From Ulota crispa (Eukaryota; Streptophyta; Bryopsida; Orthotrichales; Orthotrichaceae), in contig OY987248.1 in the NCBI GenBank assembly GCA_963920765.1, positions 11,566,539-11,630,538 of the forward strand: a stretch of 64,000 bases of DNA, given 5' to 3'. The position numbers were made by a program, and so were the translations under genes. Of this stretch, positions 1 through 64,000 are shown piece after piece. The first letter of the stretch is position 1; every line of letters starts with the position of its first letter. Under the pieces are notes generated by a model that saw only the letters and a list, made by a program, of their open reading frames with translations, searched no databases and was not told where the DNA came from.

Positions 1-667
1 TGAGCTTGGGGGAAAAGTATTACTTTTACTTTTGTTTATAAAAAAAGATAAGCTTTTTCATTGGGTGTTGTTCAATTAGAACCTTTTTATGATTCTAGAC
101 TAAATCACGGTCTCTAAGTCCAAATTTGAATTCTGAATACTCAATCTCAGCTTTTCGACGGTAGAAATAAAAAACTTACCCCAAAGTGTGATAGAATAGC
201 TGAAAGGGTGTGGTAGACATACCAATCCCCCATTAATAAATATCAACGCCATAATACCTCTAATAAGCAGTACTCGAGATACAACCTCATGTATGTTACA
301 TACTAGAAACCATCCCAATGTGAGTGTTTTTAAGAAAGACAAGAACTGCCTCCATCTTTCTCCAAACCCACGGATCTCCTTAATATGAATTCTATTGTCA
401 AAAGATCTCTTATTTTTTACAAACAAGAAAGAAATTAAAGTATAATTAACTCCTATCTTCTAGTTGTTTGGTTTTACCTTAATGGACCAATTTAAGGTCT
501 CTAAATCCAAATACAAATTAAGGATTTTAAGTTAGGCCTTATGTGATGAGTTCCTAAATTCAACACCTTATCTTGGATGAACCCCCAAGGTCCAATTCAA
601 GCAAAAGAAGGGATTGTGAAAAAGATGGAGGTCACCGTGCATTTACTAAAAAAACTCACTTATGAAG

Positions 668-699
<32 letters not shown>

Positions 700-1279
700 A
701 TCTTACTGCATTTGACACCCGCTACCTGAACACCAAAACAATTGGGTAAACAATGAATGCAATTGCCAAACCCTCTCAAACATGTGAGCATGCAAATTGA
801 GAAATTAGAGTTACCTTCTTTTTTTTTCAAGTGGTACATCATTCATTCAATCATGGCATTATCACCTCCTTAAAAGATGGAAGAACAATTTTTTTTAGTT
901 GAACTTTTATTGCACCATTGCTATTTTTTTATGTGTGTTTGCTCCAAGTATTCTAAGAGTCCTATACTTTCAATTTCAAATTCAAGCACCTCCAATTTTT
1001 TTGAATATAGCCTTAGAATGATATAGGTAAAAACAGATCTTCTAACCCAAAATATAAAAAAATCAACATGAAATTCTTGCATTTCATGCTCAAAACACAC
1101 CTTGGGATGTGGCCTTAGCAATTTTGGATGTGGCTTCAGCAATTCCCTAATTATATTAACATAAATTAATTTTGTGGATGATCATGCAAATATGGATGAT
1201 TTTATCCATTTTTACTTTACCTGGGTGCATATCGCTCGACCAACAAAAAGCAAAGAAAATATCCCTAGTTTCTAACTTA
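1..1279. other. AT-rich intergenic stretch, little recognised
   Basis: This stretch is AT-rich and holds no convincing host exon. It contains a homopolymer T run of about 25 bases near 669-693 and a possible LINE remnant at 100-426, listed separately. Open frames such as 921-1142 on the minus strand are short, low in complexity and resemble nothing I know. Confidence 0.5.
100..426 (-). mobile_element. Possible LINE reverse-transcriptase fragment
   Basis: The minus frame reads through 108 codons with a block containing GFGERWRQFLSFLKT, then SRVLLIRGI about 20 residues later. In plant LINE reverse transcriptases a GFG..W...+ helix is followed about 20-30 residues later by an aromatic or aliphatic residue plus RG(V/I)RQG. 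Only the spacing and the RGI match here; the RQG and the catalytic FADD box are absent. A short decayed LINE piece is the best guess, but chance similarity is not excluded. Confidence 0.3.
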
Positions 1280-4200
1280 GGGCCTCTTTATACTAGTAAC
1301 CAAGTACGAGTCCATGTTTATCTATGAGTCGTGGCTCTTGGTCAAGACTAGTAACCAAGAACTACCTTTCCCATCCATTGGTCACCTCCAATGGTGTAAA
1401 GTGAACTTAGACCAGTCCCTTGGAGATTTGGTTATTTATTCTAGTCTTTCCCTTATTTTCTCTTTTTTACTCTCTCCTCTTTCTTTTCTTCTCATTTCTT
1501 AATAAAATTAACATAATTTGGATGCCAAAAAATAAAGAAGGAGACTTGTAAGTTGTAACCAAGTAGATTACAAAAGTTTAATATTGAACTTTAGTCAATA
1601 GTACATAGTGGAAAATACAAAGTAAATAACTATGCAATTATTTAAATGTTTTTACAATGGAATTATTTGGTGCATTTTAACAATAGAATCAAATGTAAGA
1701 AAATATGATATTAAAATCACTCACTGTTACAATAAACACTTCAATAAATTTTAATCATTGTGGTAAAACTAAAATTATGGCAATCAAAATATATTTTTTG
1801 TAGTAAAACAACAGTTCAATAGTAAAATTGTGTTCACAACAATAAAACTATGCTCATAGCCGTAAAACATTAATAAAACAGCATTCTCAATAGTAGATAG
1901 CATTAATGCTTGACAAAAGTAGACCAATCATGAGATGGCTTGGTCACCTTAAAAATTCGGCCAAAGAACCTCTTTAGTCTTGAGAGTGTCTCAACTAGAA
2001 TGTGGGTGACCATAAAACATTATCCACTTCATGACAAGGACAAGGATTCCATATATGTCATATTCTCATCCATTTTTGCTTTTTGTCATTTTCCCTTTTT
2101 TCAGCTAGTGTTAAGTGGACTTAGACCGGCCGGCTTTCCTCCTCCAATCACCACGCCAATCACGTTATAGAAATTGCATTGGTCACTGGCCTTGGTCACT
2201 ACACTAAATATTGCGATTAGGTTGCCTACTTGCCCCACACTAATTTCTCAATGTTTTATACTATATAATTATTTATTGTTGCAACAATAATTTTCATAAA
2301 AAATTATTGCAACAAACCATTTTTAACCCCTAAAGCACTGAGCTCAAATTTTCACCAAAATTGCTCCAAAACTGTATTTTCTAATACAAGTACCAAATTT
2401 TAGAAAAAAAACAATTTTTGACAAATGTAACCATAAGATATTGTACTACGCCAGTATCAAAAGATGCAAAAATAAATTCAAGAGTTTTTACCATGTAGGT
2501 TGTTAGATATTTGAGTTTGAATTGACAAAAAGCCATTTTTTGTCTCTGCAAAAATCTGGACAATTGCACTTTACAAGGTCATATTTGTATGAAAAAAACT
2601 CCAAAATGGTTGTAATTTTTTGGATTTGATCTCTAAAGCATGTTGGTTAGTTGGATACATACTTGAAAATTTTCAAATCATTTGGAATTGTAAAACACAC
2701 AGAAAAACAATAATAAATAAAAGGAAGTAGCACTAGAAGAAAAATGGGATTTTTCAACTGCATTTTGCCAACTACAATACAACTAAGCCTTGAAACAACT
2801 GCAAAACAATTGCAAAATCACATAGCAACTCACTAAAGTATCTCAACAACAAAGGAGGAACACTAACAACAACATAGTTGTATTGTAGTTGTACACACAA
2901 CTACAAAAAACATCTAAACAACTGCTGAGGACAAAAAAAATTATTATCATCAATTTACAATTTGGTTATGGATGTTATCTGTTCATATGGACTCTAGTAA
3001 CCATTTCAATACCACTGCAATTGTTTTTGAGTGGTTCAAGCAAATATTGTACTACTAAAAAACAACTCCATTGCAACTAATGCAGTTGTTCTTACAACTG
3101 CATTTTTAATATGCTGCATTAACATTTGAGGCTGCCATTCTTTTGCTTTGGGCAGCTAATTTTGTTCAAATACTTTTGGTTGGGTTTTAGTGTGAATGCA
3201 TATTGTAGTTGCTGTTGTATGGCAGTTGCAAGCTAGTTGTTTCTGGGATTAGGTGTTACTACAAATCAACAGAAAAACAACTGCACTTGCTACATATTTA
3301 TTTTTAATTTGTTCTTGAATTTCCATCATTACACATATTCCTTGAGATCCCATGTCGAGCTTTGGGGACTGTCAGGTTTAGAAATTATTTTCAAAGTTCA
3401 CTGTGTGAATAGGGCCATTTTTTTATAGTTGAAAAGCAATTGCATTACAGTTGTTTCTAGGTTGGGAATGATTGCTATACAACTATATATTGACTAATAA
3501 ACAATTCACTCCTTTTCTTTCCGCATAATTTGTTTCTTTAAGAACCATGTAATTCCCTTCTTTTACTCTCTCATTTCACTTGATCTGTTGCTACTATCCA
3601 TCATAGTCTTGCTATCAACTCATTTAGCTATTGTAGTTGTGTTGTTGTTGAGAAGTAGTTGACTGTTGTCAGCTTTGAGTCGTTAGTAGGTTTAATGTTT
3701 AGGTTGTTTTATAGTCGCATGCTAGTTACTTCTACTAAATAAACGACTAATTAGCTACTGTTTATCCCGCATTTTCAATGTACAGCTGCTTTTTTTAGGA
3801 TACAACTACCTGACAACTGCAGTCAATTTTTTTATGACAACAAGTAAAAGTTAAACTTTATTTTTGCAATGCAAATTGATAGTTCAAAGTTCAAAAGTTG
3901 ATTGTGATTTGAAAAAAAATCTCAGAATATCATTCTGCTGCATTGATACATAATGTTCCCAAAAAGATCTTGTACAGTCTACTTTGACCTTCGTCAATAT
4001 GACAGGTCTTTGTAACAATTCTTCCCAATCATTGTTGGAGACGTCTCATTCACCTAATCCCCTCCAAACCTTAAATTTGAGTTCTTTACCGTGATCACTT
4101 GGTTGCTTATTCACCGTTCTCAATAGGCACTTCCTCCTCCCTTTGCACACACAATAAGGTTAGTGGAAGTGCTATGCGTGAAAGAGCAATGCTCTTTTTA

Positions 4201-5289
4201 TTTCTCTAGTCCACTGCATTAGTTTTGTTTCTTAAGTGTACCCTACGCGCTATAAGAATGGACAGTTCATAGACTTTTCTATTCTACTTTCACATAGAAA
4301 TGATCAACAATTATTGAATTTGTATTCAATTTAGACTTAGAGTGTCGTTGGCTTTGATCTGTAGAGTACAACTATAGTGTAACTATAAAACAACTCACAC
4401 ATCACTCCAATATGACCTGTCAAATATAACCAACTGCGTAACATTTGACATACAACTACTATACAATTGACAAATGTTGGCAATAGTAAAAATGATTGTT
4501 ATACAACTCAAGAAGTCAGTTGTTCTTGGACTCAAGATATCTGAGACATCTTACTTGTTTTTATTATTTTTCCCCTACTACTAAGCAAATTTGCGTACAA
4601 CATAATTATGAATAGGTAACTCTCTCTTCTATGGTTCCTCCACTATTTGTACTCTTCTTTTGGTGGAATTTGCATGCTCATTCTTGCTTGTGTCAAATGA
4701 AGGATCTAGATTCAGTTTCTACACTTGCAATCAATCTAGCAATTGAAAACTACAAGCACAATAGAGAAGGAGAGAACATACTTACAAATTACTTAAGGAT
4801 GCAAGACTTGTTGAGCTTGCTTCTAAATTTGTGCCATTGCAGGTTGTAAGTGGGGAATTGTAACCAATTTTGGTTTTTTTAATGTAGTTCATGTCACAGT
4901 TCTTGCTACCATGCACTAACTAAGAAATAAATACTAAAGTGCTAGATGGCATCAGTTGAATTTGAGTCATGTAGTTGTTTATTAGTTGTTTTGTAATTGT
5001 TTTTCAGTTGATTTTTAGTGATGTTTTAGTCGTTTTTTGTTGCTACCATGCAATACCTAAGCATTAAATGCTATAGCATTGCTACACGGCTTCAATTGTT
5101 TCTTGGTGGAATAGTTGTTTTTCAGTTGTTCTTGAGTGGTTTTTCAGTTGTTTTTCAGTTAGCTTGTAGTTGTATTACAGTTGTATTAGTCAACGCCCAA
5201 ACCCTGACTACTTCAAGGCGGCGTAGTTCATATCTCATTTTGCACCTGGTCCACAAAAGCTATGGTATTTGGAAATCCTTAGAGAGATG

Positions 5290-5424
5290 TTGAATTGCAT
5301 CATTGAGGTTAGGTTATTTGGTAGTGAGCTTTGGTGTTCATTTGTGGTGTATATGAGTGCTTAGAACGGATTGATTTGCATCAATGAACTTAGGTTACTT
5401 GGTATTGAGCTTTGGATTTAACTT
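5290..5424. repeat. Left remnant of ~82 bp tandem array in outer CACTA
   Basis: Two diverged units containing GAGCTTTGG at a spacing of about 80 bases. They match the array that resumes at 13726, so the inner CACTA element landed inside this array. Confidence 0.7.
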
Positions 5425-7233
5425 CACTATAAGAAACCTGGGTTTTTTTAGATGTCCAAAAACTGCCAATTATACGTTTAATTTGATGTCAAACGCGTCC
5501 GCTTGCATGTCAAATTTTTTGCGTTAACCTTGATTAGCAAAAAACATCAAAAATTTCAGGAAAACAAGGGCACATTTTTGGTGAATGTCAACATTAACAT
5601 GGCTCCAAGGGGGAAGAAAAAACGGACCCATGGGGTAGATGGCCAGTGCCCGCCCTAGAAAACCTCATCCAGTAACTTCTTTTTTTCATCCGGTGAAAAT
5701 CTGACATCGACTTTGACATGTACGCATTCCAAAATCTTATGTGGCGTGTCAAAGCGGGAGTAAGAGTGACCAATTCTAACATCAAGAATAACGTCAATAA
5801 GGACATCAAACTCAATGTTATCCTACCATTGAAAACATCTACAACATTACAATCTATGTCTACATTGATGTGCAATGTCACATGGCCCTATTTTGCTAGA
5901 TGTTCCGCATTACGCAAGTAAGGACATGTTCAAGGTTGGACTTTAGGGTTGTGTGTCCGGTTCAATGTCCTCATTGACGTACTTTTGCTCACCCAAGGCA
6001 TTAAAGGTAACATATATGATTACATTTGATTTTCTTGGAATTGTAAAATTTTGCAACAAGGTGTTGACTTAGGGTTATCTTGTTGACATTTGGATTGACG
6101 TGCACGTGTAATCTTGACATTCATTGCTACAACGTCGGGGTTCATATGGATGTTAAGTTTGTCCGCTCTGGCATTCTAGGTGACGGCAAGCAAATCCAAT
6201 GCCCTACTAAGCATGTACATTCTGGCACGGTATTGTTGAGCAGAGTGCTATAATTGGCACGTTCCTTGACATAGGATGTTCTCCATGATGGCCTTCCAGA
6301 TGTAACATAAATCACCGTGAATGTTCTAATTGACAACCACAAAAGTGCGCCATGTTCTAGGGGTATATAAATACATGTCCATGAGCATGTAAATTCATGC
6401 ATTCTATTGTTATAAAAACATGGATTCATTGACACTACATGTACAAGTCCCTATACATCTTGATATCCTTTGGAGTGACATAAGCGTTCAATTGGATGTA
6501 TTTTTAATTTTAGGAAACACTGATCTGTGTGCGTAGCACGTTTACGTGATGTTGTTTGCCATGCACGATGTAGCCCTTGCTTGTCCGTCATAATGTCTCT
6601 AGGACATCAAATTTGAGGCTTGGGGTTTCAGCTGGTTCAGGGTTATTATGCAACGACAGCTTTGTTTGACATCTTTCCATGCTTCCAAGTTGTTTGAATG
6701 AATGCTAGTGGTTTAGGGTGGTGTTCATAAATGCCTACCATTCAACTCATATTTGCCTACATGAATGTCTTTAATGACACATCAAGAACGTGAGCTACCA
6801 AACTCAACAGCTCTATGATCATCCACTTAGTTCTAGTCCTGCCCTCCACAACACCTACTTTGATGCTTCCTTGGACATCTACTGTGTCCATAGAGGTATT
6901 TCATTAAACATGCTTCTTTTAGTACTAAGGGGAATGGACGTCCCTTAGACAACTGGATCAACGTAGTACCAGGTGTTTCATTGACCACATTGCAATGTCT
7001 TCAACAACATTCTCAACATGCATTATAATCACTTTCATCCTACCATAATCAACAAGGGGTTCTGACCAATAGTGAAAGTCATGCAAGCATCATTACCATG
7101 AGATAAAGTGTAATCCAATGCACACTTCAAGGTTCCATGTGTATATAAAGTAACTTGGCACTAAACCCCAGCTTCCACATGTAAAGCTAAGCTTCCTCTC
7201 TCACTAGAATAAATCTAATGTTGTGCCGAATGC

Positions 7234-7840
7234 TTATAGCAGCGTGTGTTCTCCATGAAATCCCAGTCCATCCTAATTTCAAAATATTCACAACTCTGGC
7301 CCATCCAAGTCACCAAATATGATTAAACATTACCACATAACCCTGATTACAACCATACATGAAACAAAAATGAAACAAAAAAGTTTAATAGCCTCGTACC
7401 TTCCCACGACATCCCTATTTATCCCAATTTCAAAATATTGACAAGGCTGGTCCACCCAAATCACCAAACATGATTAAACATTACCTACAAAACTTTGTTT
7501 ATACCAAACATGAACCAAAAAATGAAAAAAAGGCCTTATAGCCCCGTGGCTTCTCCACGACATTCCTGTCCATTCCAATTTCAAAAAATTCACAGCTCTG
7601 GCCATCCAATCACCAAACACGATTAAACATTATCCACAAAACTCTGATAATACCAAACATGAACCAAAAAATGAAATAAAGGAGGCCATATAGCCCCGGG
7701 CCTTCCCCATGAAATCCATGTACATTCCAATTTCAAAAAATTCACAACTCTAGCCATCCAATCACCAAACACGATTAAACATCACCCACAAAACTCTAAT
7801 TACAACCAAACATGAACCAAAAAATGACAACACAGCCCCT
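7234..7840. repeat. Left ~152 bp tandem array of inner CACTA (about 4 units)
   Basis: Units each carry CATGAAACAAAAA or CATGAACCAAAAAATGA near 7345, 7508, 7659 and 7810, followed by a TAGCCCCG..CTTCCCACGACATCC block and CACAACTCTGG. The spacing is about 151-163 bases. The array is inverted relative to the larger array at 9870-11545. Confidence 0.8.
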
Positions 7841-9220
7841 AAAATTTCTTGCCTAAACCTAGGAGATCTCAATCTCAATTCGAGAATTTGTGCACTTCTA
7901 GCCAAACCCTAAACCAGAACACGATTGTGAAAACTCCATACAACTAGATCTCAACTATACTTAGAATTGGAAATCCATGAGTTGTATGAATTTGGAACTT
8001 GTCCACCCGGACCACAGGTCACCGCCCTTGTTGCAATCAATTCAAAGCCCTCAATCTACACCAATTGTTGAGCAACCTTTGACATCCACAGAAACGTAGA
8101 GCCCTGTTCAACTAAACATGTGTGCGTCCTGTCAAACATCTCACTAACAATTTCCAAAAGAGCAGGAGAATTGAAAGTAGTACCTGCCATCACTGGGCTC
8201 CACTGATACCTCTCATGCAACCTCTTGCTTGTCTGTCTTGCCATCGGACTTGTGCTTTGTAACTCAAACCACCTCCCCTTTGCGCGGCTTCAGACGTTGA
8301 GGTATCACCTCCACCGGCAACTTTGCCTTCCCTCTTGAGCTTGATGCTTCTGCGTCCAACTGTGCCTTTGATCACGTATCTTGAGCTTGTCTGCACCGCC
8401 GCTGCTCCTCCCAAGGAGATTCGTCTAGACCATCGTCAATCTCAATTGGCTTTGTTTGTGGCAATCGTGGCCGCTTCCAAGAGCTAGGTGTCTTATCCAT
8501 CCTTGCTAGCCTGCAAGACCACCACTGGAACTACAAGAACAACTATTAGTACACTTGTGTACAACAAAAGAAACCAACACTGATGAAGAGAAATTGGAAT
8601 TGAGGCAACAAACCTTTGCGTTGACGTATACAAGATTGGCCTCAATGCGTTTTCGTCGCTTTGTCGTCTGCCACAGCTCCTCGATACAGCAAGCTCATCA
8701 TCAGATCCACGCTCATTAAAACTAACAGCCAACGTCATACCAAATGCATAAATGGCGGCACGGTGGACACCTACCACCAAGGGCGGGCCCTATCGTCGTG
8801 AATGAATACTTGATGAAGATTTGTGGCCTTCGTGGCCTCTCGAGTCCCTCGTCGCCTCTGTCTCCAAGCTCCCGCCTCTATCGGCCCTGGGCCTCTGCTG
8901 ATCGCCTGCCCTCCACTCCTCGTCGCCTCCCTGCCTCCGCTCTGACCAGGAGCCGCCACTTCTCCACCTCTGTCTTCTCTCTGGTTGCCGGAGGAGCATC
9001 GCACCGCTTGTGCAATTCATGATTGCGTGAGTGGAGCCGCAGAAGACAAAGGAGCCATTGGTGCAGCTAGCACCACGAAATTTGTGAACGCTTCAAGTGC
9101 AGCGCTGCTAACCTCAAATTCTATAGGCGCGTCTCCTCTAATTGCAAAAACCCTATCGTCCTTGTAATGCAATGCATTGACGTTCTTCAGACGCATTGTG
9201 AAACTTCACATTTGCAATTC
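7841..9220. other. Central region of inner CACTA, unassigned
   Basis: The base composition is visibly richer in GC here (for example 8700-9060) than in the rest of the element. Overlapping open frames occur on both strands (8190-8414 minus, 8744-9022 plus, 8790-9020 minus), but all are short, arginine/serine-rich and unlike any family I recognise. A captured host-gene fragment or the decayed remains of an element-encoded gene are both possible. Confidence 0.4.
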
Positions 9221-9869
9221 TCTTGTCAAGCATGACTTTGAAACCCAAATACCTATTTCCCGCGTTGTGTGACCTTTTGAGACTTTTGAAGGAAGCCTCT
9301 CAGAAGGATCATTGTGTGCATTTAGTTGGCCACATGGGGTCATCCAAGTATATCCACTCCTTGAAATTCATGATTACAATAGTATGTCTTGTTGCAAAAT
9401 GTCTCTGGAGACATAAAAAGAGACGTCAATACGTTAGTAGTAACGTGAATGTCAACAATTCAGCCCATGATGATATAGTAAGCATTGTAAGGAACGTTAC
9501 ACATGCCATAGTCAATGTCGCCCAAACATGTAGGTCAATGCATCTAGATCCAAGTTAGTTTCAGTGTGGTCATTGTGCATTGCCCTCACTATATACAATT
9601 TTCCACAACTGCCCAGTGCTCGCTGGCTGATTGTAATGAATATAATAATCACCTTGTACTAGGTATTGGTTGAACTTGATGGTTACAGATGACTGATACG
9701 AGTGAAACAAACATGTTTGTTTCTTGACGCAGTTTTTTGGAATTCTACTGACTCTTGTGTTAACAATGACATGAGGTAGATTACAAACATGTAAATTATG
9801 TTGTCAAACAGATGACATGGATGTCATACTAGACATCAATTATTACATAAAAACGTGGAAAATTCCATC

Positions 9870-11545
9870 TTTGGTGCTTTGGATGGGCCAAAGTTGTGAA
9901 TATTCTGAAATTGGGATGGACAGGGATGTCAAGGGGAAGCCAAGAGGCTATAAGCTATCTTTTTTCATTTTTTGGTTCATACTTGGTATAATCAAAGTTC
10001 TGTGGTAATGTTTAATCGTGTTTGGTGATTTGGATGGGCTGAGTTGTGAATATTGTGAAATTAGAATGGACAAGGATGCATGAGGAAACCATGGGGCTAT
10101 ATGGCCCTTTTTTTAATTTCTTGGTTCATGTTTGGTATTATCAGAGTTATGTGGTAATGTTTAATCATGTTTGGTGATTTGGACAAGCTAGAGTTGTGAA
10201 TATTCCAAAATTGGGATGGACAGGGACGTTGGGGGGAAGCCATGGGGCTACAAGGCCTTTTCTTTTCATTTTTTGGTTCATCTATGGTATAATCAGAGTT
10301 ATGTGGTAATGTTTAATTGTGCTTAGTAATTGGATGGGCCAGAGTTGTGAATGTTTTGAAAATGGGATGGACGGGGATGTAGTGGGAAGGCACGGGGCTA
10401 TTAAACTTGTTTTTTTTTCATTTTCTGGTTCATGTTTGGTATTATCAGAGTTTTGTGGGTAATGTTTAATCATGCTTGGTGATTTGGATGGGCCAGAGTT
10501 GTGAATTTTTTGAAATTGGGATGGACAGGGATTTCATGGAGAAGAAATGGGGCAATAAGCCTTTTTTTGTTTTCATTTTTTGGTTCATGTTTGGTTGTAA
10601 TCAGAGTCTTGTTGGTAATGTGTAATTGAGATTGGTGATTTGGATGGGCTAGCCTTGTCAATATTTTGAAATTGGGATGGACAAGGATGTTGTGGGAAGG
10701 CACGGGGCTATTAAACTTGGTTTTTTTTCATTTTTTTAGTTTATGTATGGTTGTAATCAGGGTTATGTGGTAATGTTTAATCATGTTTGGTGATTTGGAT
10801 GGACCGACTTGTGAATATTTTGAAATTGGAATGGACAAGGACGCTTGGGGAAGCCATGGGACTCTAAGGCGTTTTTCTATTTTATTTTTTGTTCATGTTT
10901 GGTATAATCACAATTTTGTGGGTAATGATTAATCATGTTTGGTGATTTGGATGGGCTAGAGTTGTGAATATTTTGAAATTGGAGTGGACAGGGATGCGTA
11001 GGGAAGCCATGAGGCTATAGGGCCCTTTATTTTTTCATCTTTTGGTTCATGTATGGTATTATCATAGTTATGTGGTAACGTTTAATCATGTTTGGTGATT
11101 TGAATGGGCCAGAGTTGTGAGCATTTCAAAATTGGGATGGATAGGGATGTCGGGGGAAGCCATGGGGCTATAAGGCCCCTTTTTTTCATTTTTTGGTTCA
11201 TGTTTGGTTGTAATCAGAGTTATGTGGTAATGTTTAATTGTGTTTGGTGAATGGATGGCCTAGACTTGTCAATATTTCGAAATCGGGATGGACAAGGATC
11301 ACCTAGGAAGGCATGGGGCTATAAGGTGTTGTTATTTTATTTTTGGGTTCATGTTTGGTTTAGTCAGTGTTTTATGATTAATTTTTAATACTGTTTCGTG
11401 ATTTGGATGGGCCGGAGTTGTGAATATTTCAAAATTGGGGTGGACAGGGATGTCGTGGGGAAGGCACGGGGCTATAAGGCGGCTTTTTTTTTTTTTGGGT
11501 TCATGTTTGGTTGTAATCAAAGTTTTGTGGTAAAGGTACCAAGAT
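9870..11545. repeat. Right ~152 bp tandem array of inner CACTA (about 11 units)
   Basis: A GTTCATG(T/A)(T/A)TGGT word recurs near 9976, 10126, 10277, 10429, 10584, 10739, 10892, 11046, 11197, 11346 and 11500, a period of about 150-155 bases. Each unit also holds TTGGATGGGCC.GAGTTGTGAAT and GGGATGGACAGGGATG. The short minus-strand reading frames here repeat the same peptide by virtue of the DNA repeat and are not genes. Confidence 0.85.
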
Positions 11546-11691
11546 GAGTTGTGCCACTTTTTGATTACAAGCTGGCGCTTGTTGTGCAAACATGGAATGC
11601 GTGCTCACTGGCTTCTCGTGACACTTACTTGCGCAACTTTTGCCATGAGGAATGCAAGTACTTGAAGCATAATCTTGGGTTGGGTGTTATT

Positions 11692-12035
11692 TAACCGCTA
11701 AAGGACCATTGTCCCTTCAAGGGACAAGTTGGACTTTGGGCATGTACCTATGGCCAAACTATTTCTTGTGATTTTTTGAAACTTTTATTGAAGGTGGGGA
11801 ATTCAAAGATCTACATGGGCATGTATTTTTTTCTTCATTCCAACATTTGATGAAGAAGTCATGCATGAATTTGTGAAAATATAGGGAGGGCTGTCCGTCC
11901 GGGCAACCCAAAAAATTCTTTAAAAATTACTTTTTAAAGAATTTGAAATTTGAAACTAGTTTTTTAGATTTTTATATGGGTGAGCTGCTTGGAATAATTC
12001 AATTTCAATCAAAGAGATGAATGTTATGACAAGTT
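11692..12035. mobile_element. Truncated piggyBac-type MITE inside inner CACTA
   Basis: It starts TTAACCGCTAAAGGACCATT and contains the GTCCC..GGGAC hairpin, the TGAAGGTGGGGAATTC block and the TTCATTCCAACATTTGATGAAGAAG block seen near one end of the ~930 bp TTAA family (compare 25184-25510). The match fades near 12035 and no second TTAA end is found, so only about a third of the element remains. Confidence 0.7.
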
Positions 12036-13725
12036 TTCCATTGCATTGTCAGCAAGTATTCTTGTCTAATGATGCGCAAAGAAACGGATGGAAGGTTGTT
12101 TGTAGAACAAACGTGCGATGGCGACGTTCAACAGTGCATGAAGAGCGACATGACCCTACCATCATCAACGTTGGTAATGATGTTGACTTTGAAGGCCTAG
12201 CACCCTTTGCAATGGAAACAAAACCCATAAGAAGACTAGACACTAGAGGTGGTACCTATGTCGTACCCACGTCAGAGGGACCAGAAGGAGTAGCCACAAC
12301 ACATGAGGAGTGATACATGTCGTGGCCCTAGACTACATGACTAGGACATTGTTTGAAGCACGTGTTGTATGACATCCCTAATGTACTAGTAGATGTTCAG
12401 GCCCACGTCAATTGCAGAAAATGAGGTATTGCGTACCATTTGCATAATTTGTGGGATGTTCTAGTGAGCACCCACTTGTTGGCCCTGCATGGTAACTTGG
12501 AATTTTCTACATCAAAGATTGCGTTTGAGAAAATGTTCATGTGGACATTGTTAATAGCGTGGTGCATGTCCACGCAGATGATGCATGTATGATTTACCTG
12601 AAATGGTCCATTGCAAATCAGTTGTTTTCAAAAGTTGAAATTGCATTCAGTAGGATGTCAATGTGAACGTCACCCTTACTATGGAGTGGCATGGTTAAAG
12701 TGATGTCTATCTAAATGTCCCTCATGACGTTAGCATTTATAAGGTCCGTGACTCTTGTGATGGGCAATAATTGCCCTTAATCCTCCATAGTAACTTGTAC
12801 AAAGTAATCCAATATTAATTTGAGCCTCAGTTGCCAGTGTGGCATGCATGTTTAGATTGATGTCATGACGGACATGGTTATAGACGCGTGGAATGCAGCT
12901 AATCATAATTTTTAAAAATGGTGGACTTTTAACCTCACTATGCATAGTAACTCATGGAAATTTATTGTCAATGAAATTGACCCACCTTGTCAAAGTGTCA
13001 GTCACGTTATTTTTGACGTCCGAGCGGACGTCGTAGCAAACATGCAAAAATTCCCAAAATTAGAATTATTTGATGGTTTGCGTTTTCACCTATATGTGCT
13101 CTGTAACTTTGGAAAAGTTACCCGTGGTAAACGCAACCTCCAATGCCAGCCTAGTAGTTATGTTTAGTTTGACATCAAAGAAAACATCTTTGCAGACGTC
13201 TAAATTTCTAGGGACAATTTTTTTACATTGGTCAGCAATTTTATCCTTTATGTAAATAGTTAACTCCAGGAAGTTACCCTTGGTGAAACTGACCCCCCAC
13301 TGTCAAAGTTACAATCATATTCATCACAATGTCAAGCCTGATGTGGGAACAAACGTTTGCATTTCCCTAGGTTGTAATTTGTACAGTGGATAGCTTTTTT
13401 ACCAAAATATGGAGGGGTAAACTGTGGAGAGTGACCCATAGTGAAAAAAAATGTGCCCTTGTTAGACTAGTAAGCACGTTGATTTTTATGTCACAATGGA
13501 CATTTGTGAAGACATCCATGTTTGGGTAGACATTGTTGTTGTTTTTCTTGACATTAGGGCTACTATTCTTGACAACCACACGTTCAGTAGATGTTATGAA
13601 ATCTTGACATCAAAATTTTTTGGATTTTGAAAGCCAATTGATGTCAAAATTATGTTAGAATAAACGCATCTAACAAGGGGTTGTTTTTGCATGGATGTCA
13701 AAAAAAACGTGGGTTTCTTATAGTG

Positions 13726-14930
13726 CTTGTGGTGTGTAAGAAGACTTAGAGGAGGCTGGTTTGCATCAGTGAAGTTTAGTTTGTTTAACATTGAGATTTG
13801 GTATTGATTTAAGGGTGATTAGAGGAGTTTAGAAGGGCCAATTTGCTTCATTGAAGGTAAATTGCTTCCCATTGAGCTTTGATGTTGATATTAGGGTATT
13901 TAGAAGAGTGTAGAAGGGTTGATTTTTGTAGTAGAAGTTAGATTGATTTGCATTGAGCTTTGTTGTTGCTTTTAGGGTGTTTAGAGAAGTTGAAAAGAGC
14001 CAATTTGCTTCATTGAAGGTAAGTTGCTTGTCATTGAGCTTTGATATTGATATTAGGGTTTTAAGAGGTGTTTAGAAGGGCTGATTTTTAAAGTAGAAGT
14101 TAGGTTGTTTTGCATTGAGCTTTGTTGTTGCATTTAGGGTGTTTAGAGGAGTTCCAATGGGATGATTTTTATAGTACAAGTTAGGGTGTTTAGAGGAGTT
14201 CCAATGGGATGATTTTTATAGTACAAGTTAGGGTGTTTAACATTGAGATTTGTGGTTGCTTTTATGGTGTTTAAAGGTGTTTAGAAGGGCCAGTTTGCTT
14301 CATTGAAGGTAAGTTGCTTGTCATTAAGCTTTGATGTTGGTATTAGGGTTTTTAGAAGAGTTTAAAGGGCTGATTTTTATAGTAGAAGTTAGATTGATTT
14401 GCATTGAGCTTTGTTGTTGCATATAGGGTGTTTAGAGGAGTTCCAATGGGCTGATTTTTGTAGCATATAGTAGAAGTTAGGGTGTTTAACATTGAGCTTT
14501 GATGTTGATATTAGGGTGTTTAGAGGTGTTTAGAAGGGCCAATTGCTTCATTGAAGGTAAGTTGCTTGTCAATGAGCTTTGATGTTAATATTAGGGCTTT
14601 TAGAAGAATTTAAAGGGCTAATTTTTTTAGTAGAAGTTAGGTTGTTTAACATTGAGATTTGTGGTTGCTTTTATGGTGTTTAGAGGAGTTCAAAAGAACC
14701 AATTTAGCCTCATTGAAGGTAAATTGTTTGCCATTGAGCTTTGATGTTGATATTATGGTGTTTAGAGGTGTTTAGAAGGGCCCATTTCTATAGTTGAACT
14801 TAGGTTGTTTAACATTGAGATTTGGTGTTCATTTTATGGTGTTTAGAGGAGTTTAGAAGAGCTTATATGTATCATTGAAGTTAGGTTGCTTGTCATTGGT
14901 TTCTTATGTTTAGATATGATTTTTGTAGCG
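13726..14930. repeat. ~82 bp tandem array in outer CACTA (about 14 units)
   Basis: The words TTGAGCTTTG(T/A)TGTTG, GGTGTTTAGAGGAGTT and AGTAGAAGTTAG recur from 13786 to 14895 at a spacing of roughly 72-120 bases. Units differ by substitutions and small indels. One stretch around 14140-14230 is duplicated almost exactly. The array has no lasting reading frame. Confidence 0.8.
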
Positions 14931-16618
14931 GTTTAGAAGGACTGAAGACCAACACTTATTAGAAGGTGAAGCATGCAGAGATTGGCTGCATACTGTGTAT
15001 TGCCCTAAACTGTATTGTAATGTAATCATGTAGCAGTAGAGAAGCCCAATGTGCAACTACATTGCAATTGGCCCTTGTATTAGGTATTTTGCCCTATTCA
15101 TGTACAATTGAATCCTTACTGCATTATACTATTCAATCACTAATGTACAACTAATGTACAACTTCTTTGCTAGTGCTGTGCAACTAGATTACAACTTTGT
15201 ACCAAGTGTTTTATAATCTAATGATGACTAGAATGAGTTGTGTTTATGATTAACTTGCAACTCTATTGTAACTAGATTACAACTAAGTTACAATAAGAAT
15301 GCGACTAAAATACAACTTTGTCCCTACTAGGTGAGAACTGCAATGCAACTGACCAGTGCTAATAGAGTCACTGAAGCCACTGAGATGCAATTGTCGTGCA
15401 ACTGCATAGTTGACAATTTGGCATGTAAGTTGTGAGGTCAACTTAGTTACAACTAAATTGCAACTATCACTGTTAATCTACTATACATTGCAATTGTACT
15501 ATAGTACCAAAAAAGAGTGAAGAGTCACTTATGTCCTGAACTTGACTATAAATTGACTGTATGACAAGTGAAAAACGATTAATGTACAACTGAACTTTTA
15601 GGTGAACCATTTTTCTACTAAAATAATATAAGCAACTGCAAAGTGACTACTTTACAACTAAATTACAACTGCTTTACAACTGTAAGGGATACGTGTCATT
15701 GTGGATTATCAATTTTACATTTCATGAAATTGCCTAAATATGACCAAAACCTCTAAAAATATGACAAGTGACACTTGGTCATTTGTGTGTCAGATGTGCA
15801 TTAATGGAGACATTGGGATTAGAGAGAAAGATGTCTTCTAAACAAAGAAGAAAGAAGGGCAGAGGCGGCAGGTTATTACCAAAATTTAGGAGGGGCAATG
15901 GATGAAAAGGTCGCAGTTGTTTTTGAGTAGATGGCAAATGTGACAAGTTCACTATCACTAGCATGCAACTGTGGTCGACTAAAATACAACTGCAGTCCAT
16001 CTAGTTGTATGTGAGTAGTTTCATGCCATAAACTACTAAAATGTAGTCGTTAATTGCAATCGTTTTTTCCCTCTTTTTTACTAGTATAGAGAATGATTCA
16101 AACCTCTAAATTGTTAAGAACTTAATTATGGAAATGAAAAATTCCAATCCCAATGGTTGTAATGTTGTGATAAACAATCCACATCTTTTGGTTTTATCTT
16201 TTTTCTAAAATATTGAAAGTTGAGTAAGTTAATGGACTTCAAAGTTTGATTTAGGGTAGAGAATCCATAACTGCATACAAATAAAATCTACTCATAATTT
16301 TCATCTCATTGATTAGAATGGAATGATTCAAAGCTTCCCAAGTTTGTATAAATCTAAAGAACCAATTTAAAAAAACTAAGTTCAAAAAATGTGATTTTTA
16401 AAGAAGTTTTTTGGCTATCCCCCGACCAAAGAAAACTACAAATCATGCAATAATTTTTGAACCATGAAGTCAAAAGTTATGAAAATTGTTGGGCCTTGAA
16501 GCTACTCCTTGGACACATCATGTGTAAAAATTTCAAAGAAAAAAAAAGAAAACCCCATTAATAATGAGCTGCCCAAAATTGCTATGTTGCCAAAAAAGGG
16601 TGTTCAGTGCTTTAGGGG

Positions 16619-17271
16619 TTAACCCCTCACCGCCCACAGTATTTTTGAGTATCTCAAAATTTGCTTGAAAGTGAACAAAATGCTGGCATTTTGATCAATC
16701 TTATCAATTTTCTCTAAAGCGCAATTGTACAAATTCAAAGTAGATATGTTATAGATCACATAGAAAAAAAAATCACAACAATATCACTTGTGGATTGAAA
16801 GATTATAATGTTTGATCATGAGGGTGTTGAAATTGCAAAAGTGATTTGAAGTCTTTCAATCCTCTTTATGCATCTCAAACCTAAAATTGAGGGTACCAAA
16901 AATATATAAGTATGTAAAGTATAACATGCATAACCCCAATCAATTTACGGCTTCTCAAAATCTATTATACAGTTTTTTTAATTGAATTTTTAATGTAATT
17001 TTTTCTCCAAGTTCTAGTGTACTTGAAGCTCATTTCCAAGAGCCTTCAACACTAGAAAGTAAAGATTTACAATGGACACCCTTGCACAAAATCTTGAATA
17101 GACAAATCACTTTAATTCATTTTCAAAATCAGACTCCTAATGCTAAAACTAGACTTCAATAGGAATTTAAAAATAATAATAATCACTAAAAAAATCTTGA
17201 AAAAAGGCCGCTGAGCTCTAAATTATATTCAGAGAGGCCCAATTTGGGCCCCTTGGGCGGTGAGGGGTTAA
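16619..17271. mobile_element. piggyBac-type MITE with CCCCTCACCGCCCA ends
   Basis: TTAA + CCCCTCACCGCCCA at 16619 and TGGGCGGTGAGGGG + TTAA ending at 17271 form a perfect 14 bp inverted repeat with TTAA on both sides. The 653 bp element shares its left TTAA with the right end of the 2323-16622 element. Its TIR differs from the CCCCTAAAG family, so it is another TTAA subfamily. Non-coding. Confidence 0.85.
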
Positions 17272-17414
17272 AGGACTTGACAACAACAATAATGTTGCAA
17301 GAAAAGAAACTGGCTACATCCAAGTAGTAAACCATGTGAAATCTAAGTATTTAGAGAGTTGTATATGCCTCCAAGTGCCCAATCAATGAGGCATGAGAAA
17401 ATTCATCATGGTAA

Positions 17415-17784
17415 GAGCATCTCCACTGGTTGACTCTAGCTATGCAGATAGAGAGGAGTTTGGTTATTATTCACTAGTTGGACCTCCCCTCAGCAACCTT
17501 GCCAAGCAGGGTTCCAAGGACAGGAAACTCGCGGGCTTGAGAAGTATTATAGCGTGCTGAAGTTTTGATTTGTCCAAATTCCGCATGTGATGACACAATG
17601 TTGGGAAGCAGCTATCGATTAAGACCCCTCTTATTGGGCCAAAATTCCTGCTGCTATAGCCTAGCGTGTTTGTATCATGTGTCATTGGTGGAGATTTGGA
17701 CACTAGCACAACCACATTAGCCTCCCTAGACCCTGGCAATTGGCTCTAGCAAGTATGTATTTGCCTAGTTCAATGGAGATGCTC
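17415..17784. mobile_element. MITE with GAGCATCTCCA ends
   Basis: GAGCATCTCCACTGG at 17415 and TGGAGATGCTC ending at 17784 are inverted, with TAA before and TCA after (a probable decayed TAA duplication). It splits the TA-flanked element at 2202-17834 at the point where the uninterrupted copy reads GGTAAGGCAACC (complement). The 90-codon minus frame inside (17467-17739) has no recognisable content. It is probably PIF/Harbinger-like. Confidence 0.65.
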
Positions 17785-17836
17785 TCACACAACCCAACCT
17801 AATTGTCAAGGCAACCTAAATGCAATATTCAATGTA

Positions 17837-19060
17837 CACCAAATAGTGCATTTAGGTTGCCTCAACAATTAAGTTGCCTTACCTTGGAAAATTGCCTCAT
17901 GACCCACCACTTGCCCTCTTGGAAGTGCATGCAACTCTTTACATATTTAGATTTCACTTGATTTACAACTTGAATATTACTAGTTTATCTTTCTACAAAT
18001 TTGTAGTACTTGCCAAGTCTTTCAACTCCTAAAGGATCATGGCCTTTATTTTGTCAAAAGACACTCAAAACTGCCACTTCTATGGCAAAGAGTTTTTTTT
18101 TTTGAAGATTGGTCTTTTTTCATATTTAACCATAGGATCTTGTACTAGATTTGTATAAGGATGTGTTGTTCAAAACATAAAAAATTTGACCGCATAGATT
18201 GCAAGATATTTGCGTTTAAAGTGTAAAAAACAAGCTTTTTTGCACCTTGCACAATTAGATTATTTGACTATGAACTTTTTTAACTTAAAATTTTTGCACC
18301 ATGGAGTTCTGAGGTTTATTTTTTTATGGTGGGGAATTGAGTTGAGAATCTTTGGAAAAAAACCAAAACAAAAAATTATTAAATTTCATTCTTAAAAAAA
18401 CATTAAATAGAAGAAGGTTTAAGATTTAACAAAATCTTACATTGTTAATAACCTTGCAATGGAATTGAATCACAATAATTCCAATGGTGAGATTGTTCTA
18501 GCAAGCAATCTTCACCCTTTCCGATAGGTTTTTTTGTGAAAATGTTAAATTTGCATTCAAAAATGAAGTTTATAAGTTATTTTTTCAGAGCAAACTCACC
18601 CCTACTTGCAAACTAAAACTTCTCATAACTTTCATCTCATCTATCAGAATTGAATGATTCAATGCTCCCCACTTCTATATAAGTCTAAAGAACCTATTTC
18701 AAAAAAAAAAAAAAAAATGAAATTTTTAAAGAATTTTTTGGCTGCCCAGGGACCAGCATTTTCTAGATTTTCATACATAACTTCTTCAATTAATGTCGGA
18801 ATGAAGAAAAAATTACACTCCCACGTAGATCTTTGAATTCTTCACCTTCAGTAAAAGTTTCAAAAAATCACGCAAAGTAGTTTAACCATTGGTACATGCC
18901 CAAAATCCCATTTGTCCCGCAAAGGGACAATGGTCCTTTAGGAGTTAAAAATGATTTGCTACAATAACTATTACTAAAAATTACTTTAGCAGCAGTAAGT
19001 ATTTAAATAGTGTGAAATGTCAAGAAATTAGTATGGATAACCTAAATGCACTATTTGGTG
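17837..19060. mobile_element. Second TA-flanked MITE (mariner/Stowaway-like), with a nested TTAA element
   Basis: The ends CACCAAATAGTGCATTTAGG (17837) and CCTAAATGCACTATTTGGTG (to 19060) are an exact 20 bp inverted repeat with TA on both sides; the left TA (17835-17836) is shared with the neighbouring copy. It contains the TTAA element at 18021-18948. Subtracting that gives about 300 bp, matching the intact 291 bp family member at 22907-23197. Confidence 0.8.
18021..18948. mobile_element. piggyBac-type MITE (~930 bp family)
   Basis: The left end reads CTCCTAAAGGATCATGG after TTCA (a mutated TTAA). The right end reads TGGTCCTTTAGGAG followed by TTAA (18945-18948). Interior blocks (TTTGTCCCGCAAAGGGAC hairpin, TTCTTCATTC-type block, AATTCCCCACC-like block) match the copy at 57289-58217. 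Length is 928 bp. Confidence 0.8.
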
Positions 19061-19302
19061 TAGTGTAAAGAGGCCCTTAGCGCGGGATTAGGGTAGGCCG
19101 TGGCTGTAGCACGAGCACCTGCCCTGCCGTCAGTTGATATTCGAATAACATGACATGTTCTATTCTATATTGCAATTACAGTCCCACAAATTCTGGAACC
19201 GTAGGGACTAGGGAGGGGACTCATCAATGAATCGCCAAGCATGTCGGAAATATCATCTGCATGCCCTGCAAATAACGAGATCAATCTATTTTGCAGCACT
19301 GG

Positions 19303-19713
19303 TAAGGTAGGAGTACCTTAATCGGACACTTTTGTTACATCAATTCACTGATAGTTTGTATGGAGATTCTGAGAATGTAGAAGGGATAGGAAACTTGCAA
19401 AGAGTGTAGGAAAATTGTTTTTGGAATTTTTTGAGATCCTATGAATAAATTATAAATTGTTGGACATAACTCCCTAAACACACCTATTGTGGACACTAGA
19501 CCCCCATTGAATTAGTTGTATTGAAATGCAAATGTGACATCAAAAAGATCCAATCACATGCTGCCAACTATACAATTTGAGTTCCAATACTCAATTATGG
19601 TGAACAACTTTAGTTGACTTGCATGTCTGATTTGGGTAACTGATGGATTTGAAACAGGCTCATTTATAGGTGTCCAAGAACAAATCCTGTCCATTTAAGG
19701 TGAACCTACCTTA
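19303..19713. mobile_element. MITE with TAAGGTAGG ends
   Basis: TAAGGTAGGAGTACCTTAA at 19303 is mirrored by TTAAGGTGAACCTACCTTA ending at 19713. The interior block around 19430-19510 (AATAAATTATAAATTGTTGG and a CCTATTGTGGACACTAGA run) is the reverse complement of 22720-22790, so this is the same family as 22535-23204 in the opposite orientation. No clear target duplication was found. Confidence 0.6.
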
Positions 19714-19723
19714 TTGTAAGTTA

Positions 19724-19882
19724 GGGCCTGCTTCCATGCTCAGCCGGTGGGGGGTGGGTTTATTAATAGCCGATCAATTATCGGTCAGATCCAAGTTTTG
19801 TTTTGTGAAGCTCCGATCTGACCGATAATTGGTCGGCTATTTATAAATCCACCCTCCACTGCCTAAGCATGGAAGGAGGCCC
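19724..19882. mobile_element. Short Tourist-like MITE (159 bp), TTA duplication
   Basis: GGGCCTGCTTCCATGC at 19724 and GCATGGAAGGAGGCCC ending at 19882 are inverted repeats. TTA lies at 19721-19723 and again at 19883-19885. The interior is nearly palindromic (GCCGATCAATTATCGGTCAG against CTGACCGATAATTGGTCGGC), so the whole element could fold into one hairpin, as expected for a PIF/Harbinger-type MITE and a possible small-RNA source. Confidence 0.85.
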
Positions 19883-19905
19883 TTAGTCACTGATGAGAAA
19901 ATTTA

Positions 19906-20748
19906 GGGCCTCTTCACACTACGGCCCACAAGTTGAGAGGTTGTGGGATTGAATGACCAAAGTTTGTTGATGCCGGAACATCACAATTTTTTGTGCAAGA
20001 AAACATTATTTATATTCCACCAACACAATTATTTTACCCACATAGTCATTATTCATGCAATTTTTATATATACTTTTGTTTTTACCCACGCAATTTTGTT
20101 ACATTTTTTGTTATTTATGCACACATTTTTTTACACGTACAATTTTTTACCCATACTTTTTTTTCACATACAAATTTTTACCTATGCAGATTTTTACCTG
20201 TGCAATATTTTTACCAAACCAATTTTTTACCCATGCAAGTTTATCTACCCATAGGATAAAAAGACCGCTATAAAAGGATTGCCAAACGGGTAAATCATAT
20301 TCTCACACAGTAGTTTGAACAGATGAAGAAGTAACTTGTATGTTTGGAAAATTGAGGGACAATCCCTATTTTCAGATTTCTTGTGTTGTTCTACTATAGA
20401 CAACCTCTCCTTCATTCTAGGGTAGGAGGTTTGAGATGCTGGTTTGTAAATTCTTAAAACTAGTTGTTTTGAGCAAACTAGAAAAGTGAAAGTAAAAAAT
20501 GGAAGAATTTACAAAAGTAGACATTGCTACTTGTTTTTCTCAAAACGCTTTTTGAAATGCCCATTTATTTCTATGCAGCTTGGCCTTGGTAGGCCCAAAA
20601 AATGAGCCAAAATAGGTAATAGAATAATGTTTTGAAATTTGTGGCTAGATGTAGCGTAAAGCTTTTAAAAGTTAAACCCAAAATTTGAACTTTTGGCAAT
20701 GAACTTCAATGGCCTCTTTACTTAAACAACCATAGTGTGAAGCCTCCC
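19906..20748. mobile_element. Probable MITE with GGGCCTCTTCACACTA end
   Basis: TTA (19903-19905) precedes GGGCCTCTTCACACTACGG. A good inverted partner, CCATAGTGTGAAGCCTCCC, ends near 20748. An alternative right end at 21050 (GGCCC followed by TTA) would give a TTA duplication but pairs less well. It carries the CCATGCAA minisatellite at 20030-20255. Boundaries are uncertain. Confidence 0.45.
20030..20255. repeat. Degenerate TTTTTACCCATGCAA minisatellite
   Basis: The motif TTTTTACC(C/T)(A/G)TGCAA or close variants (TTTTTACCCACGCAA, TTTTTACACGTACAA) recurs about 12 times at a spacing of 15-20 bases. Three overlapping plus-strand open frames in this stretch are products of the repeat and not genes. 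Confidence 0.7.
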
Positions 20749-21149
20749 TAGGCCAAGCCCAAAGTCCAAACCTTCCAATTTAGTTGCCAAGATCTTGTCA
20801 GTTTCTCAATACTATATGAAAAATTATTGACAACCACTTGATTATAGTTTGAATCTTCATATTTTCTCAACCCAAACTTCTTTCTAAAAGCCATTGCTTT
20901 GGTTTAGAAAGTGATGTCATGTAGGCAATTTGGAGGGCAACGGATTTTGAACTTTGACCTTGATTGCAAAGGGTTGAGAGGCCAAAGTCATGGTTTCTTG
21001 CAATGTGATTGGTGGAAATTGACAACCAACTTGTCGACAAGAGTGGCCCTTAGTTACACTAATTAACCCCTAAAGGCCCAAGTCATATTTTTCCGTGAAA
21101 GTCATTGAAAATTGCCATTGGGGAATGAGTAGAAAATTAACATTAGGAG

Positions 21150-21492
21150 AGATTTGGACCCAAGAAGGGGCTGTGAGTTTGGTTGTTCCCAATGATGGGA
21201 ACTAGCCCCTGCTGGTCGTCAAAAAAAATTTATTAAAAAAAAAACTTAAGAAAAAATAAGATTTTTTTATAATTTTGTTTTTTGTTTTTATTTATTTATT
21301 CATTTATTTACTTATTTACTTATTTACTTATTTATTTGTTTATTTATTTATTTATTTGTTTATCCATAAAATAGTACTACCTGATGTGGTCACCTCAATG
21401 CCATGTCATATTGCGGCAGACTGCCCATGTATAAGGTGTTCCCAAAGTTCCCATGGATTTGGGGGAAGGGGCCTCTTTGGGGGTCCAAATCC
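21150..21492. mobile_element. Small element nested in a TTAA MITE, GGATTTGGACCC-type ends
   Basis: GATTTGGACCC near 21151 is mirrored by GGGGGTCCAAATC ending at about 21491, followed in both arms by AAGA(G)GGGC-type sequence. The insert interrupts homology to the 25184-26119 copy. It includes a TTTA/TTTATTTG microsatellite at about 21285-21362. The target duplication was not resolved. Confidence 0.55.
21285..21362. repeat. (TTTA)n microsatellite
   Basis: About 78 bases of TTTA units with occasional TTTG and CTTA variants. The leucine/isoleucine/tyrosine-rich open frame across it is an artefact of the repeat. Confidence 0.9.
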
Positions 21493-22534
21493 CTTGTAAT
21501 GGAACAAACATTTTTTTGAAAATCCAACCATGGGATGTAGACTATGGGAGGTACTAGTAGGAAAGAAATCAGCTCATTCTAGATGTAAAAGAGTGAGATA
21601 TTGATATTTTTAGTGATTAGAAAAGGGTTTTTTTGTGCTGCACAAAAATTTCAGAAGCTTTTGATCACTCTTATAGCAAAAAAATTGCTCTACACAAAAT
21701 TGAGGTTTATTTTCTCCATGTAGAAGACAAAGTTAGGTATGTGTGGGAGAATTTTCAAATGAATTGGAGGTGTACAACATACTTCAAAAAATCTTTGAAT
21801 GCTAAAAGGTCATAAAAATTGCAAATATACTAGCCAAAATTGGAGATTTTATGTAAATTTCAAAAATTCAAAACACATTGATCTAAAAGGCAAAAACCAA
21901 GAAATCTTAGCCTACTCCAACTTGGGAAAAATGAAAGTAAAAAAACAAATATTCAAACAGCTCAAAAAATCAAAGCACCAAATTTTACAAGGGGCAAAAG
22001 GAATGGAGGTTTGGGAGTCCCCAAGATGGGCACCTTCTAGTATTCCACTCCCCTTTGCTCAAGTGTCCACACCTTGTACCCACAAGGGCTAACCTTCTTT
22101 GGAGTTAACATCCACTTACAAAGGAGAGGCCTTGCCCAAACTGCCCTTTCTTGCCTAGTTTCAATTTTTTTCGATAACTTCTTCATTGAATGTCAAAATG
22201 AAGAAAAACTAGATACTTGCGTAGGTCTTGAAATTCCCCATTTTCAATAAAAGTTTCAAAAAACCACACAAACTAGTTTAGCTATAAGTATATGCTCAAA
22301 ACCCATTTGTCCCCTGTGGGGACAATTGAGCCTTTAGGGTTTAAAACTTAGTATGTCCCAGTTTCAACCTATTTGTTATGAGCGTGCTTTGGTTATTTCC
22401 TATAAATTTTCTATCTTTGTACTATAATATACTATATTTAGTTTTTTAAAATTAATTTTAATTAATTGTACACTTGGTAGTTGCAGGTTTCAACATGTTT
22501 TTTTTGGTAATTTGCAATTTCAACAGGCCAGCAA

Positions 22535-23204
22535 TAAGGTAGAAGAACCTAAAATTGACACTAGCCATTTAGTGACATCTAAAAATAAACCTAAAGTTGC
22601 GCGCTCTTGCACCCAAACAAGACATGCAAGTTAACATAAGGGAACATAAATTGTGTAAGTGGTGGTTTAGGATTGGATGTGATATGGTCTTTTTGTTGTC
22701 GCTTTTGCGGGGTTCTAGTGTTCACAATAGGTCAGTCTAGGGAGTAACCTTCAACAACTTGTAATTTATTCATACGATCTTAGAAAACTCCAAAATCAAT
22801 TTTGGTTGCATCTGTGACCATTTCCTAACAACCGCACGGCATTCAATTCTTGAAAGACTCTCAAAATCACAAAATCTAAAGTAAGTGTCACTTTTAGGTT
22901 CTTCTACATTGAATATTGCATTTAGGTTGCCTTGACAATTAGGTTGCCTTACCTTGGTAAGTTACCTCACAACTCATTACTTGACCATTTGGAGGCGCAT
23001 GCAACACACTAAATATTTAGATTTCAGATGGTTTATGATTTGGAAGCCATGAGTTTGTTTTTTTGCAACTTCATTGTTGTCTGAAAATGGTTTATTGCAA
23101 TAAATTTTTATGAAAAACACTGTAGCAACACTAAATATTTATATAGCTTGAAATGTAGAGAAATTAGTGTGGGGCAACCTAAATGCAATATTCAGTGTAC
23201 CTTA
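22535..23204. mobile_element. MITE with TAAGGTAGAAGAACC ends, interrupted at its right TIR
   Basis: The left end reads TAAGGTAGAAGAACCTAAAA with TTGACACT following. The right end reads AGTGTCACTTTTAGGTTCTT then CTA at 22904-22906, is broken there by the TA-flanked element 22907-23197, and finishes with CCTTA at 23200-23204. Rejoined, the two ends are complementary over about 27 bases. The length without the insert is about 377 bp, near the 411 bp of its inverted relative at 19303-19713. Confidence 0.7.
22907..23197. mobile_element. Intact TA-flanked MITE (mariner/Stowaway-like), reference copy
   Basis: CATTGAATATTGCATTTAGG at 22907 and CCTAAATGCAATATTCAGTG ending at 23197 are inverted, with TA on both sides (22905-22906 and 23198-23199). 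At 291 bp it is uninterrupted and serves as the template for recognising the split copies at 2202-17834 and 17837-19060. Confidence 0.85.
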
Positions 23205-24211
23205 GAGCTTCTCCAGCCCTGCCCCCCACAGGGTGCACGTTAAGCAAGTCTTGAAGGGCTCGGAAGAAATTGAGGGGAGCGGCTACGAGCATGAGCTCCA
23301 GCGTTGGTCGTCAAACTTGCACGCCAAGCGTTTGTGGTGGGGCCTCAAGTGACATGTCTCTGATTTCCTTGTCTTGTCCGCACCCTACGCCAACTCGCAC
23401 CTCCCCTCAACAGTCACGTGCCATATCACAAAAGTTAGGTGATTAGCTTCCAGAAAAAGACGCGAGTTTCAAGCGCGTCAGATTTTGGAAAGACACACCA
23501 GCTTCCCATGTCAAAGGTTGTGCTTGACGAGGCCGATAAAATTGTTTGCAGGTGGAGTGTCCCCATTATGGCAAATTTCAGAGCCCGGCCGAGCCGGGGC
23601 CCAATATTTGAGCGGGTGGCGACCAAGGCTGGAGGTGCTCGTACAGTGGGATGGAGCTGGTGGTGTCACGGTGGCGGTGAGACGATCCCGGAGAGGATCA
23701 GGAACCGGAGGACCAGGAGCAACGAATACTTGGATTATTGGACCACCCTCCGGGCTTGGGCCTTTGGGGGATGCTCTGATGCTGGTGTTGCCGATCTCAA
23801 TTCAAACAGTGGAATACCAGGTGCAGGGATGATTGGCGTGAACTAGCAGAGATACTGCGATTACGTGAAAGTGTGAAACCCCTGGATCCATTGCGAAATT
23901 ACAGCCGAAGCAGACACTCTCACCATTTTGAACATTCTACCCTACGTACAAATATTTTTGGTCACAAAGTGCTCGTGTTTTGATGGCCCTACCTTATTTT
24001 ACAGGAGAATGCTCCCAACAGTCCCAAGAAAGCTGATCTCATTCGGCACCGGCTGCTTTATCCCATATTGCACGGGGCTCGGTTTACTGCACATGCGTCT
24101 ATCTGGGACCAGGGTGGAAAAGTTCAGTTTTTTTTAATAGACAAGGGTAAAAGTGATGGTATGTCCCTATTTTGGCGTTTTTCAATTATATCCTCCTCTA
24201 GAATTTTAAAT
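23205..24211. other. GC-richer stretch with unassigned open frames
   Basis: Base composition rises, with clusters such as AGCCCGGCCGAGCCGGGGCCC. Two overlapping plus frames (23439-23846 and 23485-23832) lack stops for 110-135 codons, but their products, rich in R, G and W, resemble no family I know and no splice or start context singles one out. The left edge (GAGCTTCTCCAGCC) resembles a MITE end, but no partner was found. It could be a gene remnant. Confidence 0.35.
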
Positions 24212-24264
24212 TAAGGGACAGTTCACATTAAGTCTCAAGTTCCATCGCAACACAAAATCCCAAC

Positions 24265-24675
24265 TTAACCCCTAAACGACACAGCGTGTCGCTGTGGTCA
24301 AAATAGGGTATTTTTCCCGTATTGAGGGGTGTTGTTGTTTTGGGTTTTGTTTGGATTTTTGAGGGTTGTGTATTGTTGTTTGTCTCCACCTTTTGTGATG
24401 CTTAGCATGTTTTTGCGATTGTTTTTCTGATTTTGCAAAGCGTTTGTATTGGAGGTGGGCTATGAATACGTAGCTAGAGCGTATCTGTGACTTACGGAAC
24501 TTTGCGGTGGATTCCTAAAATGAACACGTTGCCAAAGTGCCAAGAGCAAGCGCTCTTGTCTAACCGCTCCGATCCACAATCCGTGACAAGAAAGGAATGA
24601 AAATCAGATTTGAGTCACCATAGAATTATTATATGACCAGGATATTATGGTTCCATGTGGTCGTTTAAGGGTTAA
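24265..24675. mobile_element. 411 bp piggyBac-type MITE related to the 8.1 kb piggyBac element
   Basis: TTAA + CCCCTAAACGACACAGCGTG at 24265 and GTGGTCGTTTAAGGG + TTAA ending at 24675. The subterminal pattern (GCGTGTCGCTGTGGTC, then a run to GTATTGAGG) resembles that of the large element at 47781 (GCGTGCCACTATGGCC, then a run to GTATTCGGAGG), and both right ends read GTGG(TC/TT)...TTTAAGGGTTAA. It could be an internally deleted derivative. Non-coding. Confidence 0.75.
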
Positions 24676-25183
24676 AGCCCATTTGCACTTGGTCTTTGCT
24701 TTTAACAAATAGCGGCTGTGAGGGTACTTAAGATTGAGCATGTTCAGACCAGGGTCGCTCTTACACCCCAAGCGTAGGTGGTCTCTGCGTTGGCAGGTAA
24801 GGAATAGCGGTTTTTGAAAAGCTTATGAGATAAGTTCCCGTGATTCAAGAGATAATTTCCTAGCTTTTAGTAAGTTGAAATCTTCACTGAAATGAAGATC
24901 CGAGAACAAGGCTGGACAATAAAGCCGGTATTTTGTAATGGAGCTTTCAAAGGTCGATTACATAATATGGACTTACTATCGCGCTGGCAGATTCGATAGA
25001 AAAAAATTACAAAAAACTCAACAAGTGTGAACCTCTTATTCTTATGCCTAGGACCTATTTTCTCTCCATTGCTTTTTCCTGTCACCCTTTATGAGCCCTA
25101 CTTTTGCGTGAATAATGATGATTTCTACAGTTTCAAAGCGCTTATAATAAACGCCATGTGCGAATGGGCCTTTAGTTGGGTTA

Positions 25184-26119
25184 TTAACCCCTAAAGGCCT
25201 AGTTGTCCCCGGGGACAAATGGATCACAGGCATGTACATATAGCTAATTTAGTTTTTGTGATTTTTTAAAACTTTAATTGAAGGTGGAGAATTCCAAGAC
25301 CTACACAAGTATTTATTTTTTTCTTCATTTTGACATTTGACAAAGAAGTTATGCAAAATTTTCTAATACCCAGGGGAGGGAGAGCAATCTGGGCAGCCCA
25401 AAAGCTTCTTAAAAATTTGTATTTTCTAAAAGTAGAAATCTGAAATTGGTTCTTTAGATTTTTTCATATGTGGGAAGCTTTGAATTATTCAACTTCAATC
25501 GATGAGATGAAAGTTAGGAGATGTGTTAGTTTGTGAACAGTTATGGATTCTCTACTCTAACATAAACTTTGATTTCCTTTATTTTCCACAATTTTCAATA
25601 TTTTGGAAAAAAACTAAACTTGAGGAAGTGGATTGTTTATTACAACATTATAACCGTTGGGATTTGCATTTTTCATTTTAATAATTAAATTCTTAACAAT
25701 TTAGTGATTTGACTCATTCTCTACTTCTTTTTACCTACTATTTTTTTTCATGTGTTGTATAGTTCCAATTGATTTGAAAATTCTCCCACACATACCTAAC
25801 TTGGTCTTCTACACCAAAAAAATAAACCTCAATTTTGTGTAGAGTAATTTTTTTCATGTAAGAGTGGTCAAAGGCTTCTGAAATTTACTAGCAGCAAGGA
25901 AATAAACCTTTTCCCTTCACCTCATATGTCAATATCTCCCTCCTCTCCATCTAGAAAGACTTGATTTTTTCCCACAAGTACCTCTTCTAGTCTAAGGCAA
26001 GATCCTATGGTTGGATTTGCAAAACAAACTTTATTTCCTACTTTTCTACTCATTCCTCCCAAAGTGGCAGTTAATGGTGACTTTCATTGGAAAAAAGGGC
26101 TTGGGCCTTTAGGGGTTAA
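25184..26119. mobile_element. Complete ~930 bp family piggyBac-type MITE
   Basis: TTAA + CCCCTAAAGGCCTAGTTG at 25184 and TTGGGCCTTTAGGGG + TTAA ending at 26119. Length 936 bp, with no nested insertion. The subterminal hairpin GTCCCCGGGGAC lies just inside the left end. It is the best uninterrupted copy for comparing 2323-16622, 18021-18948, 21063-22344 and 57289-58217. Confidence 0.88.
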
Positions 26120-26908
26120 AAGCAAAAAGCAATTCTAAAGATTGTTCATCTACAAGAATATTGATGGGAAAAAGTTGGGTCTAGCAAAATGGTCGACTCA
26201 AACTTTGAGTGAAGTCCCACCTTCTTTGACAACAAAATTTTCAAAAAATGCTGCCATGTAACTATGTAAGTAGATGGAACATGGGACTTGGGATATTGTT
26301 TGAAACGTCAAGTCCCAACTGCTGGCTTTACACCAATCAAATTCTCAAATTTTAGTGGGACTTGGGACGTGGGACATAGTGTGAATTGCCCCTAAATCAG
26401 AGTCACTTTGTTGTAATTTGTTTACCTTGAAATTATCACCTTTACAACGACCCTCAATACTTTTAGGGATTAACATTAAATTAAAACATTAATAAATTTT
26501 TCTATGAAATCGGACAATGCTATTTTGTGAGTGTAAAACCATGAGCAGTGAGGCAAGATTTTGTCAGCGGAATCATATCTAAACTCAAAATTCAATGCAA
26601 AAACTCAAAAAAGAACACGTTTTTCAAAAGATGAAAATTTAAAATGTTCAATTATAGGGTCTTGTGTATACAATGAATTTTTCTATTGAAACAAAAAATC
26701 CAGGCTCAAAACTCACAAATCTTTAATTGCTCACAATACAGCAATCCCCATGTGAATCCGTCATGTCTATCTTGAAGAAACAATAAATTGTACGTTTCAC
26801 AATATTTGGATGAAAATAATCAATAACGGCTGATTTACGGATGGATACTTTACATATGAATATTTTCATCCAACATTTCATTCTTGCATGCAATTTTGAG
26901 TGTGCTTA

Positions 26909-27222
26909 AGGCATCTCCACAGGTGCAGACTCGCTGAAAGTTTTTCATCTGGTGTGGCCAGGCTTGAAGGCTCTCAATCTCCACCCATGCTCTTTGAAAA
27001 TGTGGCCTAACATTCCAAGACATCCCATAGATAAGCAGTTGATCACTTATTTAGAGAAGTAGAGGATAAAGATCACTAAAGTTAGGGTGAATAGTATATG
27101 AATAGTGGCTTGAAGAATGGCTTGCTAGACTTGCCAGATAAGAGAGTTTGAGAGGGTCTTGAGAGGGGCCTGGCTACTTTTCATCCACTTTGAGCATGCC
27201 CGAGCCACCGGTGGAGATGCCC
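26909..27222. mobile_element. MITE with (A/G)GGCATCTCCAC ends, TTA duplication
   Basis: TTA (26906-26908) + AGGCATCTCCACAGGTG and CACCGGTGGAGATGCCC + TTA (27223-27225). Length 314 bp. TTA duplication and a GGCATCTCC-type terminus suggest the PIF/Harbinger superfamily. The end is related to the GAGCATCTCC element at 17415-17784. Confidence 0.75.
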
Positions 27223-27546
27223 TTACTTGACCAATGACCAAACAATATGAGGGTCTCTTGCCACCCTCCAATAGTCCACTCTCCCTAATCTCCCTAATTT
27301 TTGGATGATAGGCAATCAATTCTAATGGGTGTCATTCTCTACTTTTACTTTCCCCTTTCAAATAAATCATATTTGAAGGGGTCACAAAACCCTCTATAAA
27401 CTATACTTTCTCTTGGGACTAGCAAGTTGTCATAGTAAATGATAGCTTACCTATTACTTTTGAAAATTTCATGACTTGTAATTGGTTGGAAGTATATTTA
27501 GTGAGTTCTAATGTTGGGGATGCAAGTGGCCATTGGCCATCCCCTC

Positions 27547-27625
27547 TTAATCCCTAAATCCTTGAGGCACCAAGTTCCAGTGTAAAAACCACCAGAATTT
27601 GGTGCCTCAGACATTTAGGGATTAA
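27547..27625. mobile_element. Tiny 79 bp palindromic TTAA element
   Basis: TTAA + TCCCTAAATCCTTGAGGCAC pairs with GTGCCTCAGACATTTAGGGA + TTAA. Little more than the two inverted arms remain. The arms match the ends seen at 39490-39511 and 56950-56976 (GGTGCCTTGGGCATTTAGGG), so this is a collapsed copy of that TTAA subfamily. Confidence 0.75.
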
Positions 27626-28117
27626 ATGAACAAATTTCAATTAAAAGAATCTTGGTAATTGGAGGGTGGCAGAAGATGCTCTAAGAATTCCCCTTGAAGA
27701 CTCTAGTCCACCTGTGGCCCGTCCAAATTGCGATCCTGTCAACCATTGTTACAAACTTGCAATGGACTTGGTATAATGTATCGGCAATACTTCACCCATG
27801 CCTGTACGAACTATTTTTGTCCAATGGATGGCTAAAAGACAATGTGTTGGAGGTAAGAAAGTTAGTTTCATCCATTTAGGAAGGCAAAAAAAAAACTATC
27901 TCATTAAATGTACTCATACTTTTAGGTATCTCATATAGTGAAAAAATTCATAGAAATAGTGTTAGGTCCTACGTTGTCCTTGCAATTTCCATGAGGGTAA
28001 CATAGCAACTTGGTTTTTGCAATTTTTGGCCATAGCATTAAAATTTGTGAGCACTTTGTTACAATTGCCACAACATTGAAGTTGGGCAACCATGGTGACT
28101 AGCTTGTAGTTTAAGAG
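27626..28117. other. AT-rich, nothing assigned
   Basis: No gene is recognised. A lone AGATGCTCTAAG near 27673 resembles the outer end of a GAGCATCTCC-type element, without a partner nearby. Confidence 0.4.
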
Positions 28118-28866
28118 TTAATCCTTGAACACCCCATAGGACTAAAAGCTTTCTCACATGATTTCACATGCCTCTATCAGCCATTGGATTACAAATTTTG
28201 AACTTGTTATAAATTACAATTATTGAGGCATTCAAGTGGTTCATGAAAGAGGAGTCATGGTAAAGCAAGCCAAACATTGTACAAGTGTCTCAAGAGCTTC
28301 AATTGGGTGGAACACCATACATGGCAGGGTGGCAAGCATTATCTTACAAGTTGCAAGCAGGCTTCCTTGCGTGTACTTTGTGGTTGTAGGAGATTCCTCA
28401 ACAAGGGCTCAAGCATGTTCTAAGCTTTGGTAGTGGCAACCCTCACCAACTATGCTAATCATTTGTTTTTGCACAACAATAGTTCAAAACCTTAAAAATT
28501 TGGTATCCAAAAAGTATGGTCTTCCATAATTTGCAAATGTGTGCATTCACATATAATCTTGCTACTCACAAATTTGAGGTGAATTGGAGACTTTTGGAAT
28601 TCTATAAAAATCAACAAATAGCCACTACTTGCCAAAAAATGAGATTCTGCTATCACATGTTGTTCGATCAAATGTCATAATCTTCCATCTCCCATGTACG
28701 GCCAATTGTTCCAAATTTTGCAAGCCGTTTTCTAAGTAGGTGTCCCATTGTTTTTAGTGGTCGCTTTTTGTAGATCATCAAAATGGTTGAGACAAAATGC
28801 ATCAATGTTGTAGGTGTCCCTAAACCTTGATTTTGGTGGAAAATGGCTTGGGTGCTTAAGGGTTAA
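28118..28866. mobile_element. piggyBac-type MITE with CCCTTAAGCACCC-like ends
   Basis: TTAA + TCCTTGAACACCCCA at 28118 and TGGGTGCTTAAGGG + TTAA ending at 28866 are imperfect inverted repeats. Length 749 bp. Short open frames inside have no recognisable content. Confidence 0.7.
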
Positions 28867-29250
28867 ACAAGAAGCACCTTTACCACAACAACCAAAGTAA
28901 AGAGGGCAAGTGCAAATTGCAATTTCTATAGGCCCTTGTGAAATTTTATAGGTGTTTGTGAAGATGGAGTGTTGTGATATTGCACCTAAATTGTGGTAGA
29001 ATGCAAAATGAGATAACTGCAACTATTGAAAATTTCCTTTGAACCAAAGCTCCATAATACTCAAAAAATTCACCAACTCTGGAACTTTGCACTCATTAAC
29101 AATATAGTGTTGGCTTGCAACAGAGAAATGCAATACTCGTGACTCTATTCTCTAATTGTTTAAAACTTTCACTATCTTCACTTTTGCAATTAGACAAATA
29201 TTGGAGATGTTCATTCAAACCCATGCCATTGTGGCAGGAATAATAGGGAC

Positions 29251-29397
29251 CAGTGTTTTTTTAGGGTTTGGCAAGAAAAGTCAAAGCTTGTGTGCCCTCT
29301 TAGGACTGGTGAGTTTTTAGAAAGAGGAACGCACATTGGTCAAAATTCCATCACAAACTTCAAAACTGGCCTCATGAGGCCCAAAAAAAAAACACTG
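29251..29397. mobile_element. 147 bp hAT-type MITE with 8 bp duplication
   Basis: CAGTGTTTTTTTAGGG at 29251 and AAAAAAAAAACACTG ending at 29397 are terminal inverted repeats. The octamer ATAGGGAC sits directly outside both ends (29243-29250 and 29398-29405). An exact 8 bp duplication is diagnostic of hAT insertion. A further AAACACTAATAAGACCC at 29528-29544 looks like a degenerate third end and hints at an older nested copy. Confidence 0.88.
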
Positions 29398-29405
29398 ATA
29401 GGGAC

Positions 29406-30685
29406 CCAACAAGGTGACAAAGATTTCAGTGGACCACATGCATTCCAACATTTTCAAAGCCAGTTCCTTCTCTAAAAAATGAAGCATGCTAGTTCAACAA
29501 AAAAAAACTTTGAAAAAAAAAATTGAAAAACACTAATAAGACCCAAACAAACAATGCATCACAAGGTTGCAACAAATTAAGTGCAATTGAACTATAATAA
29601 ATCATCTAATGTAAATAGCACTTTGTAGTAGGTGCTAGCATATAAACTGAACCATTGGCAAGTACACAACCATAGTAAAGAGTGTAGGTGGATAACAAAA
29701 CACAATATGGAAAACGAGGGAGCCTTGCTCCAAAAATACAAAATAAGGAAAAAGGAGATGACTTAGAAAAGACAAAGAAAAGGAAGCATATGCAATCCCA
29801 CTCAAAAAAGACATAACTTTATAAAACGTCAAACCTTGAGCGTAAAGAGCATCAAAGTGACATTAGAGGTTTTTTCTAAGTGCCACGAGTTATTACCAGC
29901 CACCACTATCTCTCCTTCAACTACCAACTCTCGCATCCACCAATGCACTATTACGTATAAGAAAATTTGTAAATGATCATTACAACACACCACGCGCCTT
30001 GGTGCATCATTTGGTACCTTTCCAACCTTGGAACTTCATTGCATTTAATTCATTTACACAATTGTTAAATTGCCAAAATGCTTATGCTAAATAAGACGAT
30101 TCTACTTGAAAACCCTCAATATAAGCTTCCTTAAGAATTGAAAGGTCCTTGACGAACTTTTCATTGGTCTGCAAAAACGACAGATTGATTGAACGCTTTT
30201 CAACCGCGATTTTGGACACGGAAAACAAAGATTGAGAATCCAAGTGAATAATAGCAACGGAGTGCCCAGACAAAAATAAATTCCATGAAAACGTCTCTAG
30301 GCCACGATCTAGCAAGGATCAAGCTAAAATAAATAGACCCTGCCTCTCCACCTATGCTTGAAAGATTGAAATAAAAATCTGTAAGATTCAGAACACCTCT
30401 TCAGTACAGTTATATCTAATATACACTGGCAAACTCACACCAGGCACACTTCTCATAACCTACGCTCCACCAAAATCCTCCAACCATCTCAGTAAACTCC
30501 TCATCCAAAGCTCCTCTTCAGACGAGGTCGCATCGTCTTGCTTCGCTTGTGGCAATGCACGCACCCTCACACACTGTACTAAACTCTGTACAGAAGCCTG
30601 CATCTCCATGGCATATAACGTGCCCTGCAAGCCAACTGAATGACCACCAAATCCACCACGTTACCGACGTCCCTTCATTGCTGCA
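29406..30685. other. Spacer downstream of the ABCG gene
   Basis: AT-rich, with no recognised gene. One minus-strand frame at 30082-30315 stays open for 77 codons and reads like protein (…KRSINLSFLQTNEKFVKDL…) but matches nothing I know and lacks a clear start. It could be an orphan exon. The region 30320-30685 should include the 3' untranslated part of the ABCG gene. Confidence 0.35.
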
Positions 30686-33600
30686 TCACCGACGCTGGAA
30701 ATTGAGGAACTTGATGGCGAAGATGAACACGCCAGCGAAAAATAGCATCCACAGGAACAGAACCGGGCCAACCACCGCCAGGAAGTCATGCTGGAACCCG
30801 AATGTGTGGCGGAGGTAAAGCTTCACAGTTGTGGTAGGAGCTCCAACTATTGTCAGTGAAGTGTTATAATCTCCAAACTGCGAAGCAATAAGCCCGTAGA
30901 TGGTCCAGGCCAAGGGGCAGAACCAGTAGTACCATATCCACCAGGGCGGAATGTCCCGTTCCAAAAACGGTATCATGATTTGAGTTTTGCATCCAAACCA
31001 CGACATGAAAAATGATTCATGCGAGAGATCCTTAAAAGAGATTAAAAATATCCAACCCTCAGGTCCTTAATGCCAACTATTTTGATCATAAATGAACCAA
31101 AATACCAGGCACCACTCTAGATACAAACAGTACATAAAATTACTAATTGACTGTTTTTAGATGTCATTGGAGAAGATGCTGAAACACAGACGACAATTCC
31201 TCAATCATTCGTTCATTACCACGAGTAAGCAGTTACTTCTATAAAACTCAATACAGTTCACATGATTCCGTAAAAGCGGAAGCATCAAACTGCGCTTGCT
31301 AGACACTGGTGCAGAATATCCTACAGATCAATTTTGAAGGTTCAAGTTGTTTAGAAAGAAGCCTCCATTATTTCAAAAAAGAAATTTGGCGTTTCTAAGG
31401 TGTGTTCACCGGGCGTGGAATCAAGAATCCTGTGAAGAGGTTGAAAAGAGAGTAGAAGAAAGTGGTGATGATGGACGCCAGGATGAAGTTCGGCATGATG
31501 GCCACCATCATCATGCCTTAGAACGTGAAGATGAGCAAGCTAATGAACAAGATATAGAAATACCAGAAGAAGTTCGCAGCGGTCCATTGGAATTGCAGCA
31601 TTGAGTACGTGATCAGCCCATACATCGTTGCTTGTGCCAGCACATACGGAATTTCAATCAATACCTGTTTAGTCAACCGATGACTCACACGTCAGAAAGT
31701 GCATGACAGCAATACAAACAACCAAGGTACAGAACCTCGGCAGCAGTTTCAAGGGTCACACAGTCATCAAACGGCCATTTTGAAAATTCTGAAATAGAAA
31801 GAAAACGTGCCCGAATTCCACCAAAGATGGCACCATCTGGATTGAACGCCCTGTAAACAAGGCGTCACAGAAGCCACGGAATATATAATTATCCTTTGAA
31901 ATCCAGGGGGCAGGAAAAAGGTAATAAATCTTAAAACTAAGTGGTAATCTCGAATCAAGAGAGTACCATTAGGTACACCACAGAGCTTACATTGAATGTA
32001 GCATTGCAGGTCATAACTCATAATCCTCTCCCACTCAACCAAACGACACTTCACACCTCTATGTTGACTGGTCACCTCAGGACTATGTGTAATTTTGTAC
32101 CAAAAAGATTGCGGAAAGAGTGAGAAAAGTACAAGTACCTGTGCCAACGCATACGGTATTGACGCGTACATCCCAGCTGCCTTCTCCCTGTAGTGGACAG
32201 TTCGTTCAATGCTCACCATCGCCTGCACCGTGCCGGCATTGTTGAAGCATACGAAGAGCGTCGAACCGTATAATGCACCCATAGTGATAATCAACTCTGA
32301 CGATTTTGAACTGCGATCAACCCCAGTGAACTCAGCATAAGAAACACCAGAAGACAAGACCATATTAGCAGATAAAATTTGCAGATAATAAGAAAATCTA
32401 GATACATTAAGATTTGGAGCTCACAATTTTTGGCCAACACCCCAAAAGACGCTGCCACAGATGATTGCGGTGAAGAACGGGAAGCAAAATCGAACAAGAT
32501 TGTAGTCTGGGCTCCTCCAGTAGGTCAGCTTTTGCTTCCACAGGATGCACCGCAGCTGCTGAAAGAATGTCAGGGGGAAATCTGTCGGGAAATAGACGTC
32601 CTTTGAGCCTGGTGCTGGTACGCTTAGTTCGTGCACAAGAGCTTTGTTGCGCCTACGCAAGAACAATAATTGCCACGTTAATCATATAGAATCGATATCG
32701 AATTGAACCACAAACTAGTTCCTCTGCTAAAACCAGGTGTAATGTCCAGGGGTTGGAAACTACGAGAAAATCTAGGGCTCATACGGGGTTTCAGCTGCCC
32801 ACTTAAAACCAGAGAGCTACATAAGCGAAGATAAATGTCGATCTGAGATCCCCAAACCGGACCAGTTCATAAATGAGAGCCCCTTTCCTGAAGCGCCAAT
32901 TATGTGAAAGGCCACTTCAAACAGAAATTGACCACACGGAGCAGAATCGAGGCTTTGCAACTACTCAGAGACAGAGAAAGAGAGAATGAAACTGCAAATG
33001 TTACGCCCGTTTTCAAATTATCTCCCAGACTGACGAGGGTAAGCTAGAATCGTACTGGTAAAGCGCCGACTTCTGATAAACATCCGCAAATTCCACTCCA
33101 AGTGCCAACTCCTCGTCAACATTTGTCACCTCCAACATCCACGTCGCAGGATTGTATCCATCCGTGATTTTAGCGACTCCAGGCACCGCCTTCACAGACA
33201 CAAAGTCACGGTTGGAATCACGAAATGAACCAAAAATGTAGCCACTATTTAGCAGAGGGCAAGAACAACTTTGATGAATGTTTGTGATCATCAAAGAAAT
33301 GCAAACCTTGGGTAGTTAATGGGTCTTCTGGCAATCCTGAGACCTGTAATTGACCGATCCAATCCATGTACCACATCAGACTGTCGTAGAAAGAGGATAA
33401 TACCTGGAAATACTCAATAAGTTTATTGGAATTGCGACCTAATTCGCCTGCATAGATGACCTCACCCCTTTGCTTCAACAGTAACAGCTGCACATGTATG
33501 AAGAGACCAAATGAAAAACTGGACCTCACAGAAACATAGAACCTTCAAATCCAACTACACAAATGTCCAGAAATCAAGGACTTTGGACAAAACCACCCTT

Positions 33601-36600
33601 TAAGGCGTACAGCACTAGATTCGCCAAGCCTATTCCACCTGAACAGAATAATACGGACAAGACCGTCTTATCTCCATTTCACGGACTTCCAAGAATGAGC
33701 GTCCAGAAAACAAACACTCGCGTCTTCATCACCATGATAACTTTGGTATTATTCATAAGATACCCAAAGCGTGCCCTTACACAAACTTAACATAACTCCC
33801 CAATCTATTTTGCCAATTCAGTTAGTACGGAAGTAATCTGCTCCTACAGAGCAATGATGTGGAACCACTTCACTAGCATTCCTCTAGCTCGTAAACACAA
33901 GTACTGTAAAACCATGATGACATGTTCACCTCATCGAATGTCTCAAAGACGTCGATGCTGGGTTGATGAAAGGTGCACACCACCGTTCGTCCTGTATCCA
34001 CCGTGTTGCGCACACACCGCATCCCAATCGCAGCTGCTCGTGCATCCAGCCCACTGGTCGGCTCGTCCATGAAAATGATCGACGGGTTCGCCACCAACTC
34101 CACCGCCATCGTCAACCTCTTCCTTTGCTCCGTAGACAACCCTGTGATTCCGGGCAGCCCCACCAACGCATTTTCCAGTGCCTTCAGTTCCACCAAGTTC
34201 AATACTTCTTCCACAAATGCCTACCAACACACACGCATTAAGTGCATCAGCCTCAGAGTTCCAGAACAGTTTAAGGGCTGTCAAGTTCACACCTCCACTA
34301 ACACAATTCCATCATAAATATTCAGAACCCAACCACATCGGACTATATGCCCCCATAGTAGCGCCACATAATGCTGGATTCCGATTCTCGATTTCCAAAT
34401 AACCTCGACTCCCGGGCCACAAGTCTTGAACTGAGACATCCGCCACAGGAAAAATGATTCCGTTGCAAAAAAGAGTGATTAGTGCCAAACAAATGCCAAA
34501 CAACTCACCATTTTGGTTTCGTCGTCAACTTCGGATGCTTACCGAAGCCATGCCGAGTAGATCAGCGACTCCCGCACTGTCACTTGCGGAGAGTGGATGT
34601 CGTTTTGCTCACAGTAACCCGAGATCCGTGCAAATGTCTTCTGGTTCTTCGGATATCCCGAGATCCGAATGTCACCCTCGATGTACCCGCCCGTCTTTCG
34701 TCCCGCCAGCACGTCCATCAGAGTCGACTTCCCAGCGCCGCTCACGCACACCAGCGCCGTCAGCACACCCGGTCGGAACGCCCCAGTGATCTTGTTCAGC
34801 AGCTGAAGCTTGCTCTCCGTCACTTCCACGGACTTCATCTCCGCGGGCATGTCCACGAAGTAACTCACGTCGTCAAACGAGATCGACAGAGGCTTGAACG
34901 GAAGAATCATTCCTCACTTCTCCTGCCCAACGTCGCCCAAGGCTTCCACGTCCTCCACATCCGACTCGCTTCGTTGCCCCGTCGATGGCCGTCTGCTTTG
35001 ACTGTTCGCCATTGTACCGCCTTTCCTGGATCCCATGATGCTTGCCAAGGACCGAGACTGCTCCGTAGAAGATCTGCGTGACTTGGACCGACCTGACCTG
35101 CCTGATTTCGACTTAGGCAAGCTTATGTCTCCTGTTCTGTTGGCTTCTTTCTCTGCAAGCTCCTCCGCGGACATGATGGCTTGCGGTTTACCCAAGGCTG
35201 CATTCCAACCACCGAACGATCAAAAACTGTCATGGGAGGTCTCCGAACATCAAGCATCCATAAGGAAACTCAGCTTTTGTGATTCACATCCTTCCACAAG
35301 CACTGCATCATGTCAAGCGGGAGAATGTGGAAGGAATGCCAAACCGGCTCACCTGGCATGTACCCAAGACTTATTGTGAAGCCAATGTTGAACAACAAGT
35401 AGAACCCAATCAGGGCGCCGACGCCAAGCCAGTACCAATAAGCCTCTGTATGCTGCCCGTACGATTGCAAGATTCCGATTCCGATGCTCTGAGGATTGTT
35501 TGGAGAAATAGGCTGCATGGCAAAAAAACCAGTTCATCAGAGCTTCGCAAGGGAGAAAATCATGACATTCTCACACTGTTAAAAAGGACGTGCAATAGAG
35601 CGGCGCTTTAGAACGTCCCGCAAAATTGTCAGACCACCATCGATTGAAACACAATTGCCATACGTTCCAGCTACGTCGTACTCATCAACTCGGAATCTAA
35701 GTTGGACCCCATGCAGTATTACCAGTTCTATCGAGGGCCCTTTGCCTCTACAAAAACGGCAACTCTGCTACTGAGTTTCTTACAAGAATTTGTCGTAGAG
35801 AAACTCAGGGGAGCAATGTTCCATCCTCTACTGAGCTATTTCAAATGGCATAAGTAAGAAAATCTATAATATCATGACATTGCACACGTTTACATCACAT
35901 TCGTCGACTCTCATGCCGTCAACAAATTCGACAGGAATCATACCTTGTTCCATCGTTCATCAAGAAACTCGTTCACGGAGATTGCGTTCACCGAGTAACT
36001 CAAACTGCTAGTCCAATAACCCCATCTAATCCAAACAGGAAGCTCCGGGAGAGGCAAGATGAAACCTCCGAGCATGAAAATTAAGAGAACGAGGATCCAC
36101 CCCAACGTGAATCCCAAGGTGATGGTCCGGCACAAACCACCAACGAAACGGAACATTCCACCCGCTTGCTGGTGAATCAGAAACAGAATCAAAAACTGCT
36201 TGAAGAACCGGCTCGCACTTGGTGCATACCCCGTCACATAATACGTCATGCCCGTGAAGATCCCGACCAGCAGCACAGACAGGGGGATGCTGAGCACCAT
36301 GGCAGACAATGAATATGCCCACGCAGGTGCGAACAGCATGTCGCGTTGCTTTACGAGCACGGGTAGGCGCCCGATGGTCGATGCAAGCTCCCCGAAACCT
36401 GTGAACAGCATCACGAGCACTGCGTCGAAAAGCGCGTTCAGGTACACGGACGCTGAGGCTATTGAATCCTGGTTCAGGCGTGTGCGGAAGAAGACCGTCA
36501 TCGAGATGAATGCTCCCACAGTGATCTGCAGCACAGGTACATGAATGCAGGCGCTGTAAGGCTCGTATCTGCATGACTAGGAACTACGGTTCTATTTCTA

Positions 36601-39439
36601 AGCAATCAATGCTTAACCACACTCAGGTTGGCACTAATATAAATCCAAACAGCACCAGAAAAACAGACTTGAAAACATAAAACAGCTTACTACATCTTCA
36701 TTCTCAATATCAATCACCAGAAAAGATTGTAAGATTTTGAAAACACTAACAAGCGCAGAAATGAGTAACAGCAATTTCTTTCTATTGGCGGTAACCAGAG
36801 TGCATCAATTGTAAGGTCCAAGTACACAAAGCGTCAACAACTAGGACCAGTACAAACGCAATGGAGACGAGAGCCTGGAAACTTCCCAATCTCGTGAGTT
36901 GCCTCCGGAAAAACGAAACTGAAGTGAAGACTGATAATTAGAGGCACGTAAAAACGGAGTTGCTACCCTAGGCTTTACTTACAATTCAGCGATGGGCATA
37001 ATACGTTCATTGGCATGGGGGCGTTTCACAATGTCGAAACCTCTGGTGTTCAAGTGCCAAGAGCTCTGGAAACTACAACTGCTTTGTATACATCTCACGT
37101 TTCAGCCAGCCAACTGGGACTCACCCACTCTCACTCTAATGCATCTCTTCCACCAATATGAGGATAGTACTGGTAAAGAGCTCTTGTCCATGTGAACTAG
37201 ACTTGCAATGTGCATGGGCATCCTCACCTGGAACACATTTACGATGACGATGATGGCGGTCCGTTTCATGAGAATGATCTCCCGGTTGAAGGTTACTTTG
37301 AAGAGCTCCATTTTTGAGATTGTATACTTCTTCGCCAGAGCTGCCGGATGACATTTCTCTCTCGGATATGCCTCCGCCAGCTCGTCCTGGATTTGGGTGC
37401 CTACGGGGAAGCTTTGGAACAACTCGACAAATCTCTTCACTGGTACATACCGGTACGGTTTGCGCTTGTCCATCCAATATTGCCTCTTAGTCCTTGCGAG
37501 AGGTCACCTGCCCGAAGAGATCACATTGAATCATCTCATATCAGAATCTACGTTCTCCATAGCCCATTTCAGACCACGACGGATGGGCGTTGGCACACAA
37601 CGTGGACAGCATGCTACCTTCGTCGCCAAACGGCTCAGGCCCCAAGACGTGATGAACCGCAGGTAAGACAATGCACAACCTCTACTTCAATTCAACACAA
37701 TGCCATCATCCAAGTCGCGGAGACGAGGAACGAGCGACACGACGAACACTTCAATCTTTCATTTCCGAATTTCCATAATTTGGACAAGCGCATTCACTTC
37801 TAGACTTCATCACACTCAACCACCCCTACCATCAACAGCGAATTTTGGTTTTTGGATCAAGTTTTAAGTGGTTCCCTCCACCCGCACTGCGATACATTCT
37901 TCTCGACATGCAGCCATAACCATGTGCGAGAACGGCACGGGAACACACGTTTCCCATGCACTGTTCTTAAATTGTAACGCAATTGCTGCATTCTATTCCG
38001 TCTTCTTCTTTCGTGGTTTGCTCTGCATTGTGTGACAGTCAAGGTTGCTATGGGTTTTTTAGCACAACCTGCTTGCCGTAACCATGTAAGTTCAACGAAA
38101 TCTGAGGCTCAGCATCGCGAGAGTCGCACGAAAATTTAGAAGTTTTTATTTGATGATTAAATACAAATTCGTCACTTAGTTTTTTAGTAAATAAAGAACG
38201 ATAGGGACGGACGCAGGGGCGAGGATGGTATAACCGGGTCACTTACCTCCTGCAGAAAATCGGCGATGCCCTTCCGCTCCGGAGACTTGAACCCACATGA
38301 CTCGAAAAACTCCTCCACGCGTGTGATGGGACCGTGGTACACGATCTGGCCCTCCGACAGCAACAGCACGTCGTCGAACAGGTTGAACGTCTCGGGAGGG
38401 GGCTGCAACAACGAGATCAACACTGTCGCCGACATTTCGTGCGTGTACCTCCGCAGACTTCTGATGATGCTGAATGTTGTGGAGCTCTCCAGACCTGTCG
38501 ATATCTCGTCCATGAACAGCACCTTCATTGGGCCCGCAATCAACTCTCCTGCAACCCATCACGGCGTCACATAAGGAAGTGCCCAAAGTCAGGATCATTG
38601 CGTTACTGCACAATGTGCAGTTTTCGGGATTCAACTACAGATCCTCTGAGCATTCACAGAAATGGTCATATTTGTCGACATGGGGCGTTTTCAGGAGTAC
38701 CGAGAGCTCTAGCAATCAAGGTATCCAAAGCTCTCAAAACTAAACCCTAAAATGGGTCGGGGGATTAATTCAGCGACTGACAACTCTGCCAATTTCATGA
38801 GTGTCCGCCATTTTTACGAATGAGGTTACGAGTGATCCAACAGTACAGAGCTTTGTAATGAACGTATTTGCCAAGTGAACCCTAAATGGTCAAGGTCTTG
38901 TTTGAGCTTGTTGGAATATAGTGTAAACTAAACAAAAAGGCAAAGTTTTAATGTAATTTAACAACTCATATCAAACTGCACTTGGAGGCGCTTAGCTGAA
39001 TGTGTGATGGATCAGTTTGAAATGAAAATACAAAAGTATCATACACGGATTGAAAGAATTTGAACCTCTTCAAACACTTACCTCTTTATTATCAAACATT
39101 ATTTCAATCCTTAATGAACATGTCGAGTCTACCAATACAATCAACAGAAACACATGAAGTTAAGAGAAACAACGTGTGCAGATCTCAACAATTTATCCCA
39201 ATTCAAATCTGCTCCACCGAAATATTTAACTTAACCGACCACATGATTCCTAATCTAAGATGCACTGTACTTGGCACTTATCTGCGAGAGTTCTAAAAAT
39301 CAAAAACCAAGGTTTGCAAAGAAATCTTTGGGAAAAAAATTGTATTTTCTTATTTTTTGTAAAAGTCTCTTTATATTTGGATTATAGATTTAAGCTACTA
39401 TTCAACTAAAAAACAAATTACTAAGAGAATAGTTTGATA

Positions 39440-39515
39440 ATATTTTGATACGCCTTCAAAGTTTCAAAGTTTGTAAACACCAAAACACGGTGCCTTAGGC
39501 ATTCAGGGGTTGAGT
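39440..39515. mobile_element. Fragment of a TTAA-family element in an ABCG intron
   Basis: GGTGCCTTAGGCATTCAGGGG followed by TTGA near 39489-39513, preceded by TTCAAAGTTTCAAAGTTTG, matches the right end of the element at 56050-56976. No left end was found in the intron, so this is probably a truncated copy. Confidence 0.5.
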
Positions 39516-40889
39516 ACTTTGTTCAGATTTCCACATACAAACGCACAACGCTCAAGACAGTAGGACAGCGATAGATCTAAGGTTCCAGTCAAGAATCAAG
39601 AGAAGCGCCTAAATCTTAAATTTTCACAATTTCAACAAATATGACACTTGCGTAGACTTCATTGATTCCATGGCAAGATACCTGTGGTCACACGTTTCTT
39701 TTGACCTCCTGAAACGCCGCGCCGCATTTCATCGCCGACTATGGTATCTCCACATATGTCGAGTCCAAGAGTCTGCACACGAGCACGGTGCACATTTCAA
39801 TAAGTACAGTGTTTTGTCAAAAAAGTAGTTAACCTCGTAAAGCATTAGTGCGAGTTCTAGTTGTCCACTCTCCCCTTCGTGCTCCAGCAAGGGACTCGGC
39901 AATCAAGACTTTTCCTTTGATCAGCACATTCAACCTACTGGGTATCCATAGTTCATCAAGCCTTTGAGAAACAAGAGTAGTGATGCAGAAGTTCCCATGG
40001 AGAATGGACTAGATACTGTCACAACCCATCCAATTTGTTGGTCAGGAGGATAAGGACGAAACACAAGATCCAACAAGTTCACCAAAATATCCTATGAATT
40101 CCCTTCCGGCGCAACTATCTGAAAGATCCTCGTAAACCTCATTTACATACAGGTGTAAGAAAACACACTTTCAGGGTATATTCGACTGCAAGACTTCCAT
40201 TAGCCTCTGGCAGCGCGGTTGCCTGGAGAATAGCAATCACGCCATTAGAGGAAACTCATACAAGCAATCAAACATGGGAGAGCGCGGATCATATATCGAA
40301 ACAGAACACCCAGATTGCCAAATATCAGACGACGTCAATCCAATTTGAGACAATAGCTCACTTTCATGTATGTGTCAACGTCAGCTTCAGGCCGAATCCC
40401 CGCTTGCTTTTCTCTCTTTGAGACCTCCTCCAGAATTTCTAAGTCACCACAACGTCGAGACTCCATATCGGTTACACTTCAGGGGGCATTTCAAAGTCAA
40501 AAACTTAATAGAGCCAATCAAGTGGAATCTCTACACAGCTTGGAACTTCACGCCGTCCCGCTTACGTTCTAATAGAAACTACAACAAAAAAGGCTTCTGC
40601 ACTTCCACACTCTCCTGATGACCTAAGAAAACACCGAACTGAAGAAGTTTTTCTCATCAATTTTGGGGAAAACACAAAACAGGATAGAGAAGCGGTTTGT
40701 TGCAGGAACTGTACCGAGTTGGGATCCAACGCCCAGAACACGCGCCGAGAAGTCCATCGTCTCGCGAACCGTGAGTTCACCGACGTGGAGGTCATTCTGG
40801 CTGACATATGCTGCCGTTTTCTGTGGCACAAACTCGTTCAGGTTGTGGCCGTTGTAGGTCACCTTGCCCTTCGTCTTGAGGCCGCCGTC

Positions 40890-40960
40890 CAGCTTCCGGC
40901 CAGTGCTAGCAACAACGTTGTCTTTCCAGAGGTTGGTGGCCCCAGCAGCAACGTCATTCT
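40890..40960 (-). other. Walker A exon of ABCG NBD1 with a frame break
   Basis: One minus frame reads MTLLLGPPTSGKTTLLLALA, the canonical PDR P-loop. The next, in a different frame, reads KLDGGLKTKGKVTYNGHNL, the canonical continuation. The join is GCCGGAAGCTGGAC where the family needs GCCGGAAAGCTGGAC, so one A is missing. No intron fits between the two halves. Confidence 0.85.
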
Positions 40961-43900
40961 GCAATACCACACAAGAATTCATCACAATTTGTGATTCAAG
41001 CGTTTCAGATAGAAAATGCTACAGCTGTGATCAGGGATCTAATCTCGCCTTCTATACCAATCCCTGTGACCACCAACAACTATCCAACTCTTCCAATACA
41101 ATTAGTAAGTATTAAATCAGCAAGTTGGTGATAAGCATGACTAGGCCAAATTGGCGATGGCCACTCATCTTGAATGGGAGCAGAAATATGTTTGTTTATA
41201 CTATCCATTTCAGTGAAGTATCCTGTATCTCCCTATGTACATTCGAGAGCTATACATGTTTCCAATTCATTAAAACACCAACGAATTACACAATTACTGT
41301 GCAGGTTAATTACCGGCCAGGCTTTAGGATGCCGTTCACATTGTCCAAAATCATGAGCTTATGCTTCTTCGACCGAAGCAGATAAGCTTTGTTGAGGATA
41401 CCCTGATCGAGAGCAAGAGAAAATTTCAGAAAAAGGGAATCAAGATACGCCACTATAATTGTCACCTCAGACTTCAAGAGTAAACGTTGGTCGTTGCAGT
41501 TTGAATAAGTGTCTAGGTTGTCAAATCCACTAGGAAGTTGCAGTAATGACTGGCAACTAGGGAAAGTAATGACCAGCCATCGCCATGTTTGTTAAAATGG
41601 TACAATTTCAATATATCCGGCACCTTTCCAGATGCCATCTGAAACCTCAAATCCACAACAGTTTCAATACTTAGAGCTTTTTCCACTCAAATTTCACAAT
41701 TTTAACGCTCGGAAACATGCGCTTCTAAGGAATATGACCATACCTCAACGATATCTCGCACGACATTCAAGAGCGTCGGCAAGCCCCGATTCCCCACATA
41801 ACAGTCCGCCTGGATCGAAAGATTCTCGAACCGCATCTCAATCTTGGGCAACTCAATTCCAACTCTGCATCACAACCCGGCCTCAGAACCTGAAAGTGCA
41901 AAAGCACTACCCAAAGTCACTCACAACCAATTTACACGAGGGAAGTGTCAGAGTGTGAGACTTAAATATTGGGAATTTCAAACTAAGACGAGAAAAGTTG
42001 CGTGAGGACTCCTTTTCTTGAGAAGAAGTTCCTACTCACAATTGGAATTTGAAAAAAAGTAGAGAATCCCGCCGTTTAGGTCGTACGGTCAGACATTTCT
42101 ATCCAAAAAACCCTATACAGGTTTATTGGTGAAGTTCCAAGCAGCTCCCAAGTAGTTGACCATCGACAAGAAAAAACGCCACACACTTTGATTCTTAGAA
42201 TACACAAGCAACGTACTTGTCTCTCACATACTGTACAATGGCCTACCAAAAAGATTTTCGCATTTTTCTTTTTTATCACCTTCCTCTCATGGATTTGAGG
42301 AGCTTTCAATTCAAAAATACATACATCAAACCACCATTACTACCATGATAATTACCAATAAGTAGCAAGATAATGTGCTGGCTATTTTTGTTGCCAAAAA
42401 TGACTTCGAAAAAGGTGAAAATTGGAGAGGTGACAATCTTTTTGGTAGGACACTGTACATACTATCTGTCATCGTGCGAAATTAAATCTTTCCCTGTAGA
42501 GCACCAACAAAGGTGTGAACATACAAACTTGCAGTCTTCAAAAATAACGAATTCTCCAGGAATCTCACCGTCATGCTTAAGAATATTTGAAGAGAATTTC
42601 GGGTTCATCAGAAGAGAACCCTGCAGTTGAGGTCACGCACTCCGACGCAAACCTGCGAGCCAAATGGCTATGGATCGAATACATTTCAAGACAGACGCTG
42701 GCCAGCAAAAGATGGAGAGCTCACCTGTCGAGGCGTTTGCGCACTTTGGCCAAGATTTGCTCGTCCTTAGCATCCGGAGGGCGATGTAGCTTCCGCAGCA
42801 AATGGTTGAAATCCGCAGTCGACATATCCTTCACCTCCACATGGCGAACACTTCCAGTTTCCTTTTCAAACACGGACGTTCGCAGCCGATTGAACGTGGG
42901 CAGCTTCTCCAGCGGCGCCCACTTGAGCGCATTCTCATCGTCCTCTCTTGTGGAACCCGCAGACTGCGATTCCAAGGGATTAGAACCTCCGAATATGCCA
43001 AAGCCCGCGGACCGCGACAAGCTGTCCGAGAATCGTCTGCTCGTAGCGCGGGCGCTGCGGGAGAGGCTGAGCGATCCTGAATTCGACAAAGTCTCTCGCG
43101 AGACGATAACAGTGTCATCGTCATCGCCGAGCTCTACGTCCTTCTTGGACATTTTCCCATTCTTCGCCATATCTGCTCAATGCTTGCTTGAATGCGAGCA
43201 CTGCTGAATCTCAACGTCACGATTCACGCTTGTAACGCTCATGGTGCTGCAACGAGAAATCACACGACCGTATTCTTCATTTCAAATTCAAGCCAAAGAA
43301 GGAGAGTAACATTGTCATATTTTTTTCAAAGAATCTAGTATTGAGGCAGTTCAGCAATCTACAGGCAGCAATGGTAGGACTAGTTACAACTACAAGTGCA
43401 ATCTTAGTTCCTTCTGGCATGTGAGAGTGATAAATTTCTTGAAGCAAACAGACGATTCAAGTTGACATTAGATGCGATACGAAAAACACTCATTCGATTC
43501 AGGAGACGCAGCTGCTCACTTGCTACACGGATTCCCTGTACCATTACGAATGCGACAGACATCGTACAATCGACATTATGCACGTTACGATTCTTGCAGC
43601 GAATCAAGAGAAAAAGAAAGGAAGCTATCTCGAATTTCTCTACCTTCGTCACATCAGAATCGAGGTACAGTACAGAGGTACAGCTTTCCTATTTTGTAGC
43701 CGAAGATAAGCTCAAAATTCGAGAATGTCAAACAGTATTTTAATGTTACGTTGCGGTAACTAATCGAACAGGGTGAGAATCTCCTTTCTTTGCCTCTGCA
43801 AGTTGCAATAAATTTTGATTTTGCGCCAGGATGATGATGGGAAACGTGAGTTCACCCTGGCCCTGGTGGGGCTCGGGTGGCAGTGGCACCACTTGGTCCT

Positions 43901-43992
43901 CCCCGGGAATGCCGACATGGAAGTCTCGCTTGCATTACCGGCTACCGGCAGAGAGCAGACTTGTCGATCAAGCATGCTTCGTTCTGGGATAA

Positions 43993-44045
43993 TTAAGGTA
44001 GGCGCACCCATAAGCGTGGAAATAAGGGTTTTGGAGTAGGTAAAA
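43993..44045. mobile_element. Orphan left end of a TTAAGGTAGG-type element
   Basis: TTAAGGTAGGCGCACCCATA with AGCGTGGAAATAAGGGTTTT following closely matches the left end of the 56977-57288 element. No right end was located before the hAT element at 44270, so it is listed as a partial copy. It lies upstream of the ABCG start codon and could affect that promoter. Confidence 0.5.
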
Positions 44046-44269
44046 TAATTGACTGACTTTGAAAAAAATGTTGTAAGTTAGGAAATGGAAACCAAAAATA
44101 TTGGTATCAATTTTAAGGTTTCAACTGCAAGCATTTGTTCATAAAGATTTTTCAAAGTCCAAAATCATTGAAATTGTATGAACCATGTGTAAGAGATGCT
44201 AATCACAAGGCTTGTTGGTTCTTAAATAGTGAGATGGGTACTCAAAACCTCATGCTAGTCACCCACAAC

Positions 44270-45322
44270 CAGTGTTTAAATTGGATTTTTTGGTTTGGTG
44301 CTAATCTAGTGATTGCCTTTTTTTTTGGTTGCAAATTTGATTTCTTTCATTTATTTTTTGGTGAAGTCCATAGGCAATCCTCAAATTTTTTGTGCAAAAT
44401 GACATATAAAGCACATGATTGTGGCATGACATGTGGGAAACAGTGGGAAAAAGCAATCCCTTTCATTGGTGAATTTTGACAAATTACACTCATTGTTTTC
44501 ACAAGCTCTGGTGTTAATTTCATGCTCCTAATTTTTTTTGTTTTCTAGAGATTTTGTAGCTCCAAACAAAAACACTGACTAACATGCAATATTCAAAGTA
44601 GCTTAGTTGGGCACAATTGACCAATGAAATTGACTGATTGTACCACGCCATCTTTTGTTTACGTAGTTTAACCAATACATACATGACACATAATATTTAT
44701 CCATTAGAGTAGTATTTTTTTATGCCTCAGTAAAATCATGGTACTTTGGAATAAGGGTACCATATAAACTTAAATATGTGTGTGGATTGTGGACCCACTT
44801 GAGAGGCTTTTACAATTTGGTACTATAATTGATGGTCATGCTGGTACAATTGCCACATACGAAGAAAATTATACATTTGTTGTGCTTTGTCACAAGTGAA
44901 TGGTGAATGGTGAGTGGTGATGATGCTACCTGGTGACATGTCCAGATTTTTTAATGATATGTAGAAAATTTTGGCAGAACATATTCACTGAAAACCCTAC
45001 CTTTGGAGTTGATTTCAGGCGTCCCTAAAAAAATATCGCTTTTTGGCTACACTTTAACCCAAACAAAAACACTAATGGTGATGGTGATTCTTGGTGACAT
45101 GTTTGGGTTTTTGAAACTCTACATCTGGCGAAAGGACTTCGAGAGTAAGTGGTTATGGCCACCAAAAGTCGAAAAAGGAGGCGAAAGGAATCCCTAGCAT
45201 AGTGTTTTAATTGAAATTCTGGCAAATCAATCTCCATGATTACCTGGGCTCTGGCGCTAATTTGAGACACCTTGAAAAGAGTTTCGCTTTTTGGCTATGT
45301 TTTGCGTCAAACAAAAACACTG
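44270..45322. mobile_element. hAT-type element, 1,053 bp, with 8 bp duplication CCCACAAC
   Basis: CAGTGTTTAAATTGG begins at 44270 and the right end AACAAAAACACTG finishes at 45322. CCCACAAC stands directly outside both ends (44262-44269 and 45323-45330), an exact 8 bp duplication as made by hAT transposases. Two further right-end-like blocks lie inside, ending near 44577 and 45074 (each CAAACAAAAACACT(G/A)), preceded by similar text (GGCTACACTTT or GGCTATGTTTT). This suggests tandem duplication of the 3' end or nested copies. No hAT transposase is present. Confidence 0.85.
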
Positions 45323-45865
45323 CCCACAACCATCACTTTATCACCCATAACCATCTGTTTTTTTTATTAATTAGCCCTGCCATTGTCAGGTGACGGGCAT
45401 GGAAACGCAACACTTATGATGCTGCTACCTTACTTTTGCCGAATGTTCTCCTCATTTTGCTACTGGCAACTGTAAAACTCGAAATATAAAAAAGGGGGGA
45501 AACGATGGATGAGCCCGCCAAATCCCTCTCCAAAATACATTCGAGCCGCCAAAATATGGATGAAACTAACTAAGATTAACCGATTTCATGGATGAACGTG
45601 CACACATGGAAGATTCTATACCTTCTTTCCTTATCAGCACTGTATGCATTCTAAGGTGTGTCGCTCTTCCATTGAACAGTAAAAACTCCCTGGCTAAGTC
45701 CCAAGATCTCGCTTTTTTTTTTTTCTTCTTTTTTTTCTTCGGATCCTTTCGGATCCTTTGTTATGATCCGGTAGGCTGTGCTGGATGCCAAGTGGAGGAC
45801 ATGTAAGCTTATTCTGCTTCTTACAGAATCTTCCACCTTCCATTAGCTAAAAACAATATTAGAGG

Positions 45866-46011
45866 TAAGGTAGGCACACCCAAATCTGACCCCTCCTTTG
45901 GCCGACTATCAAGGTACACAGGACATTTAGTTTTGAAATGTATACCTTGAGTACATAAGGTCAGAATTGGGGAGGCCCTTCTAAAGGGTCAAGTATGGTG
46001 TGTCTATCTTA
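45866..46011. mobile_element. Short MITE with TAAGGTAGGCACACC ends
   Basis: TAAGGTAGGCACACCC at 45866 pairs imperfectly with GGTGTGTCTATCTTA ending at 46011. The 146 bp interior is partly self-complementary (AAGGTACA…TGTATACCTT). It abuts the Stowaway-like cluster that follows. Confidence 0.55.
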
Positions 46012-47311
46012 GTCACAACACTTTTTTGCGTTCATGTGGAGAATGAGAATGTAGTGGTGTAGTGTTGCTTGTGCCTATTAGAGTTTCGGTTACAATTAGC
46101 GTTGAAATTTCTCAACGTCCCATTCTTTTCATCCGGAGGTGAAGAATGGAGTGGAGAATGAGTTAGCGTGTGAACTTCTTACCATGGTCTACTTGTTTTC
46201 CCCACTTGTGAATCGCTTTTCATAGCTAGCTATTTCTACTCCTCCAATTGCTGACTGTGCTACCTTTCTCTAAGTAAACAATTCTCCATTCTCTATTTTC
46301 ATTCTCCAAAACACACAAATGGAGTGTCATATCATCTTCATGAAGAACAAGCTCCAATTGGCTCCTCCTCTCTCTCTACAACAACTCAATTTCCATTCTC
46401 TTTTCATTCTCTGAGAAGTCATGACTGCCCCTAGGGGTAGTTAGGGATAGTCACGGCTTCTTGAAGAATGAAAAGAGAATGGAGATTGAAAAATTGTAAA
46501 GAGAAAAGAGGAGCCAATTGGAGCTCATTCTCCATGAAGATGGTGTAGCACTAGGGGTAGTCACGGCACTTTCTTGAGTGAGTATGAAGAATGAGAATGC
46601 AAACCTACCGCATCGCTAGTGGCTACCGGAGCATGCAATTGGCTTAAAGTGCTAAACTTCTCATAGCTCTGTTATTCTCCTCAGAAGGTGAAGAATGGAG
46701 TGAAGAATGAGTTAGCATGTGAACTTCTTACCATGGTTTGCTCATGTTCCATGCTCGTAAATTACTTTTCAGCCTAACTCTTTTTGTTCCTTCAATTGCC
46801 AGTCGTGTTGCCTTTCTCTAAGTAAACCATTCTCCATTCTCCATTTTTTGTTCTCCACTCCCCATCACACATAAATGGAGTGTCACAGCATCTTCACAAA
46901 GAACCAACTCCTATTGGCTCCTACTTTCACTCAACCAATTCTCAATCTCCATTCTCTTCTCATTCTCCAAGAAGCCGTGACTACCCCTATCCCATTTGTT
47001 TGATTTGAAGAATGAGAATGGGGGATAGTTACCTGCTTTCAAACGATGCAATAAGTACTACTCTCTCCACCAACTAGAACAATCAATCGACTTAAAAACA
47101 AGCACGACAAGGTGAAATGTGGGTTGCGAGAGGTGAAACTTCTCCTACTAAACTTCTCACCTCCCCATTCTTCACTTCCAAAGGTGAAGAATGGGACAAT
47201 GAGAAGTTTCACAGGCTAACAAAAATGGAAGCGCTAGCAGCCAATAGCAAAACGACACATTTGCGTTCTCATTCTCCACAAGTGGCCAAAAAAGTGCTGT
47301 GACTACCCCTA
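46011..47311. mobile_element. Nested cluster of Stowaway-like foldback MITEs (TA target)
   Basis: The clearest unit is 46554-46987 (434 bp): GGGGTAGTCACGGC and GCCGTGACTACCCC with TA on both sides. An outer unit seems to run from 46012 (GTCACAACACTTTTTTG) to 47309 (CAAAAAAGTGCTGTGACTAC plus CCC), then TA. A near-perfect palindrome lies at about 46334-46545, with arms around CATTCTCTTTTCATTCT and AGAATGAAAAGAGAATG. The words GGAGAATGAGAA and GGAGCCAATTGGAG recur in both orientations. Mariner-type MITEs are the likely class. Confidence 0.65.
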
Positions 47312-47784
47312 ATATTTCCCCCCTATGAGCATCGAGCAGCGGTTTTTTTATTGACAAATATTTGCCTAAATCTTACCTCAAAATCCTTGTGACTAACACA
47401 ACAATAAGAGAAATTAGGCTCAAAAAGTGGATGAAATGGTCATATGTCTCCTTGAGCAAGCACACTACTCACCAGCTTTTGGATGAAAAAAAGCTTATAT
47501 TAGTAAACTTGTTGGATGAACATGCAAACATACGACTTGCTATATTTTGGATGAAAATAGATTATGTTAGTAAAACTGTTGGATGAACGTGCACACATCA
47601 TTCATTCCTCAAATTTTTCTTACCTACGCGCTTTCTAGGTGCCAATCGCTCTACCTTGTCAAATATATAAAAAAAGCAGTGCCTCCCGCAAGCTCTTTGC
47701 GCCATCTTTTGCGCGGCAGGTTAAAGAACAGCCTTACATGTGTAAGAAATGTTGGCACAAGTACGTACAAGTATGAGATGTTAA

Positions 47785-50064
47785 CCCTTAAATGCCGAGG
47801 CGTGCCACTATGGCCAGTACGAGCGGTTTTCAACGTATTCGGAGGCCTTCAAGCGATGGTTTTGTGACGCCATTTTGTGGTGTGTGTATCACCTTCTTCC
47901 CCTCCATTCCAAGGCACTTGCCAATTGCATGCAATGATTTCTCCGCTTGCTAGATGCGATTATATAGCTTTGGCACTACAAAGACGCAGTTTTGGGAGGG
48001 CTCCGTCACACCCAAAGGAGAGGTGGGTACATGATCGAGGACATGGCTACCAATTTAATGATGTGGCAGTTGGTTTGGCGGGAGCCTTGGATCCTCCGTG
48101 CTGGGATGTAATGAAGTGGGAGAGAGTGCGGGGGCGGTCTTCTAGTCACAAATCCATTGTCCTAGTCGCAAATCCGTTGGAGATTTTTGTGGGTAGCAGG
48201 GCTGGACAGTATCCTATGTGGTACGAGTAATGGAGCTTGGGTTGTATGCACCGTGAAGACAAGCACAATAATGTTTGGAAGTTCTGGAGTTGAATGTGTT
48301 CATGGAGGGGTGGTCTTGCTGCTGTCAACGCCGCCTTTGTCTCAGTACTTTCTTTCTGTCTTCATGGCTTCCTTGATTTTGCCGGCTCCACTACCAAAGG
48401 ACTTGCTTGCGAGGGCAAAGATTCTTTATGACTGGGCCATTGAGCGTGGCGCAACAGCATTTCACGGTCGGCTTATAACTCAACTAATTTGTCTTGAGTT
48501 TTTGCACCATCGACAACTGCCTCCTCACACGTCTCGCACTTCGGGCACCATAGACCCCAGTGGCAACAATACCTCTTCAGGAGGCACGTTCAGAACACTC
48601 TTGGTTGGAGGGAGCGACTAGAAGAAGGTGATCCTTGAGGATTCAGTAATCAAGTGAATTAATTGATTTGTTATTCATTTTTCCCGGACTTGCCTACCTT
48701 TGCAAATGGGACGGATGAGGGAGGAGGCGAGGGAGGCAGGGCGGTCCTGGAACAATGTGCAATTGTCCACGGCACAGGCACCCCTTCCGTGCAGGTTACT
48801 CCTCAATGGAGAGCAAGGGGGGCTCCCCACAGTGCAACCGGATGCAGTGATGGCAGCTCCTATGACTGCAATAGCAATTTCCTGTCAGGAGATTACAAGG
48901 GCAGGGCAAGTGTTGCTTACAACCCCAATGTCACCTCTGCACACCCCAGCAATTCGATCCAAGGAGATCCAGGAAACGCAAAATTTAGTTGCAGCGATGG
49001 GCCTCCCTCCATGACCAACAAGCTAAGCAAAGTATTGCCCCCCACCTTTGGCAAGGGCAAATCAAGAATCGGATCAGACTTTTCAAGCCCAATAAGAAGC
49101 GCCAAGAGGACTAGGGATGAGTCTTGGAAGGGGTGAGGCTCCCAGGGGTTCAAGGGTTGCACCACGAGGATGCAGAGGGAGAGGTGGCGGGCATCGTGGA
49201 GGATCCCAAAATGGTTTTGGAGGGCGCGTGAACAATGCTACGCTGGCCATTGGTAAAGAGGAGAATTGTCGTTTCTCCAGTGAAGCGAGGCAACTACAAA
49301 GAAGGCCCGTGTGACGACGTGGTTGAGGCAATGAAAGTGGACGACATGTTCTTGGCCATAGCGGATCATTTGGAAGGGATCAACCTGCAGCAGCAATTGC
49401 CGCACCACCTGGATGGGTTCCGCTTGGTATCTTGTGTACCCAAAGAAGCCCAATCATGTTGCGTTCACATACCTCAAGCCTACTTGATCCTAGGCAAGTT
49501 CATTCTCTCCTTGTTCCTTTCTCTGCAAACATTGTGATTGATTTTGTAGAGCTCTAGCTTGGAGTCCTAGATGCACCATGTTCTTCATTGGATTTTCTAG
49601 TAGAACTGGACTCTACCTTGTTCTTGCCTTGCCCTCGCCTTTAGGAATGACGAGGCGCACTTCCAATGAAGTATGCCTGGTGTTATTGGGCCGGTAAATC
49701 ACCGCCCCAAACTCTGTAGGACTCAAGGCTTGTTTGATATGATGTTTCATTGTACTGGGCAACGCCTACATAGAAGTCCAACCCCTTCCTCAAATAACCC
49801 TTGTTCACGTTGGTCCCATAATTTCTGTTCCATTCCGCCTCCCTTGATGGAAGTACAGCGCTTAGAAACAAAATTGCGTGTGATGCGTCCAATCCATTCT
49901 AGTAGTTGGTCCAAGCAACCAACAATGGGGTTGGTGACAAAAGCAATGTTGTATGAATGTTTGTAGTTTGAGTCCATGGTGGTCTAGTGTGGTTTATTGG
50001 AGTTCCTTATCATTGACGTTGCTTGGGCTTGAATTTGCTCTTCATCATCAGCCACCCCTAAGCA
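47785..50064 (+). other. 5' leader of the piggyBac element, unassigned frames
   Basis: Plus-strand frames at 48187-48621, 48663-49136 and 49235-49537 are open for 100-157 codons. None matches a family I recognise. The stretch reading KVDDMFLAIADHLEGINLQQQ (about 49336-49398) looks protein-like and could be an upstream exon of the transposase or a captured host fragment. Composition is clearly richer in GC than the flanking MITE DNA. Confidence 0.4.
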
Positions 50065-51204
50065 ATGCTCTTTGTTCCTTGTGGTCAACCTCTGCCACGT
50101 CTAAGTCTCTCTAGAAATACCGTAACCTGTCTCACTCTAGAAGGAGTCCTTGAACCAATTTTTATGAAGCCTCTCTTTGTAGGCGTTCTTCCTTTGCAAT
50201 GTGGATGGCGCTTTGGGCGCTGCTTCATCCACCGGCTATCACCCATTCCGATCAGGATATGCACCTTCTTCTTGCATTTTCTCACAAATGATGGGTTGTG
50301 CAGACAAGCAATCGGAGTTATTGCCTTTGGCAGGGCGAGCCCCGTCAAGGAGAACTTCTCAAAGACCGTCGTCGACGACGATGCTGTTCATGTGGAATAC
50401 GTGACTCCACCACGCTCACATACCACCAAAATTTCAAGCCTTGTTACTTCTGCGCTCACTCTTGCAAGCTCTGTTGGTGGCGCTTGCCGGTACTTGGTTG
50501 CAGACTTCACGCCGGGCCCCTCGTCACCACGCACCTCCACGCGCCAAAGTCAAAGGCAATATTGTCCATGGGAGCACAATTGCGACAAGTTGTGCTGCCC
50601 TTTCATCGAGGAAGCCAAGGACGCTACTACAAGGTCATTTGCTGAGGGATTGCCAGTGGAGAGTATCCTCCCGGGACACAGTTTACGACAAGTGGACTTA
50701 CAAGCTTGGCCCAACAAAGTCCATGTGCAAATCCCCTTACTCTCGCTGGGATACGACTCTGCTATGTGGGCAAGGCTAACATCTTTCAGAGGGGAAGTCA
50801 TACAAAGGTATTATCATGTGATCACTGGACAACCAATGTTCACAATTGAATTTGGAGGCTCGATTGGTGTACTGGATCACCTAGTAAGTGACACAAAGTG
50901 CGACCACAATGTTGGTGAAGGCTGCAAAACGCATCGGGCACTTGTATACGGGGAATGCTCCAATGGCCCTGCTTCAGGAGTGGGTACTACAGCGATTGGT
51001 GCGCCACAACCTGCTCCTATCATGGACTCATTGTTGGACCCGAGCAATATTGATTGGCGCGGCAAGTTTGCAAACTTTAGCAAAGTGAGCACCAAGGGAT
51101 TTCTGTTGCCTCCGGCCAGCCTTTTTGATGAGATTCCAATGTTGGAGCTGGAACTGTACAGCCAACTGGAAGATACCACCAACTGGGGTTTTGAGGATAA
51201 ATGA
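50065..51204 (+). CDS. Unrecognised 379-codon open frame inside the piggyBac element
   Basis: This is the longest uninterrupted frame in the window and lies on the same strand as the transposase, ending just upstream of its first recognisable block. I do not recognise its product. The first half is Ser/Thr/Pro/Cys-rich. The last part (about residues 330-379, DPSNIDWRGKFANFSKV onward to the C-terminus) is acidic and aromatic and could be the N-terminal region that precedes the DDE domain in piggyBac proteins, but I cannot show this. Overlapping frames are also open here, so it may be partly or wholly non-coding. No signal peptide or membrane segment stands out. Confidence 0.35.
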   Translation: MLFVPCGQPLPRLSLSRNTVTCLTLEGVLEPIFMKPLFVGVLPLQCGWRFGRCFIHRLSPIPIRICTFFLHFLTNDGLCRQAIGVIAFGRASPVKENFSKTVVDDDAVHVEYVTPPRSHTTKISSLVTSALTLASSVGGACRYLVADFTPGPSSPRTSTRQSQRQYCPWEHNCDKLCCPFIEEAKDATTRSFAEGLPVESILPGHSLRQVDLQAWPNKVHVQIPLLSLGYDSAMWARLTSFRGEVIQRYYHVITGQPMFTIEFGGSIGVLDHLVSDTKCDHNVGEGCKTHRALVYGECSNGPASGVGTTAIGAPQPAPIMDSLLDPSNIDWRGKFANFSKVSTKGFLLPPASLFDEIPMLELELYSQLEDTTNWGFEDK

Positions 51205-51215
51205 GGGGATGACTA

Positions 51216-54200
51216 ATGGTAGGAGTCCCTCTTGGAGTTACGTGGAGATTGACAATCTCATGGTCTAGAACCAGGCTCCATGGGGATGCTGCGCCTTGTG
51301 CCTGCCAACCAATACACTACTTTCTAAAGTTCTGGCCTCGTCACATGCTCTCATCGATCGTGAGGGAAACCAACAAGTATTGTGCTACGGCTCTACTTAG
51401 TTCTGGCCAAACATCACTTCAGATGTTGATGCCTTATTTGTGATTGCTTATCAGGAATCCTACAAATTTAGGTGCAAAATGTGTGAATGTATTGACCCTT
51501 GTCAGGAAGTACTGGTTATTGTAGAGTTTAGTATTTCTCTTTATTCTCTGGAAGTTGCTAGTAGTTCATGCATATCCCCTCAGCGGGTGTGACATTATTG
51601 ACGTCTTCTGTGGTTGTTGCCATGCAGGTATGCAAACCAGGCCAACCGTAAACACCTCCACCTAACAAATGGACGTCGGGACTAGGTGAACATATCCAAA
51701 GAGGAGCTGTTAGCTTGGTTTGGAGTGTTGATCCTTATGGGACTTAAGGATCTTTCCCATAGGCGCTTATATTAGGATACGCGTGCATTTTACAACTGTC
51801 TAATTATATCCTCCATCATGACCTGTGACTGCTTCGAAGCAATTGTCCGTTGTGTCCATCTGGTGAACAACAACAACGTCACGTGCGACGTGAATGACCT
51901 AGCATACAACAAGATAGGAAAGGTACATGAGCTGATGGAAGGCTTTGTCAGGATTAGTCAATCCTTGTACAACAACCAGGCAATTCTGACCGTGGACGAG
52001 ATCATGGTACCACACAAAGGCCATTACTGCAGTATCTGCCAGTACATGAAGGTAAAGCCCGTGAAGTTCAGCATAAAAATCTAGGCGCTTGCATCCAGTC
52101 AGTCAAAGTATGTCCTAAAACTAAACCGTCACTTCTCTCCGTTTCAGTTTATTGTTTTTATTGTTTGCATACTTCTATTTGTGACTTGCATGTTTCTTGC
52201 AGAATGTCGTACAATAATCATACAGTATGATGTGTATCTGTAGTTCCCCCTCAACGTGTTCATGTTTGTGTCATGCGTAGCTTGTTTGATGTTTTTGGCC
52301 TTGAGAGGAGGCATATTATGTATTTTGTGCATTCGTTCAAATCCCCCTTGGAATGGATATCACACATTTCTTTGTATTCAGACATTATCTTAGGTATGTC
52401 TGTTAGAACAGTTTTGGAAGGCAGATGGTCACGGTGGCAAAAGTCAAGTGAGCAGGTCATGGTCAGTAATCGGGTGGTTGCTGCCGGTACTGAACTGGAA
52501 CGACCCACCTAACTTGAGCCTCCAAACTAGAAGGCTGTATTTAGACTAGTGCAAACCAGACTGGTAGTTCTGGCTCCAAATCTGCATGGCGCATGCAACA
52601 AGTGCCATGGCACTTTGTGGCTGAGGGCGTGCTCGACGAGGCAAACCTAGGACGCACGCCGGTGGCCCCATGTTTGCGTTCCCTTGTAGTCCGGCCCTTT
52701 TTTTACGGCGCTCTGTTTGTGTAGTATTCACGCTATGCTCTAAAACCGCCCTCGTTGTGCTCCCTAACTGCATTAGAGACTCGCGCCGTCGGTGCTTTTG
52801 GCATCGCATGGCAGGCTCACGCCGACGGTGGTCGTGGCGCTGCATTATAGCCATGCTCAGTCGGTGCTTCTAGCGCGGCGTCGGAGACTTGCAGTGCGGG
52901 TGCTTTTGCTGCCAAGTCAAAGGCTCACGCCCTCACGTGGCAGGTGCTTCACGAGCCATGCCTTCAAGGTGAAAAGCGTGACTTGGTAGGACTATAGATC
53001 CAAAGCACCATAGACTATTATAATACAATACGGGGACGCTGGTTTCCTGTTGCAAATGAGTGTGCATGAAGGTGGTTGCCTATAATGTTTAGGTGGTCGT
53101 CTTTGAAACATACGTAACCAGCCCTAGATTATATTAGTGGACTGGCAATTGTAACTAGAGTACGACGTACAGCAAAGGCACTGCGTCTCCAAGATTGATG
53201 AGTGTTGTCATTACAGTGTTCACTTAGTTTCTTTAGAAAGAGAGCAACAACGGTCTCTCCGAGGACTGCAGTCCATTTTGGTGAAAGGACCGTTTACCTT
53301 GACGGTGGACCCCCTAAGTGTGGCCAGGTGCCAACATTTGTCGTAGGATGCGTCATAAAATACGTGAGTTGCGATAGTTTGTAACATGGTTGAGGAAGGT
53401 CTAACTTGTGGTTGTGAGTGCAGATATGTTTTGAACGTTCTGGTGTACATGGGGGCTGGAGGTGAGTGCGAGGTGGGGGCATTGGTCGGGGAGGATGCGA
53501 TACTCCAGTGTGTTTGTTAATTAGAGCATTGCGGCCATACAGTCATTACAGATAACTTTTCCAATGGAGTCGAACTGTTTATGCGATTGTTGGACATGGG
53601 GTTTTATGCAATTGGCATAGTGAAGAAGGGGTCCAGGGGTTTTCCTCCATCCCTTGCAAGTTTCCCAAAGACCAACCTCCCCCCTCGTGGAACTTTGATA
53701 ACCAAAATGCACAAGTCACGCACCATCTATACTATTTGTTGGATTGACGCTAAGCTGGTGTGGCTGCTCAGCACAGCCACAAACCCTATTCAAGCGGGCG
53801 CAGTTGCAGGCCAGTGGGTGAGGCACGAGCAAGTTCATTTCCCAACTAGCCCTATTCTTATGCAATACCAACGTAACATGCGCGGGATCGATGTTGTGGA
53901 CCAGCAAAGGGGAAGTTACACTATGCAACTACAATCCCACAAATGGTGGCAGCGCATTCTGATGTTCATTTTAGATTCTTCTTATTTGAATGCTTACATT
54001 CTTTATTGAGAGGATACATTGCAAGTAGGGATGCAAATGAAAACCCGTCTTCAGTGGCATTATGACTTGGCCATGGATCTTGTGCATCTGCACATGGAAA
54101 TAGGAAGTCTGCGTGGCCCCCATTGTACGTTGATCAGGCCTGGTTTCCATTGAATCGAGGGACACCCCATGCACCGGCGTACTTGTGTGGTTTGTTTGAA

Positions 54201-54282
54201 AAGAACGCAATGGTTCTGCGGGGGTTGTAGTTCCACTTTCATGTGTGTGGGTGCCTATTATTTCCAGGTACACACACAGCCG
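51216..54282 (+). pseudogene. piggyBac-type DDE transposase, inactivated
   Basis: The family cuts and pastes DNA at TTAA with a DDD-type RNase H fold. Recognisable blocks, in order, include YFLKFWPRHMLSSIVRETNK (about 51310-51370) and SKEELLAWFGVLILMGLKDL (about 51694-51753). Next comes the first catalytic region, LTVDEIMVPHKG, within 51818-52084. The second acid is in HTVITDNFSNGVELFMRLLD (about 53535-53595). The third region is MRGIDVVDQ, followed by KWWQRILMFILDSSYLNAYI (about 53875-54003). Last is a C-terminal Cys-rich tail, TCVVCLK…FCGGCS…MC (about 54180-54250). All three acidic positions are kept. Two TAG stops stand where the family has Trp (after RRLY at about 51775, and after FSIKI at 52082-52084). 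Blocks are separated by 1.4 kb at 52110-53520, either an intron or an insertion. Confidence 0.85.
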
Positions 54283-54667
54283 GGTTTCAGTGTCCAGTTT
54301 TGCCGTTGAGCAGCGGACAAAACAATGTGACGATATTGAGGGAGACAGTGAAGCAAAGTCAAGGCGTGGAGGAGCTCTCGAGAGTGCCAGGCGGCATGGG
54401 ATGTCATTGGAGTTAGAGTGCGCGTACCTTTGTATCAGCAAAGTTGTAGTTTTTGTTGTGCTTGCAGTGAGAAGACGAATTGTAGAGGTTTTGCAAGTGC
54501 TGGTTGGTTTTGTGTTGGAGAGTAGCTTGGGATGAGACCTATTTTATTGAAGGGATTTCAGAGTGGGCATTGCCAATGCAGTGGTCCCTTGGAACTTCAG
54601 ATGTTCTCTCGTTTTTGTTTTTGTTTTGAGTTGAATACAAAAATGTCTGCTTAGTATTGGCCCTTTA

Positions 54668-55180
54668 TTATGATAATACCAGCGGCGTAGAGCTCGATTA
54701 TTTTCCGGAAACTCTGCATGCATTGGCCGTGTGTTGTTCATGGTAGAACATGAGCATGTTGAGGTTACTATGTTGTTCTAAACACTAGAGCAGAAACAGA
54801 AATAGCTAGATTAGAGGTTGTTGTGCATGCAAGTCAAGAACTGTGGCAGCGGGAGTGCCAAGTATTTCACTCGGTTTCGCTGACGACACCACTCTAGTCC
54901 AGCTCCTACTGCTCCCCTCTCTATGATAATACTAGCAACTTAGGTAGCTTTTGATTATTTTCCGGACTGTCTACATTCACTCGCCGTGTGAAGTTCATGC
55001 TAGAAAAAGAATGTATTCAGTTTGCAGTGTTGTTATAAACTCTCGAGCAAGAGGAGCAGTAGTCGAAGCAAAGGTCGGTATGCATGCGGATTGAGATTTG
55101 TGGCAGCGAGAGGCAAAAGTACTACACAAGGTTTCATCAACGATGCCACTCCGGTTCGGCTCCAACTGCAAGCACATGTA
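54668..55180. repeat. Diverged ~256 bp direct duplication in the piggyBac 3' region
   Basis: Units 54668-54923 and 54924-55180 follow the same order of landmarks: ATGATAATAC(C/T)AGC, GATTATTTTCCGGA, (G)CCGTGTG..GTTCATG, GTGGCAGCG(G/A)GAG, GACGACACCACTC or AACGATGCCACTC, and CAGCTCC or CGGCTCC. They differ by many substitutions, so the duplication is old. Confidence 0.75.
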
Positions 55181-56049
55181 CCAAAATAATTGTACTTGTG
55201 CCGTAGACATTCATGTCAAAGGTAAACCGTGAAAGTTTATTCAAGTTTGAAGTAGCAAAATCACTCTATCACTAGTAAGGCGTCTCTCAATACACCGTAA
55301 TACGAAACCCCATGGGCACCATGACTCCCACCCTACCAAACCGGACCCCCTCTAGGGCTAGTAAATCCATGTGGTCTCAAGCTTCACTCATGGGCAAGTG
55401 CAAGGCTTGTTAGGAAAAATAAACCACACATAACAACTTGCATTTCCCTTGACTATATGAAAGCTACCGTCCACAAAGAAACCTGAAGCATGTCAGTTAG
55501 AACCCACGTCGTTGAGGACACCATGAATGTCATAAAGAAAGTACTCGTTACCGAAGAAGTGATAGCAGTACAGAGCGTGCAGTAACTCCCCCCCAAACTG
55601 CTTCCTGCCACCAGCTGGATGTATTAGAGCGGAGGTGTCATTCCACGTAAGGCATACAAACCAGGTCAATCAGCGTTCTTTTGGGTCACCCCTTGCTCTG
55701 TATACCTTCAAAGGCATCCACCAATTTCAAAAACTAGACCCTGATCTTACCAAGCAAATGTATGTTGACATCGCAACAGCAATCCGCAAGCATCACGCAA
55801 AAGCGATTTCCCAACGACTCACTTGCTAGAACACGCAATAACGTCAAAAAATCGTATCACTACCCTACGGCCAGGGCACAACGGAGTCCTGTTGTGGTTT
55901 AAGGGTTAACCTGAGTTTGTAAATTATTTTCACTTATTTGCAAACAAAAGCTTTGTCAAGGGGTTCCATGTAATGTGGAGAAAATAAACAAAGGATTGTG
56001 ATTGCATTGATTGCCTCATGTCACAGGATTTTGAAATGTGCTGATATTC

Positions 56050-56976
56050 TTAACCCCTAAACGCCCAAGGGTGTTTTTCTTGTTTTTGAAAGGTAGTTTT
56101 GAAGTTTTTGAATTATCCTTGTTAAGACCATTATAAAACATCAAAACAAAATTGTGACCATTGAATCTTGAACTTTAAGGTTTCTAGATGGCATTATCTA
56201 AAAAGAATCCAAAATGGCCGCGCGGATTTTAAGACATTTGTGATTGAATGATGATGAGTATGGAACTTTTTGCTTTTGGCTGCCCAAAACTTCTAATGCA
56301 AATTGGCAACCTTTAGATACAAAATTGGGAGACAACCACTTAGGATGCTTTAGTGTTTATTGTTGTTACTTCAAAACCAATGGCCCCTCTTCCAAATCCA
56401 CGACCACAATTTCACAAATGAGTCTACAATGCAACTGTCAAAATGCAACTGTCTTTTACAAAGAAAATTTCAACTTCAATTATTGACCAAAAATCATTAT
56501 GAATGAAAGAAAATCCAATGGTGAAAGGATCCTAATTTCTATAACAAAGACATTCCAAGTGAAATTAGTCCAGAAGCACTTTTAGATTTTGTTAAATGTC
56601 AAAATTTCAGAAAAAATGCCCTTATTGCCCAAGGGAGTGCCGAAGGGAAATCTTCACCTTTTGCTCAACTTGATGCCCATCTTTTCAATGTGGCAACGTC
56701 TTATAGGCTCTATAACACTATCCATGACACTATTCATGACACTATTCACAACACTATTCATGACAAAAAATGTATGCTTGTAGTTAACCTTCCACCAAAG
56801 ACAAATGGAATAAGATATGGAGGAAGTTGAATTTGAATGGCAAAGCTAACTCCAACACGCAACTTTTCCACAAAAGAAAACTCAAAACAATAAAATCTAT
56901 AACTTCAACAGGGTTTCAAAGTTTCCTAAAATTTTTTGGACACCAGAATATGGTGCCTTGGGCATTTAGGGGTCAA
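56050..56976. mobile_element. piggyBac-type MITE, 927 bp
   Basis: TTAA + CCCCTAAACGCCCAAGG at 56050 and CCTTGGGCATTTAGGGG + TCAA (mutated TTAA) ending at 56976. Length matches the ~930 bp group, though the ends belong to a CGCCCAAGG subtype. It contains a CACTATTCATGA minisatellite at 56708-56764. Confidence 0.8.
56708..56764. repeat. 12 bp minisatellite (CACTATTCATGA), about 5 units
   Basis: ACACTATCCATG, ACACTATTCATG, ACACTATTCACA and ACACTATTCATG follow one another without gaps. It lies inside the 56050-56976 MITE. Confidence 0.8.
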
Positions 56977-57288
56977 GGTAGGAGCACCCATAAGCATGAG
57001 TTTAAGGATTTTGAACATGATGACTATTAGTAAACATCTAGCAAATTGTAGGATCCTATTAGGAATAGAAAAATAATGATTTTGCACGTTCAAATCTATT
57101 ATTTGGATACGGTGAGAATAAGTTGTAAATTTGTAAAGAGCAAACTGCCATTGTACCCATAACCACTTTTAAGATTTCATGTTCACATGTTGTACATTTT
57201 TATCATTACATCTATCTACTTCCACAAATTTTTCAAGATTTTAGAGGACATGCTTATGGAGACCCTCACGAGGATGGGTGCTCCTACC
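56977..57288. mobile_element. 312 bp element with GGTAGGAGCACCCAT ends, set between TTAA sites
   Basis: GGTAGGAGCACCCAT at 56977 and ATGGGTGCTCCTACC ending at 57288 are perfect 15 bp inverted repeats. They are bounded by TCAA on the left and TTAA on the right, which are also the target sites of the neighbouring elements. Relatives at 43993 and 19303 also begin TTAAGG or TAAGG, so the TTAA may be part of this family's own terminus and have served as landing sites for its neighbours. Confidence 0.75.
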
Positions 57289-58217
57289 TTAACCCCTAAA
57301 GGACCAAGCCATTTTATCTGCAAAAAACATAGAAAATTGCTACTTTTGGGGAAGCAAGTACAATGGTAAGAAAAAAAGTTTTTTACAAGAATTTAACCAA
57401 AAGATCTTATAGTAGACTACAAAAGGTTCACATAGTAAAAAATTCAGCTCAATCTACACAAAAAAGAGTGAGATATTTACATTTGAATTGCAGAAATAAG
57501 CTTTTTTTTGCTGCCACCCAGAAATTTCAGAAGGCTTTGACCACTCTTAGATCAAAAAAATTACTCTACACAAAGTTGAGGTTTATTTTTCCCATGTAGG
57601 AGACCAAGTTAGGCATGTGTGGGAGAAATTTCAAATCAATTGGAACTATACAACACATGGGAAAAAGTAGGAAGTAAAAAGAAGTAGAGAATGAGTCAAA
57701 ACACTAAATTGTTAAGAATTTAATTATAAAAATGAGAATTGCAAATCCCAATGGTTATAATGTTGTGATAAACAATCTACATCCTTTGGTTTTATTTTTT
57801 TCCCAAAATATTGAAAATTGAGTAAAATAAAGGACTTCAAAGTTTATTTTAGAGTAGAGAATCTAGAACTGCCCGCAAACAAAAACTCCTCATAACTTTC
57901 ATCTCATCTATTAGAATTGAAAGTTTCAAAGCTCCCCACATTTATATAAGTCTAAAGAACCTATTTCAGATTTTTATTTTAAAAAAATGAAAGTTTTAAA
58001 GAAGTTTTTGGCTGCCCTCAAACACCATTTTTCATAAATTTATGCATAATTTCTTCATTAAATGTCGGAATGAAGAAAAAATTAGATGCCCACGTAGATC
58101 TTTGAATTCCCCACCTTCAATACAAGTTTTAGAAAATTACAAAAAGCAGATTAGCCATAGGTACATGCCCAAAATCCCATTTGTCCCCCAAGGGGACTTT
58201 GGTCCTTTAGGAGTTAA
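57289..58217. mobile_element. piggyBac-type MITE, 929 bp
   Basis: TTAA + CCCCTAAAGGACCAAGCC at 57289 and TTTGGTCCTTTAGGAG + TTAA ending at 58217. The internal order (CCCAAGGGGAC hairpin near the right end, TTCATTAAATGTCGGAATGA block) matches 18021-18948 closely. The right TTAA is shared with the next element. Confidence 0.85.
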
Positions 58218-58996
58218 CCCCAAAGAGCCCGCAATTGAATTGAGAAAATGAGGTCAAGGAGGACCATGCTCAAAAACATTGTTTACCCCAACTTGGAAAC
58301 TTAAGTCAAGGAGGATTCATCACTAAAATGGTAAAAAGGGTGCTTGATGCACATAATCAAATGTTTATAGAATTTTTGACAGCCCTTTTCAAAGATTATA
58401 ATAGTCAAAGTACAGTTGACTATGTGGCAACTGGTCAATTTTGGAGGATCTATGGTCGTGGATGCAACAAATCATGCTTCAAAGGAGACTCTTTTTTATA
58501 AGTGTTAGGCAAGGGGTGTAATTTACAAGTATCTCGCTTGCTGCCAAATTTACTGATATTTTGACATCCACAAGGTGCTTTTTCAAAGATGTGAAGTTGC
58601 AAGACTAACACGGCATGGTGAACAATAGATGAAGGACAAATATGGCTATGACCTTCACAAGGGCACGGTTCTTGGTGGTCAGCTGCAAAACTCTTCTCCA
58701 ATTTGAGGCATGCATGCCAAAACACCCCTAACGATATGGACCCAGCCATATCCATTGGTCTCTATCTTTACACCTAAACCCCACAAAATGAAATTTTGAC
58801 ATACTATTGTCATACTTGACTTGCGCAATCCACACTTGTACAAGTGGTGAAACCCCATCACCCACTCTATGACATGAGAGTAGTACCGTAGCCTACACCA
58901 ACACTGAATACACTTTTTTTTTATATTTGGACCCGATTTTGAGAAAGTCTGATTTCGGAAGGCTATATTTGGGGAGGTCGGGGCGCTCAGGGGTTA
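58214..58996. mobile_element. piggyBac-type MITE, 783 bp, diverged ends
   Basis: TTAA + CCCCAAAGAGCCCGC at 58214 and GGGGCGCTCAGGGG + TTAA ending at 58996. The inverted repeat is imperfect. It shares its left TTAA with the 57289-58217 element. Open frames inside have no recognisable content. Confidence 0.6.
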
Positions 58997-59538
58997 AGAG
59001 AAGATCGTTCTTCGGAATGATAGATCCCAACATGGTTCTATTACTTTTAACATCTTTCACTTTCATAACATTCAAATCACATTGGACACCACACATTTTT
59101 GAATCATTGCTTACTTTCTCTCTTGGGAATAGAGACAATAAAATACACGGACTCAAACTGTCGAAAAAGTTTAACCCTTGCCACATTTGTTTATTTAGTG
59201 GACCATGAGCAAATACTGCTAATATCTAATTAGCATAGTAATCACACATTGTTTCTACACTATTGTCAAGCTCGAAAATTGCTGGGAAATCCAGAGCTGG
59301 AACAAGGCAGTAGAATTCTTCTGTGACTCTCAAATTGCACCAGGAAGAGAGCAAACTCACTGGAGTTCGTCTTCTTGTGAGAATTCTGGGTAGAAGACCA
59401 GGATACAATGCCGTGTAGAGTTACAGGCTTGATGCGTTCGTTTCAAGGTGTATGTCAATGACGAAGCAAAACTTAGAAGCCAGCACAGCTTCCCATGATC
59501 AGAAAAATCTGTTGGTTAAATTCCCCTCCGCTTTTCTC
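58997..59538. other. Spacer and probable 3' UTR of the CIP111-like gene
   Basis: No gene is recognised. The right part should hold the untranslated 3' end of the minus-strand AAA ATPase gene, which stops at 59539. A lone TTAACCCTTGCCAC at 59171 resembles a TTAA element end but has no partner. Confidence 0.45.
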
Positions 59539-62500
59539 TCACGTCCCTCTAGAATTGCTATTGAATAAACCACGATTGTATTTGGTAAAAAACTCAGGAC
59601 TGGGTCCAGGATTGCTTGGAGCCACCTCAGTTAACGCAATATCAAAATGACGAGCCTCCACTTGAACAGCATCTAAATCCTCCTGCAGACAGATCATGCC
59701 ATCATGAAAACAACCAAATAAGTATTGTAAATCATGGCATGTGTTAAACGTATAATATTATGTAACCGTGAAAGTTCTATTATATGATACCAATCATGAT
59801 AGGCTTACAGATTAATAGGGATGGACGAATATATATACTAGGAAAAGCGCTACTGCTACTCCTGACATATCTCAAAATAACTGACCGTCACATAACCAAC
59901 TACCGGTACTACAAGCTTCATGGTAAAACATCGCGAGCCACTGATAAATTACATTTTAAAGTAGGGTCATATGAGAACTTTAGCTTCTCCACTTTTATTT
60001 AAAATTTGACCAAAACATGCACTCTTCTTTAATGATAGTTATCATGTAACTTGTGCCTCCACTCGGGTCACATTTGTAACATGTAGTCATTTTATAACCA
60101 TAAATCCGTGGTTCTTTAGAGGTTAAACCAGGCTTGGTCATCTTAAATATTCCACACATGGTTGACCATACGGAACATGAATTCAGGTATAGAGTACGAA
60201 CCTCCAAGGCAGCCATAGAAGCTACTCGACAAACAGCACTGATATCAGCGCCAGTGAAGGCAGGTGTACGAGCCGCCAAAGTTGCAAGATTTACGAGAGA
60301 AGAGCATGGCGTATTCTGTAGTTGAATCTCAAATATCCTCTCCCTTGAAGCTTCATCTGGCGGCCCTACATACAGCTGCCGATCAAAACGCCCTGGTTCA
60401 AACAAATACAGCCATTAGCAAACATATAAAACATAAGATCAGCTTGCTCACACCAAACCTTAGATTTCTCACCAGAAAGAATGCATAGGCAGGGATAACT
60501 GATTTCGAAATAAGCCAAAGGAACGTTAAGAATTTGAGTTCAACTCTCAAACCCCTCTCCAACAACAATGCCCATTAACACATAAATCCAGTATGACAGC
60601 ATTCCATTAGCCATAAAAGATCCAATCCACATGTCACGTTTGGATTTGAAATCACCAAAGGATATGAGCGTACCTGGCCGGAGAAGAGCGGGATCGATTA
60701 TGTCAGGTCGATTGGTAGCAGCTATAACAGAAACTCCTGTACTTGGTTTTAATCCTACAGCCACAGCAGTTATGTCAATCATGTCTCCACAAAGACCTGC
60801 GCAAATCTCAAATTTAAAAGACAAAAGAATTAACCCTTGCTTTTAGTGAGTGATAGATGGAATGTCAAGTCAGGAAAGTGGACTTACCATCCATTTCAGT
60901 AAGAAGTTGGCTCATCACACGATCCCCAACAGAGAGACCACCAGTGTCACCACTACTCCGAGCCACGGCAAGCGCATCGATTTCATCGAAGAAGACGATG
61001 GAGGGAGCCGCTGTCCTAGCCCGGGCAAACAAAGCTTGTACTGCCTTCTCTGATTCTCCTACCCACTTGCTGAAAAGCTCTGGTCCCTTCACAGCTATAA
61101 AATTCAGCCCTGCTTCTGAAGCACATGCCCTGGCAAGCAGAGTTTTACTGCATCCCGGTGGACCATACAGGAGTACTCCTCGAATGGGCTGAGCACCAAT
61201 TGATGAAAGCCGTTTTCTATGCTTTTGCGGCCATATAACAGCTTCTTGTAGCTGCTGCTTTACATCCTCCATTCCACCAATATCAGCCCACCTCACCTTC
61301 GGTATCTCCAACATTACCTGCAATCAGAAGCAGTCGGACAGTAATTAACGCATTGGAGGTACATCAATTAGTTCAGGAATTTCACAAAAAATAACCAAAG
61401 GACGAAAACACTTCGATAGCGAAAAATCAAGGTACTGGTATCAAATAGCAACTCACCTCTCGCATTGCACTAGGTCGCACTCTCGTCTTAGCAACTTCGA
61501 AGTCATCCAATTTGACAGTTAACGCACTATCCCTGATTCTATCCAAGTCTCCTGAACCCTGAGACACCGCTGATTCCAAATGTACATTTTCAAGAGAGGT
61601 ACACAAACTACCCATATCAGACGCTGATGTGTCAAGCCTTCCCGGAGAAAGATCACTTTTCCCAGTATCATTGGCAGAAGTAACCATGATGTTGATGGGC
61701 TGGGAATTGATTGATGACGTAAACGATGAAACATTTGGTTTCAGCTTTATGGAGCGACGAAGCGCGGCAAGAGCTGCTTCATGACAGAGGGAGGACAAGT
61801 CTGCACCAACAAAACCATGTGTACCAGCTGCCAGTTCAAGGATTTCTGCCTCAAGTAGACTGTGCCGTATGTTGCAAAGATGGTACTTCAGTATCTCGTG
61901 CCTGCCTTTCGCAGTAGGAACACCTGCGCTTCAGCATACAATAAGACGTGGTAACGTTTGAAAAGGCAACACCTGAGTTCCTTCAAAGCGAAGACAACTA
62001 TGTGAACGAACAAGGAGAAAGAGATTAGGAAGCCTCATGTTGCACTAAACCTGCTAATCACTACGGTAATTGGTAGTGGTGAAACCAAACGCCCAGAATG
62101 ACAGGTTAGAATGGTCCTCACCTATTTCAACCTCTTTATCAAAGCGACCAGGACGCCGCAAGGCTGGGTCAATTGTGTCCGGTCGATTGGTACAAGCAAT
62201 GACAAGCACACATTTGTTGCCACCTTCGTCCATCAATTTCAGTAGGGCGCCCACCATACGTTGGGCTAACTCTTCACTACCATCCTTCCTTTCAGGTGCA
62301 ATAGCGTCCACTTCATCTATCACAACCTACACCCATGTTAAGATGACACTGAGATTTGCTTGGGACAATACATGTCTGAACTGAAAAGAGCCATAAGCAA
62401 AAAAGAGACACGGAATGAATTTGTGAGTACCACAGAGGGGGCAGCCTCTTCCGCAGCACTGAACACTGCTCTCAAAGCCTCCTCACTTTCACCATAAAAT

Positions 62501-63871
62501 TGACTGACAACATCAGGGCCATTGATAGCAAACAATGGCACTCCCGCTTCACAAGCGGCTGCTCTTGCTAATGTGCTCTTGCCCGTTCCTGGTGGACCAT
62601 ATAGTAATATCCCTCTGTGTGGGGACAACCCATACCTAGAGAGAAGCCACCAAGAAATGGTATTACTCATAATGAAAAGCCTCAAGAACATCTCAAATAA
62701 CAATGTGAGGACTGAGCATGAATGAAAGCAGCTTGATACAATTCAAACGTTACAAGCAATATGAGACTCGGACAAAACAGTCGTAGTTTTTGCATACAAA
62801 GTCGTTCCTCAACCCCCAACCCCAGGAATAGAAAATGCAGAGAAATCTCTGATACCCTGCGAGAAGCTCTGGCCGAAGTAGTGAAAAGCGAACAATCTGC
62901 TTAATTTCTTCGATCTGCTGTTCAAGCCCTCCGAGGCTCGTATAATTCACTTTCTCCACAATCTTTCCTGAGGGTTTCTCATTCCCTAGTGAAGCCAAAG
63001 ACAGTCCATCTTCCGCTTGTGGAGTAGATTTTGTGCCTGAAGAACCAACGAGTGTGATCTTTGTCTTATGGGTAACCTGTTAATCAAAGCAACACAGGTT
63101 GAAGCATAAAAAAGTAGCACACGTATGATTCAGCGCAACATGTATGTATGCTCAGCAAGTACAAGGTGATATAAAAGGAGAACGAGAAAGTGGAGATTTG
63201 AAGTAACGCACACCTTGTAAATACGAAGAGATGATGAAGGAACTCCAACATCAGATTCTTCATAAACTTTCACGCCGCTATCATTGTGGGAGACTACGAA
63301 AAGGCAGTCACACCCACACACAGGCAAGCTAATTAAACTGCCATGGAGAAGATATCGGCCGCACAACCACCTCTCTGCAAATAGCTGCACCAGAGACATA
63401 CCCTTGCTCTTGTCTGCCTCAAAGAAAGACCGAACTGCAGCAATATTCCCCATATTCTGGATGACAAATCTAGCTTCTTCTTGAGTGCTAAACCCAGGAC
63501 TACTTTCAAGCCTTCTCGCATTCATTTTGCTGACAGGAGAAGGAGAAGGAGAGTTCCTAAACTGACCCTTTTCCTGACATGGTGAACCAGTCCTGGGCTT
63601 GCGCTTACTTGAACTTGTAGGAGTCTTGAACACTGGGCTAGGCGGGGGCAGTGGCGTAGATGGCAAAATTGCGTTTTCTAGCGGGGAACACCATTCAAGC
63701 GTCAATTGAGTGCTCTCACTAATTTCTGCTCTAAGACTTGGAATACTTGTGTCACCTGTAATCACGTTCTGACCTACTATTATGGGATTCACGAAGATGG
63801 ACGATCCTTGACGAGGATTCCCTAAGCTTGTTGCCAAATGCCTCGAGAGCCGAACTCCAGAACGTATCAAC
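59539..63871 (-). CDS. CIP111: CIP111/SPATA5-type double AAA ATPase (5' end outside window)
   Basis: This Cdc48-like subfamily (CIP111 in plants, SPATA5/Drg1 in animals and yeast) has two AAA domains and, in yeast and animals, releases shuttling factors from pre-60S ribosomes. Nine exons are visible (about 63871-63214, 63076-62856, 62635-62432, 62330-62122, 61925-61457, 61319-60889, 60798-60674, 60393-60193, 59685-59539), with GT-AG borders that keep frame. Domain 1 has Walker [10 protein letters not shown] (about 62585), Walker [13 protein letters not shown], sensor [18 protein letters not shown] and [20 protein letters not shown]. Domain 2 has Walker [11 protein letters not shown] (about 61155; GCSKT is typical of this subfamily), [29 protein letters not shown] plus GRFDRQL, and [18 protein letters not shown]. 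The tail [20 protein letters not shown] is family-like. It appears intact. The first visible exon begins after a CGCAG acceptor at 63871, so the N-terminus lies beyond 64000. Confidence 0.92.
60104..60126. mobile_element. Possible TTAA element end in the last CIP111 intron
   Basis: GGTTCTTTAGAGGTTAA at about 60110-60126 resembles the right end of the TTAA family (GGTCCTTTAGGAGTTAA). No left partner was found in the intron. Weak. Confidence 0.25.
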
Positions 63872-64000
63872 TGCGTATGGAAACACTCTTGTTAACAAAT
63901 GCACACACCAGGTTCTGAGATAATCACCAAAAATACTAACTTAGAATTGTTGTATACCAATGAGCAAAATAAAACCAGTTCATAATCACAGACCATTTCC

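Follow-up and report, generated by a model that had tools for sequence, protein, structure and literature searches.

A real nested transposon stack occupies positions 1280–19076 of the window, the 64,000-nucleotide stretch of Ulota crispa DNA analysed here (Table 1). The initial annotation had described six levels, of which five were confirmed: an outer TTA-flanked element (T) with ends at 1280 and 19076; two TA-flanked elements (X and Y) within it; TTAA-flanked elements within these; a CACTA element with a TAG duplication (CACTA-1) within the TTAA element A; and a second CACTA with a CTT duplication (CACTA-2) within the first. A separate target duplication accompanies every one of these levels, with two irregularities: the two flanks of the TTAA element C differ, and the 3′ end of CACTA-1 is degraded. 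X was additionally found to contain a GAGCATCTCC-type MITE and, besides A, another TTAA element (B), which uses the right-hand TTAA of A.

Table 1. Coordinates of the elements of the stack and of the piggyBac-coding element in the same window.
Feature	Position	Strand	Remarks
T, left part	1280..2201	+	Terminal inverted repeat (TIR) GGGCCTCTTTA..; TTA 1277-1279; 44 genome rows including itself, from the best 40 of 158 candidates
X, first TA-flanked element, with all inserts	2202..17834	+	TA 2200-2201 and 17835-17836; relative without inserts at 22907-23197
A, TTAA element, with insert	2327..16618	+	TTAA 2323-2326 and 16619-16622; TIR CCCCTAAAGCACTGA; best 40 of 1694 first-look candidates scored
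CACTA-1, with insert	2731..16086	+	TAG 2728-2730 and 16087-16089
CACTA-2	5425..13725	+	CTT 5422-5424 and 13726-13728
C-family fragment in CACTA-2	11691..12046	+	Interrupted at 12035-12046, where ~5.4 kb is deleted; common to other CACTA-2 copies
B, TTAA element	16623..17267	+	Right TTAA of A in common; other TTAA 17268-17271; TIR CCCCTCACCGCCC
GAGCATCTCC-type MITE in X	17416..17794 (edges approximate)	.	Missing from the relative at 22907-23197
Y, second TA-flanked element, holds C	17837..19060	-	Other TA 19061-19062
C, TTAA element in Y	18026..18944	+	TCAA 18022-18025, TTAA 18945-18948; best 40 of 8123 first-look candidates scored
T, right end (GTGTAAAGAGGCCC)	19063..19076	+	TTA 19077-19079
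piggyBac-coding element outside the stack	47781..55909	+	Bounded by TTAA on either side; TIR CCCTTAAA..; disrupted transposase
Transposase piece	51776..52081	+	PF13843 9.9e-13
Transposase piece	53521..54006	+	PF13843 2.9e-21; piggyBat 1e-6, T. ni piggyBac only 0.092

Subtraction of the inserts restored T to 936 bp, A to 933 bp (941 bp with both TTAAs) and CACTA-1 to 5,052 bp, in agreement with the lengths given initially. The TA elements, given as 315–320 bp, came instead to 301 bp (Y) and about 309 bp (X). The proposed check of collapsing the inserts and aligning the reconstructed copies was carried out, and the sites in T, Y, A and CACTA-1 were found empty in other genomic copies. At the T joint, 27 bases were identical to locus L004 and likewise to L006; in L005 the last 19 bases matched, with gaps ahead of them.

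The window copy of T is bordered by TTA at each end, consistent with the 3-base TNA duplication of PIF/Harbinger elements. Its copies carried TAA or TCA on single sides in L003, L004 and L006, and TGA on one side and TAA on the other in L005. T resembles Tourist-like PIF/Harbinger MITEs in this target and in its GGGCC.. terminal repeat, which we take to be similar to theirs. It differs from them in its length of 936 bp, and the assignment, made from ends and target only, is putative.

Y is inverted relative to X, and the middle TA is common to both. Collapsed Y aligned over positions 1–301 to L003 and L063 at 89% identity and matched L008 twice, at 75% and 70%. X and Y are each flanked by TA at either end, as are the copies in L003 and L063, the two in L008 and the one at 22907; this is expected of Tc1/mariner elements. 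The L004 copy had no TA on the right. X and Y resemble Stowaway-like Tc1/mariner MITEs in the TA duplication, the length of about 300 bp and the non-coding interior. Their terminal repeat, CACCAAATAGTG, is unlike that of Stowaway, which is CTCCCTCC.

When collapsed A was searched against 78 loci and the remainder of the window, 22 of the 92 alignments listed covered its full length, and 36 locus identifiers had matches crossing its joint with 60 or more bases on either side (L002 and L025 contain one and the same A copy). Among 30 loci, both ends of A were recognised in 25 copies, and 17 of these carried TTAA on both sides. For C, TTAA flanked 19 of 30 copies on both sides, the window copy being counted among the 30. 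Matching variant duplications were found in L057 (TTAG/TTAG) and L062 (ATAA/ATAA). Exact matches to the C-type end numbered 8,154 in the genome, or about 30 per Mb, with 0 occurrences of the control. The window copy of B is bordered left and right by TTAA, the target duplication expected of piggyBac, and has relatives in L022, L029 and L058.

The genome also encodes piggyBac transposases. PF13843 gave 120 matching rows (best 1.3e-73), and stops were present in 110 of them. The 14 control genomes gave 0 matches to PF13843 and also 0 to NAC, so these zeros are uninformative on plants. About 13 NAC loci were counted in the host genome, a number that speaks against a flowering plant, such as the grass at first considered from the MITE types, and points to a non-flowering land plant. 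An open frame in L074 matched piggyBat at 2.4e-25 and piggyBac at 6.4e-24 by sequence; the search for a left end of that element found none. A PDR-like transporter frame had no solved-structure match at 1e-10.

Two lineages of TTAA-bounded coding elements were observed. One is represented on C3 (L080/L069, 5027 bp) and C10 (L081/L078, 5026 bp) by copies about 90% identical, whose homology starts at the left TTAA (TTCA in L081) and stops within 1 base of the right TTAA. The other includes the element at 47781–55909 of the window, with another copy, 87% identical, on C8; the boundary tests comprised 4 and 2 non-self rows. The pattern TTAACCCTTCAYYGCC was found at 51 places, with 0 for the reversed control; three were right ends of coding loci and none were left ends. 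With their TTAA duplications, CCC-initial terminal repeats and a PF13843 transposase in which the DE, DN and G(V/I)D motifs align, the coding elements resemble piggyBac of Trichoplusia ni and piggyBat of Myotis, members of a superfamily most familiar from animals. They differ in their land plant host, in a length of 5–10 kb and in being accompanied by non-coding TTAA elements that number in the thousands, measure about 920 bp and are putative members.

B is tied to the PF13843 transposase solely by the terminal repeat that it has in common with the coding element of L080: 15 of 17 end bases were identical, a score equalled by 0 of 2000 shuffles. In blastn comparisons of A, B, C and segments of T and the CACTA elements with the coding loci, B alone matched: over 95 bases at 72% in a flank of L069, and weakly in L072. 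The ends of A and C agreed with the coding terminal repeats at only 9–11 of 17 bases, a score that 22 to 131 of 2000 shuffles also reached. Scans for A- or C-type ends beside the transposase in L069–L078 gave none that were convincing, and no coding element bearing such an end was found. This weak likeness, together with the lack of a common interior in blastn, would also suit a reading in which the nesting is correct and only B is piggyBac, with A and C belonging to another superfamily that cuts at TTAA. Kolobok, for instance, uses TTAA. We regard this as unlikely, since the CCCTTAAA repeat is present on a piggyBac-coding element and further TTAA elements of the window (24265–24675, 25184–26119 and 56050–56976) agreed with the coding ends at 12–14 of 17 bases, a match favoured by their selection in a scan for CCC(C/T)T ends. 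Membership of A and C in piggyBac seems the likelier assignment.

CACTA termini (CACTA..TAGTG) with a 3-base duplication were complete in CACTA-2, while CACTA-1 ended in ..ACTAGTA where TAGTG was expected. Among the matches listed, the start lay no more than 3 bases from 2731 in 30 of 41 non-self rows, and no row extended more than 7 bases to its left; the left end of CACTA-2 was reached by 33 non-self rows, none of which extended more than 6 bases to the left of 5425. The 100-base flank was matched at 95–97% by six CACTA-1 copies, in which the similarity ended at the CACTA-2 insertion point. Both elements share the CACTA terminus and 3-base duplications with CACTA (En/Spm) elements. They differ from them in that no stop-to-stop frame of 120 amino acids was present in 1000–20000, and CACTA-2 is internally deleted. 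If the inner elements had been passengers of a jumping composite, the nesting would not record the order of arrival at this locus. One such passenger is the C-family fragment carried by CACTA-2. For the larger elements this reading is improbable: among the matches listed, no second composite was found for A/CACTA-1 (best 40 of 1351 candidates) or CACTA-1/CACTA-2 (best 40 of 104 candidates), and no CACTA-1 or CACTA-2 match outside the window had the present flank. These results thus give no sign that inner elements were carried in by outer ones.

Six successive insertions, with the TTAA fragment as the last, had been claimed initially. The fragment does begin at a clean TTAA end, and it is missing from the CACTA-2 places at C1:38261379 and C2:7700453, where a tandem array lies about 130 bases before the right-hand piece; these losses are most simply explained by deletions of their own. 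Against this order, the fragment and its left neighbour were found together at 14 other places, in 12 of which the right-hand sequence followed 5,385–5,735 bases further on. Since the fragment sits at the same place in other CACTA-2 copies, the six-step order fails at its last step and is highly improbable; judged from these comparisons, the fragment is older than the arrival of CACTA-2 in CACTA-1. Five insertion events were demonstrated. The six-level reading is supported in part: up to the fifth level, the nesting is borne out by target duplications and by empty sites that can be restored. An assembly error joining unrelated repeats is scarcely credible: the region is repetitive throughout, but each main level has its own duplication and the 81-base array of CACTA-1 stays in phase within one base across CACTA-2.

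In the proposed order of events, the tandem TA elements X and Y would have entered a TA in the right terminal repeat of the Tourist-like T. Short non-coding TTAA elements would have come next, A and B into X and C into Y, at corresponding TTAAs; the inserts sit at the same site in X and Y. CACTA-1 would have inserted into A, and later CACTA-2, already containing the C-family fragment, into CACTA-1. We assign a probability of about 0.78 to the full reading, namely five-level nesting whose TTAA elements are most probably members of the piggyBac population of this genome, mobilised in trans by transposases encoded at other loci.

A plant MITE survey of 207 genomes recognised five superfamilies and one special group; one of its tools had a length limit of 800 bp, and its main text does not contain the word TTAA (PMC12550479). 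TTAA elements of about 920 bp could thus escape it. Passages in three other papers mention piggyBac in plants in passing (PMC2874221, PMC10140906, PMC8086355), so its mere presence is not new. Among the matches listed from titles and abstract openings of the open-licence PMC literature, no description of a plant piggyBac MITE family was found.

Nested transposons are themselves ordinary, and the five events fixed by empty sites give a relative order that can be checked. The more notable part is the probable piggyBac identity of the TTAA group, which the initial annotation had left unnamed. We lean towards the view that piggyBac is a major source of short non-coding transposons in this plant, that these repeatedly land on each other's TTAA junctions, and that the superfamily is absent from the plant MITE classification in the survey text. 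If A and C are confirmed as piggyBac, the genome would offer a natural case for studying piggyBac amplification in a plant nucleus.

The genome assembly searched comprised 274.8 Mb in 157 contigs, with the window at G000:C7:11566539-11630538. The outermost element of the stack, the Tourist-like T, measured 936 bases once the two Stowaway-like elements X and Y, which sit in a TA of its right terminal repeat, were removed, and its joint GCCTTGGTCACTAGTGTAAAGAGGCCC was the same in two other genomic loci (L004 and L006). The length of about 936 bp proposed in the initial annotation was therefore confirmed; the 315–320 bp proposed for the TA elements was not, since collapsed Y was 301 bases long. 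Loci L003 and L063 aligned to collapsed Y over its full length at 89%, as did a tandem pair of copies in locus L008 at 75% and 70%. X without A and B aligned to a relative in the window at 22907-23197. Just beyond the stack, at 19716-19890, lies an 83-base inverted repeat (83% identity, 9-base spacer).

Coordinates of the mobile elements in the window
Element	Position	Flanks or target duplication	Context
T	1280-2201 + 19063-19076	TTA	Outer element
X	2202-17834	TA	Tandem with Y, inverted relative to Y
A	2327-16618	TTAA	In X; contains CACTA-1
CACTA-1	2731-16086	TAG	Inside A
CACTA-2	5425-13725	CTT	Inside CACTA-1
C-family fragment	11691-about 12046		Inside CACTA-2
B	16623-17267	TTAA	In X; one TTAA common to A and B
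GAGCATCTCC-type MITE	about 17416-17794		Inside X
Y	17837-19060	TA	Middle TA common to X and Y
C	18026-18944	TCAA (left), TTAA (right)	TTAA element in Y
Further TTAA elements, CCC(C/T)TAAA ends	24265-24675; 25184-26119; 56050-56976; 57289-58217	TTAA
Second coding lineage	47781-55909	TTAA both ends	Transposase broken

The same site was entered in X (by A/B) and in Y (by C): TTAAAGGACTTG in X and TTGAAAGACTTG on the reverse strand of Y. TA elements were found next to T more than once. One in L003, flanked by CACTA and TAGCT, directly adjoins the T alignment where it ends; at L008, the left terminal repeat of T holds a tandem TA pair flanked by CATTA and TAGTG. The T copy at L008:873-1513, with its two tandem TA elements, mirrors the X/Y arrangement in the window. 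From these small counts, the TA sites by T and the TTAA site of X/Y look like preferred targets.

Collapsed A comprised 933 bases. Its reconstruction aligned across the joint, as had been anticipated: 22 of 92 alignments ran end to end, and for 36 locus identifiers (L002 and L025 being the same copy) the match extended 60 bases or more past the joint in both directions. Both ends were recognisable in 25 of 30 A loci, 17 of these 25 having TTAA on both sides. Thirty C copies, the window's own included, were 913–928 bases long (median 922); TTAA was intact on both sides in 19, and the flanking bases were TTAA or one base away from it on the left in 28 and on the right in 29. Two copies had matching variant flanks (TTAG/TTAG and ATAA/ATAA), which is what a four-base duplication predicts. 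The 17-base C-type end TTAACCCCTAAAGGACC occurred exactly 4072 + 4082 times in the genome, against 0 + 0 for the reversed control. Among the first 100 places listed, neighbouring ends formed 17 inward pairs within 1.5 kb and 1 outward pair; 13 of the 17 were 903–963 bases long.

The CACTA boundaries first proposed, with TAG and CTT duplications, held to within a few bases. With a CACTA-1 edge query carrying 100 bases of flank (best 40 of 1351 candidates scored), 30 of 41 non-self matches started within 3 bases of 2731 and none started more than 7 bases before it. The left end of CACTA-2 was reached by 33 non-self matches (49 matches in total, best 40 of 104 candidates), none starting more than 6 bases before 5425. 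Six CACTA-1 copies, each with a CACTA-1 left end 2.7–3.6 kb upstream, matched the flank of the CACTA-2 query at 95–97%, ending at base 100. Without CACTA-2, CACTA-1 was 5,052 bases long, as proposed, and its 81-base tandem array kept phase to within 1 base over the joint (copies at 5293, 5374 and 13841).

The C-family fragment had been taken as a sixth level, inserted last. This order was not upheld, because the fragment and its left neighbour were present at at least 14 other CACTA-2 places (query 11300-12600; 93 matches from the best 40 of 5408 candidates). At 12 of the 14, the right-hand neighbour seen in the window came 5,385 to 5,735 bases downstream; of 16 right-hand pieces considered for pairing, four had no left partner among the matches listed. 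At two of these four, C1:38261379 and C2:7700453, the tandem array lay only about 130 bases before the right-hand piece, so the fragment is absent there. On the simplest reading, the fragment is a property of the CACTA-2 family, the window copy is missing about 5.4 kb at 12035-12046 through a deletion relative to the 12 others, and deletions in certain other copies are larger still. The fragment is older, not younger, than the jump of CACTA-2. CACTA-2 relatives were concentrated on contig C11 (8 of 14 left pieces), where all places listed lay below 5.9 Mb; C11 may be a small chromosome, either rich in repeats or a sex chromosome.

The ABC transporter frames at 31767-36576 (one piece matching PF01061) and AAA ATPase frames at 60865-61930 (one piece matching PF00004) are likely host genes. 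Genome-wide, the NAC domain (PF02365) gave 25 exon matches, counted as 13 loci (28 of 28 candidates scored). Flowering plants usually have about 100 NAC loci, so the count for this land-plant marker suggests that the host is a land plant outside the flowering plants.

The piggyBac transposase domain PF13843 gave at least 120 matches, the best at 1.3e-73 (116 of 528 candidates scored); 110 of 120 contained stops, and some were pieces of a single copy. An open frame of coding locus L074 matched, by sequence, piggyBat at 2.4e-25 and piggyBac at 6.4e-24. For the L074/L079 element the right end was found; a search for the left end did not find it. Coding copies on contigs C3 (L080/L069) and C10 (L081/L078) were about 90% identical, their homology starting at TTAA|CCCCTCATCGCC (TTCA in L081) and stopping within 1 base of GGCAATGAAGGG|TTAA. 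In the second coding lineage, two transposase pieces matched PF13843 (9.9e-13 and 2.9e-21). Its left edge was covered by four non-self matches, three starting at 47781 and the fourth 6 bases before it; of the two at the right edge, one stopped at 55909 and the other three bases later. A 10.3 kb copy (C8:5837461-5847763) matched both ends at 87%.

A 2008 paper (PMC2528002) states that five superfamilies had been described in plants, and PMC12550479 gives five plus one special group, TTAA being absent from its main text. In the excerpts retrieved, piggyBac in plants is mentioned without detail (PMC2874221, PMC10140906, PMC8086355, PMC10813416), and traces labelled PiggyBac appear in repeat tables for Oryza coarctata (PMC10576809) and Ceratopteris (PMC6890710). 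Among the best-ranked literature matches, none described a piggyBac MITE family from a plant.

Eight further ends next to TTAA in the window agreed with coding ends at 11–14 of 17 bases; these ends, like those at 47781 and 55909, were selected for having CCC(C/T)T beside TTAA, which favours a match. The TTAA at 58214-58217 is common to two adjoining element ends. For A, C and the C fragment, the terminal sequences agreed with coding ends at 9–11 of 17 bases, which 22 to 131 of 2000 shuffles equalled; A and C may be placed in piggyBac on the basis of TTAA, the CC(C/T) TAAA start and the intermediates. The right end of B matched the L080 end at 15 of 17 bases (reached by 0 of 2000 shuffles) and its left end matched L081 at 13 of 17 (1 of 2000). 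Since shuffles rarely or never reached these values, the link of B to piggyBac is well supported.
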